Assembly: GCF_004403065.1 (NCBI RefSeq)
Contig: NZ_SOHA01000020.1
Coordinates: forward strand, 1-64,000
DNA: 64,000 nt
Direction of reading: 5' to 3'
Origin: Cryobacterium cryoconiti
GTDB taxonomy: Bacteria > Actinomycetota > Actinomycetes > Actinomycetales > Microbacteriaceae
The notes under the pieces are model-generated. The model saw only the letters and a list, made by a program, of their open reading frames with translations. It was not told where the DNA came from and searched no databases. The position numbers were made by a program, and so were the translations under genes. The stretch's first letter is position 1. Each line of letters starts with the position of its first letter. This document shows positions 1 to 64,000 of the stretch, piece by piece.

Positions 1-367
1 CGGCGGCGGCCTGGGCGGCAACGGCCTTCGCAGCGGCGGCACGGTTCGCGGCCGCGAGGGCGGCGGCCGAACGGCGAGCGGCGACCGCGGCATCCGTCAC
101 GGCTTTGGCCTCGGCGCGGGCGTCGTCCTCGGCCTGGGCGAGCAGCTTGCGCTGGGTGACCACGGTGCGGGCGTTCGCTTCGAGCCGCACCTGCTGGGGC
201 ACCTCGGACGTTTCGGCGAGAATCCGCATGGTCTGCTGCAGCCGCACGGCGTTGCGCTCGGTGGCCAGGTACTGGCGTCGGCGCGCCCAGGTCGGCATGA
301 GGTAGGTCACCCACAGGGCAGCGGCAACCGCAATCATCACTCCCCCGCCGAGAACCTCGCTACTCAT
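1..367 (-). CDS. Membrane-anchored Ala-rich hypothetical protein (3' part outside window)
   Basis: A leftward reading frame starts at ATG 367 and runs off the left edge; 122 codons are visible. The start is followed by a hydrophobic segment (about residues 6-24) ending in a Trp-Ala-Arg-Arg-Arg stop-transfer, so the N-terminus is probably membrane inserted. After that comes a long, charged, Ala/Glu/Arg-rich stretch likely to be helical or coiled coil. Proteins of this shape occur downstream of galU and a RimJ-type acetyltransferase in related actinobacteria (from memory). It lies 72 bp after the GNAT gene in the same direction and may share its transcript. Function is not recognised. Confidence 0.7.
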   Translation of the reverse strand, partial: MSSEVLGGGVMIAVAAALWVTYLMPTWARRRQYLATERNAVRLQQTMRILAETSEVPQQVRLEANARTVVTQRKLLAQAEDDARAEAKAVTDAAVAARRSAAALAAANRAAAAKAVAAQAAA

Positions 368-439
368 AGTTTCTAAGGTAGGAGCGGCACGGCGGTGCGG
401 GGATGATTACCGAGGGTGTGTCACGGCCAATTACCGGCC

Positions 440-1099
440 TCATCGGTCGCTCACCGGCAACGGATGCGCCGCGGCCGCCCGATCGACGTCCGTCACCCGG
501 GCAGCGTCGGCCGGCGCCAGACCCGACTGCCACCGGTGCAGAACGCCCTGGCGCACTTCCTCGGCCACGAGACCGAAACAGAAATGGTCGCGCCAGTCAC
601 CGTTGATGTGGATGAACCGGCGGCGCAGGCCCTCGTAACGGAAGCCGAGCTTCTCCACGACCCGCAGCGACGGCACGTTCTCGGGCCGGATACAGATCTC
701 CATCCGGTGCAACCCCAGTTGACCGAAGCAGTAGTCGGTGGCCAGCGCCACGGCCGTCGGCGTGATCGACTTGCCCGCGAATTCCTCGCCCACCCAATAG
801 CCGATCGTGGCCGAGGACAGCGAGCCCCAGGTGATCGACGACACGTTCAGCTGACCGGCCAGTTCGCCGTCGTATTCGATCACAAAGGGCAGCCCGCTGC
901 CGGTGCGCGCGTGTGCGAGCAGACTACGGATGCTGGAACGGGTGTCGAAGGACATCGGCGCGTAGGGGCTCGTGGCCTCCCACGTTCGCAGCCAGCCGCG
1001 GTTCTCCATCAGGGACCGCTCGAGGTTCCTGTCGTCGCGCAACCGGATCGGCCGCAGGGTGACGGGTCCGTCATGAAGCGTCGGTAGTGCGATCGCCAC
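440..1099 (-). CDS. GNAT family N-acetyltransferase, RimJ/RimL-like
   Basis: This 219-residue protein is a GNAT-fold acetyltransferase, predicted to move an acetyl group from acetyl-CoA to an amine, as the ribosomal-protein N-acetyltransferases RimJ and RimL do. The N-terminal pattern LRPIRLRDDRNLERSL, the central IGYWVGEEFAGKS (acetyl-CoA loop region) and the C-terminal ENVPSLRVVEKLGFRYEG are typical of the RimJ/RimL subfamily. Its real substrate cannot be read from sequence. The start is GTG at 1099; I see no strong ribosome binding site. It lies 56 bp downstream of galU on the same strand, a pairing common in actinobacteria. Confidence 0.88.
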   Translation of the reverse strand: MAIALPTLHDGPVTLRPIRLRDDRNLERSLMENRGWLRTWEATSPYAPMSFDTRSSIRSLLAHARTGSGLPFVIEYDGELAGQLNVSSITWGSLSSATIGYWVGEEFAGKSITPTAVALATDYCFGQLGLHRMEICIRPENVPSLRVVEKLGFRYEGLRRRFIHINGDWRDHFCFGLVAEEVRQGVLHRWQSGLAPADAARVTDVDRAAAAHPLPVSDR

Positions 1100-1155
1100 A
1101 GTGTGCCCGTCTACTCAATCCCGCGATGGTGTTCCCTCAATGTACCGCTCGTGCC

Positions 1156-2049
1156 CTAGTCGAGGGTCGCGACGAACTCGTGCAGCCACGGCCGCAGATC
1201 GGGCCCGAGGTCTTCACGATCCACCGCGAGCTGCACGATGGCCTTGATGTAGTCGAGGCGGTCGCCCGTGTCGTAGCGGCGGCCGCGGAAGATGACCCCG
1301 TACACACCGCCGGTGGTTTCGGGCGTGAGAGCCATCTCCTGCAGGGCGTCGGTGAGCTGGATCTCATTGCCCTTGCCGGGCAGGGTGTGCTCGAGCACGG
1401 CGAAGACTTCGGGTCGCAGCACGTAGCGACCGATGATGGCCAGGTTCGACGGGGCATCCTCGGTGCTCGGCTTCTCGACCAGCCCGGTCACCCGCACGAC
1501 GTCGGGGTCGTCGGTCGGCTCGACGGCGGCGGCGCCGTAGAGGTGGATCTGCGAGGGCTCGACCTCCATCAGGGCGATGATGGTCGTGTTGCGCTTGGCC
1601 TGCTCGGACAGCATCTTCGTGAGCAGTGGGTCGCGATCGTCGATGATGTCGTCACCGAGCAGCACCGCGAAGGGTTCGTTGCCCACGTGCATCTTGGCGC
1701 GCAACACTGCGTGGCCCAGTCCCAGCGGGTCGCCCTGGCGCACATAGTGGATGTCGGCGAGTTCGGTGGCGTGGTTGACCTTGGCCAGGCGGCCCTGGTC
1801 GCCCTTCTGCTTCAGGATCGCCTCGAGCTCGGTCATGCGGTCGAAGTGGTTCTCCAGCGCGTTCTTGTTGCGGCCGGTGACCATCAGCACGTCGGTCAGA
1901 CCCGCCGAGACGGCTTCCTCGACCACGTACTGAATGGCCGGTTTGTCGACGACGGGCAGCATTTCCTTCGGCATGGCCTTGGTCGCCGGAAGAAAGCGCG
2001 TGCCCAGTCCTGCAGCAGGAATGACGGCTTTGGTAATTGTTGTCCCCAT
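1156..2049 (-). CDS. galU: UTP--glucose-1-phosphate uridylyltransferase
   Basis: GalU makes UDP-glucose from UTP and glucose-1-phosphate, the entry point for cell-envelope glucans, glycolipids and exopolysaccharides. The 297-residue length is normal. The nucleotide-binding N-terminus (VIPAAGLGTRFLPATKAMPK) is intact, as are the VDKPAIQYVVEEA and LGDDIID signatures. Start is ATG 2049. An AGGG lies just upstream, and a TATCGT -10-like box sits 7 nt before the ATG, so a leaderless transcript is possible. UDP-glucose from this enzyme could feed the glycosyltransferases near 21-24 kb (inference). Confidence 0.97.
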   Translation of the reverse strand: MGTTITKAVIPAAGLGTRFLPATKAMPKEMLPVVDKPAIQYVVEEAVSAGLTDVLMVTGRNKNALENHFDRMTELEAILKQKGDQGRLAKVNHATELADIHYVRQGDPLGLGHAVLRAKMHVGNEPFAVLLGDDIIDDRDPLLTKMLSEQAKRNTTIIALMEVEPSQIHLYGAAAVEPTDDPDVVRVTGLVEKPSTEDAPSNLAIIGRYVLRPEVFAVLEHTLPGKGNEIQLTDALQEMALTPETTGGVYGVIFRGRRYDTGDRLDYIKAIVQLAVDREDLGPDLRPWLHEFVATLD

Positions 2050-2083
2050 GGTCCCTACGATATCGGCATCTAGGATGAGTTAT
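2050..2083. promoter_or_regulatory. 34-bp divergent promoter region, galU / 5-formyl-THF cyclo-ligase
   Basis: Only 34 bp separate two divergent start codons. On the + strand TAGGAT at 2071-2076 is 7 nt from ATG 2084. On the - strand TATCGT at 2062-2057 is 7 nt from ATG 2049. Both fit the actinobacterial -10 consensus TANNNT at leaderless spacing. The -35 regions would lie inside the opposite genes. Confidence 0.5.
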
Positions 2084-2662
2084 ATGGACTCCGACATCGG
2101 TCATCGAAAGCGCGCGCTCCGCGCCGAGCTGCGGGAGCGCCGCCAGAACATGTCTTCGGTGCAGCGGGATGCCGCGACGGCCGGCCTCACCCAGAACCTG
2201 CAGAGCATCACCCTGGACCTGTCGGCCCGGTCGATTTCCTGTTATCTGTCGAGTCGCACCGAACCGGACACCCGGCCGTTCGTGAACTGGGCGGAGGCTC
2301 AGGGCATCCGTGTGCTGTTCCCGGTCTCCCGCGATGACGGCCTGCTCGACTGGACCGTCGGTGAAGACCAGACCGAATTCGAGGGCCTTTCGGGCGCGCC
2401 GGAGCCGCAGGGCCTCCTGCTCGGCCCGATCGCGATCAACGACGTCGACCTGATCGTCGTGCCGGCCGCCGCCATCGACGCGTCCGGACTGCGCATGGGC
2501 TGGGGTCGCGGCTACTACGACAAGACCCTCGGCTCGATGGAGAAGTGCCCGCCGGTGTACGCCGTCGTCTTCGACAACGAGTTCGTCGACGAAGTACCCC
2601 GCGAGGTGCACGACCAGCCGGTGGACGGCCTGGTCACCCCCACGCGCATCATCGCGTTCTGA
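2084..2662 (+). CDS. 5-formyltetrahydrofolate cyclo-ligase
   Basis: This enzyme uses ATP to convert 5-formyl-tetrahydrofolate to 5,10-methenyl-tetrahydrofolate, returning stored folate to the one-carbon pool. The 192-residue protein has the N-terminal RKRALRAELRERR basic helix and the conserved C-terminal GLRMGWGRGYYDKTL ATP/folate-binding motif, followed by the usual DQPVDGLVTP ending. I chose ATG 2084 because it gives the family length and is preceded by AGGATGAG; ATG 2075 in the same frame is the alternative. It is followed 92 bp later by the FmdB gene, a common actinobacterial order that continues to mscL. Confidence 0.93.
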   Translation: MDSDIGHRKRALRAELRERRQNMSSVQRDAATAGLTQNLQSITLDLSARSISCYLSSRTEPDTRPFVNWAEAQGIRVLFPVSRDDGLLDWTVGEDQTEFEGLSGAPEPQGLLLGPIAINDVDLIVVPAAAIDASGLRMGWGRGYYDKTLGSMEKCPPVYAVVFDNEFVDEVPREVHDQPVDGLVTPTRIIAF

Positions 2663-2754
2663 CCCGTTCCCCCCTACTTTCCCGCCCGTTCCACGAAAGC
2701 CATTCAACAATCGGAGATTCCGGCCCGCGCGCCGGTTCCCCCATCGGAGTTCCA

Positions 2755-3111
2755 GTGCCTACCTATTCTTATCGCTGCACCGAGTGCGACACCGCGTTCG
2801 ACATCCAGCAAGCCTTCACCGACAACACGCTGACCGAGTGTCCGAGCTGCGGTGGCAAGCTGCGCAAGGTCTTCTCGTCGATCGGTGTGACCTTCAGCGG
2901 GTCCGGCTTCTACAGCAACGACTCCCGGTCGGATGCGAAGCGCTCACTCGAACGCTCGTCGAAGACCTCGGACAAAAAGTCCGAGAGCACATCGGCCGAC
3001 TCCGGCTCGAGCTCGAGCTCCACTTCCAGCGAGAAGTCCGCCGCCGCCTCGACGCCCGCAGCGAAACCCGCCACCAGCAGCACGTCAGCGCCGGCGGCGA
3101 AAGCCTCCTGA
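2755..3111 (+). CDS. FmdB family zinc-ribbon protein
   Basis: A 118-residue protein starts at GTG 2755, with GGAG 6 nt upstream. Its first 50 residues are an FmdB-type zinc ribbon with two CxxC pairs (CTEC and CPSC), followed by a short GVTFSGSGFY motif seen in most FmdB proteins. The rest is a Ser/Lys/Ala-rich low-complexity tail and probably disordered. FmdB was named as a putative regulator, but the cellular role of most members is unknown. It lies in the common order 5-FCL, fmdB, mscL. Confidence 0.9.
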   Translation: MPTYSYRCTECDTAFDIQQAFTDNTLTECPSCGGKLRKVFSSIGVTFSGSGFYSNDSRSDAKRSLERSSKTSDKKSESTSADSGSSSSSTSSEKSAAASTPAAKPATSSTSAPAAKAS

Positions 3112-3177
3112 AGTAATTCCCCTCTCACCACCCCCCACTCGCCTGTCCCGGCGCCGAAACCTCACCGGAGAATCACC

Positions 3178-3615
3178 ATGATCCAGGGCTTCAAAGAATT
3201 CATCATGCGCGGCAACGTCATCGAGCTGGCCGTCGCCGTGGTCATCGGCGCCGCGTTCACCGCGGTCGTCCACGCCATCGTCGCGGGTATCTTCAACCCG
3301 CTGATCGCGGCGATCTTCAATTCGGAGAGCCTCGCCAAGGCCATGGTCGTCGACCTGCCCGGCGGCGGGGAGCTGTCGTTCGGGCTCGTGCTCGCGGCGG
3401 CCATCAACTTCCTTCTGGTCGCGGCCGTCGTCTACTTCGTCTTCGTGATGCCGCTCAACCACGTCAAGCACGCGCAGGAGCGCCGCCGTGCGGCCGGGCT
3501 TCCCACCGAGGCCGAGGCCGCCGCCCCGGCGACGGAACTCGACCTCCTGACCGAGATCCGCGACCTTCTGGCCGCCGGAGCGACGATCGACCAGGGTCCG
3601 AAGCACACCCGGTAA
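3178..3615 (+). CDS. mscL: Large-conductance mechanosensitive channel MscL
   Basis: MscL is the homopentameric membrane channel that opens under high membrane tension and vents solutes during osmotic downshock. The 145-residue sequence begins with the signature amphipathic start (MIQGFKEFIMRGN) followed by TM1 (VIELAVAVVIGAAF), a short periplasm-side loop, TM2 (about residues 70-95), and a charged C-terminal bundle helix (ATELDLLTEIRDLL). The start ATG 3178 gives the usual N-terminus. GGAG precedes it at about 7 nt. Confidence 0.97.
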   Translation: MIQGFKEFIMRGNVIELAVAVVIGAAFTAVVHAIVAGIFNPLIAAIFNSESLAKAMVVDLPGGGELSFGLVLAAAINFLLVAAVVYFVFVMPLNHVKHAQERRRAAGLPTEAEAAAPATELDLLTEIRDLLAAGATIDQGPKHTR

Positions 3616-3904
3616 CCGGGCGGGTCCCACCCGATCGGCGGCGCAGCCTCCGGTCCGGAATCGAACCAATTCGACGGAGATTCTGCCCGGATCGGCCTTG
3701 ACCAGCCCGAAACCCCGCTCCACGACGAAAATCTCTGTCGAATTCGTTCGGGGCGTGGGCGGCGAGCGGCGGGTGAACGTCCGCTCCGGACCCGCACTGG
3801 TCCGTGACGGCCGGTGCATGTGGGCGACGGATGTCCCGAGTCAGCCACACGCGCGCGCTCGGCCTGCGCCCAGGCAGCAGGGGCCCAGGCAGCAGCGCGG
3901 ACGG
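3616..3904. other. 289-bp intergenic region with a long imperfect inverted repeat
   Basis: No convincing gene lies between mscL and the small protein at 3905. Two 17-bp arms (3668-3684 and 3728-3744) are reverse complements at about 14 positions, sharing the core AATTCGAC.GAGATT, and enclose 43 bp. There is no T-run, so this is not a classic terminator; it could be a structured 3' end for the convergent transcripts or a protein-binding site. Confidence 0.45.
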
Positions 3905-4183
3905 CTACCAGTGCGGCGGGCGGTCCTGCCGGAGCCGCTCGTCGTTGACGCCGCGGGTGCCCGGTCCGTCGGGGTCGGCGGGCACGACGCCGCCCTCCTC
4001 GCGCAGAACCGGCGGATGCGGATTCGGGTCGGTGCCCGGCGCCGGCGTCAGCCGGGCGCGCCGTGAGGTACCGCCCGACGTGACGACCGACTGTCGGGGA
4101 ACGCCGGATGCCGGTGTCCGCGGGGCGAGCCCGGCAGGACCGACGCCCGCCTCATCCTCCTCGGGCGCTGCGCGCTCAGGCAC
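3905..4183 (-). CDS. Small hypothetical protein coupled to the helicase gene
   Basis: This 92-residue frame starts at GTG 4183, which overlaps the helicase stop by 8 bp, so translation is probably coupled. The sequence is Pro/Gly/Arg rich and looks disordered. It ends in the charged tail NDERLRQDRPPHW, which resembles C-termini of small conserved proteins found after this helicase in related genomes (from memory). No domain is recognised. The coupling and the terminal motif are the main reasons to accept it as real. Confidence 0.55.
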   Translation of the reverse strand: MPERAAPEEDEAGVGPAGLAPRTPASGVPRQSVVTSGGTSRRARLTPAPGTDPNPHPPVLREEGGVVPADPDGPGTRGVNDERLRQDRPPHW

Positions 4184-7100
4184 CAGGCCGGCGTACCGTG
4201 CCGGATGAACCAGGCCCGGCCGAACCGTGTGCCGCCGATCCCGGAGCGGAGGGCGTCGCCGTCACCCCGACCAGGGCGGCCACGCGCGCGGCCACCGCGT
4301 CCGGGTTGCTGAACAGTTCGAAGCTGTGCACGCGCAGGTAGTGCCAGCCGAGCCGGCGCAGCACCTCGGGGCGGAGCCTCAGGGACTCGCGCAGGCTCGA
4401 TCGGCCGACGACGGCATCCGTCTCGACGACGACGGCGCGGCCCGCGTGCGAGCCGGCGAGCGCCAGCTTGCCGCGGTGCCCGAGCGACACGGTGAGGCCA
4501 AGCCGTTCGAGCCGGCGGGCCAGGTCGACCAGCATGGCCTCGCTCGCGTCGGGCACCTGCGCCTCGTTGCGGCGCGCCTCGGTCTCGCTGAGCACCTGGG
4601 AGAGCGCGAGGATGCCGTGGCGCTGACGGTCCTCGTCGATGTCGGAGGGGCGGAAACAGGAGACGATGTCCATGGCGCGGCGCGCGCGGGTCATACCGAT
4701 GGCCAGCAGCCGTTCGCCGCCGGGTTCGCCGAGGGAACCGAAGTTCGTCAGCAGCCGACCGTGCGGGGTGCGGCCGTAGCCGATGGAGAAGATGACGCGG
4801 TCGCGGCTCTGCGCCACGGCCTGCTCGAGCGTGAGCACCGTGAACGGTTCGGCCCGGTCCTTGAGGATGAAGTCGGAGAGGTCGGTGCGCTTGGAGAAGG
4901 CGGACAGCACGGCCTGGTGCACGCGCACGGAGTGCCGCGCGCTGGCCGTGATCACCATCAGCGATTCCTTCGGGCGCTTGACGGCGTGGTCCATGACGAG
5001 TTCGACGACCTTCGCGACCTCGGCGTCGACGCTCTCCACGGCCCCGGAGTCGGCGTCGGGCATGCCGTGCCCGCCGGCGACGTAGTTGATGGTGAGGCTG
5101 CCGTGCCCGAGGTAGCTGCCCGCCCAGGGCAGGGAGTCGATGCGGCCGCCGTAGAAGCGGTGATTGACGAGCTCCGCGAGGTCTTCGCCGCCCGCGCGGT
5201 AGCTGCGGGTCAGGGTGAGGGTCGGCAGGAGTTCACCGAGACGGGCCAGGGCGGAGTCGGCGTGGAGGGCGTCCACGTTGGTCTCCTGCAGCGGCTTGTC
5301 GTCGGCGGCGGCCGTGATGCCGGTCTCGAACGAGGACGGCGTCTGCGTGACCGGGTCGCCGAACGCCACGATCTGGCGGCCGCGACGGATGGCGCCCACA
5401 TTTTCGGCCAGGGTGGTCGCGCCGGCGTCGACCAGGAGCACGGTGTCGAAGCTCATCAGGTCGTCAAGGCCGGCAACCTCGTAGGGCGAGGCCAGCCAGA
5501 CCGGGGCGAGCACGCGGCCCAGGTGCGGGGCGGCCTTGTGCAGGCGGGTGGGGGTGGCCCGGTCCGCGCGCAGCAGGCGCCGGAGGTTATCGGCCTCTTC
5601 GGGCCAGTCGACGACACCGATCTTCCAGGTTTCGGCGAGCAGCCAGGCCAGCAGCTGCCCGGTGGTCGAGGCGTGCGCCTCGTCGACCAGCCGGAAGTCG
5701 GCCTCGAGTCGGTCGAGCACCTGGGTGTTCGCGTTCAGGAGGGCCTTGTCGCCGCTGAGCATGGTCTCGAGCACGGACTGCCACCAGGCGAGCTCGAGTT
5801 CGTCGGCGACGTCTTTCTCTGACACGTGACGCTGGGCCAGGTCGGTCATCAGGGGGTCGAGGTTGTGCTCGCGCAGGGTGGCCAGCAACGCGGTGCGCTC
5901 GTGCAGGTTCGCGAGCACCTCGCTCTCGGCGGCCAGTCCGGAGATCGCGTAGATCAATTCCTTGACCGGGCGATTCGACAGCTGCCGCGTCGTTCCGGCC
6001 GTGCCGAGGGGGATGTCGAGGCTCGCCAGGTCTTCGGAGACACGCTGGTAGGCCACATGCACATCCGAAATTCCCACCGGGACCTCGGGGGTGACGCCGG
6101 CCACCACGAAGCGCTGCCACAGGGTGCGCTGCTGCTGGATGCGACGCAGGCTCTCGTTCATGTCGCTCACGTGAACGCCCGGACGCAGGTACTCCACGGC
6201 CAGCTTGCGCAGGCGGCGGCGGTTGGCTCCGGTCATGTCGGGCGATTCCCGACGAGATGCGGTCGCCGTGATCAGTTCGGTCAGCGACCGGTCGAAGACG
6301 GCCGGCTGGAACTTGTCGAGGGTCTCCCGGATGTCGAGCAGGAGACGCAGGTACACGCCCAGTTCGGCGATGGTCTCGAAGGGGCGCAACCGGGTCTGGC
6401 CGACGAGGCCGGCGGCGCGCTCGAGCAGGCGCGGCAGTTCGACCTGGTTGACCCGTTTGGCGAGCTGATGCGCCCCCGAGGCGTCGGCCGGGGAGGTGAA
6501 GGACGCCCCGTACCAGGGTGAGTCGCCGGGGCCGTAGCGGAATTCGCCGAGCGCGGCGGCCTTGATCAGAGTGGCGGCGGCGAGCGGCCGGCCCTGCGCC
6601 AGACGTTCGAGCGCGTTGCGGTCGAGGCGGGCCGTGGTCGACGGCGGGGCAGGCAACTGCGCCAGGCGGGCGAGCTCGCCGAGGGCGTCGAGCACGGACA
6701 CCCCGAGGGCCGGGTCGCGCCGGGTGAGCGCCGACCGGTAGTCGAGCAGCACCTTGCGCAGTCGCACGAGCGCGTCGTCCACGTCGCCGACCAGGGGCTG
6801 GGTGGCCTTCTCGTTGCGGGTGATCGACTGGATCAGGTCACGGCGCAGGGTGCGCGGGGTGACCGCGACCCCGGGCAGCCCGACCTGCACCAGACGGTGC
6901 GCGATGCCGTCGAGGCTGGAGCGGCGGGCGCTGACCACGAGCACGCGCTTGTGCTGCGCGATCAGCGATCCGATCGCGTTCACGATGGTCTGGGTGCCGC
7001 CGGTGCCGGGAAGTGTTTTGACGACCAGGGAGTTGCCGGCCGCGATCTGGGCGACGACGTTCTCCTGCTCGGAGTCGGCGTCGAGCAGCAGGGTGTCGGT

Positions 7101-7970
7101 GGCCGGCGGCCGGGAGTCCTGGCCGATCGGGACGACGGGGTTGTACGCGGTCTCGATGGCGCGGCGGGCGTTGTTGTTGCCGCCGATCGCGTCAAGAAGC
7201 GGATGGTCCAGCTCGGCGGCATCCGCGGCGAGTGCCCGTCCCACGTCGGCGAAGGAGGACGCCACGAGACGGGGAACCACGTTGAACCAGGGCAGGTGCG
7301 AGGTCAGTCCGCGCAGGCGGTCGATCACGGGTTGCGGTTTGAAGGCGCCGTTGGTGACGGCCAGCGCCACGAACGCGTCGGCATCGAGCACGATCTGGAA
7401 CTGGTCCTTCAGCGCGCGTGCCAGCTCCGGGTTCAGGAACGGCTGGCCCTTGAGTTTGAGTTCGAAGTCGCGGCCGTACCGACGGATCGCGAGCGGGCGC
7501 AGCAGCACGGGGGCGCTGTAGTCCACGTCGTTGTAGCGCCACTCGGCGAGGCCGATGGCGAGGTTGACCGACTCGATCCCGCGCATGGAGCGCAGTTCGA
7601 TGCCTTTCTGGGTGATCTCACCGGCCGCCAGCCTGGCGTTCCTGAGGGCCAGCTCGTCGCGGATCAGGTTGGAGAGCAGCGTCGTCTTGCCGGTGATGAA
7701 CTGGGGCAGGCCGCCCGGGTGGGTGGCACTGAGTTCGATGCGGGTGCGGGGGCCGTCGCTGAAGTGCAGCAGCGGGGAACGCCCGCCCACCTCGGCGAGT
7801 TCGTCGCGCCAGCGCTGCCAGACGGGGTCGGCCACATTGCCCACGGTGAGGGACGGATCGCCCAGGCTGACCGCGTGCGCGGCCGCGGAATCGTGCGGGT
7901 CAGCAGACGGAGCATCCTGAATCTCCGTCAGGAAGCCGTCGTCATCTAGTTTCTTATCGAGGCGCCACAC
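4176..7970 (-). CDS. DUF4011/SF1 helicase-like protein with C-terminal MTES_1575-type nuclease fold
   Basis: This protein of about 1264 residues has the layout of the DUF4011-SF1 helicase-nuclease family: an N-terminal DUF4011-like region, an SF1 core, and a C-terminal restriction-endonuclease-like domain (about residues 1157-1230, with VVETDA and LRRLGWHYLRVHS). Its motifs are degenerate. The Walker A reads PGTGGTQT near residue 320, with Gly where the catalytic Lys belongs. The Walker B reads LLVDAGATT near residue 843, with Ala for Glu. Motif III (AFGDPVTQTP) and motif VI (GMTRARRA) are still recognisable. The start is uncertain: GTG 7970 has AGG 9 nt upstream and GTG 7979 is the alternative. 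It may be a DNA-repair or defence factor that no longer hydrolyses ATP. Confidence 0.82.
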   Translation of the reverse strand: MWRLDKKLDDDGFLTEIQDAPSADPHDSAAAHAVSLGDPSLTVGNVADPVWQRWRDELAEVGGRSPLLHFSDGPRTRIELSATHPGGLPQFITGKTTLLSNLIRDELALRNARLAAGEITQKGIELRSMRGIESVNLAIGLAEWRYNDVDYSAPVLLRPLAIRRYGRDFELKLKGQPFLNPELARALKDQFQIVLDADAFVALAVTNGAFKPQPVIDRLRGLTSHLPWFNVVPRLVASSFADVGRALAADAAELDHPLLDAIGGNNNARRAIETAYNPVVPIGQDSRPPATDTLLLDADSEQENVVAQIAAGNSLVVKTLPGTGGTQTIVNAIGSLIAQHKRVLVVSARRSSLDGIAHRLVQVGLPGVAVTPRTLRRDLIQSITRNEKATQPLVGDVDDALVRLRKVLLDYRSALTRRDPALGVSVLDALGELARLAQLPAPPSTTARLDRNALERLAQGRPLAAATLIKAAALGEFRYGPGDSPWYGASFTSPADASGAHQLAKRVNQVELPRLLERAAGLVGQTRLRPFETIAELGVYLRLLLDIRETLDKFQPAVFDRSLTELITATASRRESPDMTGANRRRLRKLAVEYLRPGVHVSDMNESLRRIQQQRTLWQRFVVAGVTPEVPVGISDVHVAYQRVSEDLASLDIPLGTAGTTRQLSNRPVKELIYAISGLAAESEVLANLHERTALLATLREHNLDPLMTDLAQRHVSEKDVADELELAWWQSVLETMLSGDKALLNANTQVLDRLEADFRLVDEAHASTTGQLLAWLLAETWKIGVVDWPEEADNLRRLLRADRATPTRLHKAAPHLGRVLAPVWLASPYEVAGLDDLMSFDTVLLVDAGATTLAENVGAIRRGRQIVAFGDPVTQTPSSFETGITAAADDKPLQETNVDALHADSALARLGELLPTLTLTRSYRAGGEDLAELVNHRFYGGRIDSLPWAGSYLGHGSLTINYVAGGHGMPDADSGAVESVDAEVAKVVELVMDHAVKRPKESLMVITASARHSVRVHQAVLSAFSKRTDLSDFILKDRAEPFTVLTLEQAVAQSRDRVIFSIGYGRTPHGRLLTNFGSLGEPGGERLLAIGMTRARRAMDIVSCFRPSDIDEDRQRHGILALSQVLSETEARRNEAQVPDASEAMLVDLARRLERLGLTVSLGHRGKLALAGSHAGRAVVVETDAVVGRSSLRESLRLRPEVLRRLGWHYLRVHSFELFSNPDAVAARVAALVGVTATPSAPGSAAHGSAGPGSSGTVRRPGA

Positions 7971-8109
7971 ACTCGACACCCTAAGCCAATCACCTCCGAT
8001 TCCCCGGCAGGCGGCCCGGAATTGCGGGGATTCGAGCCCGAATTGGGCCAAATCGGGGCTTCCGGATGCGCGTGCGGCCGTGATCGAATCGGCTTGCGAG
8101 AATGGTGCA

Positions 8110-9141
8110 ATGAAACTACCCCTCGTCGAACTCCACCTGCACATCGAGGGAACCCTCGAACCGGAGCTGCTCTTCGAACTGGCCGAGCGGAACGCGGTGA
8201 CCCTGCCGTGGGCATCGCTGGACGAACTGCGCGCCCAGTATGATTTCGCCGATCTGCAGTCGTTCCTGGACCTCTACTACCGGGCGTTGGACGTTGTGCG
8301 GGAACGGATCGACTTCGCCGACCTGACCCGCGCCTATCTCGCCCGGGCACGCACGGCGGGGGTGCGGCACGCGGAGATCTTCTTCGACCCGCAGGCGCAC
8401 ACGAGCCGGGGTGTGCCGCTCGGCACGGCCCTGGCCGGGGTGCGCGACGCCCTGGACCGTTCGGTCGACGAGTGGGGCATCACCACCAAGCTGATCGTGA
8501 CGTTCCTGCGCGACCGGCCGGCCGACGAAGCGCTGCAGATCCTGCGCGAGATCCTCGCCGACGGGGTGGCGATCGACGGAATCGGGCTGGACTCGGCCGA
8601 GGTCGGCTATCCCCCGGCGCTTTTCACCGAGGTCTTCGACCTGGCCCGCGCGCACGGTTTGCGCCTGGTCGCGCACGCCGGCGAGGAGGGGCCGCCCGAC
8701 TACGTCTGGCAGGCCCTCGACCTGCTCGGGGTGGAACGCATCGACCACGGCATCCGCAGCCTGGAGGACGAGGCGCTGCTCGACCGGCTCGTGCGGGACC
8801 GCGTGCCGCTCACCGTCTGCCCGTTCTCGAACGTGCGACTCCGGGTGATCGACACCCTCGCCGACCACCCGATCGTGCGGATGCTCGACCGCGGGCTGCT
8901 CGCCTGCATCAACTCCGACGACCCGGCCTATTTCGGCGGTTACATCGATGACAACCTGGCCGCGCTCGACGCGGAGTTCGACCTCGGGCCGGACCGGCTG
9001 GCCCTGCTCGCCCGGAACGGCATCGAGGCGTCGTTCCTGACACCCGCCGAGAAGGCCGCGCTCCTCGACGAGGTCGAGACCTGGCTGACCGCCCGGCGGG
9101 AGCCGGCCTCGGGGCCGGCTACAGCCATCCGTTCTTCTTGA
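8110..9141 (+). CDS. Adenine/adenosine deaminase (adenine deaminase type 2-like)
   Basis: This 343-residue amidohydrolase deaminates adenosine to inosine or adenine to hypoxanthine in purine salvage. Metal ligands and catalytic residues are visible: HLHIEGT near residue 9, HAGEEG in the middle, RIDHGIRS, and SDDPAYFGGY near the C-terminus. The Ser-Asp-Asp-Pro-Ala-Tyr-Phe signature is characteristic of the adenine deaminase branch (yeast Aah1-like, type 2) rather than classical adenosine deaminase, so adenine is the more likely substrate (family knowledge). Start ATG 8110 is divergent from the helicase. The last 23 bp overlap the convergent corA gene. Confidence 0.92.
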   Translation: MKLPLVELHLHIEGTLEPELLFELAERNAVTLPWASLDELRAQYDFADLQSFLDLYYRALDVVRERIDFADLTRAYLARARTAGVRHAEIFFDPQAHTSRGVPLGTALAGVRDALDRSVDEWGITTKLIVTFLRDRPADEALQILREILADGVAIDGIGLDSAEVGYPPALFTEVFDLARAHGLRLVAHAGEEGPPDYVWQALDLLGVERIDHGIRSLEDEALLDRLVRDRVPLTVCPFSNVRLRVIDTLADHPIVRMLDRGLLACINSDDPAYFGGYIDDNLAALDAEFDLGPDRLALLARNGIEASFLTPAEKAALLDEVETWLTARREPASGPATAIRSS

Positions 9142-10135
9142 ACACCCCGTAGAGGCCCACGCCCATCATGAGCATCAGGGAGAGGGCGAACGGGTAACCG
9201 AACACCCAGCCGAGCTCGGGCATATGGGTGAAATTCATGCCGTAGACGGCGCCGACGAGGCTGGGCGCGAAGAGGATGGCCGCCCAGCTGGAGATCTTCT
9301 TGACCTCTTCGCTTTGGGCCAGGCTGGTCTCGGACAAACGCCGGGTCTCCTCGTTCTGGCGCTGGGTGACGAGGGTGCTGTGCACCGTGAGCGCGTTGTC
9401 GAGGAGCTGGCGAAACGCATCGCCGCGCTCGACGATACGGAGAGTGTGGTCGAGCACGTCCCGCAGGTGATGGCCCAGCTCCGCGGCGACATGGTGGGTG
9501 GCGAAGCCCTTCTGCAGCGACTCCAGCATGCCCACGAGCGGCTGCGTCGCACGCTGGAACTCGATCACCTCACGGGAGAGGTCGTAGATGCGCCGCGCCA
9601 CGGCCTGGTTGCCGTCGAAGAGCTGGTCCTCGATCTCGTCGATGTCGTTCTCCAGCCCGGCGACGACCGGCCCGTACTCGTCGACGATCTGGTCGAGGAT
9701 GGCGTAGAGCACGGCCTCCGGTCCGAGGGCCAGCAGTTCCGGCGTCTTCTCCATGCGCTCGCGCACCTGCGCGAGGTCGGGCGACTCGGCGTGGCGGATG
9801 GTGGCCACGAAGTCGGGGCCGACGAAGACGTGCAGTTCGCCGAATTCGACGCGTTCCTCCCGGTCGAGGTAACGGGCCGGGCGCAGCACCACGAACAGGA
9901 TGTCGCCGAAGCGCTCCAGCTTCGCCCGCTGGTGGCCCTTCAGCGCGTCTTCAACCGAGAGGTGGTGCAGGCTGAATTCGGCCGCGACCGAGCGGATCTC
10001 GTCGGGCGATGGCCGGTACATCCCGATCCAGGCGAAGCCGTGGTGGGCCTTCATCACCTCGTACGTCTCGTCGAGCGACCCCGGGTTCGCCTCCCGGTGG
10101 CCGTTCACGTATACAGCGTTGTCGATCAGTGCCAC
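9119..10135 (-). CDS. corA: CorA family magnesium/cobalt transporter
   Basis: CorA is a pentameric membrane channel that imports Mg2+ (and Co2+). The 338-residue protein has a large cytoplasmic N-terminal domain with long helices and two C-terminal transmembrane helices. The family-defining YGMN motif closes the first helix, followed by a short acidic loop (FTHMPELGW). The protein ends in a basic tail (FKKNGWL), as is usual. Start ATG 10135 is preceded by AAGGAGAA. The 3' end overlaps the deaminase gene on the other strand. Confidence 0.95.
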   Translation of the reverse strand: MALIDNAVYVNGHREANPGSLDETYEVMKAHHGFAWIGMYRPSPDEIRSVAAEFSLHHLSVEDALKGHQRAKLERFGDILFVVLRPARYLDREERVEFGELHVFVGPDFVATIRHAESPDLAQVRERMEKTPELLALGPEAVLYAILDQIVDEYGPVVAGLENDIDEIEDQLFDGNQAVARRIYDLSREVIEFQRATQPLVGMLESLQKGFATHHVAAELGHHLRDVLDHTLRIVERGDAFRQLLDNALTVHSTLVTQRQNEETRRLSETSLAQSEEVKKISSWAAILFAPSLVGAVYGMNFTHMPELGWVFGYPFALSLMLMMGVGLYGVFKKNGWL

Positions 10136-10218
10136 GCGCGTTCTCCTTAGATACCAGCTACCAGTGTCGCACCGGGCTCACCGCCCGCTGACCGAGGCAG
10201 GCTCGTCGGCGGGGACGG

Positions 10219-10224
10219 TAGGTT
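10219..10224 (+). promoter_or_regulatory. Candidate leaderless -10 box of the phosphopantetheinyl transferase gene
   Basis: TAGGTT lies exactly 6 nt before the GTG start at 10231, the spacing expected if transcription begins at the start codon. There is no Shine-Dalgarno sequence in the gap. Confidence 0.45.
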
Positions 10225-10230
10225 GGGGTC

Positions 10231-10932
10231 GTGAATCCTGAGCGAGCCGGCGACGTCGTCGTGGTGCTCGCTCCCCGCGGGCCCACGGATGCCGACGATC
10301 GCCTGCTGCTCGCCACCGCTGCCGCGTGGGTGCTCGGCGTTGCGCCACCGTCGGTGCGGATCGAGCGCAGCTGCCCGCACTGTGGCGGCACGGACCACGG
10401 CCGCCCGCTGGTGGCGGTGTCGCCCGGAGCCGGCAGCGGGGCCGGCCCGCTGCACGTCAGCCTCAGTCGGGCCGGACGGAGCGCCGCGTTCGCCCTGACC
10501 TTCCTCGGCCCGGTCGGGATCGACGTCGAGTCCGTCGCGGCTGTGTCCCGGGCGGGGGTCGACCCGGCCCTGTTCGACGCGGTCGCGTTCGGGCCGGCCG
10601 AGCTCGCCGCCCTGTCCGCGGTGCCGAGCAGTGACGCCGCCGACGCCCGGGCCCGGATGTGGACCGCGAAGGAGGCGGCACTGAAGTGCACCGGCGACGG
10701 GCTCCGGGTGGACCCGCGCGACCTGACCGTCGGACTGCCGGGCCGCGAAGACCCGCCCGACGTCGTCCTGACCGCCTGGCGCGGAGCCGGCTTCCCGGTC
10801 GAGGCCCTGCGCCTGCGCGGCTTCGAGCCGGGCGCCGGGCTCGTCGGCACGGTGGCCGTGCTCTCGGAGGACGGGTTCGCCGCGGGCGGGCCGACCGTGA
10901 GCGTGGTGCCGGCCGCGGCCATCCGTCGGTGA
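10231..10932 (+). CDS. 4'-phosphopantetheinyl transferase superfamily protein (Sfp-type)
   Basis: This protein transfers the phosphopantetheine arm of coenzyme A onto a conserved Ser of carrier proteins. The 233-residue sequence carries both family signatures: GIDVE (Mg2+/CoA site, about residue 91) and WTAKEAALKCTGDGL (about residues 143-157). Length and the two motifs point to the Sfp/Gsp group that serves NRPS carriers rather than AcpS. It converges on the M1 peptidase/Pls operon, leaving 12 bp between stops, so the natural partner is the carrier domain of the Pls-like synthetase (inference from context). Confidence 0.9.
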   Translation: MNPERAGDVVVVLAPRGPTDADDRLLLATAAAWVLGVAPPSVRIERSCPHCGGTDHGRPLVAVSPGAGSGAGPLHVSLSRAGRSAAFALTFLGPVGIDVESVAAVSRAGVDPALFDAVAFGPAELAALSAVPSSDAADARARMWTAKEAALKCTGDGLRVDPRDLTVGLPGREDPPDVVLTAWRGAGFPVEALRLRGFEPGAGLVGTVAVLSEDGFAAGGPTVSVVPAAAIRR

Positions 10933-10944
10933 CGCCGGCCCGGC

Positions 10945-12357
10945 CTAGAGCTTGGGCAGCGCGCTCCGGTAGATCCAGCGGTCAACGATCCGGCGGATCT
11001 CGCTGCTGTCGGTGTGCACGGTGAAGAATTCGACGAAGTCGTCGGTGGAGACAGAGCCGTGGTGGCGCGCCCGGGTGTAGGCGCGCACGGCGCCGAAGAA
11101 CACATCGTCGCCGAGTGACCGTCGCAACGCGTGCAGAGCCAGCGCACCGCGCTTGTAGACCCGGTCGTCGAACATATCGTGCGGGCCCGGATCGCCGACC
11201 ACGATGTCGCGCGGCAGCGCCTCGATCTCGGCGCGGTGCACGGCGGCGCTCGTGTCCGCGGGAAGGCCCCCGCTGGCCTCGGCCCACAGCCACTCGGCGT
11301 AGCAGGCGAACCCCTCGTGCAGCCAGATGTCCTGCCACCGCGACACGGTCAGGCTGTTGCCGAACCACTGGTGGGCGAGTTCATGGGCGATCAACCGGTC
11401 GCTGCCGTGCAGGCCGTCGACGTGGTTGCGGCCGAAGACGGCAAGGCCGTGCGCCTCGAGCGGGATCTCCAACTCGTCGTCGGTGACGACGACGGAGTAC
11501 ACGCCGAACGGGTAGGGACCGAAGAGACCGTCGAAGACGGCGATCATCTCGGGCAGGCGGGCGAAGTCCACCGCCACCTCACGGGCGAGGTTGGCCGGAA
11601 AGAAGATGCGCTGGGCCACCGGGGCGGCCGCCACGTCGGCCCGGCGGTACCGGCCGATCAGCACCGTGGCCAGGTAGGTGGCCATCGGCTCCGTCACCTC
11701 GTAGGTCCAGCTGCTGCGTCCCGACCGCGTCGTGCGAGCGATCAGCGCGCCGTTGGAGACGACCGTGTACGGGTCTTCGCAGGCGACCCGGATCCGGAAC
11801 GAGGCCTTGTTGCTCGGGTGGTCGTTGCAGGGGAACCACGACGCGGCACCGGTGGGCTGCCCGGCGACCAGCACGCCGTCGTCCAGTTCCTCCCAGCCGA
11901 CCTCGCCCCAGATGCTGTTCAACGGATGCGGCGTGCCACGATACCGCACGGTCACCTCGAACCGCTCCCCCGCTTCGATCGCCGTGGCCACCGTGATGGT
12001 GAGCTTGCGCTTGCTCTGGCTGACCTTCTGCGCCCGCACCCCGTCGACGGTGACCCGGTCCACGGTGAGGCCGTCGAAATCGAGGCTGAACCGGTCCAGC
12101 CGGAGGGACGCCAGGCCGGTCACCGTCGCTGTTCCCCGCAGCTGATTGGTGGACACCCGGTAATCGAGGTCCAGGTCGTAGTGCAGGGCGAGGTACCCGC
12201 CGTTGCCGTTACCCGGCAGGTACGGGTCGCCCGCGGACGCGGAGCCGTGGCCGGCGGCGGCGAGCGCTGGCCTGGGCGGCAGCGCGGTGAGGCTTTTGGC
12301 GGGACTCGGAGCGGGGATCGTGGCGAGGGCGGGACTCTTCGGCGGGGTGCGAGGCAT
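10945..12357 (-). CDS. M1 family zinc metallopeptidase (candidate poly-amino-acid hydrolase)
   Basis: The 470-residue protein is an M1 (gluzincin) metallopeptidase. It has an N-terminal beta-rich domain, then the zinc site HELAHQWFGN near residue 324 and the third ligand in WLHEGFACYAEWLW about 20 residues later. A classical signal peptide is not evident; the first 40 residues are Pro/Ala rich. It begins 6 bp after the Pls-like gene on the same strand, so the two are almost certainly co-transcribed. In epsilon-poly-L-lysine producing streptomycetes an M1-type polylysine-degrading enzyme (Pld) accompanies pls (from memory), so a role in trimming or detoxifying the polymer is a good hypothesis. 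General aminopeptidase activity is the alternative. Confidence 0.9.
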   Translation of the reverse strand: MPRTPPKSPALATIPAPSPAKSLTALPPRPALAAAGHGSASAGDPYLPGNGNGGYLALHYDLDLDYRVSTNQLRGTATVTGLASLRLDRFSLDFDGLTVDRVTVDGVRAQKVSQSKRKLTITVATAIEAGERFEVTVRYRGTPHPLNSIWGEVGWEELDDGVLVAGQPTGAASWFPCNDHPSNKASFRIRVACEDPYTVVSNGALIARTTRSGRSSWTYEVTEPMATYLATVLIGRYRRADVAAAPVAQRIFFPANLAREVAVDFARLPEMIAVFDGLFGPYPFGVYSVVVTDDELEIPLEAHGLAVFGRNHVDGLHGSDRLIAHELAHQWFGNSLTVSRWQDIWLHEGFACYAEWLWAEASGGLPADTSAAVHRAEIEALPRDIVVGDPGPHDMFDDRVYKRGALALHALRRSLGDDVFFGAVRAYTRARHHGSVSTDDFVEFFTVHTDSSEIRRIVDRWIYRSALPKL

Positions 12358-12363
12358 GGGGCG

Positions 12364-15300
12364 TCAAGTCTGCCACGGCGGGGCACGCCAGGGCGAAATG
12401 GGGTTGCCCGACCACACCGACCCGGCCGGCACGCGTTCCCCGCGCATGACCAGGGAGGCAGGTCCCACGGTCGCTCCCTCGCCGATGCCGGCGGCCGGCA
12501 GGATCACACTGTGCGGCCCGAGCGTCGCCCCGGCCGCCAGGGTGACCCGGTCCAGCTGCATGATCCGGTCGTGGAACAGGTGCGTCTGCACGACGCAGCC
12601 CCGGTTGACGGTGGCGCCGTCCTCGAGGGTCACCAGGTCGGCCTCGGGCAGCCAGTACGACTCGCACCAGACCCCGTGCCCGACGTTCGCGCCGAGGCTG
12701 CGCAGCCAGAGGGCGAGCACGGGCGTTCCGGCGGCCTTGGCCGCGAACCAGGGTCGGGCGACCATTTCGACGAAGCTGTCCGACACCTCGTTGCGCCAGA
12801 TGAACGATGACCAGAGCGGATGCTCCGTGGCGTCGATCCGGCCGATCAGCAGCCACTTCGCGGCCGTGGTCACGACGGCGGCGACCGCGCCCGCAGCCAG
12901 GAGGACCAGTCCCGAGAGCGCGAGGGCCCAACCCGCACCGAGCAGCAGCCAGAGCGCATCGAGGGCGGCCAGCACGCCGAGTCCGATCAGGGCCGTGACG
13001 ATGACCGGCACGATGCGCAACAGCTCCCACAGGGCACGCCAGGTGACGAGCCGGGCCGGCGGGTGGAAGGTGCGGGCTTCGTCGACATCCGTTGTCGTGC
13101 GGCGCAACCGTTCGGGCGGGTTGCCCAGCCACGACGACCCGCGCTTCGCCTTGCGCGGGGTGGAGGAGAGCACGGCGACGAGACCGTTGCGCGGCACGGT
13201 GCGCCCGGCGCCCGCGATGCCGCTGTTGCCGAGGAAGGCCCGGCGACCGACCTTCGCCGGTCCGATGCGCAGCCAGCCGCCGCCCAGCTCGTAGCAGGCC
13301 ACCATGGTGTCGTCGGCCAGGAAGGCGGCCGGGGCGATGGTCGTCAGGGCGGGGATCAGCAGCACGGTGGAGGCTTCCACACCCGCGCCCACCTTCGCGC
13401 CGAGCAGGCGCAGCCAGACCGGGGTGAGCAGGCTCGCGTAGACGGGGAACAGCAGCGTGCGGGCGCTGTCCAGGATGCGTTCGGTCATCCAGACCTGCCA
13501 GCCGATGCGGCTGCGCACCGGGTAGTACCCCTCGCGCAGGCCCACGCCGAGCGCGCGCACCGCGAGGAGCACCAGACCCGCGTAGACGAGGCCGGCGGCC
13601 GGCACCGCGGCCAGGGTGGCCAGGGCGGCCCGGCCGAGCGCGTCACCCAGGGTGGCGGCGTCGCCGATCGCGGCCCCCACGATCAGTGCGCCGACGAGCA
13701 CGGCGATCACGGGCAGGGCCGTCATCGCGATGGCCCCGGCGGCGAAGGCGGTCAGCCAGCGGGTCCCGCGCGGTGGGCGTTCGGCCGGCCACGACGCGTG
13801 GGCGGCACCGACCCGGGCGGCCGGGGATCCCGCCCACCGTTCGCCCGGCGGAACCGGTCCGGACACGGCGGAGCCGGATTCGATCACGGCACCGGCCCCG
13901 ATCCGGGCGCCGCCGAACAGGGCGCTGCGGGAGCCGACGGTCGCGCCGGCGCCGATCCGCACCGCCCCGATGCGCAGCACATCGCCGTCGATCCAGTAGC
14001 CCGACAGGTCGGTCTCGGGTTCGATGGCCGCCCCCGCACCGATCGTGAGCATCCCGGTCACCGGCGGCAGGGTGTGCAGGTCGACGTCGGTGCCGATGCG
14101 GGCGCCGAGGGCCCGCGCGTAGTAGCTGATCCAGGGCGCGCCGGCCAGACTCACGGCGTCCGAGAGCAGCGCCACCTGTTCGGCCAGCCACAGCCGCAGG
14201 TGCACGGAGCCACCCCGAGGATAGTTGCCCGGCTCCACGCCGCGCAGCAGCAGGCGGGCGGCGACGACGGAGAGGGCCATCTTGCCGGGCGGCGTGACGA
14301 ACAGCAGGAACCCGGCGGCCACCCACCACCAGGAGATCGTCGGGGCGAAGGAGGCTCCGCCCCAGGCGGAGAGCAGGTTGTTCGCCGCCGCGAGGTAGAC
14401 CAGCCACCGCGCGCCGACCAGCACGTGCAGGGGCACGCCCAGCAGGGTGAGGGCCAGCTGGCTGCGCCGGGGAACCGGCAGCACCGTGCGCCCGCTGCTC
14501 GGCGCCGCGGGCACCCGGCCGTCGAGCTCATCGGCGAGGGAACCGATCCGGGGGTAGTCGTAAATGTCGGAGACGCGGGTGTCGGGGAACCGTTCGCGGA
14601 TGGTCGAGACGAATTGCGCGGCGGAGAGCGATCCGCCGCCGTGGGCGAAGAAGTCAGCATCCGGGCCGTCGGCCGGCACCCCGAGGATGGCGGCCCAGCC
14701 GTCGGCGAGCCAGGCGGCCGTGGGCGTGAAGGCATCCGTCTGCTCGCCGCCCGTGGTCGGCAGCGGCCAGGGCAGGGCGCCGCGGTCGACCTTGCCGGAG
14801 GTGCGGGTGGGCAGCTCGTCGACGACGTGCAGCAGCGGCACGAGCGCGGCCGGCAATTCCTCGCGCAGACGGATGTTGGCGGCCGCCCGGTCGAAGACGG
14901 CCCCCTCGACCTGGGCCAGATAGCCGACCAGGACCTGGTTGCCGGCCGGTGTTCTCTGCACGACCGCGGCCGCCCCGGCCACCCCGGGGAGCGCGCGCAG
15001 CGCGGCCTCGATCTCGCCGAGTTCGATCCGCCGCCCGCCGAGCTTCACCTGGTCGTCGGCTCGGCCGACGAACACGAGACCCTCGCGTTCGTAGCGCACC
15101 AGGTCGCCGCTGCGGTAGGCACGGTGCCAGCCCAGTTCGACGTGCGGGGCGTACTTCTCGGCGTCCTTGGCGGCGTCGAGGTAGCGGGCCAGCCCGACCC
15201 CGCCGATGATGAGCTCCCCCGTTTCGCCGTGGGCGACGCGGGCGCCGGCCGCGTCGACCACGGCCAGGTCCCAGCCGGCCAGCGGAAGCCCGATGCGCAC

Positions 15301-16296
15301 GGGCCCCTCGCCGTCGAGCCGGGCGGCGCAGGCGACGACGGTGGCCTCGGTCGGCCCGTAGGTGTTCCAGACCTCCCGGCCGCGCACGGCGAGCCGGGCG
15401 GCGAGTTCGGGCGGGCAGGCCTCGCCGCCGAAGATCAGCAGTCGCACCCGTTCGAGCGATTCCTCCGGCCACAGCGCGGCGAGGGTGGGCACGGTCGAGA
15501 CCACGGTCACCCCGTGCTTGATCAGCCACGGGCCGAGGTCGACACCCGACCGCACCAGCGACCGGGGCGCCGAAACGAGGCAGGCGCCGTTCCGCCAGGC
15601 CAGCCACATCTCCTCGCAGGACGCGTCGAAGGCCACCGACAATCCGGCCAGAACCCGGTCCGCGGGCCCGATCGGTTCGGACTGGAGGAAGAGGTCGGCC
15701 TCCGCGTCGACGAACGCGGCGGCCGAGCGGTGCGCCACCGCGACCCCTTTCGGCACGCCGGTCGAGCCGGAAGTGAAGATCACCCAGGCGTCGTCGTCGG
15801 GGGTGGGCATGGCGCCGATGGTGCCGGCGAGGGCCAGGTCGTCGCCGGGCGGGAGCATCCGTTCGGCGAACATGTCGGCGTCGATGCCGCTGCGCACCGC
15901 GAACACGCCCCCGGCCCCGATCACCCCCACAACCCGGGCCTCACCGAAGACGAGCCGGGCACGCTCCTCGGGGTCGTCGGCGTCGACCGGCACATAGGAG
16001 GCGCCGACCAGGAGCGTGGCCAGAATGGAGAGGTACAGTTCGCGGGTTCCCGACGGGATCCGGATGCCCACGGTGTCGCCGCGGCGCACCCCGCTGCGGC
16101 TGAGCTGCTCGGCCTGCTCGGTGACCAGGCGGATCAGGTCCCGGTAGTTGACGGCTCCGTCGACGTCTTCGAGGGCGAGGGCGGTCGGATGCCGCTCGGC
16201 CGTCTCGAGCAGAATGTCGACGAGGGTCCGGGCGCGCGAAGTGCGGTGCCCGGCCGCGAGCACGTCCTGGCCGGGCTGAATCGGGGTCAGGGTCAC
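12364..16296 (-). CDS. pls: Pls-type single-module NRPS (epsilon-poly-L-lysine synthetase-like)
   Basis: This 1310-residue membrane NRPS matches the Pls architecture. An adenylation domain (about 20-505) carries the A3 loop FTSGSTGVPKG and ends near TSGKVDRG. A carrier domain has the phosphopantetheine Ser in GGGSLS near residue 555. The rest has six predicted TM helices in three pairs (about 615-675, 845-920, 1090-1150) separating three tandem hexapeptide-repeat-like domains that replace normal condensation domains. There is no thioesterase. Reading specificity positions by alignment to the PheA frame gives D-A-E-S-I-G-T-V-V-K, very close to the lysine code I recall for BacB. Such enzymes join one amino acid iteratively into a homopolymer. 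Start GTG 16296 has GAGGAG 5 nt upstream. Lysine is the best guess; another basic amino acid is possible. Confidence 0.9.
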   Translation of the reverse strand: MTLTPIQPGQDVLAAGHRTSRARTLVDILLETAERHPTALALEDVDGAVNYRDLIRLVTEQAEQLSRSGVRRGDTVGIRIPSGTRELYLSILATLLVGASYVPVDADDPEERARLVFGEARVVGVIGAGGVFAVRSGIDADMFAERMLPPGDDLALAGTIGAMPTPDDDAWVIFTSGSTGVPKGVAVAHRSAAAFVDAEADLFLQSEPIGPADRVLAGLSVAFDASCEEMWLAWRNGACLVSAPRSLVRSGVDLGPWLIKHGVTVVSTVPTLAALWPEESLERVRLLIFGGEACPPELAARLAVRGREVWNTYGPTEATVVACAARLDGEGPVRIGLPLAGWDLAVVDAAGARVAHGETGELIIGGVGLARYLDAAKDAEKYAPHVELGWHRAYRSGDLVRYEREGLVFVGRADDQVKLGGRRIELGEIEAALRALPGVAGAAAVVQRTPAGNQVLVGYLAQVEGAVFDRAAANIRLREELPAALVPLLHVVDELPTRTSGKVDRGALPWPLPTTGGEQTDAFTPTAAWLADGWAAILGVPADGPDADFFAHGGGSLSAAQFVSTIRERFPDTRVSDIYDYPRIGSLADELDGRVPAAPSSGRTVLPVPRRSQLALTLLGVPLHVLVGARWLVYLAAANNLLSAWGGASFAPTISWWWVAAGFLLFVTPPGKMALSVVAARLLLRGVEPGNYPRGGSVHLRLWLAEQVALLSDAVSLAGAPWISYYARALGARIGTDVDLHTLPPVTGMLTIGAGAAIEPETDLSGYWIDGDVLRIGAVRIGAGATVGSRSALFGGARIGAGAVIESGSAVSGPVPPGERWAGSPAARVGAAHASWPAERPPRGTRWLTAFAAGAIAMTALPVIAVLVGALIVGAAIGDAATLGDALGRAALATLAAVPAAGLVYAGLVLLAVRALGVGLREGYYPVRSRIGWQVWMTERILDSARTLLFPVYASLLTPVWLRLLGAKVGAGVEASTVLLIPALTTIAPAAFLADDTMVACYELGGGWLRIGPAKVGRRAFLGNSGIAGAGRTVPRNGLVAVLSSTPRKAKRGSSWLGNPPERLRRTTTDVDEARTFHPPARLVTWRALWELLRIVPVIVTALIGLGVLAALDALWLLLGAGWALALSGLVLLAAGAVAAVVTTAAKWLLIGRIDATEHPLWSSFIWRNEVSDSFVEMVARPWFAAKAAGTPVLALWLRSLGANVGHGVWCESYWLPEADLVTLEDGATVNRGCVVQTHLFHDRIMQLDRVTLAAGATLGPHSVILPAAGIGEGATVGPASLVMRGERVPAGSVWSGNPISPWRAPPWQT

Positions 16297-16419
16297 ACAG
16301 GCTCCTCAAACGGTCGCGGTGCCAGCCACCGCGCGCCACCAGCTTAGAACCCGCAGGTAACGAGCAGGTGTCTTATTACGGGAACCCCGGCACCCGCGCT
16401 TTCCGGGCCTGACGGACGG

Positions 16420-17280
16420 TCAGATCAGACCGTGGCGGCGGAAGGCGTTCCAGACACCGTCGTCCTGCACCGAGGTGGTGACCTCGTCGGCGTGGGCTTT
16501 GACGGCATCCGTCGCGTTGCCCATGGCGATGCCGACCCCGCAGACCTGCAGCATCTCGATGTCGTTGCTGCTGTCGCCGATACCGAGGGCGGATGCCGCG
16601 TCGAGGCCGAGCCGGTCGAGCAGCTGAAGAATGGTGGAGCCCTTGTTCACACCGTTCAGTGTGACCTCGCCGCTGCCCCGGCCCATGTGCGGGATGGTGC
16701 CGGTGATCACATGGAAGTCCGCGCCGAGCGCCTCCGAAACGCGGTCGAACGCCCGAAGGTCACCGGCCAGGAACACCGATTTAGCGATGCCGGTGTGCCG
16801 GTACGGGCGCACATCGGCGAACGCTTTCAGGGCTGGGTGGTCGTCGTCGGCATCGGTGACGGATTCCGGTTCGGAGCCGGCTTCCGCCTTCCGCGCGCGG
16901 TCCGCCGCGTAGTACTCCGCGAAGCGGTCCCGCACACCGGGACTCGGATACAGCTCGTCGAAGGACTGCAGGTAGAAGTCGTACCCGGACTCCTCGTAGA
17001 AGCCGATCATCCGTTCCACGGCCTCGGCCGGCATCGTGCGCTTGATCACGAGCTCATCGCCGATCTCCGCGAACCCGCCGCCGGAGCTGATGGTGCCGTC
17101 GAATCCGATGTCGCGGATTTCGGGGTAGATCTCGACCGACGCCCGTCCGGTGCTGAGGTACACCAGATGCCCGTTGCCCCGGGCGGTGCGCACCGCCGCG
17201 ATGGACGACTCCGCGATCCCCGAGCCGGTTTGCAGGAGGGTGCCGTCGACGTCAACGAACGCGATGCGGGGGGAAATCAT
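16420..17280 (-). CDS. HAD superfamily IIB (Cof-like) phosphatase
   Basis: This 286-residue cytosolic phosphatase belongs to the Cof/YidA type of HAD hydrolases, which act on sugar phosphates and other small phosphoesters. Motif I is FVDVDGTLL (nucleophile Asp and acid/base Asp), motif II is YLSTGRAS, and motif III/IV is GIGDSSNDIEML followed by GVGIAMGNATDAVKAHAD. A C2-type cap sits between motifs II and III. I chose ATG 17280 because GGAG lies upstream at normal spacing and the product begins directly at the HAD core; an in-frame extension to 17319 exists. It sits upstream of the Pls operon on the same strand with a 123-bp gap. Confidence 0.92.
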   Translation of the reverse strand: MISPRIAFVDVDGTLLQTGSGIAESSIAAVRTARGNGHLVYLSTGRASVEIYPEIRDIGFDGTISSGGGFAEIGDELVIKRTMPAEAVERMIGFYEESGYDFYLQSFDELYPSPGVRDRFAEYYAADRARKAEAGSEPESVTDADDDHPALKAFADVRPYRHTGIAKSVFLAGDLRAFDRVSEALGADFHVITGTIPHMGRGSGEVTLNGVNKGSTILQLLDRLGLDAASALGIGDSSNDIEMLQVCGVGIAMGNATDAVKAHADEVTTSVQDDGVWNAFRRHGLI

Positions 17281-17395
17281 GGTGCTCCAGACGGGTGGTC
17301 TCCGGGGCGTTTGCATCATCGAAAGACGGCCGGAGCGGTGTAGTCGTATATATCGACGCTAGCTGCTGACACGCGCACCCCGTAACCGGAAAAGG

Positions 17396-20300
17396 CTATG
17401 GGCGCTGCTGGGCCGGAGTTCGCAGATGGGGCAGGAGTGCACGCGTGGTCGCGGCGATGGTCGCCTCGAGCCGGGTGAGGTGGTCCTCCGTCACCGGTCC
17501 GCCGGCATCGGCGCAGGCCTCGATCTCCGCGCACCGGGCGGACAGAGCTGCGGCACCGATGGTCGCGCTGGATCCGCGCAGTCGGTGCGCCAGGAAGGCA
17601 ACCTGAGCGACGCTGCCGCGCTCGATCTCGCGACGGAGCAGGGCCACGTGGTTTCCGCTCTCGTCGAGCACGTGCTGCAGGAGCATCGTCTTCGTCTCGG
17701 CTCCCATCTCGTCGAGGTAGCCGAAGACCTCCTGATCGATCATCGCGGAGGGGGCGGCAGCAGCAGCACCCTGGCCGTCGCCCGCGTCGAAGGTCTCGAG
17801 GTCCCACTCGGACGGGTCAGAGTCGGCATCGTCGTCATCGAGGGCCCGAGTCACCGCCTGCAGCGTGGCTGCCAGGTCGGAGAGGCGGATCGGCTTGCTG
17901 AGGAAGAGGTCCATGCCGGCATCGAGACACAGTTGCCGGGACTCGGCGCTGGCACTGGCTGTCAGGGCGATCACCACCGGCTGACGAATCGTGTCGCCCA
18001 GCCGCCGGATCAGGCGCGTCGCCTCCAGTCCGTCGACGACGGGCATGTTCAGGTCCATCAGGACAACGTCGAAATTGCCCTGCCGAACGGCCTGGACGGC
18101 TTCGGCGCCGTTGCTCACGGTGTCGACCCGGTGCAGGCCTTTGGCGAGCATCAACTGCGCCACCTTCTGGTTGACCAGATTGTCCTCGGCCAGCAGCACC
18201 CGCAGCGCCGTAGCCGGTGGATCGGCCGTCGCGGCATCGCGCCGGTCGGGCGACGGCTCACCGGCCAGCGCCTCGATCAGGATCCGTTGAAGTTGGGCAC
18301 TGCGCACGGGTTTGGTCGCGATGGCAGCGAACAGGAGCCGGTCGTCCGGGTTGAGCGTCGCACTCAGGCTGGTCTGCAGGATGAACGGGGTGTCTTGCCA
18401 ACCGGGCAGGCGACGGAGTATTCCGGCGACGGCAGCCCCGTTCATGCCCGGCAGCTGCATGTCGAGGATTGCGATGTCGGGAACGGGGCCGGTCCTGGCG
18501 CGGTCGAGGAACTCTTCCGCCGAGGAGGTGGCCTCGCAGGTCATGCCCATGCGCTCGACCTGCACCGAGGTCAGCCGACGATTGTCCGCATTGTCGTCCA
18601 CCATCAGAACCGTCCGAGCAGCGAGGATGGTGGTCCTGGCCCGCCTCCGATCCGGCACACCACTCTCCGGTGCGTCGGCGCCATCGCGCAGACGACGGTC
18701 AGGAAGTCTCTTTTTCAGCCAGTCTTCGCTCGCGCCCGTCGATCCGGCGACCCGAACGAACGGCTGCAGGCCGATGGTGAACGAGAACGTGGAGCCCACT
18801 CCGACGGTGCTTCGCACCTCGATTCTGCCGCCCATGAGTTCCACGAGAGCCTGACTGATCGCCAGGCCCAAGCCCGTTCCGCCGTAGACCCGCGTCGTGG
18901 AGGCGTCCACCTGGCTGAACGACTGGAAGAGCCGGGGCATCCGATCGACCGGGATCCCGATGCCGGTATCGGTGATCCGGAAATGCAGGGCGACCGGTTC
19001 CGCATCCCCGGCTACTCCGCCGCCGACCGGCGTCGGAACCCGCACTTCCGGTTCCACCCGCACCAGTACCGAGCCGGCCACGGTGAATTTGACGGCATTC
19101 CCGACGAGGTTGACCAGGATTTGGCGCAGCCGTGTGACATCGCCCAGCACCCAGGACGGGCAGTCGTCGGCGAAGTCCCACGACAGGGTCAGGCCCTTCC
19201 CGTCAGCGGCGACGGCGAGCAGGCCGACGGCGTCCTCGACCGCCGACACCAGGTCGAACGGCCGGTTCTCCAGTTCCAGCCCACCCGACTCGATCTTCGA
19301 GAAATCCAGGATGTCGTTGATGACGTCGAGCAGGAGGTCCCCACTGCGACGTACGGTCTCCACATACTCGCGCTGCACGGAGTCCAGCCGGGTGTCCAAC
19401 AGCAGTCCGGTCATCCCGATCACCGCGTTCATGGGCGTGCGGATTTCATGACTCATTGTCGCCAGGAACGCCGATTTCGCGGTCGTCGCGGCGAGCGCCG
19501 CATCCCGTGCCCGGGCCAGGCTCGCGTTCAATTCAACCTGCTCGGCGCTCACCCGATCCGCATCCCGCACCGCCAGGACCAAACGTGCGGTGCCGGCGAG
19601 CAGAGTGCAGATTGCGGCGAGGACGGCGATGGAGGCGAGCTGCGTGAACTCGTTGACGATGATCACGCTCAGGGCTCCCACGCTGAACAAAGCCGGGGCC
19701 GCCAGTGCCAGGGTGGCGCTCGCTCCGTCGGGTGGAGCCTGGGCTGTCGGACTCCACGCGGCGAGTCCGAGCAGGATACCCACGGCGGGCCAGACCGCGT
19801 CGACTATGCCCCCGCGAACGTAAGTGCCGTCGGCGATCGCGGGGGCGAGGAACGCGTTGGCGGCGGAGAACGACAGGAAGGCGACGGTGAGCAGCACCCA
19901 GACGCGACTCGGCCGTCGCCCGTAGATGGTCAGTGCCCCGCCCAGGATCGCCACCGGGATCAGCGCTGCGACCGGGTACGCGAGGGCGAGCACGTCCTCG
20001 ACGACGATGTCGGACAACGGCCGAATCAGGAAGGAGGCCGTCACAGCGACCAGGCCGAGCCCTGCGATCAGGCCGTCGAACCAGACCGTTGCGGAAATCG
20101 GGTGCAGCCGCCCCCGGATCAGCACGACGAGGAAGGCGATGCAGAGCACAAGGAAGGCGGCAAAGAAGATGATCGCCGCAGTGGACGTCGGATGAGGGAT
20201 CCCCGGCGGGAACGCCACCGATTCGATCGAGTCGGCCACGCCCACGCACACCATGGCCGCGCCGAGCAGGCTCCAGGCCAGCCGGTCAGCGGACACCAGG

Positions 20301-20557
20301 ACCGCACGCGCGATGACCAGACCGGCGATGACGAACTCGAGGACGAGGTACAGCCCGTAGTCCACCCACACCGGTCGCTCCGAGATCGTGAATTCGAGAG
20401 TCGACCAGGCGTAGCCCAGGACGGCCAGGGCGACCAGGACGAATCCGGCCCGGATCCAGGGCGGCGCAGCCATCACGTGCGGCTCCGCCCGCCGTCCGGA
20501 GACGGCCGCCTGCCGCGGGTCGGCCTCGTGTCGAGCGGTTTCCGTATCGACCGTCAT
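17396..20557 (-). CDS. Membrane hybrid sensor histidine kinase with two receivers and an HPt domain
   Basis: This phosphorelay sensor of about 1053 residues is cytoplasmic-membrane anchored. The N-terminal third (about 25-310) is a bundle of roughly nine hydrophobic helices, probably an intramembrane sensor. Next come HisKA (His in [12 protein letters not shown], about 370), HATPase_c (DTGIGIP and [10 protein letters not shown]), receiver 1 (Asp in DMQLPGMNG, about 700), receiver 2 (Asp in [10 protein letters not shown], about 835) and a C-terminal HPt domain (His in [14 protein letters not shown], about 990). Start ATG 20557 is preceded by AGAAGG; the frame also extends upstream. It is divergent from the glycan operon, whose stand-alone receiver protein (26770) is the obvious acceptor of the HPt phosphoryl group (inference). 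Confidence 0.95.
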
Positions 20558-20887
20558 TCGCCTTCTGACCTCTCCGTCCGTCGGACTTCTGCTGGATAGC
20601 GACCGGACAGGCACCGCTGCGGCGCGATCACGCTCGTGGCAAGGATACGGACTTCCACGCCTCCCTGGCTCACTTTGCATGCAATGCCGCTCTAAATTAC
20701 GACATACTGATCATGCGTGACACCCCGAATTGGCGCGCAACGCAGAGTAAACGCTCCCAGATGCCTCAGTATCTGAGCTGCGATTGCATGCAATTCACGT
20801 CTTCCGTCTGCGCACGCAGTGCCACAAGCTGTCAGGGGTATCCATGAGTCCATTCGCGTTCCCGCCTGGCAGGCCGGATTTCACCGC
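20558..20887. promoter_or_regulatory. 330-bp divergent regulatory region with two identical palindromes
   Basis: This gap between the hybrid kinase and the glycan operon is AT-richer than its surroundings. The palindrome TTGCATGCAA occurs twice, at 20675-20684 and 20784-20793, 109 bp apart between first bases. Each copy is flanked by further symmetric A/T bases. They look like operators for a dimeric regulator controlling both directions. No clear TTGACA-TANNNT promoter could be assigned; TAAATT at 20693-20698 is one possible -10. No convincing ORF lies within. Confidence 0.6.
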
Positions 20888-22099
20888 ATGAGCCGCTCCA
20901 CGGCACGGACCCCACCGGCCAGACTCCGCATCGGCGTCGTGACCGCCTTCCCGCCGGGGCGCAACAGTCTGAACGAGTTCGGCTTCCACCTCGTCAAGCA
21001 TCTGGTTGCGCAGAGCGAGGTCCAGGAGGTGCTGCTCTACTCCGATGTGACGGATGCCGGCACCCCGGCCCCGATGGACGGCGTCACCGACCATCCCAGC
21101 TGGACCTTCAACAGCGTGACGAACGTGTTCCGTCTGACGCGCACCATCGCCCGAACCCGCCCCGACGCCGTCCTTTTCAACCTGCAGTTCGCGACCTTCG
21201 GGGACAAGCGAATCGCCGGAGCGCTCGGCCTGCTGATCCCGGCGCTTCTTCGGGTGATCCGGGTGCCGAGCGTCGTCGTGCTGCACAATCTCGCCGACAA
21301 CGTCGACATGCAGGATGCCGGCTTCGCCGGTTCGGCGGTGACGGCCCGCCTGATGAAGTTCGCCGGCCGCATTCTCACCCGGGCACTGCTCCGTGCCGAT
21401 CTCGTCGCCCTGACCATCCCGCGCTATGTCGAATACCTGCAGGAAAGCTACGGCGCGAAAAACGCCCTCCTGGCGCCGCACGGCAGCTTCGAGGAGGTGG
21501 CGGTCCCGTCCTTCGGCATCCCCGCCGGCCGCAGACGCATCCTCGCCTTCGGGAAGTGGGGAACCTACAAAACCGTGGATGTTCTCGTCGAGGCCTACCA
21601 GGAGCTGCTGCGGCGGGGCTACCGGGACCTCGAGCTCACCCTCGCCGGAACCGACAGCCCGAACTCCGCCGGCTACATGGCCTCCGTCGCGGACCGTTTC
21701 GCCGCCCTGCCGAACCTCGTGTTGACCGGTTATGTCGCGGAGGACGAGGTCGCCCCGCTGTTCTCCTCAGCGACCGTCGTGGCCTTCCCCTACACATCGA
21801 CCACCGGGAGCTCGGGGGTGCTGCATCAGGCCGGCGAGTACGGTCGCGCGGCGGTGCTTCCCCGCATCGGCGACCTCATCGACATCATCGAGGAAGAGGG
21901 GTTCCTCGGAGTGTATTTCGAGCCCGGCGACGCAGAGAGCCTCGCGGACGCACTGGCCCTGGTCCTTGATGACCCGAATCGGCGCACGTCCATCGGCCGC
22001 CGCAATTTCGCCGCCGCCTCCGGAATCCCGATGTCCGAGGTCGTGCACTGGCACCTGATCCACATTCAGCGGCTGCTCGACCGGCGGCCCGCCCGGTGA
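20888..22099 (+). CDS. GT4-family glycosyltransferase (GT-B fold)
   Basis: This 403-residue protein has the two-Rossmann-domain GT-B layout. The N-terminal acceptor domain begins IGVVTAFPPGRNSLNEFGFHL. The C-terminal donor domain starts at RRILAFGKWGTYKTVDVLVEA, continues through LTGYVAEDEVAPLFSSATVVAFPY, and has the donor-binding STTGSSGVLHQAGEYG. It transfers a sugar from a nucleotide-sugar donor in the cytoplasm; sugar and acceptor are unknown. Start is ATG 20888; an upstream GTG at 20819 is possible but overlaps the likely 5' region. It is the first gene of a tightly overlapping operon and its stop overlaps the flippase start by 4 bp. Confidence 0.88.
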   Translation: MSRSTARTPPARLRIGVVTAFPPGRNSLNEFGFHLVKHLVAQSEVQEVLLYSDVTDAGTPAPMDGVTDHPSWTFNSVTNVFRLTRTIARTRPDAVLFNLQFATFGDKRIAGALGLLIPALLRVIRVPSVVVLHNLADNVDMQDAGFAGSAVTARLMKFAGRILTRALLRADLVALTIPRYVEYLQESYGAKNALLAPHGSFEEVAVPSFGIPAGRRRILAFGKWGTYKTVDVLVEAYQELLRRGYRDLELTLAGTDSPNSAGYMASVADRFAALPNLVLTGYVAEDEVAPLFSSATVVAFPYTSTTGSSGVLHQAGEYGRAAVLPRIGDLIDIIEEEGFLGVYFEPGDAESLADALALVLDDPNRRTSIGRRNFAAASGIPMSEVVHWHLIHIQRLLDRRPAR

Positions 22100-23379
22100 G
22101 CACGGGAGTGGGTACCGGTTCGGCCGGTACGAAGTCCCTCGTCGGAGGTGGCACGTACCTCGCCGTGGCGATGATCGTCGCCAATGTGGGCAACTATGCG
22201 CTCAACCTGTTCCTGGGGCGAGTGCTGACCCCGGCGGAGTTCTCGGACGCCAACCTGATGGTGACCCTGATGCTCACCCTCACGTCCATCGCCCTCGGCC
22301 TGCAACTCGTCGCGGCGCGCTTCGTCGGAACGTACGACGAGGCCGGCCGACCCGAGAAATCCGAACGCCTCGCACGCACGCTGCGCGTCTACGCGCTCGG
22401 CGCCGGACTCGTGACCGGGTTGGCGCTCGCCGGCGGCAGCGGGTTCTGGTCCGAATTGTTCCAGACGGCATCGTTCTGGCCGTTCGTCATCCTCGGAGCC
22501 GGGATGCCGTTCTACCTGGTCCAGTCCGTGGGACGGGGGGTGATGCAGGGTCGGCTCCGGTTCAGAGAGCTCGCCGCGTCCTTCGTGGTGGAGATGATCG
22601 TGCGGCTGGGCGCCGGTGTGGTGCTCGTCGCCCTGGGCTTAGGGGTGAACGGCGCGACAGTCGCGCTCACCGCATCGTTTGTCGCCACCTGGCTCACCGT
22701 GAAGCTCCTGGCCAGGGTCGGACCAGCCCTGGCCGGCTCAGCCCCCGCTCCCGAAGTGCGCGCCTACGCCGCCCTCGTAGCGGTCCTTCTGATCGGACAG
22801 ATCATCGCCAACAACAGCGACGTCCTCGTCGCGAAAGCTTTTTTCACACCGGATGCCGCGGGCATCTACGCGGCGATCGCCCTCGTCGGCCGGGCCGTGT
22901 TCTTCCTGGCCTGGTCGGTCGCGACGGTCGTCTTCCCCGTCGTGGCACGTCGGCACGCGAGCGGCGGCGACACCGTCTCGATCCTCACCGGCGGAATCGC
23001 GGCCGTCGCGGCCATCGGCGCCGCCTGCACCCTGGGCGCCCTGTGGTTGGGCGGCCCGATCCTCGGAGTCATCCTCGGACCGGACTACGGCGACCTCTCC
23101 GCCCCACTCGCTGCGTACGCAGGCATGACCACTCTCTTCGCCGTGGCGAATCTCATCGCCAGCCACGAACTCTCCCAGGGGCGCAACACACAGTCGTGGT
23201 TGTTGCTCGGAGCATCGGCCCTGCAGCTCGGACTGCTGCTGATCTGGCACGAGTCGACCGCCCAGCTGATCCTCGTCCAATTCGTGGCGATGGCCGCGCT
23301 CCTCCTGGTGATGGCCGCGCGTCGTGTCATGCGAATTTCTTCTTCCCCGATCCTCCCAGCAGAAGGGCCGTCGCGATGA
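22096..23379 (+). CDS. MOP-superfamily polysaccharide/oligosaccharide flippase (Wzx-like)
   Basis: A 427-residue integral membrane protein with about 12 hydrophobic helices spread over its whole length, starting at GTYLAVAMIVANVGNYALNLFLGRV. This N-terminal pattern (helix, then an LGR-type loop and PAEFSDANL) is typical of polysaccharide-transport MOP flippases, which move lipid-linked glycans across the cytoplasmic membrane. Start GTG 22096 overlaps the preceding stop (GTGA), and the next gene starts inside its own stop (ATGA), so translation is coupled on both sides. Substrate is unknown; the flanking glycosyltransferases suggest it exports their product. Confidence 0.85.
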   Translation: MSTGVGTGSAGTKSLVGGGTYLAVAMIVANVGNYALNLFLGRVLTPAEFSDANLMVTLMLTLTSIALGLQLVAARFVGTYDEAGRPEKSERLARTLRVYALGAGLVTGLALAGGSGFWSELFQTASFWPFVILGAGMPFYLVQSVGRGVMQGRLRFRELAASFVVEMIVRLGAGVVLVALGLGVNGATVALTASFVATWLTVKLLARVGPALAGSAPAPEVRAYAALVAVLLIGQIIANNSDVLVAKAFFTPDAAGIYAAIALVGRAVFFLAWSVATVVFPVVARRHASGGDTVSILTGGIAAVAAIGAACTLGALWLGGPILGVILGPDYGDLSAPLAAYAGMTTLFAVANLIASHELSQGRNTQSWLLLGASALQLGLLLIWHESTAQLILVQFVAMAALLLVMAARRVMRISSSPILPAEGPSR

Positions 23380-24227
23380 GCGCAGAATCCGGCACGTACC
23401 AGGCCTACCGGACGTGGGTCACCGAGAAGGCGACGGTCCGTCCGCTGATCTCGGTCGTCATTCCGGCGTACAACGAAGAGTGGCGGATTCTGCCGACCAT
23501 CGGCGCGATCGCGACTCATATGTGTTCGCGGGGCGAACCGTGGGAACTCATCATCGCCGACGACGGGTCCACCGACACGACGGTCTCACTTCTGGAAGAC
23601 CTGCGCTTTCCGAACATGACGGTGCTGGTGGCCGCCCGGAACGCCGGTAAGGGTGACGCCGTACGCCGCGGCATGCTCGCGGCCCGCGGCGACGTCATCC
23701 TGTTCGCGGACGCGGACCAGTCCACCCCGATCGAGCAGTTCGACCGCCTCCTGGACAAGATCAATGCCGGCTACGACGTCGTCGTCGGCTCGCGCGCCGC
23801 CGACGGAGCCACAGTCAGTAGCAAGAGCGCGCTGCGCAAGGTTCTGAGCCGTGGTCTCAACCTGATCGTCCGGGGTGGTTTCGGCATCTCGGTCTCCGAC
23901 ACCCAGTGTGGGTTCAAGCTGTTCACGGCCCCGGCTGCGCGGTCCCTGTTCACGCTCCAGGTTATTGACGGGTTCTCGTTCGACCTCGAGGTGATCTACC
24001 TGGCCGGCCGGCTCGGACTGCGCACCAGCGAGGTTCCGGTCGAATGGATCGACGCCCCCGGCTCGACCGTCGACGCCGCCAAAGTCAGCCTGCAGTTCCT
24101 GGCGGACCTGGCCAGGATCAAGGTCCGCGATCTGCGCGGCCAGTACCCCGTCACCGCCCATTCCCCGGCGGGCCGACCGGCTCCCTCCCCCCACAACTTG
24201 CCCCGATCGGATAGGACACCACGATGA
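23376..24227 (+). CDS. GT2-family glycosyltransferase (dolichol-phosphate glucosyl/mannosyltransferase-like)
   Basis: This 283-residue GT-A glycosyltransferase has the core ISVVIPAYNEE, IIADDGSTDTT, AARNAGKGDAVRRGML and the metal-binding FADADQS. The later signature SDTQCGFKLF is typical of polyprenyl-phosphate glucosyl- or mannosyltransferases of the DPM1/Alg5 group. Such enzymes load a sugar onto a polyprenyl phosphate at the membrane, to be used outside by GT-C enzymes; a GT-C-like protein is encoded five genes downstream (28157). No C-terminal membrane helices are present. Start ATG 23376 lies within the stop of the flippase gene. Confidence 0.92.
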   Translation: MSAESGTYQAYRTWVTEKATVRPLISVVIPAYNEEWRILPTIGAIATHMCSRGEPWELIIADDGSTDTTVSLLEDLRFPNMTVLVAARNAGKGDAVRRGMLAARGDVILFADADQSTPIEQFDRLLDKINAGYDVVVGSRAADGATVSSKSALRKVLSRGLNLIVRGGFGISVSDTQCGFKLFTAPAARSLFTLQVIDGFSFDLEVIYLAGRLGLRTSEVPVEWIDAPGSTVDAAKVSLQFLADLARIKVRDLRGQYPVTAHSPAGRPAPSPHNLPRSDRTPR

Positions 24228-24556
24228 GAATCCGCACAGAATCTGGAATCGGCCACACGGCAGTGAGCCTCGCCGGCCGTTTCGACGCTCACGAGACTGC
24301 AGCCTTCCGGGTGGTCGTCGATGCCCTGTTCGGCCCCGACCAGGCCACCGTGCGTCTCGACCTCTCGAATGTCGTCTTCGTCGACTCCAGCGCCCTCGCC
24401 GAGCTCCTGCGCGTGCAGAAGGCTGCCCGGGCAGCCGGCGGCGAGGTCGTCCTCGTCAACGTCTCCGACCCGGTCCGCATCATCCTGGAGCTGACCGAAT
24501 TGAAGCAGGTCTTCACCCTGGAAACCACGCCACAGACGGCTTCGACGCTCTCGTGA
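24224..24556 (+). CDS. STAS-domain protein, anti-sigma-factor-antagonist-like (first copy)
   Basis: A 110-residue single STAS domain of the SpoIIAA/RsbV type. The phosphorylatable-Ser region is LDLSNVVFVDSSALAELLRV, where the second Ser of DSSA is the expected phosphosite. In partner switching such a protein, when unphosphorylated, binds and sequesters an RsbW/SpoIIAB-type kinase. Start ATG 24224 lies in the stop of the glycosyltransferase gene, which places it firmly inside the glycan operon. A second STAS gene follows at 26398. No sigma factor gene is nearby, so the controlled target is unknown. Confidence 0.92.
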   Translation: MRIRTESGIGHTAVSLAGRFDAHETAAFRVVVDALFGPDQATVRLDLSNVVFVDSSALAELLRVQKAARAAGGEVVLVNVSDPVRIILELTELKQVFTLETTPQTASTLS

Positions 24557-25950
24557 CCGCCGCGCTGCCCCACGAATTGATCGAGAGCGACGCCGCCGAC
24601 GCCGCCCTCGAGCGTCTGCTCGTGGGTGCCGGCGCCCGAAGCATCCACAAGTCCCCCGGCCCGGACTGGACCATTTCGGGCCCCGTGTCGCGTGACGCTC
24701 TGGACGCGGTCAACGAGGTCCGCCGAGCCATCCACGACATCTACGCCGCCCAGGACGAGATCGCCGGCGCCCTGGTCCGAAGCCAGGACGACCTTCTCGC
24801 CCTGAGGGCGCTCACGCAGGTGAACGTGGGCACCCTCGGCGTTTTCGAGTCGTTCCAGGACCTGTTGCGGGAATCCAGGGACCTCACCTCCTCCGACGTC
24901 GTCGCGCTGCTGGACGACCGTCTGATGCAGAGCTCAGGAGGCCGCGGCGCGGATTCGGCGGCGTTCGCCGAGCTTCTGCTCGAGGCCGCGGACGTACCCG
25001 GAGACCTGGAACCGAGACTCGCCAGGGGCGGTCACGCCGTCGTCGCCCCCCTCGTGACTCCGGGGGGCGGTGTCCGCGTGCTGGCGTTCCTGCGCGTAGC
25101 GGGGCCGGTCTACTCCACAGGAGATCTGCGCCTGATCAGGGCAGCGGTGGCCGCTGCCAATATGCGGTTCACCCTCACCCGCCTGCACCTCCTCGAGATC
25201 AAGCGCGCCACCTTCGAACGCGAACACGAGGTGGCCTCGAGCCTGGCGCAGGCGGTCTTCTCCCAACCCGCACCGGTACTCGCCGGGGTCGACGTGTTCT
25301 CGGATACCCTTCCGGCCAGCCTCGCCGGTGGAGACTTCTTCGCTTTCGCCGTTGTCGACGGGGTGATCTGGTTCACTGTCGGGGACGTCGCGGGCAAAGG
25401 CCTTCCGGCGGCCATGGTCATGACCCGGGCGGTCAGCGCCGCTCGGGTCGCGTTCCTCACCCACCCGGACGACGACGCCGCCGGGGCGATGCTGGCCATG
25501 GGTGCGGAACTGTACGACTATCTCGACGACGTCGGCCTCTTCATCACCGTGGTGATCGGCGCGTACCGGCCCGCCACCGGCATCCTGCACCTGTGCAACG
25601 CCGGTCATTCCCCCGTCATGCTGGTGCGGGACGGTGCGATCACCCTCGTTCCGGCGTCGATCCCGCCGCTGGGCGTTCTGCCGGCCCCGGTTGGCCGAAC
25701 GGTACGCTTCGACCTCGACGCCGGCGACGCGTTGGTGCTCGGTTCCGACGGTCTTGCCGAGCAGGAGAATCCCCGGGGAGTCATGCTCGGCTATGACCGG
25801 CTGGGCGAAGTCTGTGCTGAGCTTCAGGGCGCATCCGCCGCCCGATTGGGACACCATATTCTGGATGCCGTGACCACACACGCCGATGGCGCGCCCTTCT
25901 CCGACGATCGCACTCTCGTCATCCTCCGAGCCGTCGAGATGGCACGATGA
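24553..25950 (+). CDS. PP2C/SpoIIE-type serine phosphatase with N-terminal sensor region
   Basis: This 465-residue protein ends in an RsbU/SpoIIE phosphatase domain (about 235-465). Metal-binding acids are visible in SLAGGDFFAF, TVGDVAGKGLPAAMVM and the C-terminal VLGSDGLAEQ. The middle (about 95-225) is probably a GAF-like sensor. The first 80 residues may form a helical segment. Such phosphatases dephosphorylate STAS antagonists, which releases the kinase's partner. GTG 24553 overlaps the stop of STAS gene 1, and its own stop overlaps the kinase gene by 4 bp, so antagonist, phosphatase and kinase are produced together. Confidence 0.93.
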   Translation: MTAALPHELIESDAADAALERLLVGAGARSIHKSPGPDWTISGPVSRDALDAVNEVRRAIHDIYAAQDEIAGALVRSQDDLLALRALTQVNVGTLGVFESFQDLLRESRDLTSSDVVALLDDRLMQSSGGRGADSAAFAELLLEAADVPGDLEPRLARGGHAVVAPLVTPGGGVRVLAFLRVAGPVYSTGDLRLIRAAVAAANMRFTLTRLHLLEIKRATFEREHEVASSLAQAVFSQPAPVLAGVDVFSDTLPASLAGGDFFAFAVVDGVIWFTVGDVAGKGLPAAMVMTRAVSAARVAFLTHPDDDAAGAMLAMGAELYDYLDDVGLFITVVIGAYRPATGILHLCNAGHSPVMLVRDGAITLVPASIPPLGVLPAPVGRTVRFDLDAGDALVLGSDGLAEQENPRGVMLGYDRLGEVCAELQGASAARLGHHILDAVTTHADGAPFSDDRTLVILRAVEMAR

Positions 25951-26405
25951 CCCCCGCCGAGCGCGACGAGCTGGTGATCGAGGGTGACAGCCTCGCGATC
26001 AGGAGGATCGGGCCCTGGCTGCGTGACCGGCTCGACGGCCTGCCGGCCGACGAGGCGGGCGAGATCGCGGCGCGACTGGAACTGGCCGTTCATGAGGTAG
26101 CGATGAACATGGTCGACCATGCGCGTCTCCCCGCCTCCGCCCTCCTCCGGTTCCGGGCCGCGATCACCGACACCGTCGTCGAGGTCAGCGTCACCGATCC
26201 GGGTGAGCCCTTCGACCCCGATACCGAGAAGACGCCCACCGCCGGGACACCCCAGGAACGCGGTTACGGTCTGATGATCGTTCGGAAACTGGTCGATCAC
26301 CTCGAATACACCCGGCTCGACGCCGGAAATGAATGGATCCTGCGAGTCAACCGCACCAGCCCCGCCGATCCCGGCACACCGGAAGTGAGCAGCACCCATG
26401 ACTGA
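25947..26405 (+). CDS. RsbW/SpoIIAB-like ATP-binding anti-sigma-type kinase
   Basis: A 152-residue GHKL (HATPase_c_2) protein. The N-box is ARLELAVHEVAMNMVDHA, the G1 box VTDPGEPFDP, and the G2 region ERGYGLMIVRKLVDHLEY. This is the serine-kinase component of partner-switching modules. It phosphorylates STAS antagonists and, in classical systems, binds a sigma factor. It sits between the phosphatase and the second STAS gene, with overlapping starts and stops on both sides. With no sigma factor in the operon it may act on the glycan machinery or on a distant regulator (inference). Confidence 0.9.
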   Translation: MTPAERDELVIEGDSLAIRRIGPWLRDRLDGLPADEAGEIAARLELAVHEVAMNMVDHARLPASALLRFRAAITDTVVEVSVTDPGEPFDPDTEKTPTAGTPQERGYGLMIVRKLVDHLEYTRLDAGNEWILRVNRTSPADPGTPEVSSTHD

Positions 26406-26760
26406 CGTCTTCACGCTCGACGACTCGCAGCCCACCTTGAGCGCGAGCCTCACGTTCCCGGCCACCGGACTCGCGATCGTCGCGCTCACCGGCCGACTCG
26501 ATGCCGTCGCCGCGCCGGAGCTGCGTCTCCGGCTGACCGAGGCCGACGTCGCCGGATGCGCCAACGTCGTGTTCGACCTGTCCGCTGTCACCTTCGTGGA
26601 CAGCGCCGGCCTTGCCGTTCTGGTCTGGCTCCGGCGCAGATGCCGGGCGGAAGGCGGAGACGTGGTGCTGGTCAGTCCGGATCTCGTCGACGCGATGCGC
26701 GTCTTCCGGCTCACCCAGTTCGATCAGGTGTTCCGGATGCTCCCGGACTCGGCAAGTTAG
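26398..26760 (+). CDS. STAS-domain protein, anti-sigma-factor-antagonist-like (second copy)
   Basis: This 120-residue STAS domain contains VVFDLSAVTFVDSAGLAVLV, with the phosphorylatable Ser in DSAG. It overlaps the kinase gene by 8 bp. Its DSAG site matches classical SpoIIAA/RsbV more closely than the DSSA of the first copy, so the two antagonists may have different affinities or different roles, for example one as kinase antagonist and one as output. It ends 9 bp before the receiver gene. Confidence 0.92.
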   Translation: MTDVFTLDDSQPTLSASLTFPATGLAIVALTGRLDAVAAPELRLRLTEADVAGCANVVFDLSAVTFVDSAGLAVLVWLRRRCRAEGGDVVLVSPDLVDAMRVFRLTQFDQVFRMLPDSAS

Positions 26761-26769
26761 GGCCGGCGA

Positions 26770-27141
26770 ATGAGCTACACCGCCCTGGTCGTGGACGATG
26801 AGATCGTTTCCCGCCTCGTCCTCTCGCACATGCTCCGCCGAGCCGGCTGGACCGTCACCGAAGCCGACGACGTCGCCCCGGCAGTCGCGCTCACCGAGGC
26901 CCGGGACTTCACCGCGATCTTCTCTGATTTCTCGATGCCGGGCGGCACAGGCATCGATCTGCTGAATTCCCTGCCGCAGGCGCCGAACCGCCCCCTCTTC
27001 GTCCTGGTGACCGGCGTTGTGGAACACTCGTCCGTCGGCCGTGACCTGGCCGGTGTCGACGGCCACCTGACCAAGCCGATCAGCTCGCGCGCTCTCGCCG
27101 AGTGCCTCGCCGGCGTCCGTCCGGCCGAAAGCGACCGGTGA
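26770..27141 (+). CDS. Stand-alone response-regulator receiver domain
   Basis: This 123-residue protein is a CheY-like receiver with no output domain. The acidic pocket is VVDDE near the N-terminus, the phospho-acceptor Asp is in IFSDFSMPGG, and the conserved Lys is in HLTKPISS. It has no DNA-binding or enzymatic domain, so it must act by protein contact, like CheY or Spo0F. The HPt domain of the divergent hybrid kinase (17396) is the plausible donor, and the phosphatase or kinase of the partner-switch module the plausible target (inference). Confidence 0.93.
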   Translation: MSYTALVVDDEIVSRLVLSHMLRRAGWTVTEADDVAPAVALTEARDFTAIFSDFSMPGGTGIDLLNSLPQAPNRPLFVLVTGVVEHSSVGRDLAGVDGHLTKPISSRALAECLAGVRPAESDR

Positions 27142-28160
27142 CCCAGGTCAGGATGCCCTCCCTGGCCACCGCCGCCATCGTCGTCGGCTGGCTCCTGGCC
27201 GGCAGCCTGGCTGCGGTCGCCGTGGCCAGGGCAGTTGACGCGGACGGGAGATCCATTCAGATCGGAATCCAGGGGATCGCCGTCTGGCTCCTGATTCCGG
27301 CCTACCCGCTCCTGGTGGGCGCCGTGATCGCCGTCGTGCGCCGGCGCCGACGTGGCACGGCCGGCCTCCGATGGTGCGTCGCACTCGCCTCGGTCGCACT
27401 CGTCCTGGTCGGCGTGCAGGTGCTGCTTCTCGTGTCCGCGATCGGCTGGAACGGAACCCGCTCCGCGCCGGTCGGCTCCGGCGCACTGCGGATCGTGAGT
27501 GCGAACGTGCTGCTCGACAACACGCAGGTCCCCGATCTGGCCAGAGAACTCGTCGCGACGGGCGCCGACGTCATCGTGCTGCAGGAAGTCACCCCGGAGC
27601 ACGTCACCGCCCTGAACGCTTCGCCGCTCGCGGCCGCTTACCCCCACCGGCTGCTCGACCCGCTTCCGGGCTACCACGGCTCGGCGATCTTCTCCCGGTT
27701 CGCGATCGCGGGCGGCGGGCCCATCGACGTGGCCGGTTCCCCCATGTTGCAGGCGGACATCCACCTCCCCGGCGGACTCATCCGGCTGATCAACGTGCAC
27801 ACGGTCGCTCCGATCGGTGCGGGCAACGCCGCAGCGTGGCGGGAGCAGTTCGCCGAACTCAGCCGGATGGCCGGGACCGAGACGAGTCCGCTCATCCTCG
27901 CCGGCGATTTCAACGCCACACTCGACCACGCGCCACTGCGACGACTCCTGGCCGAAGGATTGCGGGACGCGTTCGTCGAGGGCGGCACCGGCTTCGGGGC
28001 GACCTGGCCCCGATGGGACGGCATTGTTCCTCCGGTGATGCGGCTGGACCATGTGCTCGTCAGCTCGGAGATCAGCGTCGTCTCACTGGCCACCCAGACG
28101 AGCTCCGGCAGCGACCACCGCCGACTCCTCGTCGATCTTGCCCTTCCCCCTGCCTCATGA
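27138..28160 (+). CDS. Membrane-anchored endonuclease/exonuclease/phosphatase (EEP) family protein
   Basis: A 340-residue protein with three N-terminal TM helices (about 8-25, 40-60, 75-98) and then an EEP domain. Family motifs are LRIVSANVLL, VIVLQEVT (metal-binding Glu), LILAGDFNAT and, at the end, SGSDHRRLLVDL with the catalytic Asp-His. The topology suggests an extracytoplasmic EEP domain. EEP proteins cleave phosphodiesters in DNA, lipids or inositol phosphates; in this setting a lipid- or glycan-linked phosphodiester is a reasonable guess. GTG 27138 overlaps the stop of the receiver gene (GTGA). Confidence 0.88.
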   Translation: MTQVRMPSLATAAIVVGWLLAGSLAAVAVARAVDADGRSIQIGIQGIAVWLLIPAYPLLVGAVIAVVRRRRRGTAGLRWCVALASVALVLVGVQVLLLVSAIGWNGTRSAPVGSGALRIVSANVLLDNTQVPDLARELVATGADVIVLQEVTPEHVTALNASPLAAAYPHRLLDPLPGYHGSAIFSRFAIAGGGPIDVAGSPMLQADIHLPGGLIRLINVHTVAPIGAGNAAAWREQFAELSRMAGTETSPLILAGDFNATLDHAPLRRLLAEGLRDAFVEGGTGFGATWPRWDGIVPPVMRLDHVLVSSEISVVSLATQTSSGSDHRRLLVDLALPPAS

Positions 28161-31100
28161 CCCTGACCTTGACCCGGGCGAAGGAGTCTCGCGACCACGT
28201 CGAGCGACCGAGAATTGGCTTCGTTCGTCGCCACCGGCTTCTGTTGATCGCGCTCATTCTGGTGGTGCTCTTCCACGGTTCGCTGCTGCTCTCCGGAAGT
28301 TACCAGCGCACCTACGACGCCTACGTACACATCTTCTTCGCCGACCACTACGCGAGGGATTGGTTCTCCAGCTGGGATACCCGGTGGTACACCGGATTCT
28401 CGACGCTGAGCTACCCACCGGGCAGCCATTTCCTGGTCGCCGGATTCAGCAAGGTGATCGGACTGCGACCGGGGTTCGTCGTGGTGCAGATCTTCGCATT
28501 GCTCAACCTCACCATCGGGGTCTACCGGTGGAGCCGCATCTGGGTCAATCGCACGTCGGCCGGCTGGGCGGCGATCGCCCTGGTTGTGGCCTCGTCGATC
28601 GCCGAAACCGTGCACGTCTTCGGCCAGCTGCCGACCACGCTGTCGCTCGGGTTCCTGCTCAACGCCCTGCCCTTCGCATACGCCTGGGTGCGAACGGGCA
28701 ACAAGAAGGCCCTGCTCGCGGGGGTGGGCTGCATCATGGCCACCACGGCCTGCCACCACGTCACCACCCTGTTCGGTTCGATCTTCTTCCTCGGGCCGGT
28801 GCTGGTCGCCGCGGTTGTCCTCGCCCTGCGCACCCCGCTCGCGGGGGAACCCGCCGGGCATCCGCCCCGTTTCCGTTTCCGACTCCTCTGGCCGCTGATC
28901 GCGCGACGCCTCCGCCGGGCGATGCCGGCGCTCACTCGCACCGGCATCTTCGGCGTGCTGCTCGTGGTGGCCCTGGTCGCCGTCGTGTTCCCCTACTGGC
29001 TGTACTCACGAAGCGATCCGATCACCCAGGTGTCGATACCGCACGCCAGCCGCGACAACTTCCTGGTCAACGTCAACGCGGGCCTGGTGTTCTGGGCGAT
29101 CCCCTGGGGCACGACCCTGCTCGTCCTTCCCTACGCGTTCGTTCGCGGCCTGACCGGCAGGGCCTGGCCCCTCGCCCTCTCGCTGGGCGCGCTGGCGTTC
29201 CTGGGCACCGGAGGCACCACCCCGATTCCCCGGTTGCTGCTGGGAGGCGCATACGACATCCTCACGCTGGACCGTTTCACATTCTGGGCCACCATCTCGG
29301 TACTGCCGTTCGTCGGACTGTTCGTGTCGAGTCTCACCACCGGGTCGATCCGCGCCTGGCTGCTCGCGCACGTCGGGCGAACCCTCTCCGTGGTCCTGCC
29401 GGCCATTCTTCTGACCGCCCACCTGGCCACGACCCTGTTCGCGGCCAACCTGACCCACTACCGCGCGTTCCAGCCTGCCCCCATCGATGTCGCCCCGATC
29501 GCGTCCTTCATGGACAAGGACCAGCACTCGCAATGGCGATACCTGACGCTCGGCTTCGGTGACCAGATGGCATGGCTGGGCGCCAATATGACGGCAGGCA
29601 CCGTCGACGGCAACTACCACTCCGCCCGCCAGCTCCCCGAACTGACGTCCCGGCCGATCGAACGGCTGGAGGGCGCCAAGTACTCCGGGGTGCCCGGTAT
29701 CGGGAGCCTGCAGCAATTCCTCGCGGTGCCCGGCCGGTACTCCCTCAAGTACGTCTTCAGCAATGACGCGTTCTACTCCCCGCTGCTCGACGCTAGCGGT
29801 TGGACCAATCTGGGGCCGCTCGAAAACGGCGTCGAGGTCTGGGAACGCGCCGATGTGGCCCCGCTGCCCACGAACGAGGTCTCCAACGAGGCGCCGCTCT
29901 GGAAACGCCTCTGGTGGGGCATCATCCCCCCGGCCTCGATCGCCACGGCCCTCCTCCTCCTGCTGTGGTCACTCGTCGGGTCGCCGACGTGGGGCCTGCC
30001 CTCGAACCGGCGAACCCGTTCGTTCCGCGCCGCGCTGCGCGCCCTCGTCAACCCCCTCTTCCGAGCCGCCGCCGGGCTCGACGCCGCTCTCGCCCGGGCG
30101 AGCGAACGCATCCCGCCGGTCGAAGATCCGGCATCCGCCTCAACGGACACCGGTTGGTTGCCGTGGGCTGCCCCGCTTCCCGCTCTCCGGAGGCGCGCCC
30201 GAGCACGTGTGCGGCGCCGCCGCCGCCGCCGGCAGGCCGCAGCGGTGACCGTTCTCCTCGTCCTCGCCGCCGCCGGGGGTGCCTTCGCTGTCGCAAAGCC
30301 CCGCCAGCCCACCGCAGCCGCGGTCGTGGAAGCCTACTATGAGCACCTCGACTTCCGTCGGTTCGCCGACGCGTATGCCCTCCTCGACCCGGCCACCCGA
30401 CCGGACTACACGCGGTTCCAGCAGGAGCTGGGTCGCGACGGCGGCCTCGTCGCATCCTTCGCCAAACTGGCCTCGGTCTCGACCGTCCAGACGTCGAGCA
30501 CACCCGGCGGGCAGGTGCTGACCACCAGCCTCACCTACCTCACCTCGCTGCAGTCCTACGTCGTAACCACACCGGTCTCCCTGGTCCACGCGTCAGGCGG
30601 CTGGTTCATCGACCTGCCCGCGGCCGACGCGACCAGCCCGCCCGACCAATTCACCAGCCGTCCCGCGGTGGGATTCCTTTCCCAGGGCCGGCGGGCCATC
30701 AGCGTTGACGGCACGGACACGGTCGATGTTCTCGACCGTCCCGAGCTCACCCTGGCCAACGTGAAGTCTCTGTTGGTCGACGGCCGCTGGGTCGTGATCG
30801 GGGAGGTCACCAACGCCGACGTCGATCCAGCCGACGTCACGGTCGAGGCGCAACTGCGCGACCGGAGCGGCACGCTGCTGGCCAGCTGGGACGCCTCCCA
30901 GGTACTCGTCCACAAGCTCATGCCCGGAGCCACGAGTCCTTTCCGGATCGAATTCCAGAGCCTCGCCGGCACCGGCGACTACGGCCCGGAGGCGGGTGGC
31001 GGCCTCAGGAACGCCACCCCGGACACACCGGGTTCGGCGACCACGGTCACGGCGGCGGCGCCCGCCAAGACCTCCGACGTCTATGGTCCCGTCGAGTTCG

Positions 31101-31585
31101 ACCCGCAGACCATCACCCCCCTCGTCCTGGCCGCCGACGCACAGGTCGCATCGGTGGACGTCTATGCCAGGGCCGTCGTCACGGCGCGGGCGACCGAGCG
31201 TGGGCTGCAGGTGCAGCACCTGCGGCTGGGGGGTTCGGCGGAGCTGGGCTACTTCGTGGCCGGGGAACTGCGGAACGACGGCACGGTCGAGGCCTCGGTG
31301 CCGCACCTCCTGCTCTCCTACACGGCGGCCGACGGTACCCTGGCGTGGGTCGACCACGCCTACCTCGAGCACAGCATCGCCCCGCAGTCGGTCACCATGT
31401 TCCAGATTCCCCTGGCATCGAGCACGCTGATCATCCCCGCCGCGGTCCCGGCGGAAGGGTTCGGCGGTCCCGCCCATTCCCCGCCTGCGTCCGCTCTCGA
31501 CGCGGCCCTGCAATTGCCGCCCGACACCGGATTCGCCGGGCTCTCTCTCACCGCCACGACCTTCGCCCGATTGGGCGCGCCATGA
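28157..31585 (+). CDS. Large GT-C-like membrane protein fused to a C-terminal soluble domain
   Basis: This 1142-residue protein has an N-terminal polytopic half (about 25-615) with around ten TM helices. An early loop reads TYDAYVHIFFADHYARDW, then SYPPGSHF, resembling the acidic first loop of GT-C glycosyltransferases and of the PTPS-related membrane family. GT-C enzymes take sugars from polyprenyl-phosphate donors outside the membrane. After a basic stretch and another TM helix (about 690-715) comes an extracytoplasmic region with an NTF2-like segment (VVEAYYEHLDFRRFADAYALL) and an FxLYD-like beta domain (VKSLLVDGRWVVIGEVTN). ATG 28157 overlaps the preceding stop. The fold calls need a structure search. 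Confidence 0.75.
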   Translation: MTLTLTRAKESRDHVERPRIGFVRRHRLLLIALILVVLFHGSLLLSGSYQRTYDAYVHIFFADHYARDWFSSWDTRWYTGFSTLSYPPGSHFLVAGFSKVIGLRPGFVVVQIFALLNLTIGVYRWSRIWVNRTSAGWAAIALVVASSIAETVHVFGQLPTTLSLGFLLNALPFAYAWVRTGNKKALLAGVGCIMATTACHHVTTLFGSIFFLGPVLVAAVVLALRTPLAGEPAGHPPRFRFRLLWPLIARRLRRAMPALTRTGIFGVLLVVALVAVVFPYWLYSRSDPITQVSIPHASRDNFLVNVNAGLVFWAIPWGTTLLVLPYAFVRGLTGRAWPLALSLGALAFLGTGGTTPIPRLLLGGAYDILTLDRFTFWATISVLPFVGLFVSSLTTGSIRAWLLAHVGRTLSVVLPAILLTAHLATTLFAANLTHYRAFQPAPIDVAPIASFMDKDQHSQWRYLTLGFGDQMAWLGANMTAGTVDGNYHSARQLPELTSRPIERLEGAKYSGVPGIGSLQQFLAVPGRYSLKYVFSNDAFYSPLLDASGWTNLGPLENGVEVWERADVAPLPTNEVSNEAPLWKRLWWGIIPPASIATALLLLLWSLVGSPTWGLPSNRRTRSFRAALRALVNPLFRAAAGLDAALARASERIPPVEDPASASTDTGWLPWAAPLPALRRRARARVRRRRRRRQAAAVTVLLVLAAAGGAFAVAKPRQPTAAAVVEAYYEHLDFRRFADAYALLDPATRPDYTRFQQELGRDGGLVASFAKLASVSTVQTSSTPGGQVLTTSLTYLTSLQSYVVTTPVSLVHASGGWFIDLPAADATSPPDQFTSRPAVGFLSQGRRAISVDGTDTVDVLDRPELTLANVKSLLVDGRWVVIGEVTNADVDPADVTVEAQLRDRSGTLLASWDASQVLVHKLMPGATSPFRIEFQSLAGTGDYGPEAGGGLRNATPDTPGSATTVTAAAPAKTSDVYGPVEFDPQTITPLVLAADAQVASVDVYARAVVTARATERGLQVQHLRLGGSAELGYFVAGELRNDGTVEASVPHLLLSYTAADGTLAWVDHAYLEHSIAPQSVTMFQIPLASSTLIIPAAVPAEGFGGPAHSPPASALDAALQLPPDTGFAGLSLTATTFARLGAP

Positions 31586-32844
31586 GGCGGGTACGGTCCG
31601 GCCCGCTGCTCGCCCTGCTGCTGCCCCCGATGCTGGCCCTGGGACTCGCCACAGACACCGGCGCGGGCGCCCGCGCCTCCGCGGGTCCCCTGCACAGCGA
31701 ACGGACGGCCCTCGCCGTCGACGCCCCGGCGTCGGCCGAGGCCGGACGGGTGCTGACCGTGGCCGTCTCGGGCGCCGGCAACGGCTCCACCGTGCGATTG
31801 ATCGCCATCGGTTCCCTCGGCCAGATCGTGCTCACCGCAACCGCCACGGCCGACACCGCGCGCTTTCATCTCCCGGTCGCTTTCACCCGCACCGCCGGCT
31901 CGGTCACCCTGGTGGCGACCTCCGCCGGCTTCGTCGCGCACGGCACCACCGAGCTCCTCGCCGGCACCGCGGTCGGTCCGGTGCAGGCGGTGGTCGGTGC
32001 GCGCTCCATCGTCGCCGACGGAGCCGACGCGTCGATGGTCGTCACCATCCCGGTCGACGTCTGGGGCAATGCCGTCGCCGAGGGCTCGCCCGTGCAGTTC
32101 TTCCGGCAGAATCCCGACGGCACGCAAGGTACCAGCCAGACCACGATGACTCACCTCCTCGCCTTTGCAAACCTCCTCTCCGGCACCCGTGCCGGTCGCG
32201 GCACGGTCTGGGTCTCCGTCGGCACCGTGTCCGGCCCCGCCGTCAGCCTCGACGAGGTCGCCGGTCCCCCCGAGCCCTTCACGCTCGAACCGGTCGAGCC
32301 GCTGCTGGCCGGCAGGGCCATGGCCGACGGTCAGACGTTGGTGCCGGTGCGGACATCCGTGCTGCGCGACCGATTCGGGAACGTTGAACCTGACGGCACC
32401 CAGGTGACCGTGGAGTGGTCCGGGGCGGAGGGACCGGCGCGCGCCACCGCTGTCACGATCGCCGGCGTCGCGCAGATCTCCGTTCAGGCTCCCTCCACGC
32501 CCGGAGATCTCCAGATCACCGGCTTCTGCCGCGGCGTGGCGTCGGCCGGCGCACTGGTGCTTCCGTTCTCAGCCGCGGTGGGCGACTTCCCCGTGACCGC
32601 GGACCTGCGCCCTGCCGCCGTGAACGTCACGGTCGGACCGGTCACCGGATACGGGGGCAGCCTCGTGCCTGACGGAACCCCGGTCTCAGTCAGTGTGACC
32701 GACGAGACTGGTCCGGCCGGTTCCCGTTCGGGCGGTCTCGTCAATGGAACCGCCGACGTCGTCGTACCGAGCCGGAAACTCGTCGGCCGGGTCACCGTCA
32801 CGGTTTCGGTGCTCGGCGCCCAGACCGAGAAGACGCTCCGATGA
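31582..32844 (+). CDS. Secreted Ig-like/invasin-type beta-domain protein
   Basis: This 420-residue protein has a Sec signal peptide (MRRVRSGPLLALLLPPMLALGLA) and then repeated beta-sandwich segments. Repeats of the form ADGADASMVVTIPVDVWGNAV, MADGQTLVPVRTSVLRDRFGN and LVPDGTPVSVSVTD resemble bacterial Ig-like (Big_1/invasin) modules, at about 135-180, 250-300 and 355-420. No membrane anchor or sorting signal is seen at the C-terminus. It overlaps both neighbours by 4 bp. It may be an adhesive or scaffolding component exposed with the glycan; no enzymatic motif is visible. Confidence 0.78.
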   Translation: MRRVRSGPLLALLLPPMLALGLATDTGAGARASAGPLHSERTALAVDAPASAEAGRVLTVAVSGAGNGSTVRLIAIGSLGQIVLTATATADTARFHLPVAFTRTAGSVTLVATSAGFVAHGTTELLAGTAVGPVQAVVGARSIVADGADASMVVTIPVDVWGNAVAEGSPVQFFRQNPDGTQGTSQTTMTHLLAFANLLSGTRAGRGTVWVSVGTVSGPAVSLDEVAGPPEPFTLEPVEPLLAGRAMADGQTLVPVRTSVLRDRFGNVEPDGTQVTVEWSGAEGPARATAVTIAGVAQISVQAPSTPGDLQITGFCRGVASAGALVLPFSAAVGDFPVTADLRPAAVNVTVGPVTGYGGSLVPDGTPVSVSVTDETGPAGSRSGGLVNGTADVVVPSRKLVGRVTVTVSVLGAQTEKTLR

Positions 32845-34535
32845 CCGACACCAGGGCGGCTCTGCGACGTTCGCGCACGCTCACGCGCGGCCGCACGAAA
32901 CGCGTCGCCGCGGCGGTGCTCGCCCTCGGTCTCGTGGCCCTGACGAGCGGGCTCCTCGTCATGTCGGGGCAGGTCACCCTGCAAACGTCGACCGGTGCGG
33001 CAGTGTCCTCCGGACTGAACGAAGTCGCGACGGTCCCGGCCAACGCCGACCAGCTCGTAAATTGGTTGCCCGACGCCTGGCCGGATGAGCGGGAAATGGA
33101 GCCCGCTTCCCGCACCAGGATAGCCGCGAGCTATATCCGGGCCTGGGCCGCGATCGGTCGCTTTCAATCCACGGGCGAGACGCCAGCCGTCATCGATACG
33201 TTCAGCGGGGCCGCCCGGCGTGCCGTTCTTGAGCTGCCGAGCACTGGGCCGAGCGCCACCTGGGACCTCCGGCACTCCCTCGAGCTCGAGTTCTACTCGC
33301 TTGACGGAGCCACGGTCGCTTTCCAGGACCAGGGTGCGCGCATCGCCCGCACGGTCGGCACCGGAGAGTCCGAGACTGTCATCCTCAGCCAGGAGACGTA
33401 CGACGTCGTGATGGTCCTCGAGGACGGGTTCTGGCGCATCCGTCAGCTGAAACGCGCGCTCGGCAGCGACGATGTCACGGTGACGACCGCTGCCGCGGGA
33501 GCGGCCACGATCACCGGCGCCACCCCGAGAGCCCCTCTCCCGATCCCCTCGAGTCGCGCCACCGAATACCGGCCGGACGGGTGGGAGGCGCGTGACCCCG
33601 CCGAGCTCGCAGCAGACTTCACCCGACTGCGTGCGCTCGGTTTTGACACCATCCGGGTGCCGCTGTCCTTCACGGACCTGGGTGGCACTCGTCCGACCGA
33701 CGACGCCATCGACGGAGTGACAACGCTGCTCGAGCAGGCCGACGCGCACGGGCTGCGGGTCGCGCTGGTCCTCTTCGACGACTTCCCGGACCTCACTCCG
33801 GCGACGTGGGTCGGCGCCGGAGCCCATCTGACCCGAATCGCGACCGCTGTCCGAGGCCAACCTGCGCTCGTTCTCTGGGACCTCGCCGATCGGCCCGACC
33901 TCCGTACGAGCGGGCCGACCAGCGCCGCAGAAATCCGCGCGTTCCTCGTTTACGCCGGCTCCGCGCTGCGCGAAATCGACCCAGAAACGCCGCAGACGAT
34001 CTCGTGGGCGACCAGCGCGACCGCTGCCGATCCGGCCATGGCGGGCCTCGTCGACGGCGTGACCCTCCATCTGACCGGGAACGAGGACCCAGCCGGTGCA
34101 ATCCAGGCAGTGCGCACCGCGGTGCCCGACAGACCTGTTTTGCTCACTGTGACGGGCCTCGATACCGACGGCGGCTGGAGCCCGCTCCCGCGAACCGAGG
34201 CCCGGCAGGTCGTCGACGTCGATCGGGTGCTCCAGGCCGGTGAACGCGCCGGTCTGTCGCGTGTGAGCGTGGCAACGTTCATCGATACCGAAACGGATGC
34301 CGGCGGGCTGCTGCGCCGCGACGCCTCCGCGAAACCGGCCGCCGCTTTGTTCGCCGCGAGCGCTGAACCAGCCGCCGTTTCCCCGCCCGGTGTACTCGAC
34401 TACGCCCGATCGAAGTTCTGGATCCTGATGACCGCGCTCTTCGCCGCGGCCGCCAGCGTCCTGCTGTGGGTCCGGCGGCGCAAACATACAGCGCCTGCGA
34501 GGCCGAAAACGTCAAGCGAGGCCGACGGTGATTGA
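32841..34535 (+). CDS. Bitopic membrane protein with degenerate glycoside-hydrolase (GH5-like) barrel
   Basis: This 564-residue protein has a TM helix near residues 22-44 and a second near 530-550 followed by a basic tail, so the bulk is extracytoplasmic. Residues 60-215 form an NTF2-like region. From about 240 a TIM-barrel pattern appears: LRALGFDTIRVPLSFTDLG, then ADAHGLRVALVLFDD, then ALVLWDLADRPDL. The last segment aligns with the GH5/clan-A Asn-Glu-Pro acid/base motif but reads Ala-Asp-Arg. The expected nucleophile strand reads TVTGLDTDGG without Glu. I infer a non-catalytic sugar-binding or scaffold protein. It ends the operon. Confidence 0.72.
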   Translation: MTDTRAALRRSRTLTRGRTKRVAAAVLALGLVALTSGLLVMSGQVTLQTSTGAAVSSGLNEVATVPANADQLVNWLPDAWPDEREMEPASRTRIAASYIRAWAAIGRFQSTGETPAVIDTFSGAARRAVLELPSTGPSATWDLRHSLELEFYSLDGATVAFQDQGARIARTVGTGESETVILSQETYDVVMVLEDGFWRIRQLKRALGSDDVTVTTAAAGAATITGATPRAPLPIPSSRATEYRPDGWEARDPAELAADFTRLRALGFDTIRVPLSFTDLGGTRPTDDAIDGVTTLLEQADAHGLRVALVLFDDFPDLTPATWVGAGAHLTRIATAVRGQPALVLWDLADRPDLRTSGPTSAAEIRAFLVYAGSALREIDPETPQTISWATSATAADPAMAGLVDGVTLHLTGNEDPAGAIQAVRTAVPDRPVLLTVTGLDTDGGWSPLPRTEARQVVDVDRVLQAGERAGLSRVSVATFIDTETDAGGLLRRDASAKPAAALFAASAEPAAVSPPGVLDYARSKFWILMTALFAAAASVLLWVRRRKHTAPARPKTSSEADGD

Positions 34536-34541
34536 AAAGCG

Positions 34542-34616
34542 TGGTGCCCCTGGAGGGATTCGAACCCCCAACCGTTTCCTTAGGACGGAACTGCTCTTCC
34601 GTTGAGCTACAGAGGC
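34542..34616 (-). tRNA. tRNA-Arg (CCT anticodon)
   Basis: The minus strand folds into a full cloverleaf. The seven-base acceptor stem is GCCTCTG/CAGGGGC. The D stem is GCTC/GAGC. The anticodon loop GTCCTAA gives CCT. The T loop is TTCGAAT. The sequence continues with an encoded CCA (34544-34542). It lies just after the glycan operon, on the opposite strand. Confidence 0.95.
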
Positions 34617-34756
34617 TGACCTGTGAAGTTTAGCCGTATCCGTCGCCACGCGGCGCAGGTTATGGAAGCTGGCGCACGTTCTATCGTGCGCCCGCTTCCA
34701 CAGGGTGCGCCCCAAGACTCGCGGCAGTGACGGGACGGCCGCGGCAGGGGTGGCGG

Positions 34757-35782
34757 TTACGTCGGCGGGTACAGGAAGAGCGGAACCTCACTGGGCGAGA
34801 CCGTGCGCGTGTGGTACGCGTGGCTGCTGTTCCAGTTGTATTCCTCGAGCATGACCGAACCGTCGCTGTTGATCGACTGCACGTAGGCGACGTGGTTGTA
34901 GTTGAACCACGCGACCGCGCCGACGACGGGCGTGTCCCCTGTGGCCCAGCCGTGACCGGCCCACGCGCTGGCCCAGTTGCTCGCGTTGCCGCCGCTGGGC
35001 GTGAGGCTGCTCCAGGTGTAGCTCCACGGGGAGCCGGTCGACCCGGCGTCGCGGTTGAGCCGCCAGGCAACGAAGTCCACGCACTCGCGGTAGTAGTAAC
35101 CGAGGGGCGACAGTCCGCCGCCCTGGTCGTCGGTCGCCTGGTCGAACCAGGGGTAGTCGTCGCCCTTGGCCCGAACCGTGTAGACGGCGAAGTCCGCCGA
35201 GGCCGATCGGTTCGTGGACGCCGCGGCCTCTTCGGCCTGCTTCGCGGCGAGCGCGTCGGCGTCTCGCTGGGCGAGTTCCTCGGACGTGGTGGCCGTGAAG
35301 CCGTCACGGGCAACGGTGATGGCGGCGGCGCCACTGGCGACCGTGACACCCTGCGTCTCACCGGCAACTCGGGTTGAGGTGGATGCGACGTCGCCGGCAG
35401 GCGAGAACGCGTAGGCCGGCAGGCCGGCGGTGAGGAACATCCCCGGGATGGCGAGGAGGGTCACCGCGATCTTCAGTGGGCGGCGGACTCGCGACGTGCG
35501 AACCGGACGACTGGCGGCAGCCCGGTGCGCCTGCGGTGGCACCGGATTGAGTCGACCGGGCCGCGCGACCAGCGATGCGACATCGACGGCCACGGTCTCG
35601 GCCGGCGGCAGCGCGACCGTGGCCGAGGCCACGGCAGGACCGTCCGTGTTCACCGGTGTGCTCACGGTGGCGTCGGCCTGAGCCTCGGCAGCCTCTCGCT
35701 GGGCCCGCAATTCGCGGCGCGAGGGAACGGAAATCGGGGTCTCTGGCGAGCCAGGAGTGCCGGGTACGCCGGAGTAAGGCAA
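34757..35782 (-). CDS. Secreted CHAP-domain peptidoglycan hydrolase
   Basis: The C-terminal 130 residues are a CHAP amidase/endopeptidase domain: catalytic Cys in YYYRECVDFVAWRLN, His in FNYNHVAYVQSI and a following Glu/Asn in EEYNWN. The N-terminal part has a long polar leader, a TM/signal segment (LKIAVTLLAIPGMFLTAGLPAYAFS) and the motif ARDGFTATTSEELA, shared with the NlpC/P60 protein at 36744. The frame opens at GTG 35857. I prefer TTG 35782 because GAGG lies 8 nt upstream and a promoter overlaps 35829-35857; the NlpC/P60 gene uses the same GGAGG-N8-TTG layout. It probably cleaves wall peptide bonds during growth or division. Confidence 0.88.
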   Translation of the reverse strand: MPYSGVPGTPGSPETPISVPSRRELRAQREAAEAQADATVSTPVNTDGPAVASATVALPPAETVAVDVASLVARPGRLNPVPPQAHRAAASRPVRTSRVRRPLKIAVTLLAIPGMFLTAGLPAYAFSPAGDVASTSTRVAGETQGVTVASGAAAITVARDGFTATTSEELAQRDADALAAKQAEEAAASTNRSASADFAVYTVRAKGDDYPWFDQATDDQGGGLSPLGYYYRECVDFVAWRLNRDAGSTGSPWSYTWSSLTPSGGNASNWASAWAGHGWATGDTPVVGAVAWFNYNHVAYVQSINSDGSVMLEEYNWNSSHAYHTRTVSPSEVPLFLYPPT

Positions 35783-35828
35783 GAGAAGATCCTCTGTGGC
35801 ACCGAGATCGGGGATCGGCGCCTCCCCA

Positions 35829-35857
35829 ACACTAGGGGAACGGAACGGGGAAGTCAC
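35829..35857 (-). promoter_or_regulatory. Candidate promoter of the CHAP hydrolase gene
   Basis: On the minus strand GTGACT (35857-35852) and TAGTGT (35834-35829) are separated by 17 bp, fitting an actinobacterial TTGACA/TANNNT promoter. Transcription would start near 35822, about 40 nt before the TTG start. Confidence 0.45.
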
Positions 35858-35865
35858 CCTCCCGC

Positions 35866-35890
35866 GTTACATTTCCGTTACATCCGTCAC
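35866..35890. promoter_or_regulatory. Direct GTNAC repeats upstream of the CHAP promoter (MtrA-like site)
   Basis: GTTAC at 35866-35870 and 35877-35881 are 6 nt apart, followed by GTCAC at 35886-35890. GTNAC-N6-GTNAC direct repeats resemble MtrA sites at cell-wall hydrolase genes of other actinobacteria (from memory). The site lies just upstream of the predicted -35 box, a normal activator position. Confidence 0.4.
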
Positions 35891-35899
35891 ATTCACAGA

Positions 35900-36397
35900 T
35901 CAGGCGGCCGGCGCCAGGAATTCGTCCCACTGTGGCAACGGACGTTCGGCCCCGCGAACCACCCAGGTGGTGCCGGCCGGCAGCCCCGGATGGAACAGGA
36001 GGTTCCACCCCATCTCGGCCGGCGTGCGGTCGCTTTTGAGGTTGTTGCAGCGCAGACAGCAGGCCACGAGATTGTCCCAGGTGTCCCGGCCCCCGCGAGA
36101 CCGCGGCAGCACGTGGTCGATGGTGCTCGCCGACGTGCCGCAGTACCCGCAGCGGTGCTCGTCCCGGCGCAGCACCCCGCGCCGGCTGACCGGCATGGCT
36201 CGGGACCGCGGGATGCGCACATAGCGCGTGAGCAGGATGACGCTCGGCCGGTCCCAGGAACCGGAGGCGGCACAGACCGGATGCCCCTGGTCGGCCTGCA
36301 CGATCGTCGCTTTGTGATTCATGACCAGCACGAGTGCCCGTTTGAAGGACACCACGGCGAGGGGTTCGTACCCCGCGTTGAGGACCAGTGTGCGCAT
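35900..36397 (-). CDS. HNH endonuclease family protein
   Basis: This 165-residue protein has an intact HNH zinc-finger nuclease motif: RCGYCGTSASTIDHVLPRSRGG followed by NLVACCLRCNNLKSDRTP, with the CxxC pairs and the catalytic Asp-His. The N-terminal half begins with MRTLVLNAGYEPL, a sequence found in a widespread chromosomal HNH family of actinobacteria and cyanobacteria whose role is unknown (from memory). I chose ATG 36397 because AAAGGG lies 5 nt upstream. That ribosome binding site can pair with CCCTTT just before it. A terminator and a leader ORF lie further upstream. Nothing suggests a restriction system or mobile intron. Confidence 0.9.
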   Translation of the reverse strand: MRTLVLNAGYEPLAVVSFKRALVLVMNHKATIVQADQGHPVCAASGSWDRPSVILLTRYVRIPRSRAMPVSRRGVLRRDEHRCGYCGTSASTIDHVLPRSRGGRDTWDNLVACCLRCNNLKSDRTPAEMGWNLLFHPGLPAGTTWVVRGAERPLPQWDEFLAPAA

Positions 36398-36402
36398 GCG
36401 TT

Positions 36403-36417
36403 CCCTTTCGAAAAGGG
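36403..36417 (-). promoter_or_regulatory. Hairpin that can sequester the HNH ribosome binding site
   Basis: In the transcript CCCTTT pairs with AAAGGG across a three-base TCG loop. AAAGGG is the ribosome binding site, 5 nt before ATG 36397, so folding would hide it. Confidence 0.45.
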
Positions 36418-36477
36418 CTGGACGGCTTCCAGCCATTCGAACTACGACGGCCGGCAAGGAAGGAGCGCACAGGGAAC

Positions 36478-36508
36478 AAAAAAGGGCGTCGTCACAATGA
36501 CAACGCCC
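36478..36508 (-). terminator. Rho-independent terminator or attenuator ahead of the HNH gene
   Basis: Arms 36508-36499 and 36493-36484 pair with one mismatch around a 5-nt loop. The minus-strand transcript then runs into six T residues (36483-36478). This is the best-formed T-tailed terminator in this part of the window. It stands 80 bp before the HNH start. Confidence 0.75.
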
Positions 36509-36620
36509 CACAGGCCACGCAGCGTCCACGACACGCGCAACTCAGATTTGCTCGACTGATCCGCCGCAACGCGAAGCGGCCGCGCACATCCATGGTGTGG
36601 ATCGTGCGCCGCTCGCGCAT
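36492..36620 (-). CDS. Possible 42-residue leader peptide ending in the terminator
   Basis: ATG 36620 has GGGAG 5 nt upstream and opens a 42-codon frame that stops at 36492-36494, inside the terminator hairpin. The peptide is Arg-rich with a Cys-rich end (CACRGRCVAC). Position of the stop codon, ribosome binding site and the downstream T-tailed hairpin are as expected for translation-coupled attenuation of the HNH gene. A chance ORF cannot be excluded. Confidence 0.35.
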   Translation of the reverse strand: MRERRTIHTMDVRGRFALRRISRANLSCACRGRCVACGALSL

Positions 36621-36667
36621 TGGCTCTCCCGAAAACTCGCAGAACATCAGAGCAACAGGTTAACCCA

Positions 36668-36702
36668 GATTCGGTGCCCCGCGCAGCGTGGGGCACCGAA
36701 TC
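36668..36702 (-). terminator. Hairpin after the NlpC/P60 gene
   Basis: Perfect 13-bp arms (36668-36680 and 36690-36702) enclose a 9-nt loop, 42 bp beyond the stop codon at 36744. No T-run follows, so it is either an actinobacterial-type terminator without a U-tail or an mRNA-end stabiliser. Confidence 0.65.
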
Positions 36703-36743
36703 AGGCGGGTGTTACGAAACGTTCACAATCGGGTCATCCTGAC

Positions 36744-37592
36744 TCAGATGCCCAGGCGAACGATGGTGTACGAGCTGGTCCAGATCGGCTGCACGCGCAC
36801 CGACGCCCCCTCATACGGTGCGTGCAGGATGTTTCCGTTGCCCGCGTAGAACCCGTCGTGACCGTCCATGATGACCAGGTCTCCCGGCTGCGCCTCGGAC
36901 ACGGGGATCTGGGTACCCGCGGCACCCTGCCCGGTCGAGGAGTGCGGCAGCGAGATGCCGAACTGCGCGTAGACGTACATGACGAATCCGGAGCAGTCGA
37001 AGCCGGCCGGGGTGGCACCGCCGTAGACATACGGAACGCCCTCGTATTGCAGGGCGACACCGTAGACGGATGCGAGGTCGAAACTCGGGTACGCGGGCGC
37101 GGCCAGGAAGTCGGCCGTCGACGGGCCGGTATAAGAGGCGGCGTACGTCGTCATCGCGGCAGCGGCCGCCTGCCGACGCTCCTCTGCGGCAACGGCCTCC
37201 GCGGCGACGACGGCCGCCGCAGCAGCCGCAGCAGCAGCCGCCAGCTCCTCGGGTGTGGTGGCAGTGAACCCATCCCGGGCGACGCTGACGGTCGCCGCCT
37301 GGGCTGCGACCTGCACGGACTGCGCTCCCGACTCGGTCAGCTGGGTCGTGGCCGTGGCCGAGTGCTGGTCTTCGGTGGGGGCGAACGCGTAGGCGGGGAT
37401 GGCCATGGTCGTGACCAGTCCGCCGGCGAGGGTCATGAAGACCACGTTCGCCAGGGCGCCGCGGCGCCGGGGCCGTCGGGTGGAATGAGGTGGGGACGCT
37501 CGGTAGTGGCTGAGCTCCGCGTGCTGCGTGTCGATTGTGGTGGATGCCGAGTTCGGGGCTCGACGGGACAGTTTGTTTCCTGATGCAGCCAA
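36744..37592 (-). CDS. Secreted NlpC/P60 (C40) peptidoglycan endopeptidase
   Basis: The C-terminal 115 residues form an NlpC/P60 domain: GVPYVYGGATPAGFDCSGFVMYV with the catalytic Cys, QPGDLVIMDGHDGFYAGNG with the His region, and the final core strand. Before it lie a signal/TM segment (LANVVFMTLAGGLVTTMAIPAYAFA), an ARDGFTATTPEELA motif and an Ala-rich helical spacer. I set the start at TTG 37592 because GGAGG sits exactly 8 nt upstream; the frame also extends to GTG 37610. It should cut D-Glu to diaminopimelate-type bonds in wall peptides. The ARDGFTATT motif and start layout are shared with the CHAP hydrolase next door. Confidence 0.9.
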   Translation of the reverse strand: MAASGNKLSRRAPNSASTTIDTQHAELSHYRASPPHSTRRPRRRGALANVVFMTLAGGLVTTMAIPAYAFAPTEDQHSATATTQLTESGAQSVQVAAQAATVSVARDGFTATTPEELAAAAAAAAAAVVAAEAVAAEERRQAAAAAMTTYAASYTGPSTADFLAAPAYPSFDLASVYGVALQYEGVPYVYGGATPAGFDCSGFVMYVYAQFGISLPHSSTGQGAAGTQIPVSEAQPGDLVIMDGHDGFYAGNGNILHAPYEGASVRVQPIWTSSYTIVRLGI

Positions 37593-37837
37593 AGTGTTTA
37601 CCTCCGGCACCTCGACAACGCTAGGGAGTTGCCCCGTCCACTGCGCTCATGGCGTGAGTGACACCGGAACAAGAGACGGGAGTGAAAGGCGTCTTGATCC
37701 GGGCCCGACGGCCGGAATCTGACCTGTGGGACGTTTCCAAACTATGTGACGGTCAGCCGTTTGTCACTCGAAACGAGATTTTCCCTAACATATTGATAAC
37801 GAAACCACGGTCGGCTCGTGCAGTCGGGAGGCGCAAT
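37593..37837. promoter_or_regulatory. 245-bp leader/promoter region of the NlpC/P60 gene
   Basis: This gap precedes the NlpC/P60 gene and follows the DtxR gene on the same strand. TAGCGT (37623-37618, minus strand) could be a -10 box, in the same CCCTAGYGTTG context as the CHAP promoter. Several GTGAC/GTCAC pentamers occur but not at N6 spacing. I looked for a c-di-AMP (ydaO-type) riboswitch and did not recognise its conserved core. Confidence 0.35.
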
Positions 37838-38545
37838 CTAGGCGGATGTCGACGGTGTGGCCACGAAGATGTGGCCGGCCACGTCGCCCGGCAATTCCAG
37901 CCCGTCAACGAAGCCGTTGACCTGGACTCGCACATAGGACCCGACCGCGGAGAACACCCCGGTGGCGCCCGGGATCACCCCTGCGCCCTTCAGCTGGGCG
38001 AGCAGCTCAGGGTCGACCTGCACCGGCTCGCCCAGGCGGCGTACGACGGCGGTGACCGGTGCGTCTGCGCCGGCGACGAGGTCGACGAGGCTGGTGACCC
38101 CGGCCATGAAAGCCATGGCCGGCGAGTCGCCGAGCTCATCGAGCCCCGGGATCGGGTTCCCGTACGGCGACTCGGTGGGGTGACCGAGAATTTCGAGAAT
38201 CTTGCGCTCGACGCGCTCGCTCATCACATGCTCCCAGCGGCATGCTTCGTCATGCACGAACTCCCACTCGAGGCCGATCACGTCGCTGAGCAGGCGTTCA
38301 GCCAGCCGGTGCTTGCGCATGACATGCACCGCTTTGCTGCGCCCGTCCACGGTCAACTCGAGGTGGCGGTCACCGGAGACGACCACCAGGCCGTCCCGTT
38401 CCATCCGCGCCACCGTCTGGGAGACCGTGGGCCCGGAGTGCCCGAGGCGCTCGGAGATGCGCGCACGAAGGGGCACGATGTCCTCCTCTTCGAGGTCCAG
38501 GATCGTGCGGAGGTACATTTCGGTGGTGTCGATCAGATCCGTCAT
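37838..38545 (-). CDS. dtxR: DtxR/IdeR family metal-dependent transcriptional regulator
   Basis: This 235-residue protein has the full DtxR layout. An N-terminal winged helix-turn-helix (TEMYLRTILDLEEEDIVPLR, then GHSGPTVSQTVARMERDGLV) binds DNA. The metal-binding dimerisation domain contains FVHDEACRWEHVMSERVE, with the key Cys. A C-terminal SH3-like/FeoA domain starts near residue 155. With Fe2+ (or Mn2+ in MntR-like members) bound, it represses iron uptake genes; Fe is more likely given the three-domain form and the Cys (family knowledge). It is divergent from serC with a 73-bp gap. I see no clear DtxR box there. Confidence 0.93.
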   Translation of the reverse strand: MTDLIDTTEMYLRTILDLEEEDIVPLRARISERLGHSGPTVSQTVARMERDGLVVVSGDRHLELTVDGRSKAVHVMRKHRLAERLLSDVIGLEWEFVHDEACRWEHVMSERVERKILEILGHPTESPYGNPIPGLDELGDSPAMAFMAGVTSLVDLVAGADAPVTAVVRRLGEPVQVDPELLAQLKGAGVIPGATGVFSAVGSYVRVQVNGFVDGLELPGDVAGHIFVATPSTSA

Positions 38546-38606
38546 GTCCAGCTTTCCTCTCGGCTCTCCACGTACTGCCCAACCTTATCGCCGTGACAGC
38601 GGCCAT

Positions 38607-38612
38607 TAGAAT
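38607..38612 (+). promoter_or_regulatory. Candidate leaderless -10 box of serC
   Basis: TAGAAT ends 6 nt before ATG 38619, with no ribosome binding site between them. This is the spacing expected for a leaderless mRNA. Confidence 0.45.
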
Positions 38613-38618
38613 CGCCGT

Positions 38619-39737
38619 ATGTCGAACCTGATAATTCCCCCGGAACTTCTGCCCATAGATGGACGATTCGGCTGCGGCCCTTCGAAAGTCCGTCAAGAAC
38701 AGCTCGATCACCTCATTAAGTTCGGTACGAGCATCATTGGCACCTCCCATCGCCAAGCACCCGTTAAGAATCTGGTCGGGCGCGTGCGCACCGGCCTCGC
38801 GGATCTGCTCCGCGCACCTGAAGGCTATGAAGTCATCATCGGCAACGGCGGGTCCACCGCGTTCTGGGATGCGGCCGCTTTCTCTCTTATTCTCCGACGC
38901 AGCCAGAACCTCGTCTTCGGCGAGTTCGGCGGCAAGTTCGCCGCCGCCGCCGCCGCTCCCTTCCTCGAAGCGCCCGATGTGGTCAAGGCTCCGGCCGGTT
39001 CGCGCAGCGAGTTCGTCGTGACGGAAGGCGTCGACGTCTACGCCTGGCCTCAGAACGAGACCTCGACGGGCGTCATGGCCCCGGTCACCCGGGTGGTCGC
39101 CGACCCCGGCGCCCTCACCGTGATCGACGCCACCAGTGCCGCGGCCGGGATCGACTACGAGGCTGACCAGGCGGATGTCTATTACTTCGCCCCGCAGAAG
39201 AACCTCGCCTCCGACGGCGGGTTGTGGATGGCCCTCTTCTCCCCCGCCGCGATCGAGCGCGTGGAGCAGATCGCCGCGAGCGGCCGTTACATTCCGGAGT
39301 TCCTCAGCCTGAAGAACGCGATCGACAATTCGCGCCTCAACCAGACCCTGAACACGCCGGCCGTTGCCACCCTTCTGCTGATCGAGAACCAGCTGGACTG
39401 GATCAACGAGAACGGCGGCCTGGCCTGGGCGTCCGCTCGTACCCGTGAATCGTCATCCGTTCTTTACGACTGGGCCGAGAGCGTCTCGTTCGCGACGCCC
39501 TACGTCGTCAACCCGGAACACCGGTCTCAGGTGGTCGCGACGATCGACTTCGACGACGCGATCGATGCTGCCGCGGTGGCCAAGACACTGCGCGCCAATG
39601 GGATCTCCGACACCGAGCCGTACCGCAAGCTCGGCCGCAACCAGTTGCGGGTGGCCACGTTCACCGCAATCGAACCCGACGACGTGCGCCAGCTGGTCGC
39701 GTCCATCGAGTTCGTGGTGCAGAACCTGGGCAAGTAG
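38619..39737 (+). CDS. serC: Phosphoserine transaminase
   Basis: SerC converts 3-phosphohydroxypyruvate and glutamate to phosphoserine, the second step of serine biosynthesis, using pyridoxal phosphate. The 372-residue length and the opening IPPELLPIDGRFGCGPSKVR match the actinobacterial-type enzyme. The PLP Lys lies in VYYFAPQKNLASDGG (about residue 194). IGTSHRQAPVKNLVG and GNGGSTAFWDAAAF are further family signatures. A small DUF2530 gene follows after 5 bp. Serine made here can feed one-carbon metabolism, linking to the folate enzyme at 2084. Confidence 0.96.
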   Translation: MSNLIIPPELLPIDGRFGCGPSKVRQEQLDHLIKFGTSIIGTSHRQAPVKNLVGRVRTGLADLLRAPEGYEVIIGNGGSTAFWDAAAFSLILRRSQNLVFGEFGGKFAAAAAAPFLEAPDVVKAPAGSRSEFVVTEGVDVYAWPQNETSTGVMAPVTRVVADPGALTVIDATSAAAGIDYEADQADVYYFAPQKNLASDGGLWMALFSPAAIERVEQIAASGRYIPEFLSLKNAIDNSRLNQTLNTPAVATLLLIENQLDWINENGGLAWASARTRESSSVLYDWAESVSFATPYVVNPEHRSQVVATIDFDDAIDAAAVAKTLRANGISDTEPYRKLGRNQLRVATFTAIEPDDVRQLVASIEFVVQNLGK

Positions 39738-39742
39738 CTCGC

Positions 39743-39976
39743 ATGCGGTTCTGGCTGAAAGACAGTGAGCGTCGGCCAGACCCGCTGCCGGCTCGAACGG
39801 ATGCCCGCAAGGCTTTCCTTGCGGGCTCCGCCGCCTGGCTCGTGGCGCTTGTTCTCGCGGTCGTCTTCCGCGGCGAACTCGCCGCCGCGGGAGTGGGCTG
39901 GTGGCTCTGGGCTGCCCTCATCGGCCTGGGCCTCGGCGTGGCCGGCCTGGCCTGGGTGACCCTCCGGCGCCGCTAG
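39743..39976 (+). CDS. DUF2530 two-helix membrane protein
   Basis: A 77-residue protein with two TM helices (about 26-45 and 50-70) connected by a short GELAAAGVG loop, with a basic C-terminus (LRRR). The pattern, including PLPARTDARKAFLAG before the first helix, fits DUF2530, an actinobacterial family of unknown function. It starts 5 bp after serC and is probably co-transcribed. Its stop codon shares the palindrome CTAG with the stop of the convergent DUF3027 gene. Confidence 0.82.
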   Translation: MRFWLKDSERRPDPLPARTDARKAFLAGSAAWLVALVLAVVFRGELAAAGVGWWLWAALIGLGLGVAGLAWVTLRRR

Positions 39977-40551
39977 GCCTCCGCCGAGTCGATCCCGTCG
40001 AGCGTGTCGTCGTCGTCGTTGAAGTCGTCGTCCTCGAGAGCGAGGGGGTCGCTGTCCGACTCGTCGTCGTCATCATCAGACTCGTCGTCGTCGTCATCAT
40101 CATCATCGGACTCGTCGTCGTCGTCAGACTCGTCGTCGTCGTCGTCGTCAGACTCGTCGTCATCGTCGTCGGACTCGTCGTCGTCATCGTCGTCAACGTC
40201 CAGGGCTTCCGCCGCGGCCACGGCCGCCGCCAGCTCCTGCGCGGTGCGGTAATCGGCCAGACGGTCAGACCAGGGCACCCATTCGGGCGCGATCAGCGCG
40301 TCGTCGCCCGGGGTGAGCTCGGCTTCGAGCACAGTGGGCTCGGCATCGCCGACGCGGGCCAGGGTCACCGTCCAGCGCCATCCGGGGTACCCCGTCAGGT
40401 TGCAATCGAAGAGCAGCGAGAGCAGCTGTTCACCTTCGACGATGTGGCCGAGGGGCTCGCCGACGGTGTCGGCGGGCGTGATTTCGAGGAGCGCGGCGCG
40501 CGCCTGGTCGACGGCGGCCAGCAGGCGCTGATCAGCTATCGCCTCACGCAT
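39973..40551 (-). CDS. DUF3027 family protein with Asp/Glu/Ser-repeat tail
   Basis: The first 125 residues of this 192-residue protein match DUF3027: an ARAALLEITPADTVGE start, then GYPGWRWTVTLARVG, then APEWVPWSDRLADYR. Function is unknown. The C-terminal third is an extreme acidic tract with runs of 4-8 Asp separated by Glu-Ser (about residues 128-170), encoded by GAC/GAT repeats. It must be disordered and strongly negative, suggesting contact with a basic partner or DNA mimicry (inference). It overlaps the cold-shock gene by 8 bp, so the two are translated from one mRNA; DUF3027 next to a cold-shock gene is a recurrent actinobacterial pairing (from memory). Confidence 0.88.
   Translation of the reverse strand: MREAIADQRLLAAVDQARAALLEITPADTVGEPLGHIVEGEQLLSLLFDCNLTGYPGWRWTVTLARVGDAEPTVLEAELTPGDDALIAPEWVPWSDRLADYRTAQELAAAVAAAEALDVDDDDDDESDDDDDESDDDDDDESDDDDESDDDDDDDDESDDDDDESDSDPLALEDDDFNDDDDTLDGIDSAEA
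40055..40199. repeat. Trinucleotide-type repeat encoding the acidic tail
   Basis: About 145 bp made almost only of TCG/TCA units on the + strand, in an irregular pattern interrupted by GACTC every five to eight units. Such tracts can expand or contract by slippage, changing tail length in frame. Confidence 0.85.
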
Positions 40552-40924
40552 CGAGTTCCTCCGCGACCTTGCGCAGCATGGCCGCGATCTTGTGACTGTG
40601 GGCGCTGTCGGGGTAGCGGCCGCGGCGCAGGCTCGCCCCGATGCCGTCGAGCACCTTCACCAGGTCCTCGATGATGATGGCCATGTCGTCAGCCGGCTTG
40701 CGGCTGAGTTTGACCAGGCTCGGTGGCGCCTCGAGGATGCGAACGGACAGTGCCTGGGCGCCCCGTTTGCCGTCGGCGATGCCGAATTCAAGCTTCGTTC
40801 CCGCCTTGACCGAAACGCCGGCGGGCAGTGCAGAAGCGTGGAGAAAGACCTCATGGCCCTCATCTGACGTGATGAAGCCGAAACCCTTCTCCTCGTCGTA
40901 GAACTTGACCTTGCCGGTGGGCAT
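40544..40924 (-). CDS. Cold-shock-domain protein with C-terminal extension
   Basis: This 126-residue protein begins with a cold-shock domain (about 1-66) that binds single-stranded [26 protein letters not shown] contains RNP1-like GFGFI, and EVFLHASAL is RNP2-like. Unlike 67-residue CspA, it continues with about 60 residues of predicted helix (DMAIIIEDLVKVLDGIG, then SHKIAAMLRKVAEELDA). The long form resembles mycobacterial CspB-type proteins. ATG 40924 has GAGG 5 nt upstream. It is the first gene of the pair with DUF3027 and is divergent from the small membrane gene at 41018. Confidence 0.92.
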   Translation of the reverse strand: MPTGKVKFYDEEKGFGFITSDEGHEVFLHASALPAGVSVKAGTKLEFGIADGKRGAQALSVRILEAPPSLVKLSRKPADDMAIIIEDLVKVLDGIGASLRRGRYPDSAHSHKIAAMLRKVAEELDA

Positions 40925-41017
40925 CTGGACCTCGCTGCATTCCGGGCACGCGGAATACGCGCCGACCACACCCAGCCTATTCGGTCCTACCGGTTCCCGC
41001 CCCGTATCCTTGAGTCT

Positions 41018-41293
41018 GTGACCAATCAAACTCCACACGCCGCGAGCCGGCTCGAACGCATCCTTGCTTACATGGTTGCGGGTGTGGTGGGTGCGTCCAT
41101 CCTCGCGTTCTTCGCCGTCATCATCGGCACGGCAGTCGGCGCAGGGGCGGACAACGGTTTCGGCCAGGGGGTCTGGCCGGCGGTGCTTGCTTTGCCGCTG
41201 TTTGGATTGCCTCTCGGATTCGTGCTGATCATCGTCCTCATGGTGATGACCGGCATGCGTCGCGCTCGTGAGGCACGACAGAATAAGGAGTAG
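41018..41293 (+). CDS. Small two-helix membrane protein
   Basis: This 91-residue protein has two strong TM helices (about 18-40 and 52-76) joined by a polar loop (GAGADNGFGQGVW) and ends in a charged tail (RRAREARQNKE). I do not recognise a named domain; similar proteins sit at this position in related genomes (from memory). GTG 41018 is preceded at 7 nt by TATCCT and no ribosome binding site, suggesting a leaderless transcript. It ends 2 bp before the helicase-associated gene. Confidence 0.72.
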   Translation: MTNQTPHAASRLERILAYMVAGVVGASILAFFAVIIGTAVGAGADNGFGQGVWPAVLALPLFGLPLGFVLIIVLMVMTGMRRAREARQNKE

Positions 41294-41295
41294 CA

Positions 41296-43158
41296 ATGCT
41301 CACTCTCGCTTCGCGCCTTCGGGCGCTGGATGACGCAGCGCTGCGTCGCACGATCGACCTCCGCGCAGTCTCGGCGACGGGCATCCGTGATTTCTTCGAC
41401 CTGGCCGAGGCTCTCCTCGAGCCTGATGCAATCCAGCGGGTGCTGGCGCGGCTCGACCGGGCCACGCTGGCGGTCCTCGCGGTCGCCGGTGAGTCCAGTC
41501 AGGGCACGGATGCCGCGCCCTCCCTGTTCGATCTCGCCGAACGCCTCTCCGCGCTGGCGGGCTCCCCCGTGGATGTGGCCGAGGTGGCCGGTCGAGCGGC
41601 CGAGCTCGACGCGCTCATGCTGGCGCGCCTGGCCGACGGACGCTTCAGCCCGTATTCCGCGGTGACCGTGCAACTGCTGTCCTGGCCGGAACTCGGCCTG
41701 CCGAACGCGCTGGAGCTGGCGTCCACGCCGGCGCCCGCCGCGTTGGCCAGCGTCGACAACACCGACGCCCGGTTCACCGACCGGCTCGCGGCCGAGCGCG
41801 CCTTCGCCGCAGTGTCGTCGATCGCCGAACTGGTCACCGAACTCGCCCGCGAACCGGCCCGCGAGCTCAGCAGAGGCGGACTGGGCCTTCCCGACACCAA
41901 ACGCCTCGCCGCCGTGATGGGCGTGGACCTCGAAGCCGTGCCCTCCGTCGTGGCCACGGCGGCGCGCGCGGAACTGATCGCGCACTCCGAGGGCTACTGG
42001 AATGAGACGGAGACGGGCGAGGCCTGGCTGCTCGAAAGCACCGCCCGCCGATGGGCGACCCTCGCCGAAGCCTGGCACTCGGCCCTGCCCCCGGATGTGC
42101 GCGGAATCCTCGCCCACCGGCCCGGCGTGTCCTGGGGTGACGTACTCCGCAGCTTCGTGGCGTGGCTCTACCCGGCCGGCGGCCAATGGATGGATGACCG
42201 GGTCACCGAGTTCGCCGATGACGCGGAACTGATCGGCGTCACCGCCCACCAGACCACGAGCACGGCCGGAGCCGCGGTGCTGGCCGGCGACCTCGAAGGC
42301 GCCGTCGCCACGATGTCGGCCTCACTGCCGGCCACCGGTGGCGCCGTCTACCTGCAGAACGACCTCTCGATCGTGTCCCCCGGCCCGCTCGCCCCCTCGA
42401 TCGACACCCGCCTCCGCGGGCTCGCCGACGTCGAGAGCCGGGAACTCGCCCTCAGCTACCGCATCACCGCCACCTCCGTGAACCGGGCCCTGGCCGCCGG
42501 GGAGAGCGCGGAGTCCCTGCTGGAGTTCCTGCGCACGGTGTCGCTGACCGGCATCCCGCAGCCGGTCGACTACCTGATCCGGGAGTCCGCCGGTCGCTAC
42601 GGGCGGGTGCGCGTCGGCCCGGCCGACAAGGCGGATGCCCCGGCCCAGTCATATGTGCAGTCCGACGACGCCGCCCTGCTGAGCACCATCGCCGTGGACC
42701 AGACCCTCGCCTCCCTCGGGCTGATCGCCGCCGAGGGCAGCCGGCTGACCAGCCGGTTCAGCTCCGATGTGGTGTTCTGGGCGCTGAGCGACGCCCGCTA
42801 CCCCGTCGCAGCCGAAGGCGCCGATCACGAGATCGTGCACCTGCGCCGGCACCAGCTGGCCCGGGTCGTGCCGGTCGACGCGCCCGACCCGGCCATCGCT
42901 CTGGTCGAGAAGTTGCGGGCCGCCGATGGCGGAGAGGGCCAGGCCGCGGATGCCTGGCTCGCCCGCCAGCTCGACTCGGCCATCAAGGCGAAACAGACCG
43001 TCGTCGTCAGCATCGCGATGCCCGGCGGCGTCGTGGTCGACTACCTCCTCGAACCGGCCAGCGTGGGCGGCGGACGCTTCCGGGCCCGGGACCGCCGTGC
43101 CGACATCGAGCGCACCCTTCCCCTGTCCAGCATCATCAGCATCACGCCGGCTCCGTAA
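41296..43158 (+). CDS. Helicase-associated domain protein (Helicase_C_3), partner of XPB
   Basis: This 620-residue protein has no Walker motifs. The N-terminal half is helical (winged-helix-like: RALDDAALRRTIDLRAVSATG). The C-terminal part (about 320-480) contains AVYLQNDLSIVSPGPL, the core of the Helicase_C_3 (XPB/Ssl2-like) family. In actinobacteria, including mycobacteria, such a gene lies directly before the bacterial XPB helicase (from memory), as here with a 43-bp gap. It may be a regulatory or structural subunit of the XPB repair helicase. GGAG is at normal distance from ATG 41296. Confidence 0.88.
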   Translation: MLTLASRLRALDDAALRRTIDLRAVSATGIRDFFDLAEALLEPDAIQRVLARLDRATLAVLAVAGESSQGTDAAPSLFDLAERLSALAGSPVDVAEVAGRAAELDALMLARLADGRFSPYSAVTVQLLSWPELGLPNALELASTPAPAALASVDNTDARFTDRLAAERAFAAVSSIAELVTELAREPARELSRGGLGLPDTKRLAAVMGVDLEAVPSVVATAARAELIAHSEGYWNETETGEAWLLESTARRWATLAEAWHSALPPDVRGILAHRPGVSWGDVLRSFVAWLYPAGGQWMDDRVTEFADDAELIGVTAHQTTSTAGAAVLAGDLEGAVATMSASLPATGGAVYLQNDLSIVSPGPLAPSIDTRLRGLADVESRELALSYRITATSVNRALAAGESAESLLEFLRTVSLTGIPQPVDYLIRESAGRYGRVRVGPADKADAPAQSYVQSDDAALLSTIAVDQTLASLGLIAAEGSRLTSRFSSDVVFWALSDARYPVAAEGADHEIVHLRRHQLARVVPVDAPDPAIALVEKLRAADGGEGQAADAWLARQLDSAIKAKQTVVVSIAMPGGVVVDYLLEPASVGGGRFRARDRRADIERTLPLSSIISITPAP

Positions 43159-43201
43159 GCGGTGCGAGGCTTCACGACGACCGGGCGTAGGATTGACGGC
43201 T

Positions 43202-44857
43202 ATGTCTGATGGCCCACTGATCGTCCAAAGTGACCGCACGGTTCTGCTCGAAGTCGCGCACCCTCTCGCCGAGGATGCGCGCCACGATCTGGCCGTTTTC
43301 GCCGAGTTGGAGCGTGCCCCCGAGCACATCCACACCTACCGGATCACCCGGCTCGGCCTGTGGAATGCCCGCGCCGCCGGGCATGACGCGTCCAACATGC
43401 TGGCCACGCTCGAGAAGTACTCGAAATTCGCGATCCCGCAGACCGTCAGCGTGGACATCACCGAGACGGTCGGCCGCTACGGTCGACTCGTGATCGAGCG
43501 CGACGCCGAAGGTCAGCTCATCCTGCAGAGCAACGATGAGGCCGTGCTCACCGAGATCGCCGGCGCACGGCGCATCGCCCCCCTCCTGATCGGGCATCCG
43601 TCACCGGATTCGTTCCTGGTCGAGCCGTGGGCCCGCGGCCAGCTCAAGCAGGAACTGGTGAAACTCGGCTGGCCCGCCGAGGACCTCGCCGGGTACACGC
43701 CGGGCACGCCGCATCCGATCGCCCTCAAGGAAGACGGCTGGGCCCTCCGGGACTACCAGAACAAGGCGGTCTCCAGTTTCTTCGACGGCGGTTCCGGCGT
43801 GGTCGTGCTGCCCTGTGGGGCCGGCAAGACCCTGGTCGGCGCGGGGGCCATGGCCACTGCCAAGACCAACACGCTCATCCTCGTCACCAACACCGTCTCG
43901 GCCCGCCAGTGGCGCGACGAGCTGCTCAAGCGAACGACGCTCACGCCGGACGAGATCGGCGAGTACTCCGGCCAGGTCAAGGAGGTCAAGCCGGTCACGA
44001 TCGCCACGTACCAGATTCTCACCGCGAAGCGGAAGGGCGAGTACGCGCACCTGGAACTTCTCGACGCGATGGACTGGGGGCTGGTGATCTACGACGAGGT
44101 GCATCTGCTGCCGGCGCCCGTGTTCAAGCTCACCGCGGAGCTGCAGGCCCGCCGTCGCCTCGGGCTCACCGCCACCCTGGTGCGCGAGGACGGCCGCGAG
44201 GGCGACGTCTTCAGCCTGATCGGTCCCAAGCGGTTCGACGCTCCGTGGAAGGAAATCGAGGCCCAGGGCTTCATCTCCCCGGCCTCCTGCTACGAGGTGC
44301 GGATCGACCTGCCGCAATCCGAGCGTCTCAGCTACGCCGCCGCCGCCGATGACGAACGCTACCGAATGGCCGCGACCGCTCCCGCCAAGCTCGACGTCGT
44401 GAAGCGGTTGGTGGCCAAACATCCCGGCGAACGCATCCTCGTGATCGGCCAGTACCTCGACCAGATCGACGAGCTCGCCGACGCCCTCAACGCTCCCAAG
44501 CTCACGGGCGCGACCCCGGTCGATGAACGCGAACGCCTCTACCAGGCGTTCCGAATCGGTGAGGAGAACCTGCTCGTCGTGTCGAAGGTCGCCAACTTCT
44601 CGGTCGACCTGCCGGAGGCGACCGTCGCCATCCAGGTGTCGGGTTCGTTCGGCTCGCGCCAGGAGGAGGCTCAGCGTCTGGGACGCCTGCTGCGCCCCAA
44701 GGAGTCCGGCCTGTCCGCGAATTTCTACACGCTCGTGGCCCGCGACACCGTCGACCAGGACTTCGCCCAGAACCGCCAGCGGTTCCTCGCCGAGCAGGGC
44801 TACTCCTACACGATCCTCGATTCCCAGAACCTCGACGCGCAGACCGTAGCCGTCTAG
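43202..44857 (+). CDS. DNA repair helicase XPB (SF2, ERCC3-type)
   Basis: This 551-residue helicase has an N-terminal damage-recognition-type domain (about 1-170), then the SF2 core. Motif I is LPCGAGKTLVG, motif II is YDEVHLLP (DEVH box), motif III is LGLTATLVRED, and motif VI is QEEAQRLGRLLRPK. Bacterial XPB unwinds DNA 3' to 5' and is proposed to act in excision repair. ATG 43202 is preceded by TAGGAT at 8 nt and lacks a ribosome binding site, so it may be leaderless even though it follows the Helicase_C_3 gene. A 10-bp hairpin follows the stop. Confidence 0.96.
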   Translation: MSDGPLIVQSDRTVLLEVAHPLAEDARHDLAVFAELERAPEHIHTYRITRLGLWNARAAGHDASNMLATLEKYSKFAIPQTVSVDITETVGRYGRLVIERDAEGQLILQSNDEAVLTEIAGARRIAPLLIGHPSPDSFLVEPWARGQLKQELVKLGWPAEDLAGYTPGTPHPIALKEDGWALRDYQNKAVSSFFDGGSGVVVLPCGAGKTLVGAGAMATAKTNTLILVTNTVSARQWRDELLKRTTLTPDEIGEYSGQVKEVKPVTIATYQILTAKRKGEYAHLELLDAMDWGLVIYDEVHLLPAPVFKLTAELQARRRLGLTATLVREDGREGDVFSLIGPKRFDAPWKEIEAQGFISPASCYEVRIDLPQSERLSYAAAADDERYRMAATAPAKLDVVKRLVAKHPGERILVIGQYLDQIDELADALNAPKLTGATPVDERERLYQAFRIGEENLLVVSKVANFSVDLPEATVAIQVSGSFGSRQEEAQRLGRLLRPKESGLSANFYTLVARDTVDQDFAQNRQRFLAEQGYSYTILDSQNLDAQTVAV

Positions 44858-44886
44858 CCCCGTCACGCACGGGCCGGTGACGGGGC
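44857..44886. terminator. Bidirectional hairpin between xpb and the RibD_C gene
   Basis: GCCCCGTCAC (44857-44866) pairs perfectly with GTGACGGGGC (44877-44886) across a 10-nt loop. It lies between convergent genes and lacks a T-run. Confidence 0.6.
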
Positions 44887-44891
44887 GTGCG

Positions 44892-45605
44892 TCAGGAGGC
44901 GACGCGGCGGGCGTAGCGCAGGAAGAGCATGTCTCCGTCGGTCAGCACGTGCAGCAGGGTCATCGTCCGGGTGGCGCCGGCTGCGCCCGAGGCGATCCGC
45001 CCGGCCGGGCCTCCCTCGAGCACCGGGCTGACGGTCAGGCACAGCTCGTCGACGCAGCCGGCCTCGATCAGTGCGCCGAACAGGTGCGGCCCGCCCTCGC
45101 AGAGCACCTGCACCAGGCCGCGATCGGCCAGCGCCGCCACCATTCGATGCGGGTCCACGGCATCCTCCCCGCAGACCACCACGTCGGCCACCTCGGCCAG
45201 GTCGCGGCGACGCTGCGGCGGGGACGCTGCGTGCGTCAGCACGAGTGGGCGCACCGCGGCGTCGGCGAAGAGCGGATGCGACGGGTCGAGGTCCAGCCGC
45301 GAGGACACCACCGCGACCGGCGGCTGGGCGCCGAGTCCGGCGGCAACCCGCCAGGCCGCATCCGCAGGCTCGAGGCGGATGCCGCCGTACCCTTCGGCGC
45401 GCACCGTGCCCGCCCCGACCACGATCACGTCGGCCAGCATCCGCAGGGTGTCGAAGACGAGCTTGTCGTCGGCGTTCCCGAGCCCGCCGCTCACCCCCGC
45501 CCGGGTGGCCGCGCCGTCGAGGCTCGCGATGAAATTCACCCGCAGGTGCGGCACGCTCCGGTCGGGCACCGAATAGCGGCTGAGCAGCTCGTCACGATCC
45601 AGCAT
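44892..45605 (-). CDS. Pyrimidine reductase family protein (RibD C-terminal/DHFR-like fold)
   Basis: A 237-residue protein formed by one RibD_C domain with the DHFR-like fold. Recognisable segments are LRVNFIASLDGAAT, FDTLRMLADVIVVGAGTVRAEGYGG and LVQVLCEGGPHLFGALIEAG; the last two contact NADPH. There is no deaminase domain, so it is not the bifunctional riboflavin enzyme. Free-standing relatives in mycobacteria can reduce dihydrofolate weakly (from memory). It starts 2 bp after the FolP2-type gene, which makes a pterin or folate substrate attractive (inference). Confidence 0.88.
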   Translation of the reverse strand: MLDRDELLSRYSVPDRSVPHLRVNFIASLDGAATRAGVSGGLGNADDKLVFDTLRMLADVIVVGAGTVRAEGYGGIRLEPADAAWRVAAGLGAQPPVAVVSSRLDLDPSHPLFADAAVRPLVLTHAASPPQRRRDLAEVADVVVCGEDAVDPHRMVAALADRGLVQVLCEGGPHLFGALIEAGCVDELCLTVSPVLEGGPAGRIASGAAGATRTMTLLHVLTDGDMLFLRYARRVAS

Positions 45606-45607
45606 CG

Positions 45608-46516
45608 TCAGGCCAGGTTGTGGCGCAGGTACGCCGGTTCACGGAAGCCCAGCATCGCCTCGGTCATCCGCACGGCGTCGACCGCGGCGCTCACATTGTG
45701 CATCCGCACGATCCGGGCTCCCTGCACGATGCTGAACACGGCGGCGGCGAGCGATCCCTCCACCCGGTCCCCGCGTTCGCGGTTCAGCGTCTCCCCGATG
45801 AAGTCCTTGTTCGACACCGCGACGAGTGTCGGGTAGCCGAGCGCAGTGATCTCGGCGAGCCTCCGCGTCAGCTCGAGCGAATGGCGGGTGTTCTTGTTGA
45901 GGTCGTGTCCCGGGTCGACGATGATGCGGGATGCCGGCACGCCGCGTCCGAGCGCCAGCTGGACCCGTTCCCGCAGGAACGCCCCGACCTCGTCCACGAC
46001 GTCACCGTAGGCCGGCGCCGGCCAGGGCGTCCGCGGCGGCGCGAGACTGTGGGTGATCACGAGGGTGGCGTCGCTGTCGGCGACGACGTCGGCCATGGCC
46101 GGATCGTGCACCCCCGTCGTGTCGTTGATCACGTGGGCGCCGGCCGCCAGGCTCGCCCGTGCCACGGCCGGATGAAACGTGTCGACGGAGATGACGACGC
46201 CTGAACCGCGGAGTGCCTCGATCACCGGCACGACCCGGTCGATCTCCTCCTCGATCGGGATCGCCGGGCCGGGCGCGAATTTCGCACCGCCGATGTCGAC
46301 CCAGTCGGCTCCGTCGGAGATCGCGCGCCGGGCAGCGTTCACGGCCTGATCGAGGGCGAAGGTCGCACCCTTGTCGTAGAACGAGTCCGGCGTGCGGTTG
46401 ACGATGGCCATCACGGCGACTTCGCGGGAGAAATCGAACATCCGCCCGCCGATCAGTCGTTTCGGATGGATCAGCTCAGGCAGCGACGGGCCGGGCCGGG
46501 TGATCGCGTTGTCCAT
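45608..46516 (-). CDS. folP2: Dihydropteroate synthase paralogue, FolP2-type
   Basis: This 302-residue TIM barrel is a dihydropteroate synthase homologue. Its N-terminal signature reads AIVNRTPDSFYDKGATF and its later loops ISVDTFHPAVARA, DPGHDLNKNTRHSLELT and SNKDFIGETLNRE. These match mycobacterial FolP2 more than classical FolP (ILNVTPDSFSDGG); the SRK-type pterin/phosphate loop of true DHPS is replaced by SNKDFIGE. FolP2 of M. tuberculosis was reported to lack DHPS activity (from memory), so this gene should not be taken as the folate-pathway enzyme without test. ATG 46516 has GAAGGA upstream. It lies 10 bp after the FAD oxidoreductase gene. Confidence 0.85.
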   Translation of the reverse strand: MDNAITRPGPSLPELIHPKRLIGGRMFDFSREVAVMAIVNRTPDSFYDKGATFALDQAVNAARRAISDGADWVDIGGAKFAPGPAIPIEEEIDRVVPVIEALRGSGVVISVDTFHPAVARASLAAGAHVINDTTGVHDPAMADVVADSDATLVITHSLAPPRTPWPAPAYGDVVDEVGAFLRERVQLALGRGVPASRIIVDPGHDLNKNTRHSLELTRRLAEITALGYPTLVAVSNKDFIGETLNRERGDRVEGSLAAAVFSIVQGARIVRMHNVSAAVDAVRMTEAMLGFREPAYLRHNLA

Positions 46517-46526
46517 GTCAGGTCCT

Positions 46527-47771
46527 TCAATCGGGTGCACCGGCGAGTAGTTCGTCGAGTGCAATGCTCTCATCCGCGAGCCGGGACGCGTCGACCCGAA
46601 CCCCGGTCCGGATGAAGCGCTGCACGGTCTCGTTGACGTTCCACACGTTCACGTTCAGGCCTGCGACGACCTGCCCGTCGGCCACCCAGAAGGCCATGAA
46701 CTCCCGGCCGGCCCGGTCGCCGCGGAACACCACCTCGGCATCCCGCGCCCGGCTGCGGTACCCCGAGTATTCCATCCCGAGATCGAACTGGTCGGTGTAG
46801 AAGTACGGAATGGCGTCGTAACTGATCGCCTGATCGAGCATGGACCGCCCGGCGGCCGCGCCGGCCCGCTCGGCGTTGTCCCAGTGTTCGATGCGCAGGT
46901 TATGCCGGAGCGCCGGGTGGAAGACGGATGCGACGTCGCCCACCGCGTAGACGTCCGGGTCGATCGACCTGAACGCCGCGTCGACGACGATGCCGTCGTC
47001 GACCGCCAGGCCTGCGTCCCGGGCCAGCTCCGTGTTCGGCACGGCACCGATGCCCACCACGACAACGTCGGCCGGAACGATCTCACCGGTGCTGAGCACC
47101 ACACCCGTGACCCGGCCCGACGCCCCGGTGAGGTCCACGGGGCGGGTGCCCATCCGCAGTTCGACACCGTTCACGCGGTGCAACTCGGCGAACACGGATC
47201 CGACCTCGGCGCCGACCACGGCCGCCAGGGGCGTGCTCTCCCGGCCGAGGACCGTGACGGCGTTCCCGTACCCCCGGGCGGCCGCAGCGACCTCCAGGCC
47301 GATCCAGCCTGCTCCGATGATCACCACCTGCCGAGTACCTGCCTCGACGTCGGCCCGCAGCGCCTGCGACTCGCCGACCGTGCGCAGATGGTGCACACCG
47401 TCCAGTGCGGCACCCGGGCCGGGGAAGCGCCGGGACGACGCGCCGGTGGCCAGGAGCAGCTTGTCGTAGCGCACCGACCGGCCCTCCCCCAGGTTCACCT
47501 CGTGGGTGTCGAGGGCCAGGCCGGTCACCCGGTTGCCCAGCCGCACATCGATGCCGCGGTCCCGATACCACTCGGCCGGGTGCACGTCGATCGTGTCCCG
47601 GGCGGACGTCCCGGCCAGGTAATCCTTGGACAGGGGCGGTCGCGCATACGGGAACTCGTTCTCCCCGGCGAGCAGAACGATGCCGCCGTCAAACCCTTCG
47701 GAACGGATGGCCTCAGCCGCCCGGGCGCCGGCCAGGCCGGCGCCCACGATCACAAAGGTAGGAACGCGCAT
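46527..47771 (-). CDS. FAD-dependent oxidoreductase, ferredoxin-reductase (rhodocoxin reductase) type
   Basis: This 414-residue flavoprotein has an N-terminal FAD-binding GxGxxG motif (VIVGAGLAGARAAEAI), a second NAD(P)H-binding Rossmann motif (VVIIGAGWIGLEVAAAARG), the FAD-contacting YAVGDVASVFHP, and a C-terminal reductase domain. Members pass electrons from NAD(P)H to a ferredoxin or rubredoxin for oxygenases and P450s. No ferredoxin gene is adjacent. It is the first gene of a three-gene leftward set with the FolP2-type and RibD_C genes. ATG 47771 is preceded by GGGAGA. Confidence 0.93.
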   Translation of the reverse strand: MRVPTFVIVGAGLAGARAAEAIRSEGFDGGIVLLAGENEFPYARPPLSKDYLAGTSARDTIDVHPAEWYRDRGIDVRLGNRVTGLALDTHEVNLGEGRSVRYDKLLLATGASSRRFPGPGAALDGVHHLRTVGESQALRADVEAGTRQVVIIGAGWIGLEVAAAARGYGNAVTVLGRESTPLAAVVGAEVGSVFAELHRVNGVELRMGTRPVDLTGASGRVTGVVLSTGEIVPADVVVVGIGAVPNTELARDAGLAVDDGIVVDAAFRSIDPDVYAVGDVASVFHPALRHNLRIEHWDNAERAGAAAGRSMLDQAISYDAIPYFYTDQFDLGMEYSGYRSRARDAEVVFRGDRAGREFMAFWVADGQVVAGLNVNVWNVNETVQRFIRTGVRVDASRLADESIALDELLAGAPD

Positions 47772-47879
47772 CCTGGTCTCCCAACGCCGCCGCGGCCTGA
47801 TTCGCCCACCAATCTACCCACCTCGGCACGCACCGGTCCTTTTCAGTGAACTTCCAGCTAACGCGCAGATACTAGGGTC
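47772..47879. promoter_or_regulatory. Divergent promoter region, FAD oxidoreductase / response regulator
   Basis: This is a 108-bp divergent gap. GATACT (47868-47873) ends 6 nt before ATG 47880 of the response regulator and would give a leaderless mRNA. No clear -35 box was found. Confidence 0.4.
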
Positions 47880-48572
47880 ATGACTGACGGCCCCCGCATC
47901 CTTATTGTCGACGACGAGCCCAACATCCGGGACCTCCTCACCACCAGCCTTCGCTTCGCCGGTTTCGCCGTTCGCGCCGTCGGCAACGGCGCCCAGGCGA
48001 TCTCCGCCGTGCTCGAGGAAGAACCCGACCTCATCATCCTCGATGTCATGCTGCCCGACATGAACGGCTTCGGGGTGACCAAACGCCTGCGGTCGGCGGG
48101 CTACACCGCCCCCATCCTCTTCCTCACGGCGAAAGACGACACGGAAGACAAGATCACCGGCCTGACGGTCGGCGGTGACGACTACGTCACCAAGCCGTTC
48201 AGCCTGGACGAGATCGTCGCCCGGATCAAGGCAATCCTGCGCCGTACCATGCACGCCGACGAAGACGCCGTCATCCGGGCCGGCGAACTCACCATGGATC
48301 AGGACACCCATGAGGTCCTCGTCGGCGAGGCACCCATCGAACTCAGCCCCACCGAATTCAAGCTGCTCCGCTATCTGATGCTGAACCCGAACCGGGTGTT
48401 GTCCAAGGCCCAGATCCTGGACCACGTGTGGGAGTACGACTTCAACGGGGACGCCGGCATCGTGGAGTCCTACATCTCCTACCTCCGCCGCAAGGTGGAC
48501 GCGCACTCGACAGAACCCCTGATCCAGACGAAGCGCGGCTTCGGCTACATGCTCAAGGCCGCCAAGGCTTAG
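47880..48572 (+). CDS. Response regulator, OmpR/PhoB family
   Basis: A 230-residue regulator. The receiver domain has IVDDEPNIRDLL, phospho-acceptor Asp in LIILDVMLPDMNG, and the conserved Lys in YVTKPFSLDE. The C-terminal winged helix contains IELSPTEFKLLRYLMLNPNR and YISYLRRKVD, with RGFGYML at the end, typical of OmpR/PhoB factors. It is closest in feel to the PhoP/Tcr/MprA group of actinobacteria; the regulon is unknown. The cognate kinase gene starts 32 bp downstream. Confidence 0.95.
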   Translation: MTDGPRILIVDDEPNIRDLLTTSLRFAGFAVRAVGNGAQAISAVLEEEPDLIILDVMLPDMNGFGVTKRLRSAGYTAPILFLTAKDDTEDKITGLTVGGDDYVTKPFSLDEIVARIKAILRRTMHADEDAVIRAGELTMDQDTHEVLVGEAPIELSPTEFKLLRYLMLNPNRVLSKAQILDHVWEYDFNGDAGIVESYISYLRRKVDAHSTEPLIQTKRGFGYMLKAAKA

Positions 48573-48604
48573 TCTCAGGCAGCGCCCATAGACTGGGAGG
48601 CCTG

Positions 48605-50332
48605 ATGCATCAGTCACTTACGGAGCGGTGGAGCCGCGTTTCCCTGCGATCCAAGATCACGGGTGTCACGGTTCTGATGCTGACCCTCGGACTCCTCGTC
48701 TCCGGTATCGGCACCATGGCCATGCTTCGCCAGTATGTGATCCAGCAGGTTGACTCCCAGCTTCAGGTCGACGCCCAGTCCGCCTCGAACAGCTACTCGG
48801 CGGCGGCCCTCGGTCAGGGCACCACGGCGGTGGTGTCGTCTGATTATTACGTCGCCCTCTACGATGAGCACGGTCATCTCAAGGACCATACGTGGCGTGA
48901 TCACCCCCGCGACGAGCTCCCGCATGTGACCGGCTCGCTCGACCTGCAAACCGTGATGGAACTCGACGGCCGCACGATGACGCTGGAGGACGCGGCTCAT
49001 GACACCGAGTTCCTCGCGGTGGCCGTCCCCCTCGTGATCTCCCCGCAGGGAACTCTCGGAACGCTCGTCATGGCTGTCTCGTTGAAACCGACCGAGAACA
49101 CCATGGCCACCTATCTCACCATTTTCCTGGGGTTCGGCCTCGGCGTCGTGCTCGTCGGGGCCCTGCTCACCCGGCTCCTGGTCACCTCCACCTTCGCTCC
49201 GCTGCGCGAGGTTGAGCGCACGGCCGCCGCCATCGCCGACGGCGACTTCAGCCAGCGTCTCGGCGGCGCCACACCCAATACCGAGGTCGGGCGTCTCAAC
49301 CGGTCCCTGAACACCATGCTGAGTCGCATCGACCGCCTCTTCAAGGACCGCGCCCGCACGATCGATCAGATGCGGCGCTTCGTCGGTGACGCCAGCCACG
49401 AGTTGCGCACGCCCCTCGTCTCGGTGCGCGGCTACGCCGAGCTCTACCGGATGGGTGCCCTGCAGTCGCCCGAGGAGATCGCGCAGGCCATGGAGCGCAT
49501 CGAGAAGGAAGCGATTCGCATGGGCGGGCTGGTCGAAGACCTGCTGGAGCTGGCCCGGCTCGATGAGACGAAGCCGCTCGCCCTCGCGCCGGTCGACCTG
49601 ATGCCCCTCGCCCGCGATGCGGCGCTCGACGCCATGGCCTCCTCCCCCGGGCGCACCATCACGGTCATCACGCCCATTCCGGCCGAGTTCGAGGACACCG
49701 TCGAACGCCCGGCCATCGATCTCGCGCATTCCACGGGCGAGGTTCCCGCGGCGTCCGCCACGGGACCGAAGCCCGCCGAGAAGCCCCCGGAAACGTCCCA
49801 TCCGACGAACGGCTCCGTCTCCTTCGCCGGCGCCACCCTGGCCCGGCTGCGCACCCGCAAGCCCCGCAAGACGGATGTCCCGGCCCCTGCACCGGAAGCG
49901 GCGCCCGTCAGCGAACCGGCCACCGTGCAGGCCGTGGTCATGGCCGAGGAGAATAAGATCCGTCAGGTCATCACGAACCTGATGGGCAACGCGCTGCGGT
50001 TCAGCCCGGCCGACAGCCCGGTGGAACTCGAGGTCGCCGTGGACCGCCGCAACCAGCGGGCGTCCATCGCCATCATCGACCACGGCGAGGGCATCCCACC
50101 TCAGATCCGCGACAAGATCTTCCAGCGGTTCTGGCGCGCCGACACCTCCCGAGCCCGCGAGACCGGCGGCAGCGGCCTCGGCCTGGCCATCGTCGCCTCG
50201 ATCGTGGCCAGCCACAACGGCACGGTACAGGTCGTCGACACCCCCGGCGGCGGCGCGACCTTCCGGGTCTGGTTCCCGCTGGCCTGCTCCCCGAGCGCAC
50301 CCCAGCGCGTCACTCCTGCCACCACCCCGTAG
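48605..50332 (+). CDS. Sensor histidine kinase with an unusual insertion in the ATPase domain
   Basis: A 575-residue kinase partnered with the preceding regulator. It has TM1 (about 19-42), an extracytoplasmic sensor (about 43-165), TM2 (about 167-190), a HAMP linker, HisKA (His in VGDASHELRTPLVSVRGYAE, about 262), and HATPase_c with N-box NKIRQVITNLMGNALRF, G1 DHGEGIP and G2 GGSGLGLAI. About 85 residues rich in Pro, Ala and Glu (about 358-442) interrupt the ATPase domain just before the N-box, where most kinases have a short loop. Start ATG 48605 has GGGAGG 5 nt upstream. Confidence 0.94.
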   Translation: MHQSLTERWSRVSLRSKITGVTVLMLTLGLLVSGIGTMAMLRQYVIQQVDSQLQVDAQSASNSYSAAALGQGTTAVVSSDYYVALYDEHGHLKDHTWRDHPRDELPHVTGSLDLQTVMELDGRTMTLEDAAHDTEFLAVAVPLVISPQGTLGTLVMAVSLKPTENTMATYLTIFLGFGLGVVLVGALLTRLLVTSTFAPLREVERTAAAIADGDFSQRLGGATPNTEVGRLNRSLNTMLSRIDRLFKDRARTIDQMRRFVGDASHELRTPLVSVRGYAELYRMGALQSPEEIAQAMERIEKEAIRMGGLVEDLLELARLDETKPLALAPVDLMPLARDAALDAMASSPGRTITVITPIPAEFEDTVERPAIDLAHSTGEVPAASATGPKPAEKPPETSHPTNGSVSFAGATLARLRTRKPRKTDVPAPAPEAAPVSEPATVQAVVMAEENKIRQVITNLMGNALRFSPADSPVELEVAVDRRNQRASIAIIDHGEGIPPQIRDKIFQRFWRADTSRARETGGSGLGLAIVASIVASHNGTVQVVDTPGGGATFRVWFPLACSPSAPQRVTPATTP

Positions 50333-50493
50333 CGTGGGTCGTCACTCCGTGACGATCATCGACGAGCAGGCCCGTTGGCGTTCCTCCCCAGCAGGGTGCG
50401 GCACCGTAAGAGCAACGGAGCGGCTCCCTCCCCGGCCCCGGTGCACGCCGGCTCGTAGTCTGATCGGCACACCCTCAGCCGAAAGGACTCCCC
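50333..50493. other. 161-bp gap between the histidine kinase and WXG100 genes
   Basis: A small palindrome TCGTCAC-TCC-GTGACGA (50339-50355) lies just after the kinase stop and may be a weak terminator or operator. AAAGGA precedes ATG 50494 and is the WXG100 ribosome binding site. Nothing else is recognised. Confidence 0.4.
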
Positions 50494-50784
50494 ATGACCC
50501 GCTACCAGGTCGACAGTGAAGCCGTGCTCCACACCACCGCCATGGCCCGTGCGTCGATCGCACGCATCCAGAGTGAAGTAGCCGGGCTGATCACCCAGCT
50601 GACCGCTCTGGAAGGGTCATGGACGGGGCAGGCGGCGACCGCGTTCCAGACGGCCGTCACAGACTGGCGGGCCACCCAGCAGCAGGTGGCACAGAGCGCA
50701 GAGGCCCTCAACCTGGCCCTGAACCAGGCCGGTCAGCATTACGCGGAGATCGAGCAGGCCAACGCACGCCTCTTCCTGCGCTGA
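50494..50784 (+). CDS. WXG100 family (ESAT-6-like) protein
   Basis: This 96-residue helical protein has the WXG100 layout: two long amphipathic helices with the turn ALEGSWTGQAATAFQTAV (WxG replaced by WTG). WXG100 proteins are small dimers secreted by type VII (ESX) systems. No EccC ATPase or other secretion gene is near, and the C-terminal YxxxD/E signal is weak (HYAEIEQ). It may use a machinery encoded elsewhere or act inside the cell. A strong hairpin follows. Confidence 0.9.
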   Translation: MTRYQVDSEAVLHTTAMARASIARIQSEVAGLITQLTALEGSWTGQAATAFQTAVTDWRATQQQVAQSAEALNLALNQAGQHYAEIEQANARLFLR

Positions 50785-50798
50785 CCGCGGCAGAAACG

Positions 50799-50832
50799 AC
50801 ACAGGGCGCCTCCCGAAGGAGACGCCCTGTGT
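50799..50832. terminator. Bidirectional terminator hairpin between WXG100 and groEL
   Basis: ACACAGGGCG and CGCCCTGTGT frame a nearly perfect inverted repeat with CTCC/GGAG inside and a CGAA tetraloop. It separates the convergent WXG100 and groEL genes. Confidence 0.8.
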
Positions 50833-50857
50833 TGTGAAGCGGTGAAGCGGTGTGGAC

Positions 50858-52548
<1,691 letters not shown>

Positions 52549-52555
52549 ATCGATT

Positions 52556-52582
52556 CTGGCACTCTGGGGTCGAGAGTGCAAG
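52556..52582. promoter_or_regulatory. CIRCE element 2 (imperfect) with groEL promoter
   Basis: CTGGCACTC, 9 nt, GAGTGCAAG: a second HrcA-type operator with mismatched ends. On the minus strand it overlaps TTGCAC, a good -35 box, followed 17 bp later by CAGAAT as -10, so HrcA bound here would block the groEL promoter. Confidence 0.7.
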
Positions 52583-52595
52583 TGAACGACAGGGG

Positions 52596-53696
52596 CTACG
52601 GCACGAGCACGACCGAGCCGCGGTCCGCGGGGACCAGCTCGATCCAGGTGTTGCCGGCGGCGAGTCGAACCGCCACCCCGAAGTCATCGACCAGACGGAT
52701 GGGCGCAGTCTGGTCGGCCTTGGACCAGACCGCGTGCAGGGACTTGCCGCCGGACGCAACCCAGGCCTCGCCCGATCCGATCATGGTCGTCTGGGGAACG
52801 TCGGGGAAGCGGTCGTCAATGGCGACACGGAGAACCACCACGTTGGTGGCCCGCAGCTGCGCACCGGTGGAGTCGAGGTCGGGGGCACCCTCCTGCGAGC
52901 GAAGAAAGGCGGCGCTGGCCGCGTCCCAGGTCCAGCTCGGCCAGCGGGAAGCGGAGAATGTGGAGTCGATCGCCGAGACGGGCACACCGTCGACGGCGGC
53001 GGAAGAGCCCTGGGCGGTCGCGGCGTAGGAGAACTGTTGCGGCGGCGGCGGCAGGGTGGAGTTGCGGTCCACCAATTCGGACGCCTGCAGGATGACGTCG
53101 TGCGGGGCCTGCCTCTCGTCCGCGCGGGCGAAGAGGCCGGTGTCATCGGTGTCGAAGGCCGCGTTGACCACTTCGGTCGCCTCCATCATGTCGATGAACT
53201 GCTGCTGCCCGCCCGAGTAGGCGATGATTCCGCCGAAGGGCGCGACGATGTCGGGGTCCATCGGTCGGATCGAGCGCACGGGGCCAACCAATTCGGGAAT
53301 GTCCGACTGCCAGACGGCGACGTACCGGGTCAGGCCACCCTCGACGAGTTCTTCGAACACGAGGTCGGTGCGTTCCAGAGCGAGCTGCGGCCTGGCCTGT
53401 TCATGGTTGTCGATCTTCGCGGCGAGAGCCGGATTCTGCAGGCTGCCGGCAACCACGCTCGTTCCCCGCAGCGGGGCGACGTCCAGGACCGCGGGAGCAT
53501 CGTAGGAAGAGTCGCTCGGAGCGCTGGCCGACGGTTGTGGCGCATCACCGACCCCGGCGCATGCGGTGAGAAGCAGGACAGAGGACAGCAGTACGGCACC
53601 GACACTCCGGAAGGACCGGACTGACGGTGCCGTACGACGTCGCTGCGGATGAGTCACAGTAGTCGCTGTCACGTTTTTCGATGTCACGCACCACAC
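52596..53696 (-). CDS. DUF3048 domain lipoprotein
   Basis: A protein of up to 366 residues with a lipoprotein signal (VGAVLLSSVLLLTACAG, lipobox Cys near residue 46), then a Ser/Pro-rich spacer and two DUF3048 halves: ALAAKIDNHEQARPQLALERTDLVFEELVEGGLTRYVAVWQS, split by VGPVRSIRPMDPDIVAPFGG, and a C-terminal beta-rich half ending WIELVPADRGSVVLVP. The family is a cell-surface protein of unknown activity, sometimes called YerB-like. The start is uncertain: GTG 53696 opens the frame, and GTG at 53687, 53672 and 53657 follow. None has a clear ribosome binding site. Confidence 0.88.
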   Translation of the reverse strand: MWCVTSKNVTATTVTHPQRRRTAPSVRSFRSVGAVLLSSVLLLTACAGVGDAPQPSASAPSDSSYDAPAVLDVAPLRGTSVVAGSLQNPALAAKIDNHEQARPQLALERTDLVFEELVEGGLTRYVAVWQSDIPELVGPVRSIRPMDPDIVAPFGGIIAYSGGQQQFIDMMEATEVVNAAFDTDDTGLFARADERQAPHDVILQASELVDRNSTLPPPPQQFSYAATAQGSSAAVDGVPVSAIDSTFSASRWPSWTWDAASAAFLRSQEGAPDLDSTGAQLRATNVVVLRVAIDDRFPDVPQTTMIGSGEAWVASGGKSLHAVWSKADQTAPIRLVDDFGVAVRLAAGNTWIELVPADRGSVVLVP

Positions 53697-53807
53697 ACTA
53701 ACCCGGCTTCAACACCGCGTCTGTGAACCTGGAGCGCAATCCCGAAATGCTGTTCGAACTGCAACGCCTGACACCGGATGGTGTCGCCGCCGCCTCCCCC
53801 CGCTGGG

Positions 53808-54011
53808 TCAGACCGGACGAACCGATTCTGCCTGGGGCCCCTTCGCCCCGGTACCCAGTTCGAAGATGACATGCTGTCCTTCTTCGAGAACCTTGTAGCC
53901 GTGCATATCGATGGCCGAGTAATGCACGAAGACGTCCTGGCCACCTCCATCGACAGTGATGAAGCCGAAACCCTTTTCAGCGTTGAACCATTTGACGGTT
54001 CCGTTCGCCAT
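53808..54011 (-). CDS. Cold-shock protein CspA family
   Basis: A 67-residue single cold-shock domain: [20 protein letters not shown] contains RNP1 (KGFGFI), and DVFVHYSAI is RNP2. It binds single-stranded nucleic acids and unwinds mRNA secondary structure. ATG 54011 is preceded by GGGAG. The 211-bp space upstream would hold the promoter and a long 5' leader, common for cspA genes; a TTGACA sits at 54157-54152 on the coding strand, although no good -10 follows at 17 bp. Confidence 0.96.
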
Positions 54012-54222
54012 GTGTAACTCCCTGTTGCTTTGAATTCGTCGACACGCGCCCGCTGGCCGTACCGGGCCTGGCGCAGTTACTGCGTCCATTACGCCCGACC
54101 AGTGGAATACGCCTCTTACGAGAACGTCAGGACGGGCGAATGAGCGACCAATGTCAAACCTACGGAAGCTGCGAGAGAACAACAGGGGGTTGACGTGCAG
54201 GCCCCGGACGTATAGGTGAGGC
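54012..54222. promoter_or_regulatory. 211-bp upstream region of cspA
   Basis: It holds the cspA ribosome binding site (GGGAG) and a likely long 5' leader. I found one TTGACA (minus strand, 54157-54152) but no convincing -10, and no ORF. Confidence 0.3.
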
Positions 54223-54804
54223 TTATTCGGCGGGCTCGTAGTCGTTGCCGACGACGACCGTCAAAGAGGCCGCGGAATCGGCGAAGTCGCTGGAGAGCAA
54301 CACATCTGATCCGGGAAGAGAGGCGGCGACGCCGCGAGCCGCGCCTTCCAGTGTCTCGTCGGCGTAGTAGACGATCGTGGTCGGTACGTCTTCCGTGCTC
54401 GCATTGTCGAGTTCGCCGAGCGTCCAGCCTTCGGTCTCGAGGAGGTCACCCACTGCCCGAGCGACGCCGTCACCCGCCGTTCCGTTCAGCACGGTCACGG
54501 TCAGGCTGGGGTCCACCGTTGCGGCAGGAGCAGGAGCAGGCGCGGGGGCTTCTGCGGGGCTGGCCGGGTCACTGGTCTCGGCGGTGCTCGCCGCGGTGGT
54601 CGCGCCCGGGAGCTCGAAGTCAAGGTTGTTGTTCAGCATGGCCAGCCCGAAGACTCCGGCACCGACCAGCACCACGGTGGCTCCGAGTGCCCACCAGAAA
54701 CCGATCCAGCCGCGTCCCTTCTTACCGGGGGCGCGGTGAGCGCCCACCCGGGCCAGGTCATGCGGGAGGTGGTCGAAGCGGTCTTTCTCGTAGGAAGTCG
54801 GCAT
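54223..54804 (-). CDS. LytR C-terminal domain membrane protein (VirR-like layout)
   Basis: A 193-residue protein with a short cytoplasmic N-terminus, one TM helix ([24 protein letters not shown], about 34-57), a Pro/Ala spacer (about 75-97), and an extracytoplasmic LytR_C domain ([22 protein letters not shown] to the end). LytR_C domains occur on cell-wall glycopolymer ligases and alone in VirR-type proteins that scaffold envelope biogenesis. The upstream DUF3263 gene pairs with it in many actinobacteria, including mycobacteria (Rv0430-Rv0431, from memory). Confidence 0.92.
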
Positions 54805-54867
54805 CGTCAGGCTGTGTCAATCCTCTTGGAGCTGGATCTCAATGGAGGCAGCATGCTGGTCAGGGTG

Positions 54868-55167
54868 TCAATCGGCGGGGCGCAGCGACCGGTCGGCCCG
54901 TGCGTTCGACCGGGCTTCACGCATCCGTTGCAAGCGTTTCACCAGCATCGGGTCGTAGGCCAGCGCGAGCGGAGAATCGATCACAACTCCCAGCAACTGA
55001 TAATACCGGGCGGCCGAGAGGCCGAACTCGGCCCGGATCGCCTGCTCCTTCGCGCCCGCGTGCTTCCACCATCGGCGTTCGAAAGCCAGGATCGACTGTT
55101 CGTGGGCGGCCAGCGCGGCCGGCGCTGACGGGTCAGGAGTCGGATCAGGAACGGATACCCCGTCCAT
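54868..55167 (-). CDS. DUF3263 domain protein
   Basis: A 99-residue protein that fits DUF3263: EQSILAFERRWWKHAGAKEQAI, then RAEFGLSAARYYQLLGVVID and ALAYDPMLVKRLQRMREAR. The helical layout resembles a small helix-turn-helix protein, but its role is unknown. ATG 55167 is chosen because GGGAGG lies 6 nt upstream. It is followed after 63 bp by the LytR_C gene on the same strand, the usual actinobacterial pair. Confidence 0.9.
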   Translation of the reverse strand: MDGVSVPDPTPDPSAPAALAAHEQSILAFERRWWKHAGAKEQAIRAEFGLSAARYYQLLGVVIDSPLALAYDPMLVKRLQRMREARSNARADRSLRPAD

Positions 55168-55356
55168 CTGCCACCTCCCTTGTCTCCGCCAGTCTATTTG
55201 CCCGGGCCTCCGCACTCGCTGAGTCCGCGGTACGCGCGGTTCGCTCGCTGTGCGGCGGTGCGCTTCCGGATCGAGGAATACTGGCGCGGTGCGGTGAGTT
55301 TATTGTTGGTACGTACAGATTTCGGCCGCTCCCCGGCCGTGCAGGAAGGACGGAAC

Positions 55357-55758
55357 ATGGACTACGAGGTCGAAAAGTCGGATGCGCAGTGGCGCGCGGA
55401 ACTGAGCCCCGAGCAGTACGCCGTTCTCCGCGGTGCCGCGACCGAGCGCGCCTGGACCGGTGAGCTGCTCGATGAGGGTCGCTCCGGGATCTACACCTGC
55501 GGGGCCTGCAATGCCGAGCTGTTCAAGAGCGGCACGAAGTTCGACTCCGGTTGCGGCTGGCCGAGCTTTTACGAGTCGGTGCGCCCCGAGGCGGTCGAGC
55601 TGCTCGAGGACCGCACGCTGGGTGTCGTGCGCACCGAGGTGCGCTGCGCGAATTGCGGCTCGCACCTGGGACATGTCTTCGACGACGGATTCGGCACACC
55701 CACCGGCGACCGTTATTGCATGAACTCCATCTCGCTCAACTTCAAGCCGGTCGAGTAA
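55357..55758 (+). CDS. msrB: Peptide-methionine (R)-S-oxide reductase
   Basis: MsrB repairs oxidised proteins by reducing methionine-R-sulfoxide with thioredoxin. The 133-residue sequence has two zinc CxxC pairs (CGAC and CANC), the substrate loop FDSGCGWPSFYE, and the catalytic Cys near the C-terminus in GDRYCMNSISLNF. ATG 55357 has AGGAAGGA upstream. The nitroreductase gene follows 3 bp later, so the two redox genes form an operon. Confidence 0.97.
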   Translation: MDYEVEKSDAQWRAELSPEQYAVLRGAATERAWTGELLDEGRSGIYTCGACNAELFKSGTKFDSGCGWPSFYESVRPEAVELLEDRTLGVVRTEVRCANCGSHLGHVFDDGFGTPTGDRYCMNSISLNFKPVE

Positions 55759-55761
55759 GCG

Positions 55762-56310
55762 TTGTCTGCGGTCCTCGATGCGGTCGGACGGCGACGGTCC
55801 CACTCCAAGGTGACCGCCCAGGCGCCGACCCACGAGGAATTGCTGCCACTGGTGAGCATCGCGGCCCGGGTCGCCGACCACGGAGCCCTGCGTCCCTGGC
55901 GACTGATCGAGGTACGCGGTGACGCTCGACTCCGTCTGGGCGAGGCGCTGGTGGAGGCCGCCGGCCTGACCGGGACCGAGGCTGCCAAACTCGCCGCCAA
56001 GCCCCTGCGTGCCGAACTTCTCATTGCCATCGTCGTGAGCCGACGCGAGAGCGATTCCGTGGCCGCCTGGGAACAGGATGCCGTTGCAGCCGGTGTCGGA
56101 CACATGCTCAGCCTCCTCCTGACGGATCAAGGCTGGGGCGTGATGTGGCGCACGGGGCCGCTCACCCGCTCAGAACCCGTGCGTCGTGTTCAGAGGCTCC
56201 GCGAATCCGAGGAGCTCCTGGGGTGGCTCTACGTCGGAGGCGTGCCGATCGATTGCCGGCCGGGAGTGCGCCAGACCATCAACCCCTCGGATTATCTCAG
56301 CGAGCTCTGA
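55762..56310 (+). CDS. Nitroreductase family protein
   Basis: A 182-residue flavoprotein of the nitroreductase fold, predicted to bind FMN and use NAD(P)H. Segments such as ARVADHGALRPWRLIEVRG (flavin-phosphate side) and GVGHMLSLLLTDQGWGVMWRTGP (the conserved helix and loop of the second flavin contact) are typical. It is closest to the YdjA-like short group. It starts at TTG 55762, 3 bp after msrB. An in-frame alternative start was not obvious. The end of the gene, including its stop, is tandemly duplicated (56293-56329). Confidence 0.85.
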   Translation: MSAVLDAVGRRRSHSKVTAQAPTHEELLPLVSIAARVADHGALRPWRLIEVRGDARLRLGEALVEAAGLTGTEAAKLAAKPLRAELLIAIVVSRRESDSVAAWEQDAVAAGVGHMLSLLLTDQGWGVMWRTGPLTRSEPVRRVQRLRESEELLGWLYVGGVPIDCRPGVRQTINPSDYLSEL

Positions 56311-56329
56311 CTATCTCAGCGAGCTCTGA
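56293..56329. repeat. 18-bp tandem duplication across the nitroreductase stop
   Basis: TATCTCAGCGAGCTCTGA occurs at 56293-56310 and again at 56312-56329 with a one-base spacer. The second copy repeats the last five codons and the stop just outside the gene, a recent-looking duplication. Confidence 0.9.
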
Positions 56330-56366
56330 GCTCGGCCCGAAGAGACCTGTCCATTACAAACGTCAG

Positions 56367-56439
56367 GGCCGGCCACGGGACTTGAACCCGTAACCCCCAC
56401 TTTACAAGAGTGGTGCGCTACCAATTGCGCCAGGCCGGC
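56367..56439 (-). tRNA. tRNA-Thr (TGT anticodon)
   Basis: The minus strand gives a complete cloverleaf: acceptor GCCGGCC/GGCCGGC, D stem GCGC/GCGC, anticodon stem CCACT/AGTGG with loop CTTGTAA (anticodon TGT), and T arm ACGGG-TTCAAGT-CCCGT. No CCA is encoded. The base following the acceptor stem reads C, which is unusual as a discriminator. Confidence 0.93.
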
Positions 56440-56512
56440 ATGAGGCGAATGCCGCCTCGACACACCATCCTAAATGACGAAAGTAGCCCGTGGGGCCACT
56501 CCCCGGCAGGGA

Positions 56513-57427
56513 TCAACCCGCCGGTGCCGGTTCTGGAGTCGGCGTCGAGGTGGAGTAGGTCTCCCCGGCCGCCTGCAATACGAAGGCAGCGAATTCCTTG
56601 GGGTCGTCGAGGGCGCCGACGTACTGCTTGCCGTTGACAAGAACGGTGGGCGTTCCCGTGATGGCCTCGACCTCCGTGTTCGGAAGCGGTCCGGAAACGG
56701 CACGGTCGGTGGAGGCGATCACCCAGGACTTGAAGGTCGTGTCGTCAATGCACTCATTGATCTTCGGCACCGCCGAACTCACGCCCGCCTTCTTCACCAG
56801 GCCCTTGATGGCCGCATCGTCGTGCCCGACGGTTCCCTCCTCCGGCTGCTCTTCGAAGAGGATGGCGTTGAAGGCGTAGAAGTCCTTGGGGGCGTAGTTC
56901 GCGACGCAGGCCGCGGCGTTCGCGGCCCGCAGCGAATACTTGGATCCGGACGACTTGTGGGTCAGGATCGACACCGGGTGGATCTCCACGGTCGCCGCGC
57001 CCGATGTGACCCACTGGCTGATCTGCTCGCTGTTCGCGGTCTCGAACTGGCTGCAGAACGGGCACAGGTAATCGGAGTAGATGCGAATGTCGGCAACGGT
57101 GCCGGTAGCGTCCGGTTCAGACGGGATCGGCTTGGCGTCGGGTTGAAGCGCTGTGGTGACGACCGGCGTCATCCCCTCGCCGATCAGCACGCCGTCACTG
57201 GCCATATTCGCCGGCCCCGGGCCTACCGGGGGAATCGAATTGATGATGACCAGGGCGATCACGGCGACGACGGCCACACCGGCCGCTGCGATCCCGCCCC
57301 GAAGGACGACCCGGTTACGGCGGTCCTTCTTCTTCTGCTCTTCGCGGATCCGTTTGGCTTTGGTGCGTACGGCGTCGCGTCGATGATTCTTAGTGGGACG
57401 GCCATCGCCCGATCCGCCAATAGTCAT
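56513..57427 (-). CDS. Membrane-anchored DsbA-like thioredoxin-fold protein
   Basis: A 304-residue protein with a basic cytoplasmic N-terminus, one TM helix (about 40-62, VVLRGGIAAAGVAVVAVIALVI), and an extracytoplasmic DsbA-family domain with the redox site YSDYLCPFCSQFE. The cis-Pro is in ITGTPTVLVNGKQYVG. It would oxidise or isomerise disulfides in exported proteins, or act as a MauM/DsbG-like reductase. ATG 57427 has GGAG 9 nt upstream and gives a normal length; the frame extends further upstream to 57607 without a domain. Confidence 0.93.
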   Translation of the reverse strand: MTIGGSGDGRPTKNHRRDAVRTKAKRIREEQKKKDRRNRVVLRGGIAAAGVAVVAVIALVIINSIPPVGPGPANMASDGVLIGEGMTPVVTTALQPDAKPIPSEPDATGTVADIRIYSDYLCPFCSQFETANSEQISQWVTSGAATVEIHPVSILTHKSSGSKYSLRAANAAACVANYAPKDFYAFNAILFEEQPEEGTVGHDDAAIKGLVKKAGVSSAVPKINECIDDTTFKSWVIASTDRAVSGPLPNTEVEAITGTPTVLVNGKQYVGALDDPKEFAAFVLQAAGETYSTSTPTPEPAPAG

Positions 57428-57681
57428 GAATGCTCGCTCCGAAATAGGTATGTGCAGAGGCAAGCCTTTTGCGAATGCCTCCCAAATAGTAGGTCCCCTT
57501 TCTGGGAAACGTCCAGACGAGCCCGGCCGGCGCACCGGAGACAGCGTTTCTCGCAGACGGGCTGTTCCCCCGACATGACATACTGAGGGAGTTGACCCGC
57601 AGCACATGACGCGCTACGGGCGTAGTAACCCATCACAACGGATCGTCCGGCACGTACCTGCCGGTGAAGGAGAAAACAACC

Positions 57682-58779
57682 ATGGCTTCAGTCACGTTCG
57701 ACAAGGCGACCCGCCTCTACCCGGGTTCCGCCATTCCCGCCGTTGACAAGCTCGACCTGTCGGTTGCCGACGGCGAGTTCCTCGTGCTGGTCGGCCCGTC
57801 GGGCTGCGGCAAGTCCACGTCCCTGCGCATGCTCGCCGGTCTCGAAGAGGTCAACGACGGCAACATCTTCATCGGTGAGCGCAACGTGACGGATGTCCCG
57901 CCGAAAGACCGCGACATCGCCATGGTCTTCCAGAACTACGCGCTCTATCCCCACATGACCGTTGCGGAGAACATGGGCTTCGCGCTCAAGATCGCCGGCG
58001 TCAACAAGGACGAGCGCGCCACCCGCGTTCTCGAGGCAGCCAAGCTGCTCGACCTCGAGCCCTACCTCAGCCGCAAGCCGAAGGCGCTCTCCGGTGGTCA
58101 GCGTCAGCGCGTCGCCATGGGACGTGCCATCGTGCGTCAGCCCCAGGTGTTCCTCATGGACGAGCCGCTGTCGAACCTTGACGCCAAGCTCCGCGTGCAG
58201 ACCCGCACCCAGATCGCCTCGTTGCAGCGCCGCCTCGGCGTCACCACGGTCTACGTGACTCACGACCAGACCGAAGCGCTCACCATGGGCGACCGGATCG
58301 CGGTGCTCAAGGACGGCGTGCTGCAGCAGGTCGGCACCCCGCGCGACCTGTACTCGAAGCCGAACAACGTCTTCGTTGCCGGATTCATCGGCAGCCCGGC
58401 CATGAACCTCTTCCTGGCCGACACCGTCGACGGTGGCATCAAGTTCGGCACGGCAACGATCCCCGTTCCCCGTGATACCCTGGCCGGCTCCACCGGCCCC
58501 AAGGTCACGATCGGCGTGCGCCCGGAGGACATCCACCTGTCCACCACGCACGGAGAGGGCCTCGAAGTTGCCGTCGACCTCGTCGAGGAGCTCGGCGCCG
58601 ACGGTTACCTCTACGGCCACTCCACGGTCGAAGGAAAGCGCACCGACATCGTCGCTCGCGTCGACGGCCGTTCACACCCGTCCGCCGGCGACACCGTCTA
58701 CCTGACCCCGACGCCGCACCACATGCACGTCTTCGACGCCGAGACCGGCCTCCGCCTCGGTGGAGCAGTCGCCGACTAG
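57682..58779 (+). CDS. Sugar ABC transporter ATPase, MsiK/UgpC type
   Basis: This 365-residue ATPase powers carbohydrate importers. It has Walker A GPSGCGKST, Q-loop VFQNYALYPHMTV, signature LSGGQRQRV, Walker B VFLMDEPLSNLDAKLR, and the switch His in YVTHDQTEA. A C-terminal TOBE/OB domain (about 240-365) is the regulatory and dimerisation part found in the MalK/UgpC/MsiK group. There are no permease or binding-protein genes nearby, which fits MsiK-like ATPases that serve several transporters in actinobacteria. ATG 57682 has AAGGAGAA upstream. A T-tailed terminator follows. Confidence 0.96.
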   Translation: MASVTFDKATRLYPGSAIPAVDKLDLSVADGEFLVLVGPSGCGKSTSLRMLAGLEEVNDGNIFIGERNVTDVPPKDRDIAMVFQNYALYPHMTVAENMGFALKIAGVNKDERATRVLEAAKLLDLEPYLSRKPKALSGGQRQRVAMGRAIVRQPQVFLMDEPLSNLDAKLRVQTRTQIASLQRRLGVTTVYVTHDQTEALTMGDRIAVLKDGVLQQVGTPRDLYSKPNNVFVAGFIGSPAMNLFLADTVDGGIKFGTATIPVPRDTLAGSTGPKVTIGVRPEDIHLSTTHGEGLEVAVDLVEELGADGYLYGHSTVEGKRTDIVARVDGRSHPSAGDTVYLTPTPHHMHVFDAETGLRLGGAVAD

Positions 58780-58795
58780 TCTGCGACCCAGTCGA

Positions 58796-58828
58796 ACGGC
58801 CGGATGGAGCTTGCTCCGTCCGGCCGTT
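58796..58828 (+). terminator. Rho-independent terminator after the ABC ATPase
   Basis: ACGGCCGGATGGAGC pairs with GCTCCGTCCGGCCGT across a TT loop with one T:G mismatch, followed by a TTTT run on the + strand. Confidence 0.88.
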
Positions 58829-58858
58829 TTGTCGTTCCCCGGGCCGGGAGTCCACCGG

Positions 58859-58864
58859 TAAACT
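58859..58864 (+). promoter_or_regulatory. Candidate leaderless -10 box of the DUF4032 gene
   Basis: TAAACT ends 6 nt before ATG 58871, with no ribosome binding site in between. Confidence 0.45.
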
Positions 58865-58870
58865 CAAATC

Positions 58871-60199
58871 ATGAGCGGTTCTCTCAACATCACGTCGGCC
58901 ACGGCCGACCCAGCCCTGCTTGACCTTCCCTGGCACCTCCCGCTCGACGCCTGGCCTAACGAGAACATCGCGGCCCTGCCCAAGGGAATCTCGCGCCACC
59001 TGGTGCGCTTCGCACATTTGAGCGGTCGTGTCGTCGCCATCAAGGAGACCACCAGCGAGATGGCCAAGCGCGAGTATGAAATGCTCCGCACCCTCCAGGG
59101 CCTCGAAATCCCCTGCGTCGAACCTCTCGCCGTCATCACCAACCGCACCAACGACGACGCCGAGCCGTTGAACTCCGTGCTGGTCACCCGGCACCTCAAG
59201 TTCTCGCTGCCCTATCGCGCCCTGTACTCGCAAACACTCCGCCCGGACACTGCCACCCGCCTGGTCGACGCCCTCGCCCTGTTACTCGTGCGCGTGCACA
59301 TGGCGGGCCTGTTCTGGGGAGATGTCTCGCTCTCCAATACGCTCTTCCGCCGCGACGCCGGCGCCTTCGCCGCATACCTGGTCGACGCAGAGACCGGGCA
59401 GCTCTACCCGGGCGGCCTGTCCAACGGCCAGCGCGAGAATGACCTGGAGATCGCACGCGTCAACATCGCCGGCGAACTGATGGACCTCGAAGCCGGCGGA
59501 CGGGCGGCTGACGAACTCGATCCCATCCGGGTCAGCAACGGAATCGTCGCCGCCTACCGTCTGCTCTGGAAGGAGCTGACCGGTTCGGAGTCGTTCTCCA
59601 GTTCCGAGCGCTGGCGCATCACGGAACGCGTGGAACGCCTGAACGACCTCGGTTTCGACATCGAGGAACTCGCCATCAAGACCGACAACACGGGCACGAC
59701 AGTGCGGATCCAGCCGAAGGTCGTCGACGCCGGCCACCACCAGCGCCGGCTACTGCGCCTCACGGGGCTCGACGCCGAGGAGAACCAGGCCCGGCGGCTG
59801 CTCAACGACCTCGACTCCTACCGGGTCTCGTATGGTGACCCGGAGGCCGACGAGGAGATGCTGGCGCACGAATGGCTGGTGCGCGTCTTCGAACCCGTGA
59901 TCCGGGCCATCCCCCGCGACCTCAAGGGCAAGCTCGAACCGGCGGAGATCTTCCACCAGCTGCTCGACCACCGCTGGTTCATGGCCCAGAACCAGTCCCG
60001 GGACATCCCGCTGGCCGAGGCAGTGACCTCCTACGTCAAGGATGTTCTGCGGCACCGCCGCGACGAGGCCACCGTGATCGAGCCGGTCACCGGTGAGATC
60101 ACCATTCCGATCGACGTGACCGACGATGACACCGCTGCCCTGGCGGACGCGGCCGAGTCGGCCGCCGACGATGAGGCCGACTGGCGCCTCAAAGTCTAG
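58871..60199 (+). CDS. DUF4032 protein with lipopolysaccharide-kinase-like N-terminal fold
   Basis: This 442-residue protein has two parts. Residues 1-230 look like an atypical protein/sugar kinase: VVAIKETTSEMAKREYEML (Lys and Glu positions), VRVHMAGLFWGDVSLSNTLF (catalytic-loop-like, Asp and Asn), and AAYLVDAETGQLYPG (DFG-like Asp). Residues 250-440 include the DUF4032 domain (NLGFDIEELAIK-type region and FEPVIRAIPRDLKGKLEPAEIFHQLLDHRWF). Substrate is unknown. It ends in an acidic tail. The starting point ATG 58871 is probably leaderless. A 25-bp perfect inverted repeat separates it from convergent rlmB. Confidence 0.88.
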   Translation: MSGSLNITSATADPALLDLPWHLPLDAWPNENIAALPKGISRHLVRFAHLSGRVVAIKETTSEMAKREYEMLRTLQGLEIPCVEPLAVITNRTNDDAEPLNSVLVTRHLKFSLPYRALYSQTLRPDTATRLVDALALLLVRVHMAGLFWGDVSLSNTLFRRDAGAFAAYLVDAETGQLYPGGLSNGQRENDLEIARVNIAGELMDLEAGGRAADELDPIRVSNGIVAAYRLLWKELTGSESFSSSERWRITERVERLNDLGFDIEELAIKTDNTGTTVRIQPKVVDAGHHQRRLLRLTGLDAEENQARRLLNDLDSYRVSYGDPEADEEMLAHEWLVRVFEPVIRAIPRDLKGKLEPAEIFHQLLDHRWFMAQNQSRDIPLAEAVTSYVKDVLRHRRDEATVIEPVTGEITIPIDVTDDDTAALADAAESAADDEADWRLKV

Positions 60200-60217
60200 T
60201 CACCGGCCACTCTCGCC

Positions 60218-60282
60218 CCCGCGAGATGCGGAAAAAGCACCCCCACTTCGAAAACGAGGGTGCTTTTTCCGCATCTCGCGGG
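60218..60282. terminator. Bidirectional terminator between DUF4032 and rlmB
   Basis: Arms 60218-60242 and 60258-60282 are perfect 25-bp reverse complements with a 15-nt loop. An A5/T5 run inside the arms lets it work on both strands. Confidence 0.9.
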
Positions 60283-60293
60283 ATGAGGGTTCG

Positions 60294-61403
60294 CTAGGAG
60301 GCGGAGGTTGCCGCCGCAGTTGCTGCCGCTGCCGCCTTTGCGAGTTTCGCGGCCTTGGCGGCCGCACGCAGGCGGGAAACCTCGTACAGGGTCACGCCGG
60401 CTGCGATCCCGGCGTTCAGCGATTCGGTCGAGGCGCTGATCGGGATCGACACGATCGCATCGCAGGTCTCGGTGACGAGGCGGGACAGGCCCTTGCCCTC
60501 GCTGCCGACGACGATCACGATCGGACGCTCGGCGAAACCGATTCCGAGCTCGGGTAGCTGGGTGTCACCGTCGCCGGCGAGGCCGATCACGAGCACGCCG
60601 CGTTCCTTGAGCGCCTTGAGCGACTGGGTCAGGTTGGTGGCCATCGCGACGGGCAGGCGGGCTGCGGCGCCCGCCGAGGTCTTCCACGCCGACGCGGTCA
60701 CACCGACGGAGCGACGCTGCGGCACGATCACGCCGTGACCGCCGAAAGCGGCCGTCGAACGGATGATGGCACCGAGGTTGCGCGGGTCGGTGATGCCGTC
60801 GAGGGCGACGAAGAGCGGCTTGTGGCCGCGGCTGATCGTCAGTTCCAGGAGCTCGAGGGGCTCGGCGTACTCGTAGGCCGGCACCTTGAGCGCGAGGCCC
60901 TGGTGCACCGAGTCCCGGCCGGCCAGACGGTCGAGTTCCGGACGCATGACCTCGAGCACCGGGATGCCGCGGGTCGTCGCGAGGGTGAGGACTTCCTTCA
61001 CCCGAACGTCCATTTCAATCCGCGTTGCCATGTACAGGGCGGTGGCGGGGATCTTCGCCCGCAACGCTTCCAGCACGGAGTTGCGTCCGGTCACGACCTC
61101 ATGCTCGTCGATCTGCTTCGCGCGCCGGGTGGAGGCGCCGCCGCCGCCGGTGTTGCCGGTGGTCGCGCTGCGCGGCGCGCTCTTGGGTCCCGCGGAGCTG
61201 CGGCTGCGGCCGCCGCCGGCCGCGACGAAGCGGTCGGCAGCCAGCTTGCGCTTGCCGGCCGGGTGGTACGGACGGTCTTCGGCCTTGGGAGTGGGCTTCT
61301 TGCCCTCGAGCGCCTGGCGTCCCTGGCCGCCGGAACCGACCTGCGGTCCCCGGCTGCCCTTGCGCACGGCCCCGGTGCGGGACTTGCGGTCTGTGTTCTT
61401 CAT
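60294..61403 (-). CDS. rlmB: 23S rRNA (guanosine-2251-2'-O)-methyltransferase RlmB
   Basis: A SpoU/TrmH-class methyltransferase of 369 residues that uses S-adenosylmethionine to methylate G2251 in the 23S rRNA P-loop. The N-terminal 95 residues are a basic, Gly/Lys/Arg-rich extension that is probably disordered. Then a substrate-binding domain (VVTGRNSVLEALRAKIPATAL) and the SPOUT knot: FVALDGITDPRNLGAIIRSTAAFGGHGV, VIVVGSEGKGLSRLV, and IPISASTESLNAGIAAGVTLYEV. The start overlaps the end of cysS, a standard actinobacterial order (ispDF, cysS, rlmB). Confidence 0.95.
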   Translation of the reverse strand: MKNTDRKSRTGAVRKGSRGPQVGSGGQGRQALEGKKPTPKAEDRPYHPAGKRKLAADRFVAAGGGRSRSSAGPKSAPRSATTGNTGGGGASTRRAKQIDEHEVVTGRNSVLEALRAKIPATALYMATRIEMDVRVKEVLTLATTRGIPVLEVMRPELDRLAGRDSVHQGLALKVPAYEYAEPLELLELTISRGHKPLFVALDGITDPRNLGAIIRSTAAFGGHGVIVPQRRSVGVTASAWKTSAGAAARLPVAMATNLTQSLKALKERGVLVIGLAGDGDTQLPELGIGFAERPIVIVVGSEGKGLSRLVTETCDAIVSIPISASTESLNAGIAAGVTLYEVSRLRAAAKAAKLAKAAAAATAAATSAS

Positions 61404-62812
61404 CAGTCAAAACTCCAATGGGCACCCGAGGGGGTGTCTTCGATGGTAATTCCGGCGGCGACGAGCTCGTCCCGGATACGGTCTGCGGCCGCATAGTCGC
61501 GGCCCTGCCTTGCGGTTTCGCGGTCGTCGAGCAGTCGCTCGACGAGGGCGGTCAGTGCGATCATCGCCGGTTCGTCCGTCGACACGGCCCACCCGGGCGA
61601 CAGAGGGTTGATCCCGAGGACCTCGCTCATGGCGAGCACATGTCCACGGGCGGCGGCCGCGGCGTGCAGGTCTTCGGCGTCCAACGCCGCGTTGCCGGTC
61701 CGCACGGTTTCGTGCAGCACGGCCAGGGCCTGAGGAACGGCCAGGTCGTCGTCCATGGCGGTCGCGAATTCGTCCGGGACGATTTCCACTCCGGATCCGG
61801 CGAACCGGGTGTCGGCCAGGCGGCGATCGGCGCGGTCGAGGAAACTCTCGATGCGCTCGAGGGCCGCTTCGGCCTCCACGAGGGCACCTTCGTGGTAATC
61901 GATGGTGGAGCGGTAATGGGCCGCGCCCAGGTAGTAGCGAACCACGATGGAACGAGCCTGGTCGAGCAGTTCCGCCGCGAACACGGAGTTGCCGAGCGAT
62001 TTGGACATCTTCTGCCCGTTCACGTTCACGAGCCCGTTATGCACCCAGTAGTTCGCGAAACCATCGCCGGCAGCGGCGGACTGGGCCAGCTCATTCTCGT
62101 GGTGCGGGAAGCGAAGATCGAGCCCGCCGCCGTGGATGTCGAACCGTTCGCCGAGGTAGCGCGATGCCATGGCCGAGCATTCCACGTGCCAGCCGGGCCG
62201 GCCGGGTCCCCACGGGGACGCCCAGGAGGCCGACTCCGGCTCGTCGGCCTTGCGTCCCTTCCACAGAGCGAAGTCGCGCGGGTCCTTCTTGCCGCGCGGG
62301 TCGGCATCCACGGCCGCCTCCATATCGCCGCGACGCTGACGGGTCAGGTCGCCGTAGTCGGGCCAGCTCGCCGTGTCGAAATAGACGTCGCTGGAGTCGT
62401 CGTCGGCCGGGTAGGCGTGACCGCGCTCGATCAGGCGGCCGATGAGGTCCTGCATCTGCTGGATGCTGGCGGTGGCCCGGGGTTCGTAGCTGGGGGCCAG
62501 GATGCCGAGCTTCTGGTAGCCGGCGGTGAACTCCAGCTCGTACCGGTAGGCCAGGGCCCACCATTCCTCAGTGCCGCGGGCGGCGTGGGCGAGGATCTTG
62601 TCGTCGATGTCGGTGACGTTGCGCACGAAGGTGACGTCGAGACCACGGTAGGTGAGCCACCGACGCAACTGGTCGTAGACGAGCGCGCTGCGCAGGTGGC
62701 CGATGTGGGGCGAGGACTGCACGGTGGGTCCGCAGACGTAGATGCCCACCGCGCCGGGCGTGAGGGGAATGAAGTCGCGGAGGGCCTGGGCCCGGGAATC
62801 GTAGAGTCGCAT
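61403..62812 (-). CDS. cysS: Cysteinyl-tRNA synthetase
   Basis: A class I synthetase of 469 residues that charges tRNA-Cys. The HIGH motif is [14 protein letters not shown], the KMSKS motif [13 protein letters not shown], and the zinc/substrate Cys and His residues are in [15 protein letters not shown] and [10 protein letters not shown] chose ATG 62812, with GGGAAG 7 nt upstream, in preference to the GTG at 62818. Its start is adjacent to the stop of ispDF and its end meets the rlmB start. Confidence 0.97.
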
Positions 62813-62814
62813 GG

Positions 62815-64000
62815 TCACGCTTCCCAGCTTAGGTCAGGGTCTGCCGGCTGCCTGGGGAAAATGAGCGCTGTCGCGAGGGCAGCGATGCCCTCGCCGCGCC
62901 CGGTGAGGCCCAGGGCATCCGTCGTGGTCGCGGACACGTTGACCGGCGCCTTCAGCAGCCCGCTCAGGAGCGCCTCCGCCTCGGCCCGGCGGGGACTGAG
63001 CTTGGGCCGGTTGCCGATGATCTGCACTGCGACGTTACCGACCCGGAAACCGCCGTCAGCCAGGAGGCGCAGTGTCTCCCGCAGGAAAACGTCGCCGTGG
63101 GCGCCGTCGAAGCGCGGATCGGAGGTGCCGAAGACGCCGCCGATGTCGCCCAGCCCGGCGGCGGACAGCAGGGCGTCGCAGATGGCGTGCACGACGGCGT
63201 CACCGTCGCTGTGCCCGGACAGGCCGCGCTCCCCCGGCCAGTGCAGACCGGCCAGCCACAGTTCCGACTCGTCGTCGAAGGCGTGAACGTCGAGGCCGGT
63301 GCCGACCCGCGAGGCGGACGCGGCCGGTTCCCGCGCCCTGAGCAGGGACTCGGCGCGGCGCAGATCCCATGGAGTGGTGATTTTGAACGCCAGCGGGTCT
63401 CCGGCGATCACGCTCACGGGGAAGCCGGCGGCCGCGACCACGCCCGCATCGTCTGTCGCCGAGGCGGTGGCGCCCACGATCGCGAATTCGAGCATCTCCC
63501 GCGGGAAGCCCTGGGGCGTCTGAACGGCGGACAGCTCGGCACGGTCCACCGTGCCGAGGATCGCGCCGGCACGGGTGACGTTCTTGATCGTGTCGACCAG
63601 GGGCAGTCCGGGAACGATCCCGTGCCCGGTGGACCGTACGGAATCGACGACGGCGTCGCAGAGCGCGGCGGGGGTGAGCGCGCGCGCCGCATCGTGCACC
63701 AGAACGACGCGCACGCCGGGCTGCAGTGCGGCCAGCCCGCGAATGACGGAGTCCTGCCGGGTCGCACCGCCGGCCACCACGTCGACCGAGGTCCCGCCGC
63801 CGGCCCGGGCGGCGATCCGGTGCGCCTCCGCGAGGTGGCTGTTCGGTGCGACGACAATGACCTGGGCCGCGTCGCGCATCCCGAAAACGGCGAGCAGGGA
63901 GCGTTCGAGCAGCGTGCGCCCGGCCAGCAAGACGAACGCTTTGGGCTGCGGGTGCCCAAGCCGACTGCCGCTGCCCGCGGCGACGACGATGACCGCAACC
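62815..64000 (-). CDS. ispDF: Bifunctional IspD-IspF (MEP pathway), 5' end outside window
   Basis: Two MEP-pathway enzymes are fused. The N-terminal IspD domain (4-diphosphocytidyl-2-C-methylerythritol synthase) shows [10 protein letters not shown] at the extreme right edge, so only a few residues are missing, then [11 protein letters not shown] and [11 protein letters not shown]. The C-terminal IspF domain (methylerythritol cyclodiphosphate synthase) begins [11 protein letters not shown] (metal-binding Asp-x-His), then [19 protein letters not shown], and ends near [23 protein letters not shown]. Together they make isoprenoid precursors that can also supply the polyprenyl carriers used by glycan assembly. 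It heads the ispDF-cysS-rlmB run. Confidence 0.96.

Follow-up and report, generated by a model that had tools for sequence, protein, structure and literature searches.

Control of polysaccharide output by a partner switch is already known from the syp system of Vibrio fischeri, in which, according to the part of the source available, the STAS protein SypA and the kinase-REC-PP2C protein SypE govern the output of a polysaccharide locus (PMC10120452). In Nostoc punctiforme, a PP2C-RsbW pair with a STAS output (HmpUVW) is linked to motility and polysaccharide in the accessible portions of two papers (PMC8256260, PMC6495340), and the targets of SypA and HmpV are called unknown in the sections available of these sources (PMC10120452, PMC8256260, PMC6495340). 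On the glycan side, multi-component transmembrane glycosylation systems combine a GT-A polyprenyl-phosphate transferase, a GtrA flippase and a GT-C enzyme, as outlined in the available part of PMC13390465.

The window analysed here, 64,000 nucleotides of Cryobacterium cryoconiti (contig NZ_SOHA01000020.1, positions 1 to 64,000), contains what is probably a surface-glycan locus under a sigma-independent partner switch that acts post-translationally on lipid-linked glycan assembly. Its genes are as follows.

17396..20680, − strand: hybrid histidine kinase with membrane sensor, HisKA, HATPase, two receivers and Hpt (Pfam)
20819..22099, + strand: GT4-type glycosyltransferase (Pfam PF13692; start codon uncertain)
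22096..23379, + strand: flippase, Polysacc_synt_3, MOP superfamily (Pfam PF13440 over cut-off)
23376..24227, + strand: GT2 of the polyprenyl-phosphate sugar synthase type (Pfam; nearest solved relatives)
24224..24556, + strand: STAS protein of class A, D-S-x-A (STAS1; Pfam and class pattern)
24553..25950, + strand: SpoIIE/RsbU-type PP2C phosphatase with N-terminal extension (PF07228)
25947..26405, + strand: RsbW-like serine kinase, HATPase_c_2 (PF13581)
26398..26760, + strand: STAS protein of class B, D-S-A-G (STAS2; Pfam and class pattern)
26770..27141, + strand: stand-alone receiver (PF00072)
27138..28160, + strand: membrane EEP-family protein (PF03372)
28157..31585, + strand: predicted GT-C glycosyltransferase of 1142 aa with large C-terminal exported part (model and PDB matches)
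31582..32844, + strand: exported Ig-like protein (Invasin_D3, below cut-off)
32841..34535, + strand: membrane-anchored, predicted GH5/GH2-like TIM barrel, catalytic glutamates replaced (fold and alignment)

An ORF and junction check of the window placed twelve ORFs on the + strand between 20819 and 34535, divergent from the hybrid histidine kinase on the − strand. Nine of the 11 junctions are 4-bp overlaps, the RsbW/STAS2 junction is an 8-bp overlap, and a 9-bp gap between STAS2 and the receiver gene is the sole non-overlapping junction. The arrangement described in an earlier note on this DNA, i.e. twelve rightward genes with nearly all junctions overlapping and a divergent hybrid kinase, is thus borne out by the coordinates, and its domain calls for the glycosyltransferases, flippase, STAS proteins, PP2C, RsbW-like kinase, receiver, EEP protein and hybrid kinase agree with Pfam. 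The overlaps suggest that the twelve genes may be co-transcribed as one mRNA; a promoter and terminator scan of the locus gave matches not above chance level. Because relatives of the hybrid kinase align from residue 33, its start probably lies nearer 20557 than the annotated end at 20680. The kinase shows 61-64% identity in three other Cryobacterium genomes and is truncated by a contig end in locus L008, and its sensor is also found in a Nakamurella locus (L047).

The locus resembles syp, as described in the available text, in tying STAS and kinase/phosphatase proteins to a polysaccharide locus with a linked receiver and a sensor kinase input (RscS in syp), and the comparison with SypE/SypA drawn in the earlier note appears apt (PMC10120452). 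It differs in having, instead of a single SypE-type kinase-REC-PP2C protein, separate genes or PP2C-RsbW and REC-PP2C fusions, and in that the Cryobacterium-type locus has STAS proteins of two classes together with a GT-C/Ig/GH5-like triad. HmpUVW is a developmental regulator as described in the portions available, whereas the Cryobacterium switch sits inside a block of glycan genes. The three protein families are those of RsbUVW-sigma B and SpoIIAB/AA of Bacillus subtilis: a STAS serine following Asp, an RsbW GHKL kinase and a PP2C are all present, but the locus, unlike these, lacks a sigma factor gene, and no cognate SigB/F/G was found over cut-off in any of four hosts. A polyprenyl-phosphate-type GT2 and a GT-C enzyme, recognised by family and by fold, respectively, are shared with the transmembrane glycosylation systems as outlined in the available source. 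Unlike those systems, the locus has a Polysacc_synt_3 flippase rather than GtrA and a GT-C protein nearest to oligosaccharyltransferases; it further includes a GT4, exported partners of Ig-like and GH5-like type, and a switch of its own.

The full set of twelve keeps its order in four other genomes (three Cryobacterium and a MAG of another family), so the block is not a chance assembly. The triad together with GT4, polyprenyl-phosphate-type GT2 and flippase genes was found in Actinomycetota, Chloroflexota, one Trueperaceae MAG and Bacteroidota. In Actinomycetota and Chloroflexota, the order GT, STAS, PP2C, RsbW, STAS is the same in 34/34 uncut PP2C-containing blocks (33 genomes, L147 duplicating L040; three further blocks are cut by contig ends and stand outside the 34), i.e. 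the switch genes lie inside the polysaccharide locus beside a GT gene in every case. The earlier reading would have fallen had relatives not kept the regulators together with the glycan genes; the opposite is observed. A distance correlation between switch and glycan genes (r 0.53-0.93; 27-32 genomes, 199 permutations) is consistent with the main reading, but common ancestry alone could produce it.

The class A pattern occurs in 33/35 and the class B pattern D-S-[AS]-G in 32/33 STAS proteins, and no protein of genome G000 other than STAS1 and STAS2 matches STAS_2 above cut-off. The PP2C covers positions 2-190 of 192 of PF07228 (E 2e-36), and a query with it gave a single match in G000 at E<=1e-10. 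In the RsbW-like kinase, E50, N54, G106 and G108 (N-box and glycine motif) are invariant in 15/15 aligned sequences, and PP2C and RsbW form one ORF in L010 and L025. G033, G044 and G050 each encode another short protein of RsbW type (52-59 bits), so that the locus kinase is not their only one; this counts against the main reading. Asp precedes the phospho-serine position in all 118 STAS proteins, and the serine itself correlates with kinase and phosphatase genes: it is present in 70/70 STAS proteins, those of the window included, where RsbW/PP2C is in the locus and in 6/48 where it is not. The latter group takes in two actinomycete loci (L150 and L151), and serine loss in Bacteroidota does not represent 48 independent events, since Bacteroidota are one clade.

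In 24 Bacteroidota genomes, an RsbW profile built with best-domain cropping reached at best 38 bits, with weak matches (E<=1e-5) in 19 genomes falling in frames of 491-940 aa; the five controls all scored 118-168 bits. STAS was detected in 31 of the 41 best-scoring Bacteroidota loci and in 2/11 sampled ones, a count that sets aside one degenerate candidate in L143; STAS is thus dispensable there, which counts against the main reading, and the idea that it is universal in this phylum was rejected. The receiver of Actinomycetota and Chloroflexota either stands alone or is fused to PP2C (the fusion in three Chloroflexota genomes); that of Bacteroidota is mostly joined to GT2 (39/52 loci; 28/41 best-scoring and 11/11 sampled). 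The receiver label is absent from GT2 in the other 13 of the 41 best-scoring loci, which counts against the main reading.

Among the glycan-side proteins, GT4 is present in 62 of 81 loci, the Ig-like protein in 79 and EEP in only seven. The nearest solved relatives of the GT2 are an ArnC-type transferase, dolichol-P-mannose synthase and sll0501. The GT-C gene encodes one protein without a Pfam match; its model (pLDDT 74.7) gave 21 PDB matches at E<=0.001, namely oligosaccharyltransferases or complexes holding one, AftA and ArnT. The earlier 'GT-C-like' call thus holds at the level of the predicted fold, with low TM-scores against GT-C enzymes. Its 'glycosidase-fold' call is right as to the predicted TIM barrel; the two catalytic glutamates of the family are kept in 53 of 61 aligned proteins, but the protein of the window has R and V at these positions, and an active glycosidase there was rejected. 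The Ig-like call is weak, the Invasin_D3/Big_1 matches lying below cut-off, and the EEP protein has a weak VanJ-like match far below cut-off. The flippase is Wzx-like by PF13440. No Pfam family of an initiating phosphoglycosyl transferase, a Wzy polymerase or GtrA was found among the 12 proteins; the first two could lie elsewhere in the genome.

Fourteen genomes have no flippase in the flank of the GT-C locus, and 13 of them carry a strong copy elsewhere. Ten of these 13 remote flippases adjoin GT2, GT4 and switch genes, and the other three lie on contigs of 5.5-12.5 kb where no switch gene was seen. L130 has a flippase and no switch genes within 1.5 kb up to the contig end, which counts against the main reading. 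An RsbW-flippase fusion occurs in a single MAG (L029). It was rejected as general proof: among 46 genomes of that order it was present in one of four matched flippases, the three related to that of L029 having no RsbW fusion. For other long flippases, the fusion partner is polysaccharide pyruvyl transferase.

We infer the following scheme. GT2 would supply a polyprenyl-phosphate sugar, GT4 would add sugars, the flippase would turn the lipid-linked sugar outward, and its transfer on the outside would fall to the GT-C enzyme; the exported Ig-like and GH5-like proteins would act as envelope partners. Both STAS proteins would be phosphorylated by the RsbW-like kinase and dephosphorylated by the PP2C, and, in the direction proposed here, unphosphorylated STAS would bind GT2 and/or the flippase and set their activity. 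A phosphorelay may run from the Hpt domain of the hybrid kinase to the receiver, which would adjust the phosphatase or GT2. The glycan machine is the suggested target because no SigB/F/G exceeds the cut-off in four Cryobacterium genomes, the phospho-serine follows kinase and phosphatase, and receivers are fused to GT2 in most of the Bacteroidota loci. A wider proposal is more tentative: the loci may represent a widespread partner-switch class in which STAS proteins belong to the polyprenyl-phosphate transferase/flippase machine as its direct regulatory subunits and the receiver provides another direct input; in lineages that lack kinase and phosphatase, STAS could stay on as a phosphorylation-blind subunit.

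It is unlikely, in our estimate, that the set is a classical anti-sigma module, with RsbW binding a sigma factor whose gene lies outside the locus and the locus being one of that factor's targets, even though RsbW, STAS and PP2C form the classical set. The earlier statement that the locus holds no sigma factor is correct and can be extended, as SigB/F/G (TIGR02980) exceeds the curated cut-off in 0/4 Cryobacterium genomes, a strict cut-off because only 1/14 control genomes passes it. G104, which has the locus, encodes one such sigma factor (249 bits), and a PF04539 search gave extra matches in Cryobacterium, of which six (G000, G044 and G050) look like group-2 SigA paralogues and one further protein (G000 and G050) looks FliA-like; this reading covers the matches other than those of G033 and one short match on contig C46 of G000. 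These sigma factors and that of G104 count against the main reading, but with no SigB/F/G over cut-off in Cryobacterium and the extras resembling SigA or FliA types, a hidden sigma target was rejected. The constant neighbourhood of switch and GT genes also argues against this alternative, as does the persistence elsewhere of STAS genes beside glycan genes without kinase or phosphatase, mostly without the phospho-serine, which lends indirect support to a STAS output below transcription.

The receiver rather than STAS could be the output, with the kinase gating GT2 through it and the partner switch only tuning the receiver or the hybrid kinase. The receiver-GT2 fusions of Bacteroidota, where STAS is optional, and the active sites retained in lone receivers (phospho-acceptor Asp in 26/26 lone receivers of switch blocks) favour this; we nevertheless judge it quite improbable, as two distinct conserved STAS classes occur in every uncut PP2C block of Actinomycetota and Chloroflexota, block L019 has both STAS genes and no receiver, and STAS remains in several loci without RsbW/PP2C. 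Mere co-inheritance of regulators and glycan genes on a mobile island, with no direct functional contact, would fit the patchy presence of the locus (4/57 Cryobacterium genomes and 5/149 relatives, own genome included). It is very unlikely, and the least probable alternative, given that different phyla share one internal order, that fusions involve GT2, PP2C and, in one case, the flippase, and that the switch block is retained where the triad does not adjoin.

No description of this gene combination appeared among the matches listed in a literature search covering mostly non-subscription papers; the EPS clusters of Actinoplanes missouriensis were set aside, the word 'STAS' being absent from the text of the paper and the clusters in its available passages not resembling the locus. 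The distribution over several phyla shows, against the framing of the earlier note, that the system is not specifically actinobacterial. The locus offers a recognisable marker for an apparently uncharacterised glycan of these phyla, and narrows the candidate targets of a sigma-independent switch to two or three named enzymes, with a natural series across loci that runs from the full switch through receiver-PP2C and receiver-GT2 fusions to STAS without kinase. Should STAS indeed gate one of GT2 and the flippase, bacteria would steer the assembly of their surface glycans through phospho-signalling itself, with no transcriptional step in between.

The locus in the window lies in a Cryobacterium genome of 3.43 Mb and consists of the following features.

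17396-20680, - strand: hybrid histidine kinase (Pfam: HisKA, HATPase, two receivers and Hpt).
20819-34535, + strand: 12 genes; neighbours overlap by 4 bp at nine junctions and by 8 bp at one, and a 9-bp gap separates the remaining pair.

With 10 overlapping junctions and a single gap among 12 genes on the + strand, the tightly coupled rightward gene set described in the earlier note was borne out. The first nine products were assigned by Pfam to GT4, flippase, GT2, STAS, SpoIIE phosphatase (PP2C), HATPase_c_2 (RsbW), STAS, receiver and EEP families, and the last three (GT-C, Ig-like and GH5-like) matched no Pfam family over the cut-off. Apart from the two STAS genes of the locus, this genome has no STAS_2 match over the cut-off. 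The EEP protein (27138-28160) weakly matches the VanJ family (42.6 bits; cut-off, 700). VanJ has a role in lipid-carrier metabolism, and a role of the EEP protein in lipid-carrier recycling is only a guess. Elsewhere in the window, a 1322-aa ORF (4176-8144, - strand) has a C-terminus weakly matching the MTES_1575 nuclease domain, below the cut-off.

Because the nearest relatives of the GT2 protein are ArnC, dolichol-phosphate mannose synthase and sll0501, its predicted product is most likely a polyprenyl-phosphate sugar. The structure model of the 1142-aa GT-C protein, built from 40 sequences (pLDDT 74.7), gave 21 PDB matches at E up to 0.001, namely AglB, STT3-/OST-containing complexes (including 9n9j chain I, counted as STT3 on the strength of its entry title), PglB, AftA and ArnT, all with low TM-scores (0.25–0.29 by query length). 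The 420-aa protein shows weak Ig-like similarity. The model of the 564-aa protein (pLDDT 84.7) is most similar to GH2/GH5-type TIM barrels, and both catalytic glutamates are conserved in 53 of the 61 aligned relatives. The other eight sequences are all actinobacterial; two of them have a partly unaligned barrel, and the window's protein has R and V at these positions. Together with several other loci in which the barrel part was not detected, these eight suggest that the barrel is decaying in Actinomycetota, as in the window (32841-34535) and the Acidimicrobiales loci L016, L025 and L027.

Within the genus, the locus is also found in C. algoricola, C. glucosi and C. breve, and all 12 genes are collinear in three other Cryobacterium genomes (G033, G044 and G050) and in G104, a MAG of another family (35–67% identity). 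Searches with the 1142-aa protein matched 5/149 relatives and, by alignment, 4/57 genus genomes and 3/396 phylum-sample genomes, the own genome being counted in each. The phosphatase query matched 31/149 genomes at E up to 1e-10, near full length in the same five only. In C. breve (locus L009, G050:C1 about 2103171-2106606), the GT-C gene is split across two frames compared with its relatives, with two TGA inside the stretch of its second part that matches the profile. The hybrid kinase is kept in three Cryobacterium relatives (in locus L008 it is cut by the contig end), and was not seen in the further relative's locus L010, whose sequence starts some 0.9 kb ahead of the first glycosyltransferase gene.

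Among the genome contigs scanned, 532 encode relatives, and the best 80 were retained. The 81 loci whose ORFs were searched with window-derived profiles comprise the window, four relatives' loci and 76 of the best 80; many of their contigs stop within the locus. These loci span Actinomycetota, Chloroflexota, Bacteroidota and one Trueperaceae MAG. GT-C was detected in 81/81, Ig in 79, the GH N-terminal part in 76, GT2 in 66, GT4 in 62, flippase in 59, PP2C in 23, RsbW in 22 (once every ORF was assigned to its best profile) and EEP in only 7. In eleven Acidimicrobiales loci, histidine-kinase ORFs lie immediately upstream of GT4. Close to a Bacteroidota locus, L057, a phosphomannose isomerase-like gene (7097-8095, - strand) hints at mannose as a possible substrate.

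The flippase profile was searched in 16 genomes: 14 without a flippase in the GT-C flank, plus those of L029 and L045, which have one there. Thirteen of the 14 encode a very strong flippase elsewhere (one with an additional weak second copy), and the profile search found none in the genome of L038. The 14 flippase regions retrieved (these 13 and that of L045) contain the complete switch with GT2, GT4 and flippase in 11 cases (10/13 without L045); no switch genes were seen in L124, L126 and L130, whose contigs are 5.5, 12.5 and 8.8 kb long. Over all sets there are 37 PP2C blocks (L147 duplicates L040; L127 and L039 are from the same genome), and the order GT, STAS, PP2C, RsbW, STAS was found in 34/34 of those not truncated by a contig end. 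The receiver follows the switch in most blocks, is fused to PP2C in L039/L127, L040/L147 and L148, and was not seen in L019. PP2C and RsbW form one ORF in L010 and L025, and the Trueperaceae locus L044 has STAS-RsbW-STAS with no PP2C match. The two STAS positions carry distinct conserved motifs, D-S-x-A in 33/35 and D-S-[AS]-G in 32/33. Flippase-polysaccharide pyruvyl transferase domain fusions (L126, 168-3134; L131, 8139-10529), from an Oscillochloris MAG and an Anaerolineae MAG, hint at a pyruvylated product.

Neither PP2C nor RsbW was found in the Bacteroidota loci, either among the 41 best-scoring or among 11 sampled ones (395 genomes, 12 with the GT-C protein, one of these already among the earlier loci). 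In 24 Bacteroidota genomes the RsbW profile scored no higher than 38 bits, with weak matches in 19 to frames of 491–940 aa, against 118–168 bits in 5/5 controls. STAS is not universal there (31/41 and 2/11); the receiver is fused to GT2 in 28/41 and 11/11, and the phospho-acceptor Asp, Ser/Thr and Lys are retained in 44/44 long GT2 ORFs. The STAS phospho-serine is present in 70/70 cases from loci with RsbW or PP2C and in 6/48 from loci with neither, and the Asp preceding this position in 118/118. Likewise, the actinomycete loci L150 and L151 lack the RsbW/PP2C pair and keep a STAS without the serine; L044 keeps the serine.

None of the four Cryobacterium genomes has a TIGR02980 (SigB/F/G) match over the curated cut-off, which only 1/14 control genomes passed, and G104 has one. 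Further sigma-like proteins inspected in Cryobacterium resemble group-2 or FliA-like sigma factors. A second short RsbW-like protein occurs in three of the four genomes, and none over the cut-off in the window's genome. Because of this survey and of the STAS kept beside glycan genes without its kinase, a sigma factor is the less likely target. In L029, from one MAG, a single ORF (2229-4286, - strand) carries, in front of the flippase, two stretches resembling RsbW, of which one matches poorly and the other is truncated; this fusion, absent in three related flippases, is compatible with a target in the glycan machine. Over 27–32 genomes, the distances of switch proteins correlate with those of glycan proteins, as common descent would also produce.

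A partner switch inside a polysaccharide locus is already known. STAS switches with unknown targets, within or close to polysaccharide genes, are described in a review of STAS proteins (PMC8256260) and in the SypA paper, where SypA is said to act below transcription (PMC10120452), and the HmpV effector is called undefined in another paper (PMC6495340). No description of the present gene set and its spread was among the matches listed, in literature covering few subscription journals. The core proposal of the earlier note, a full switch wired to a glycan machine, is supported and enlarged, and from these sequence comparisons we lean towards the glycan machine itself as the target of the switch.
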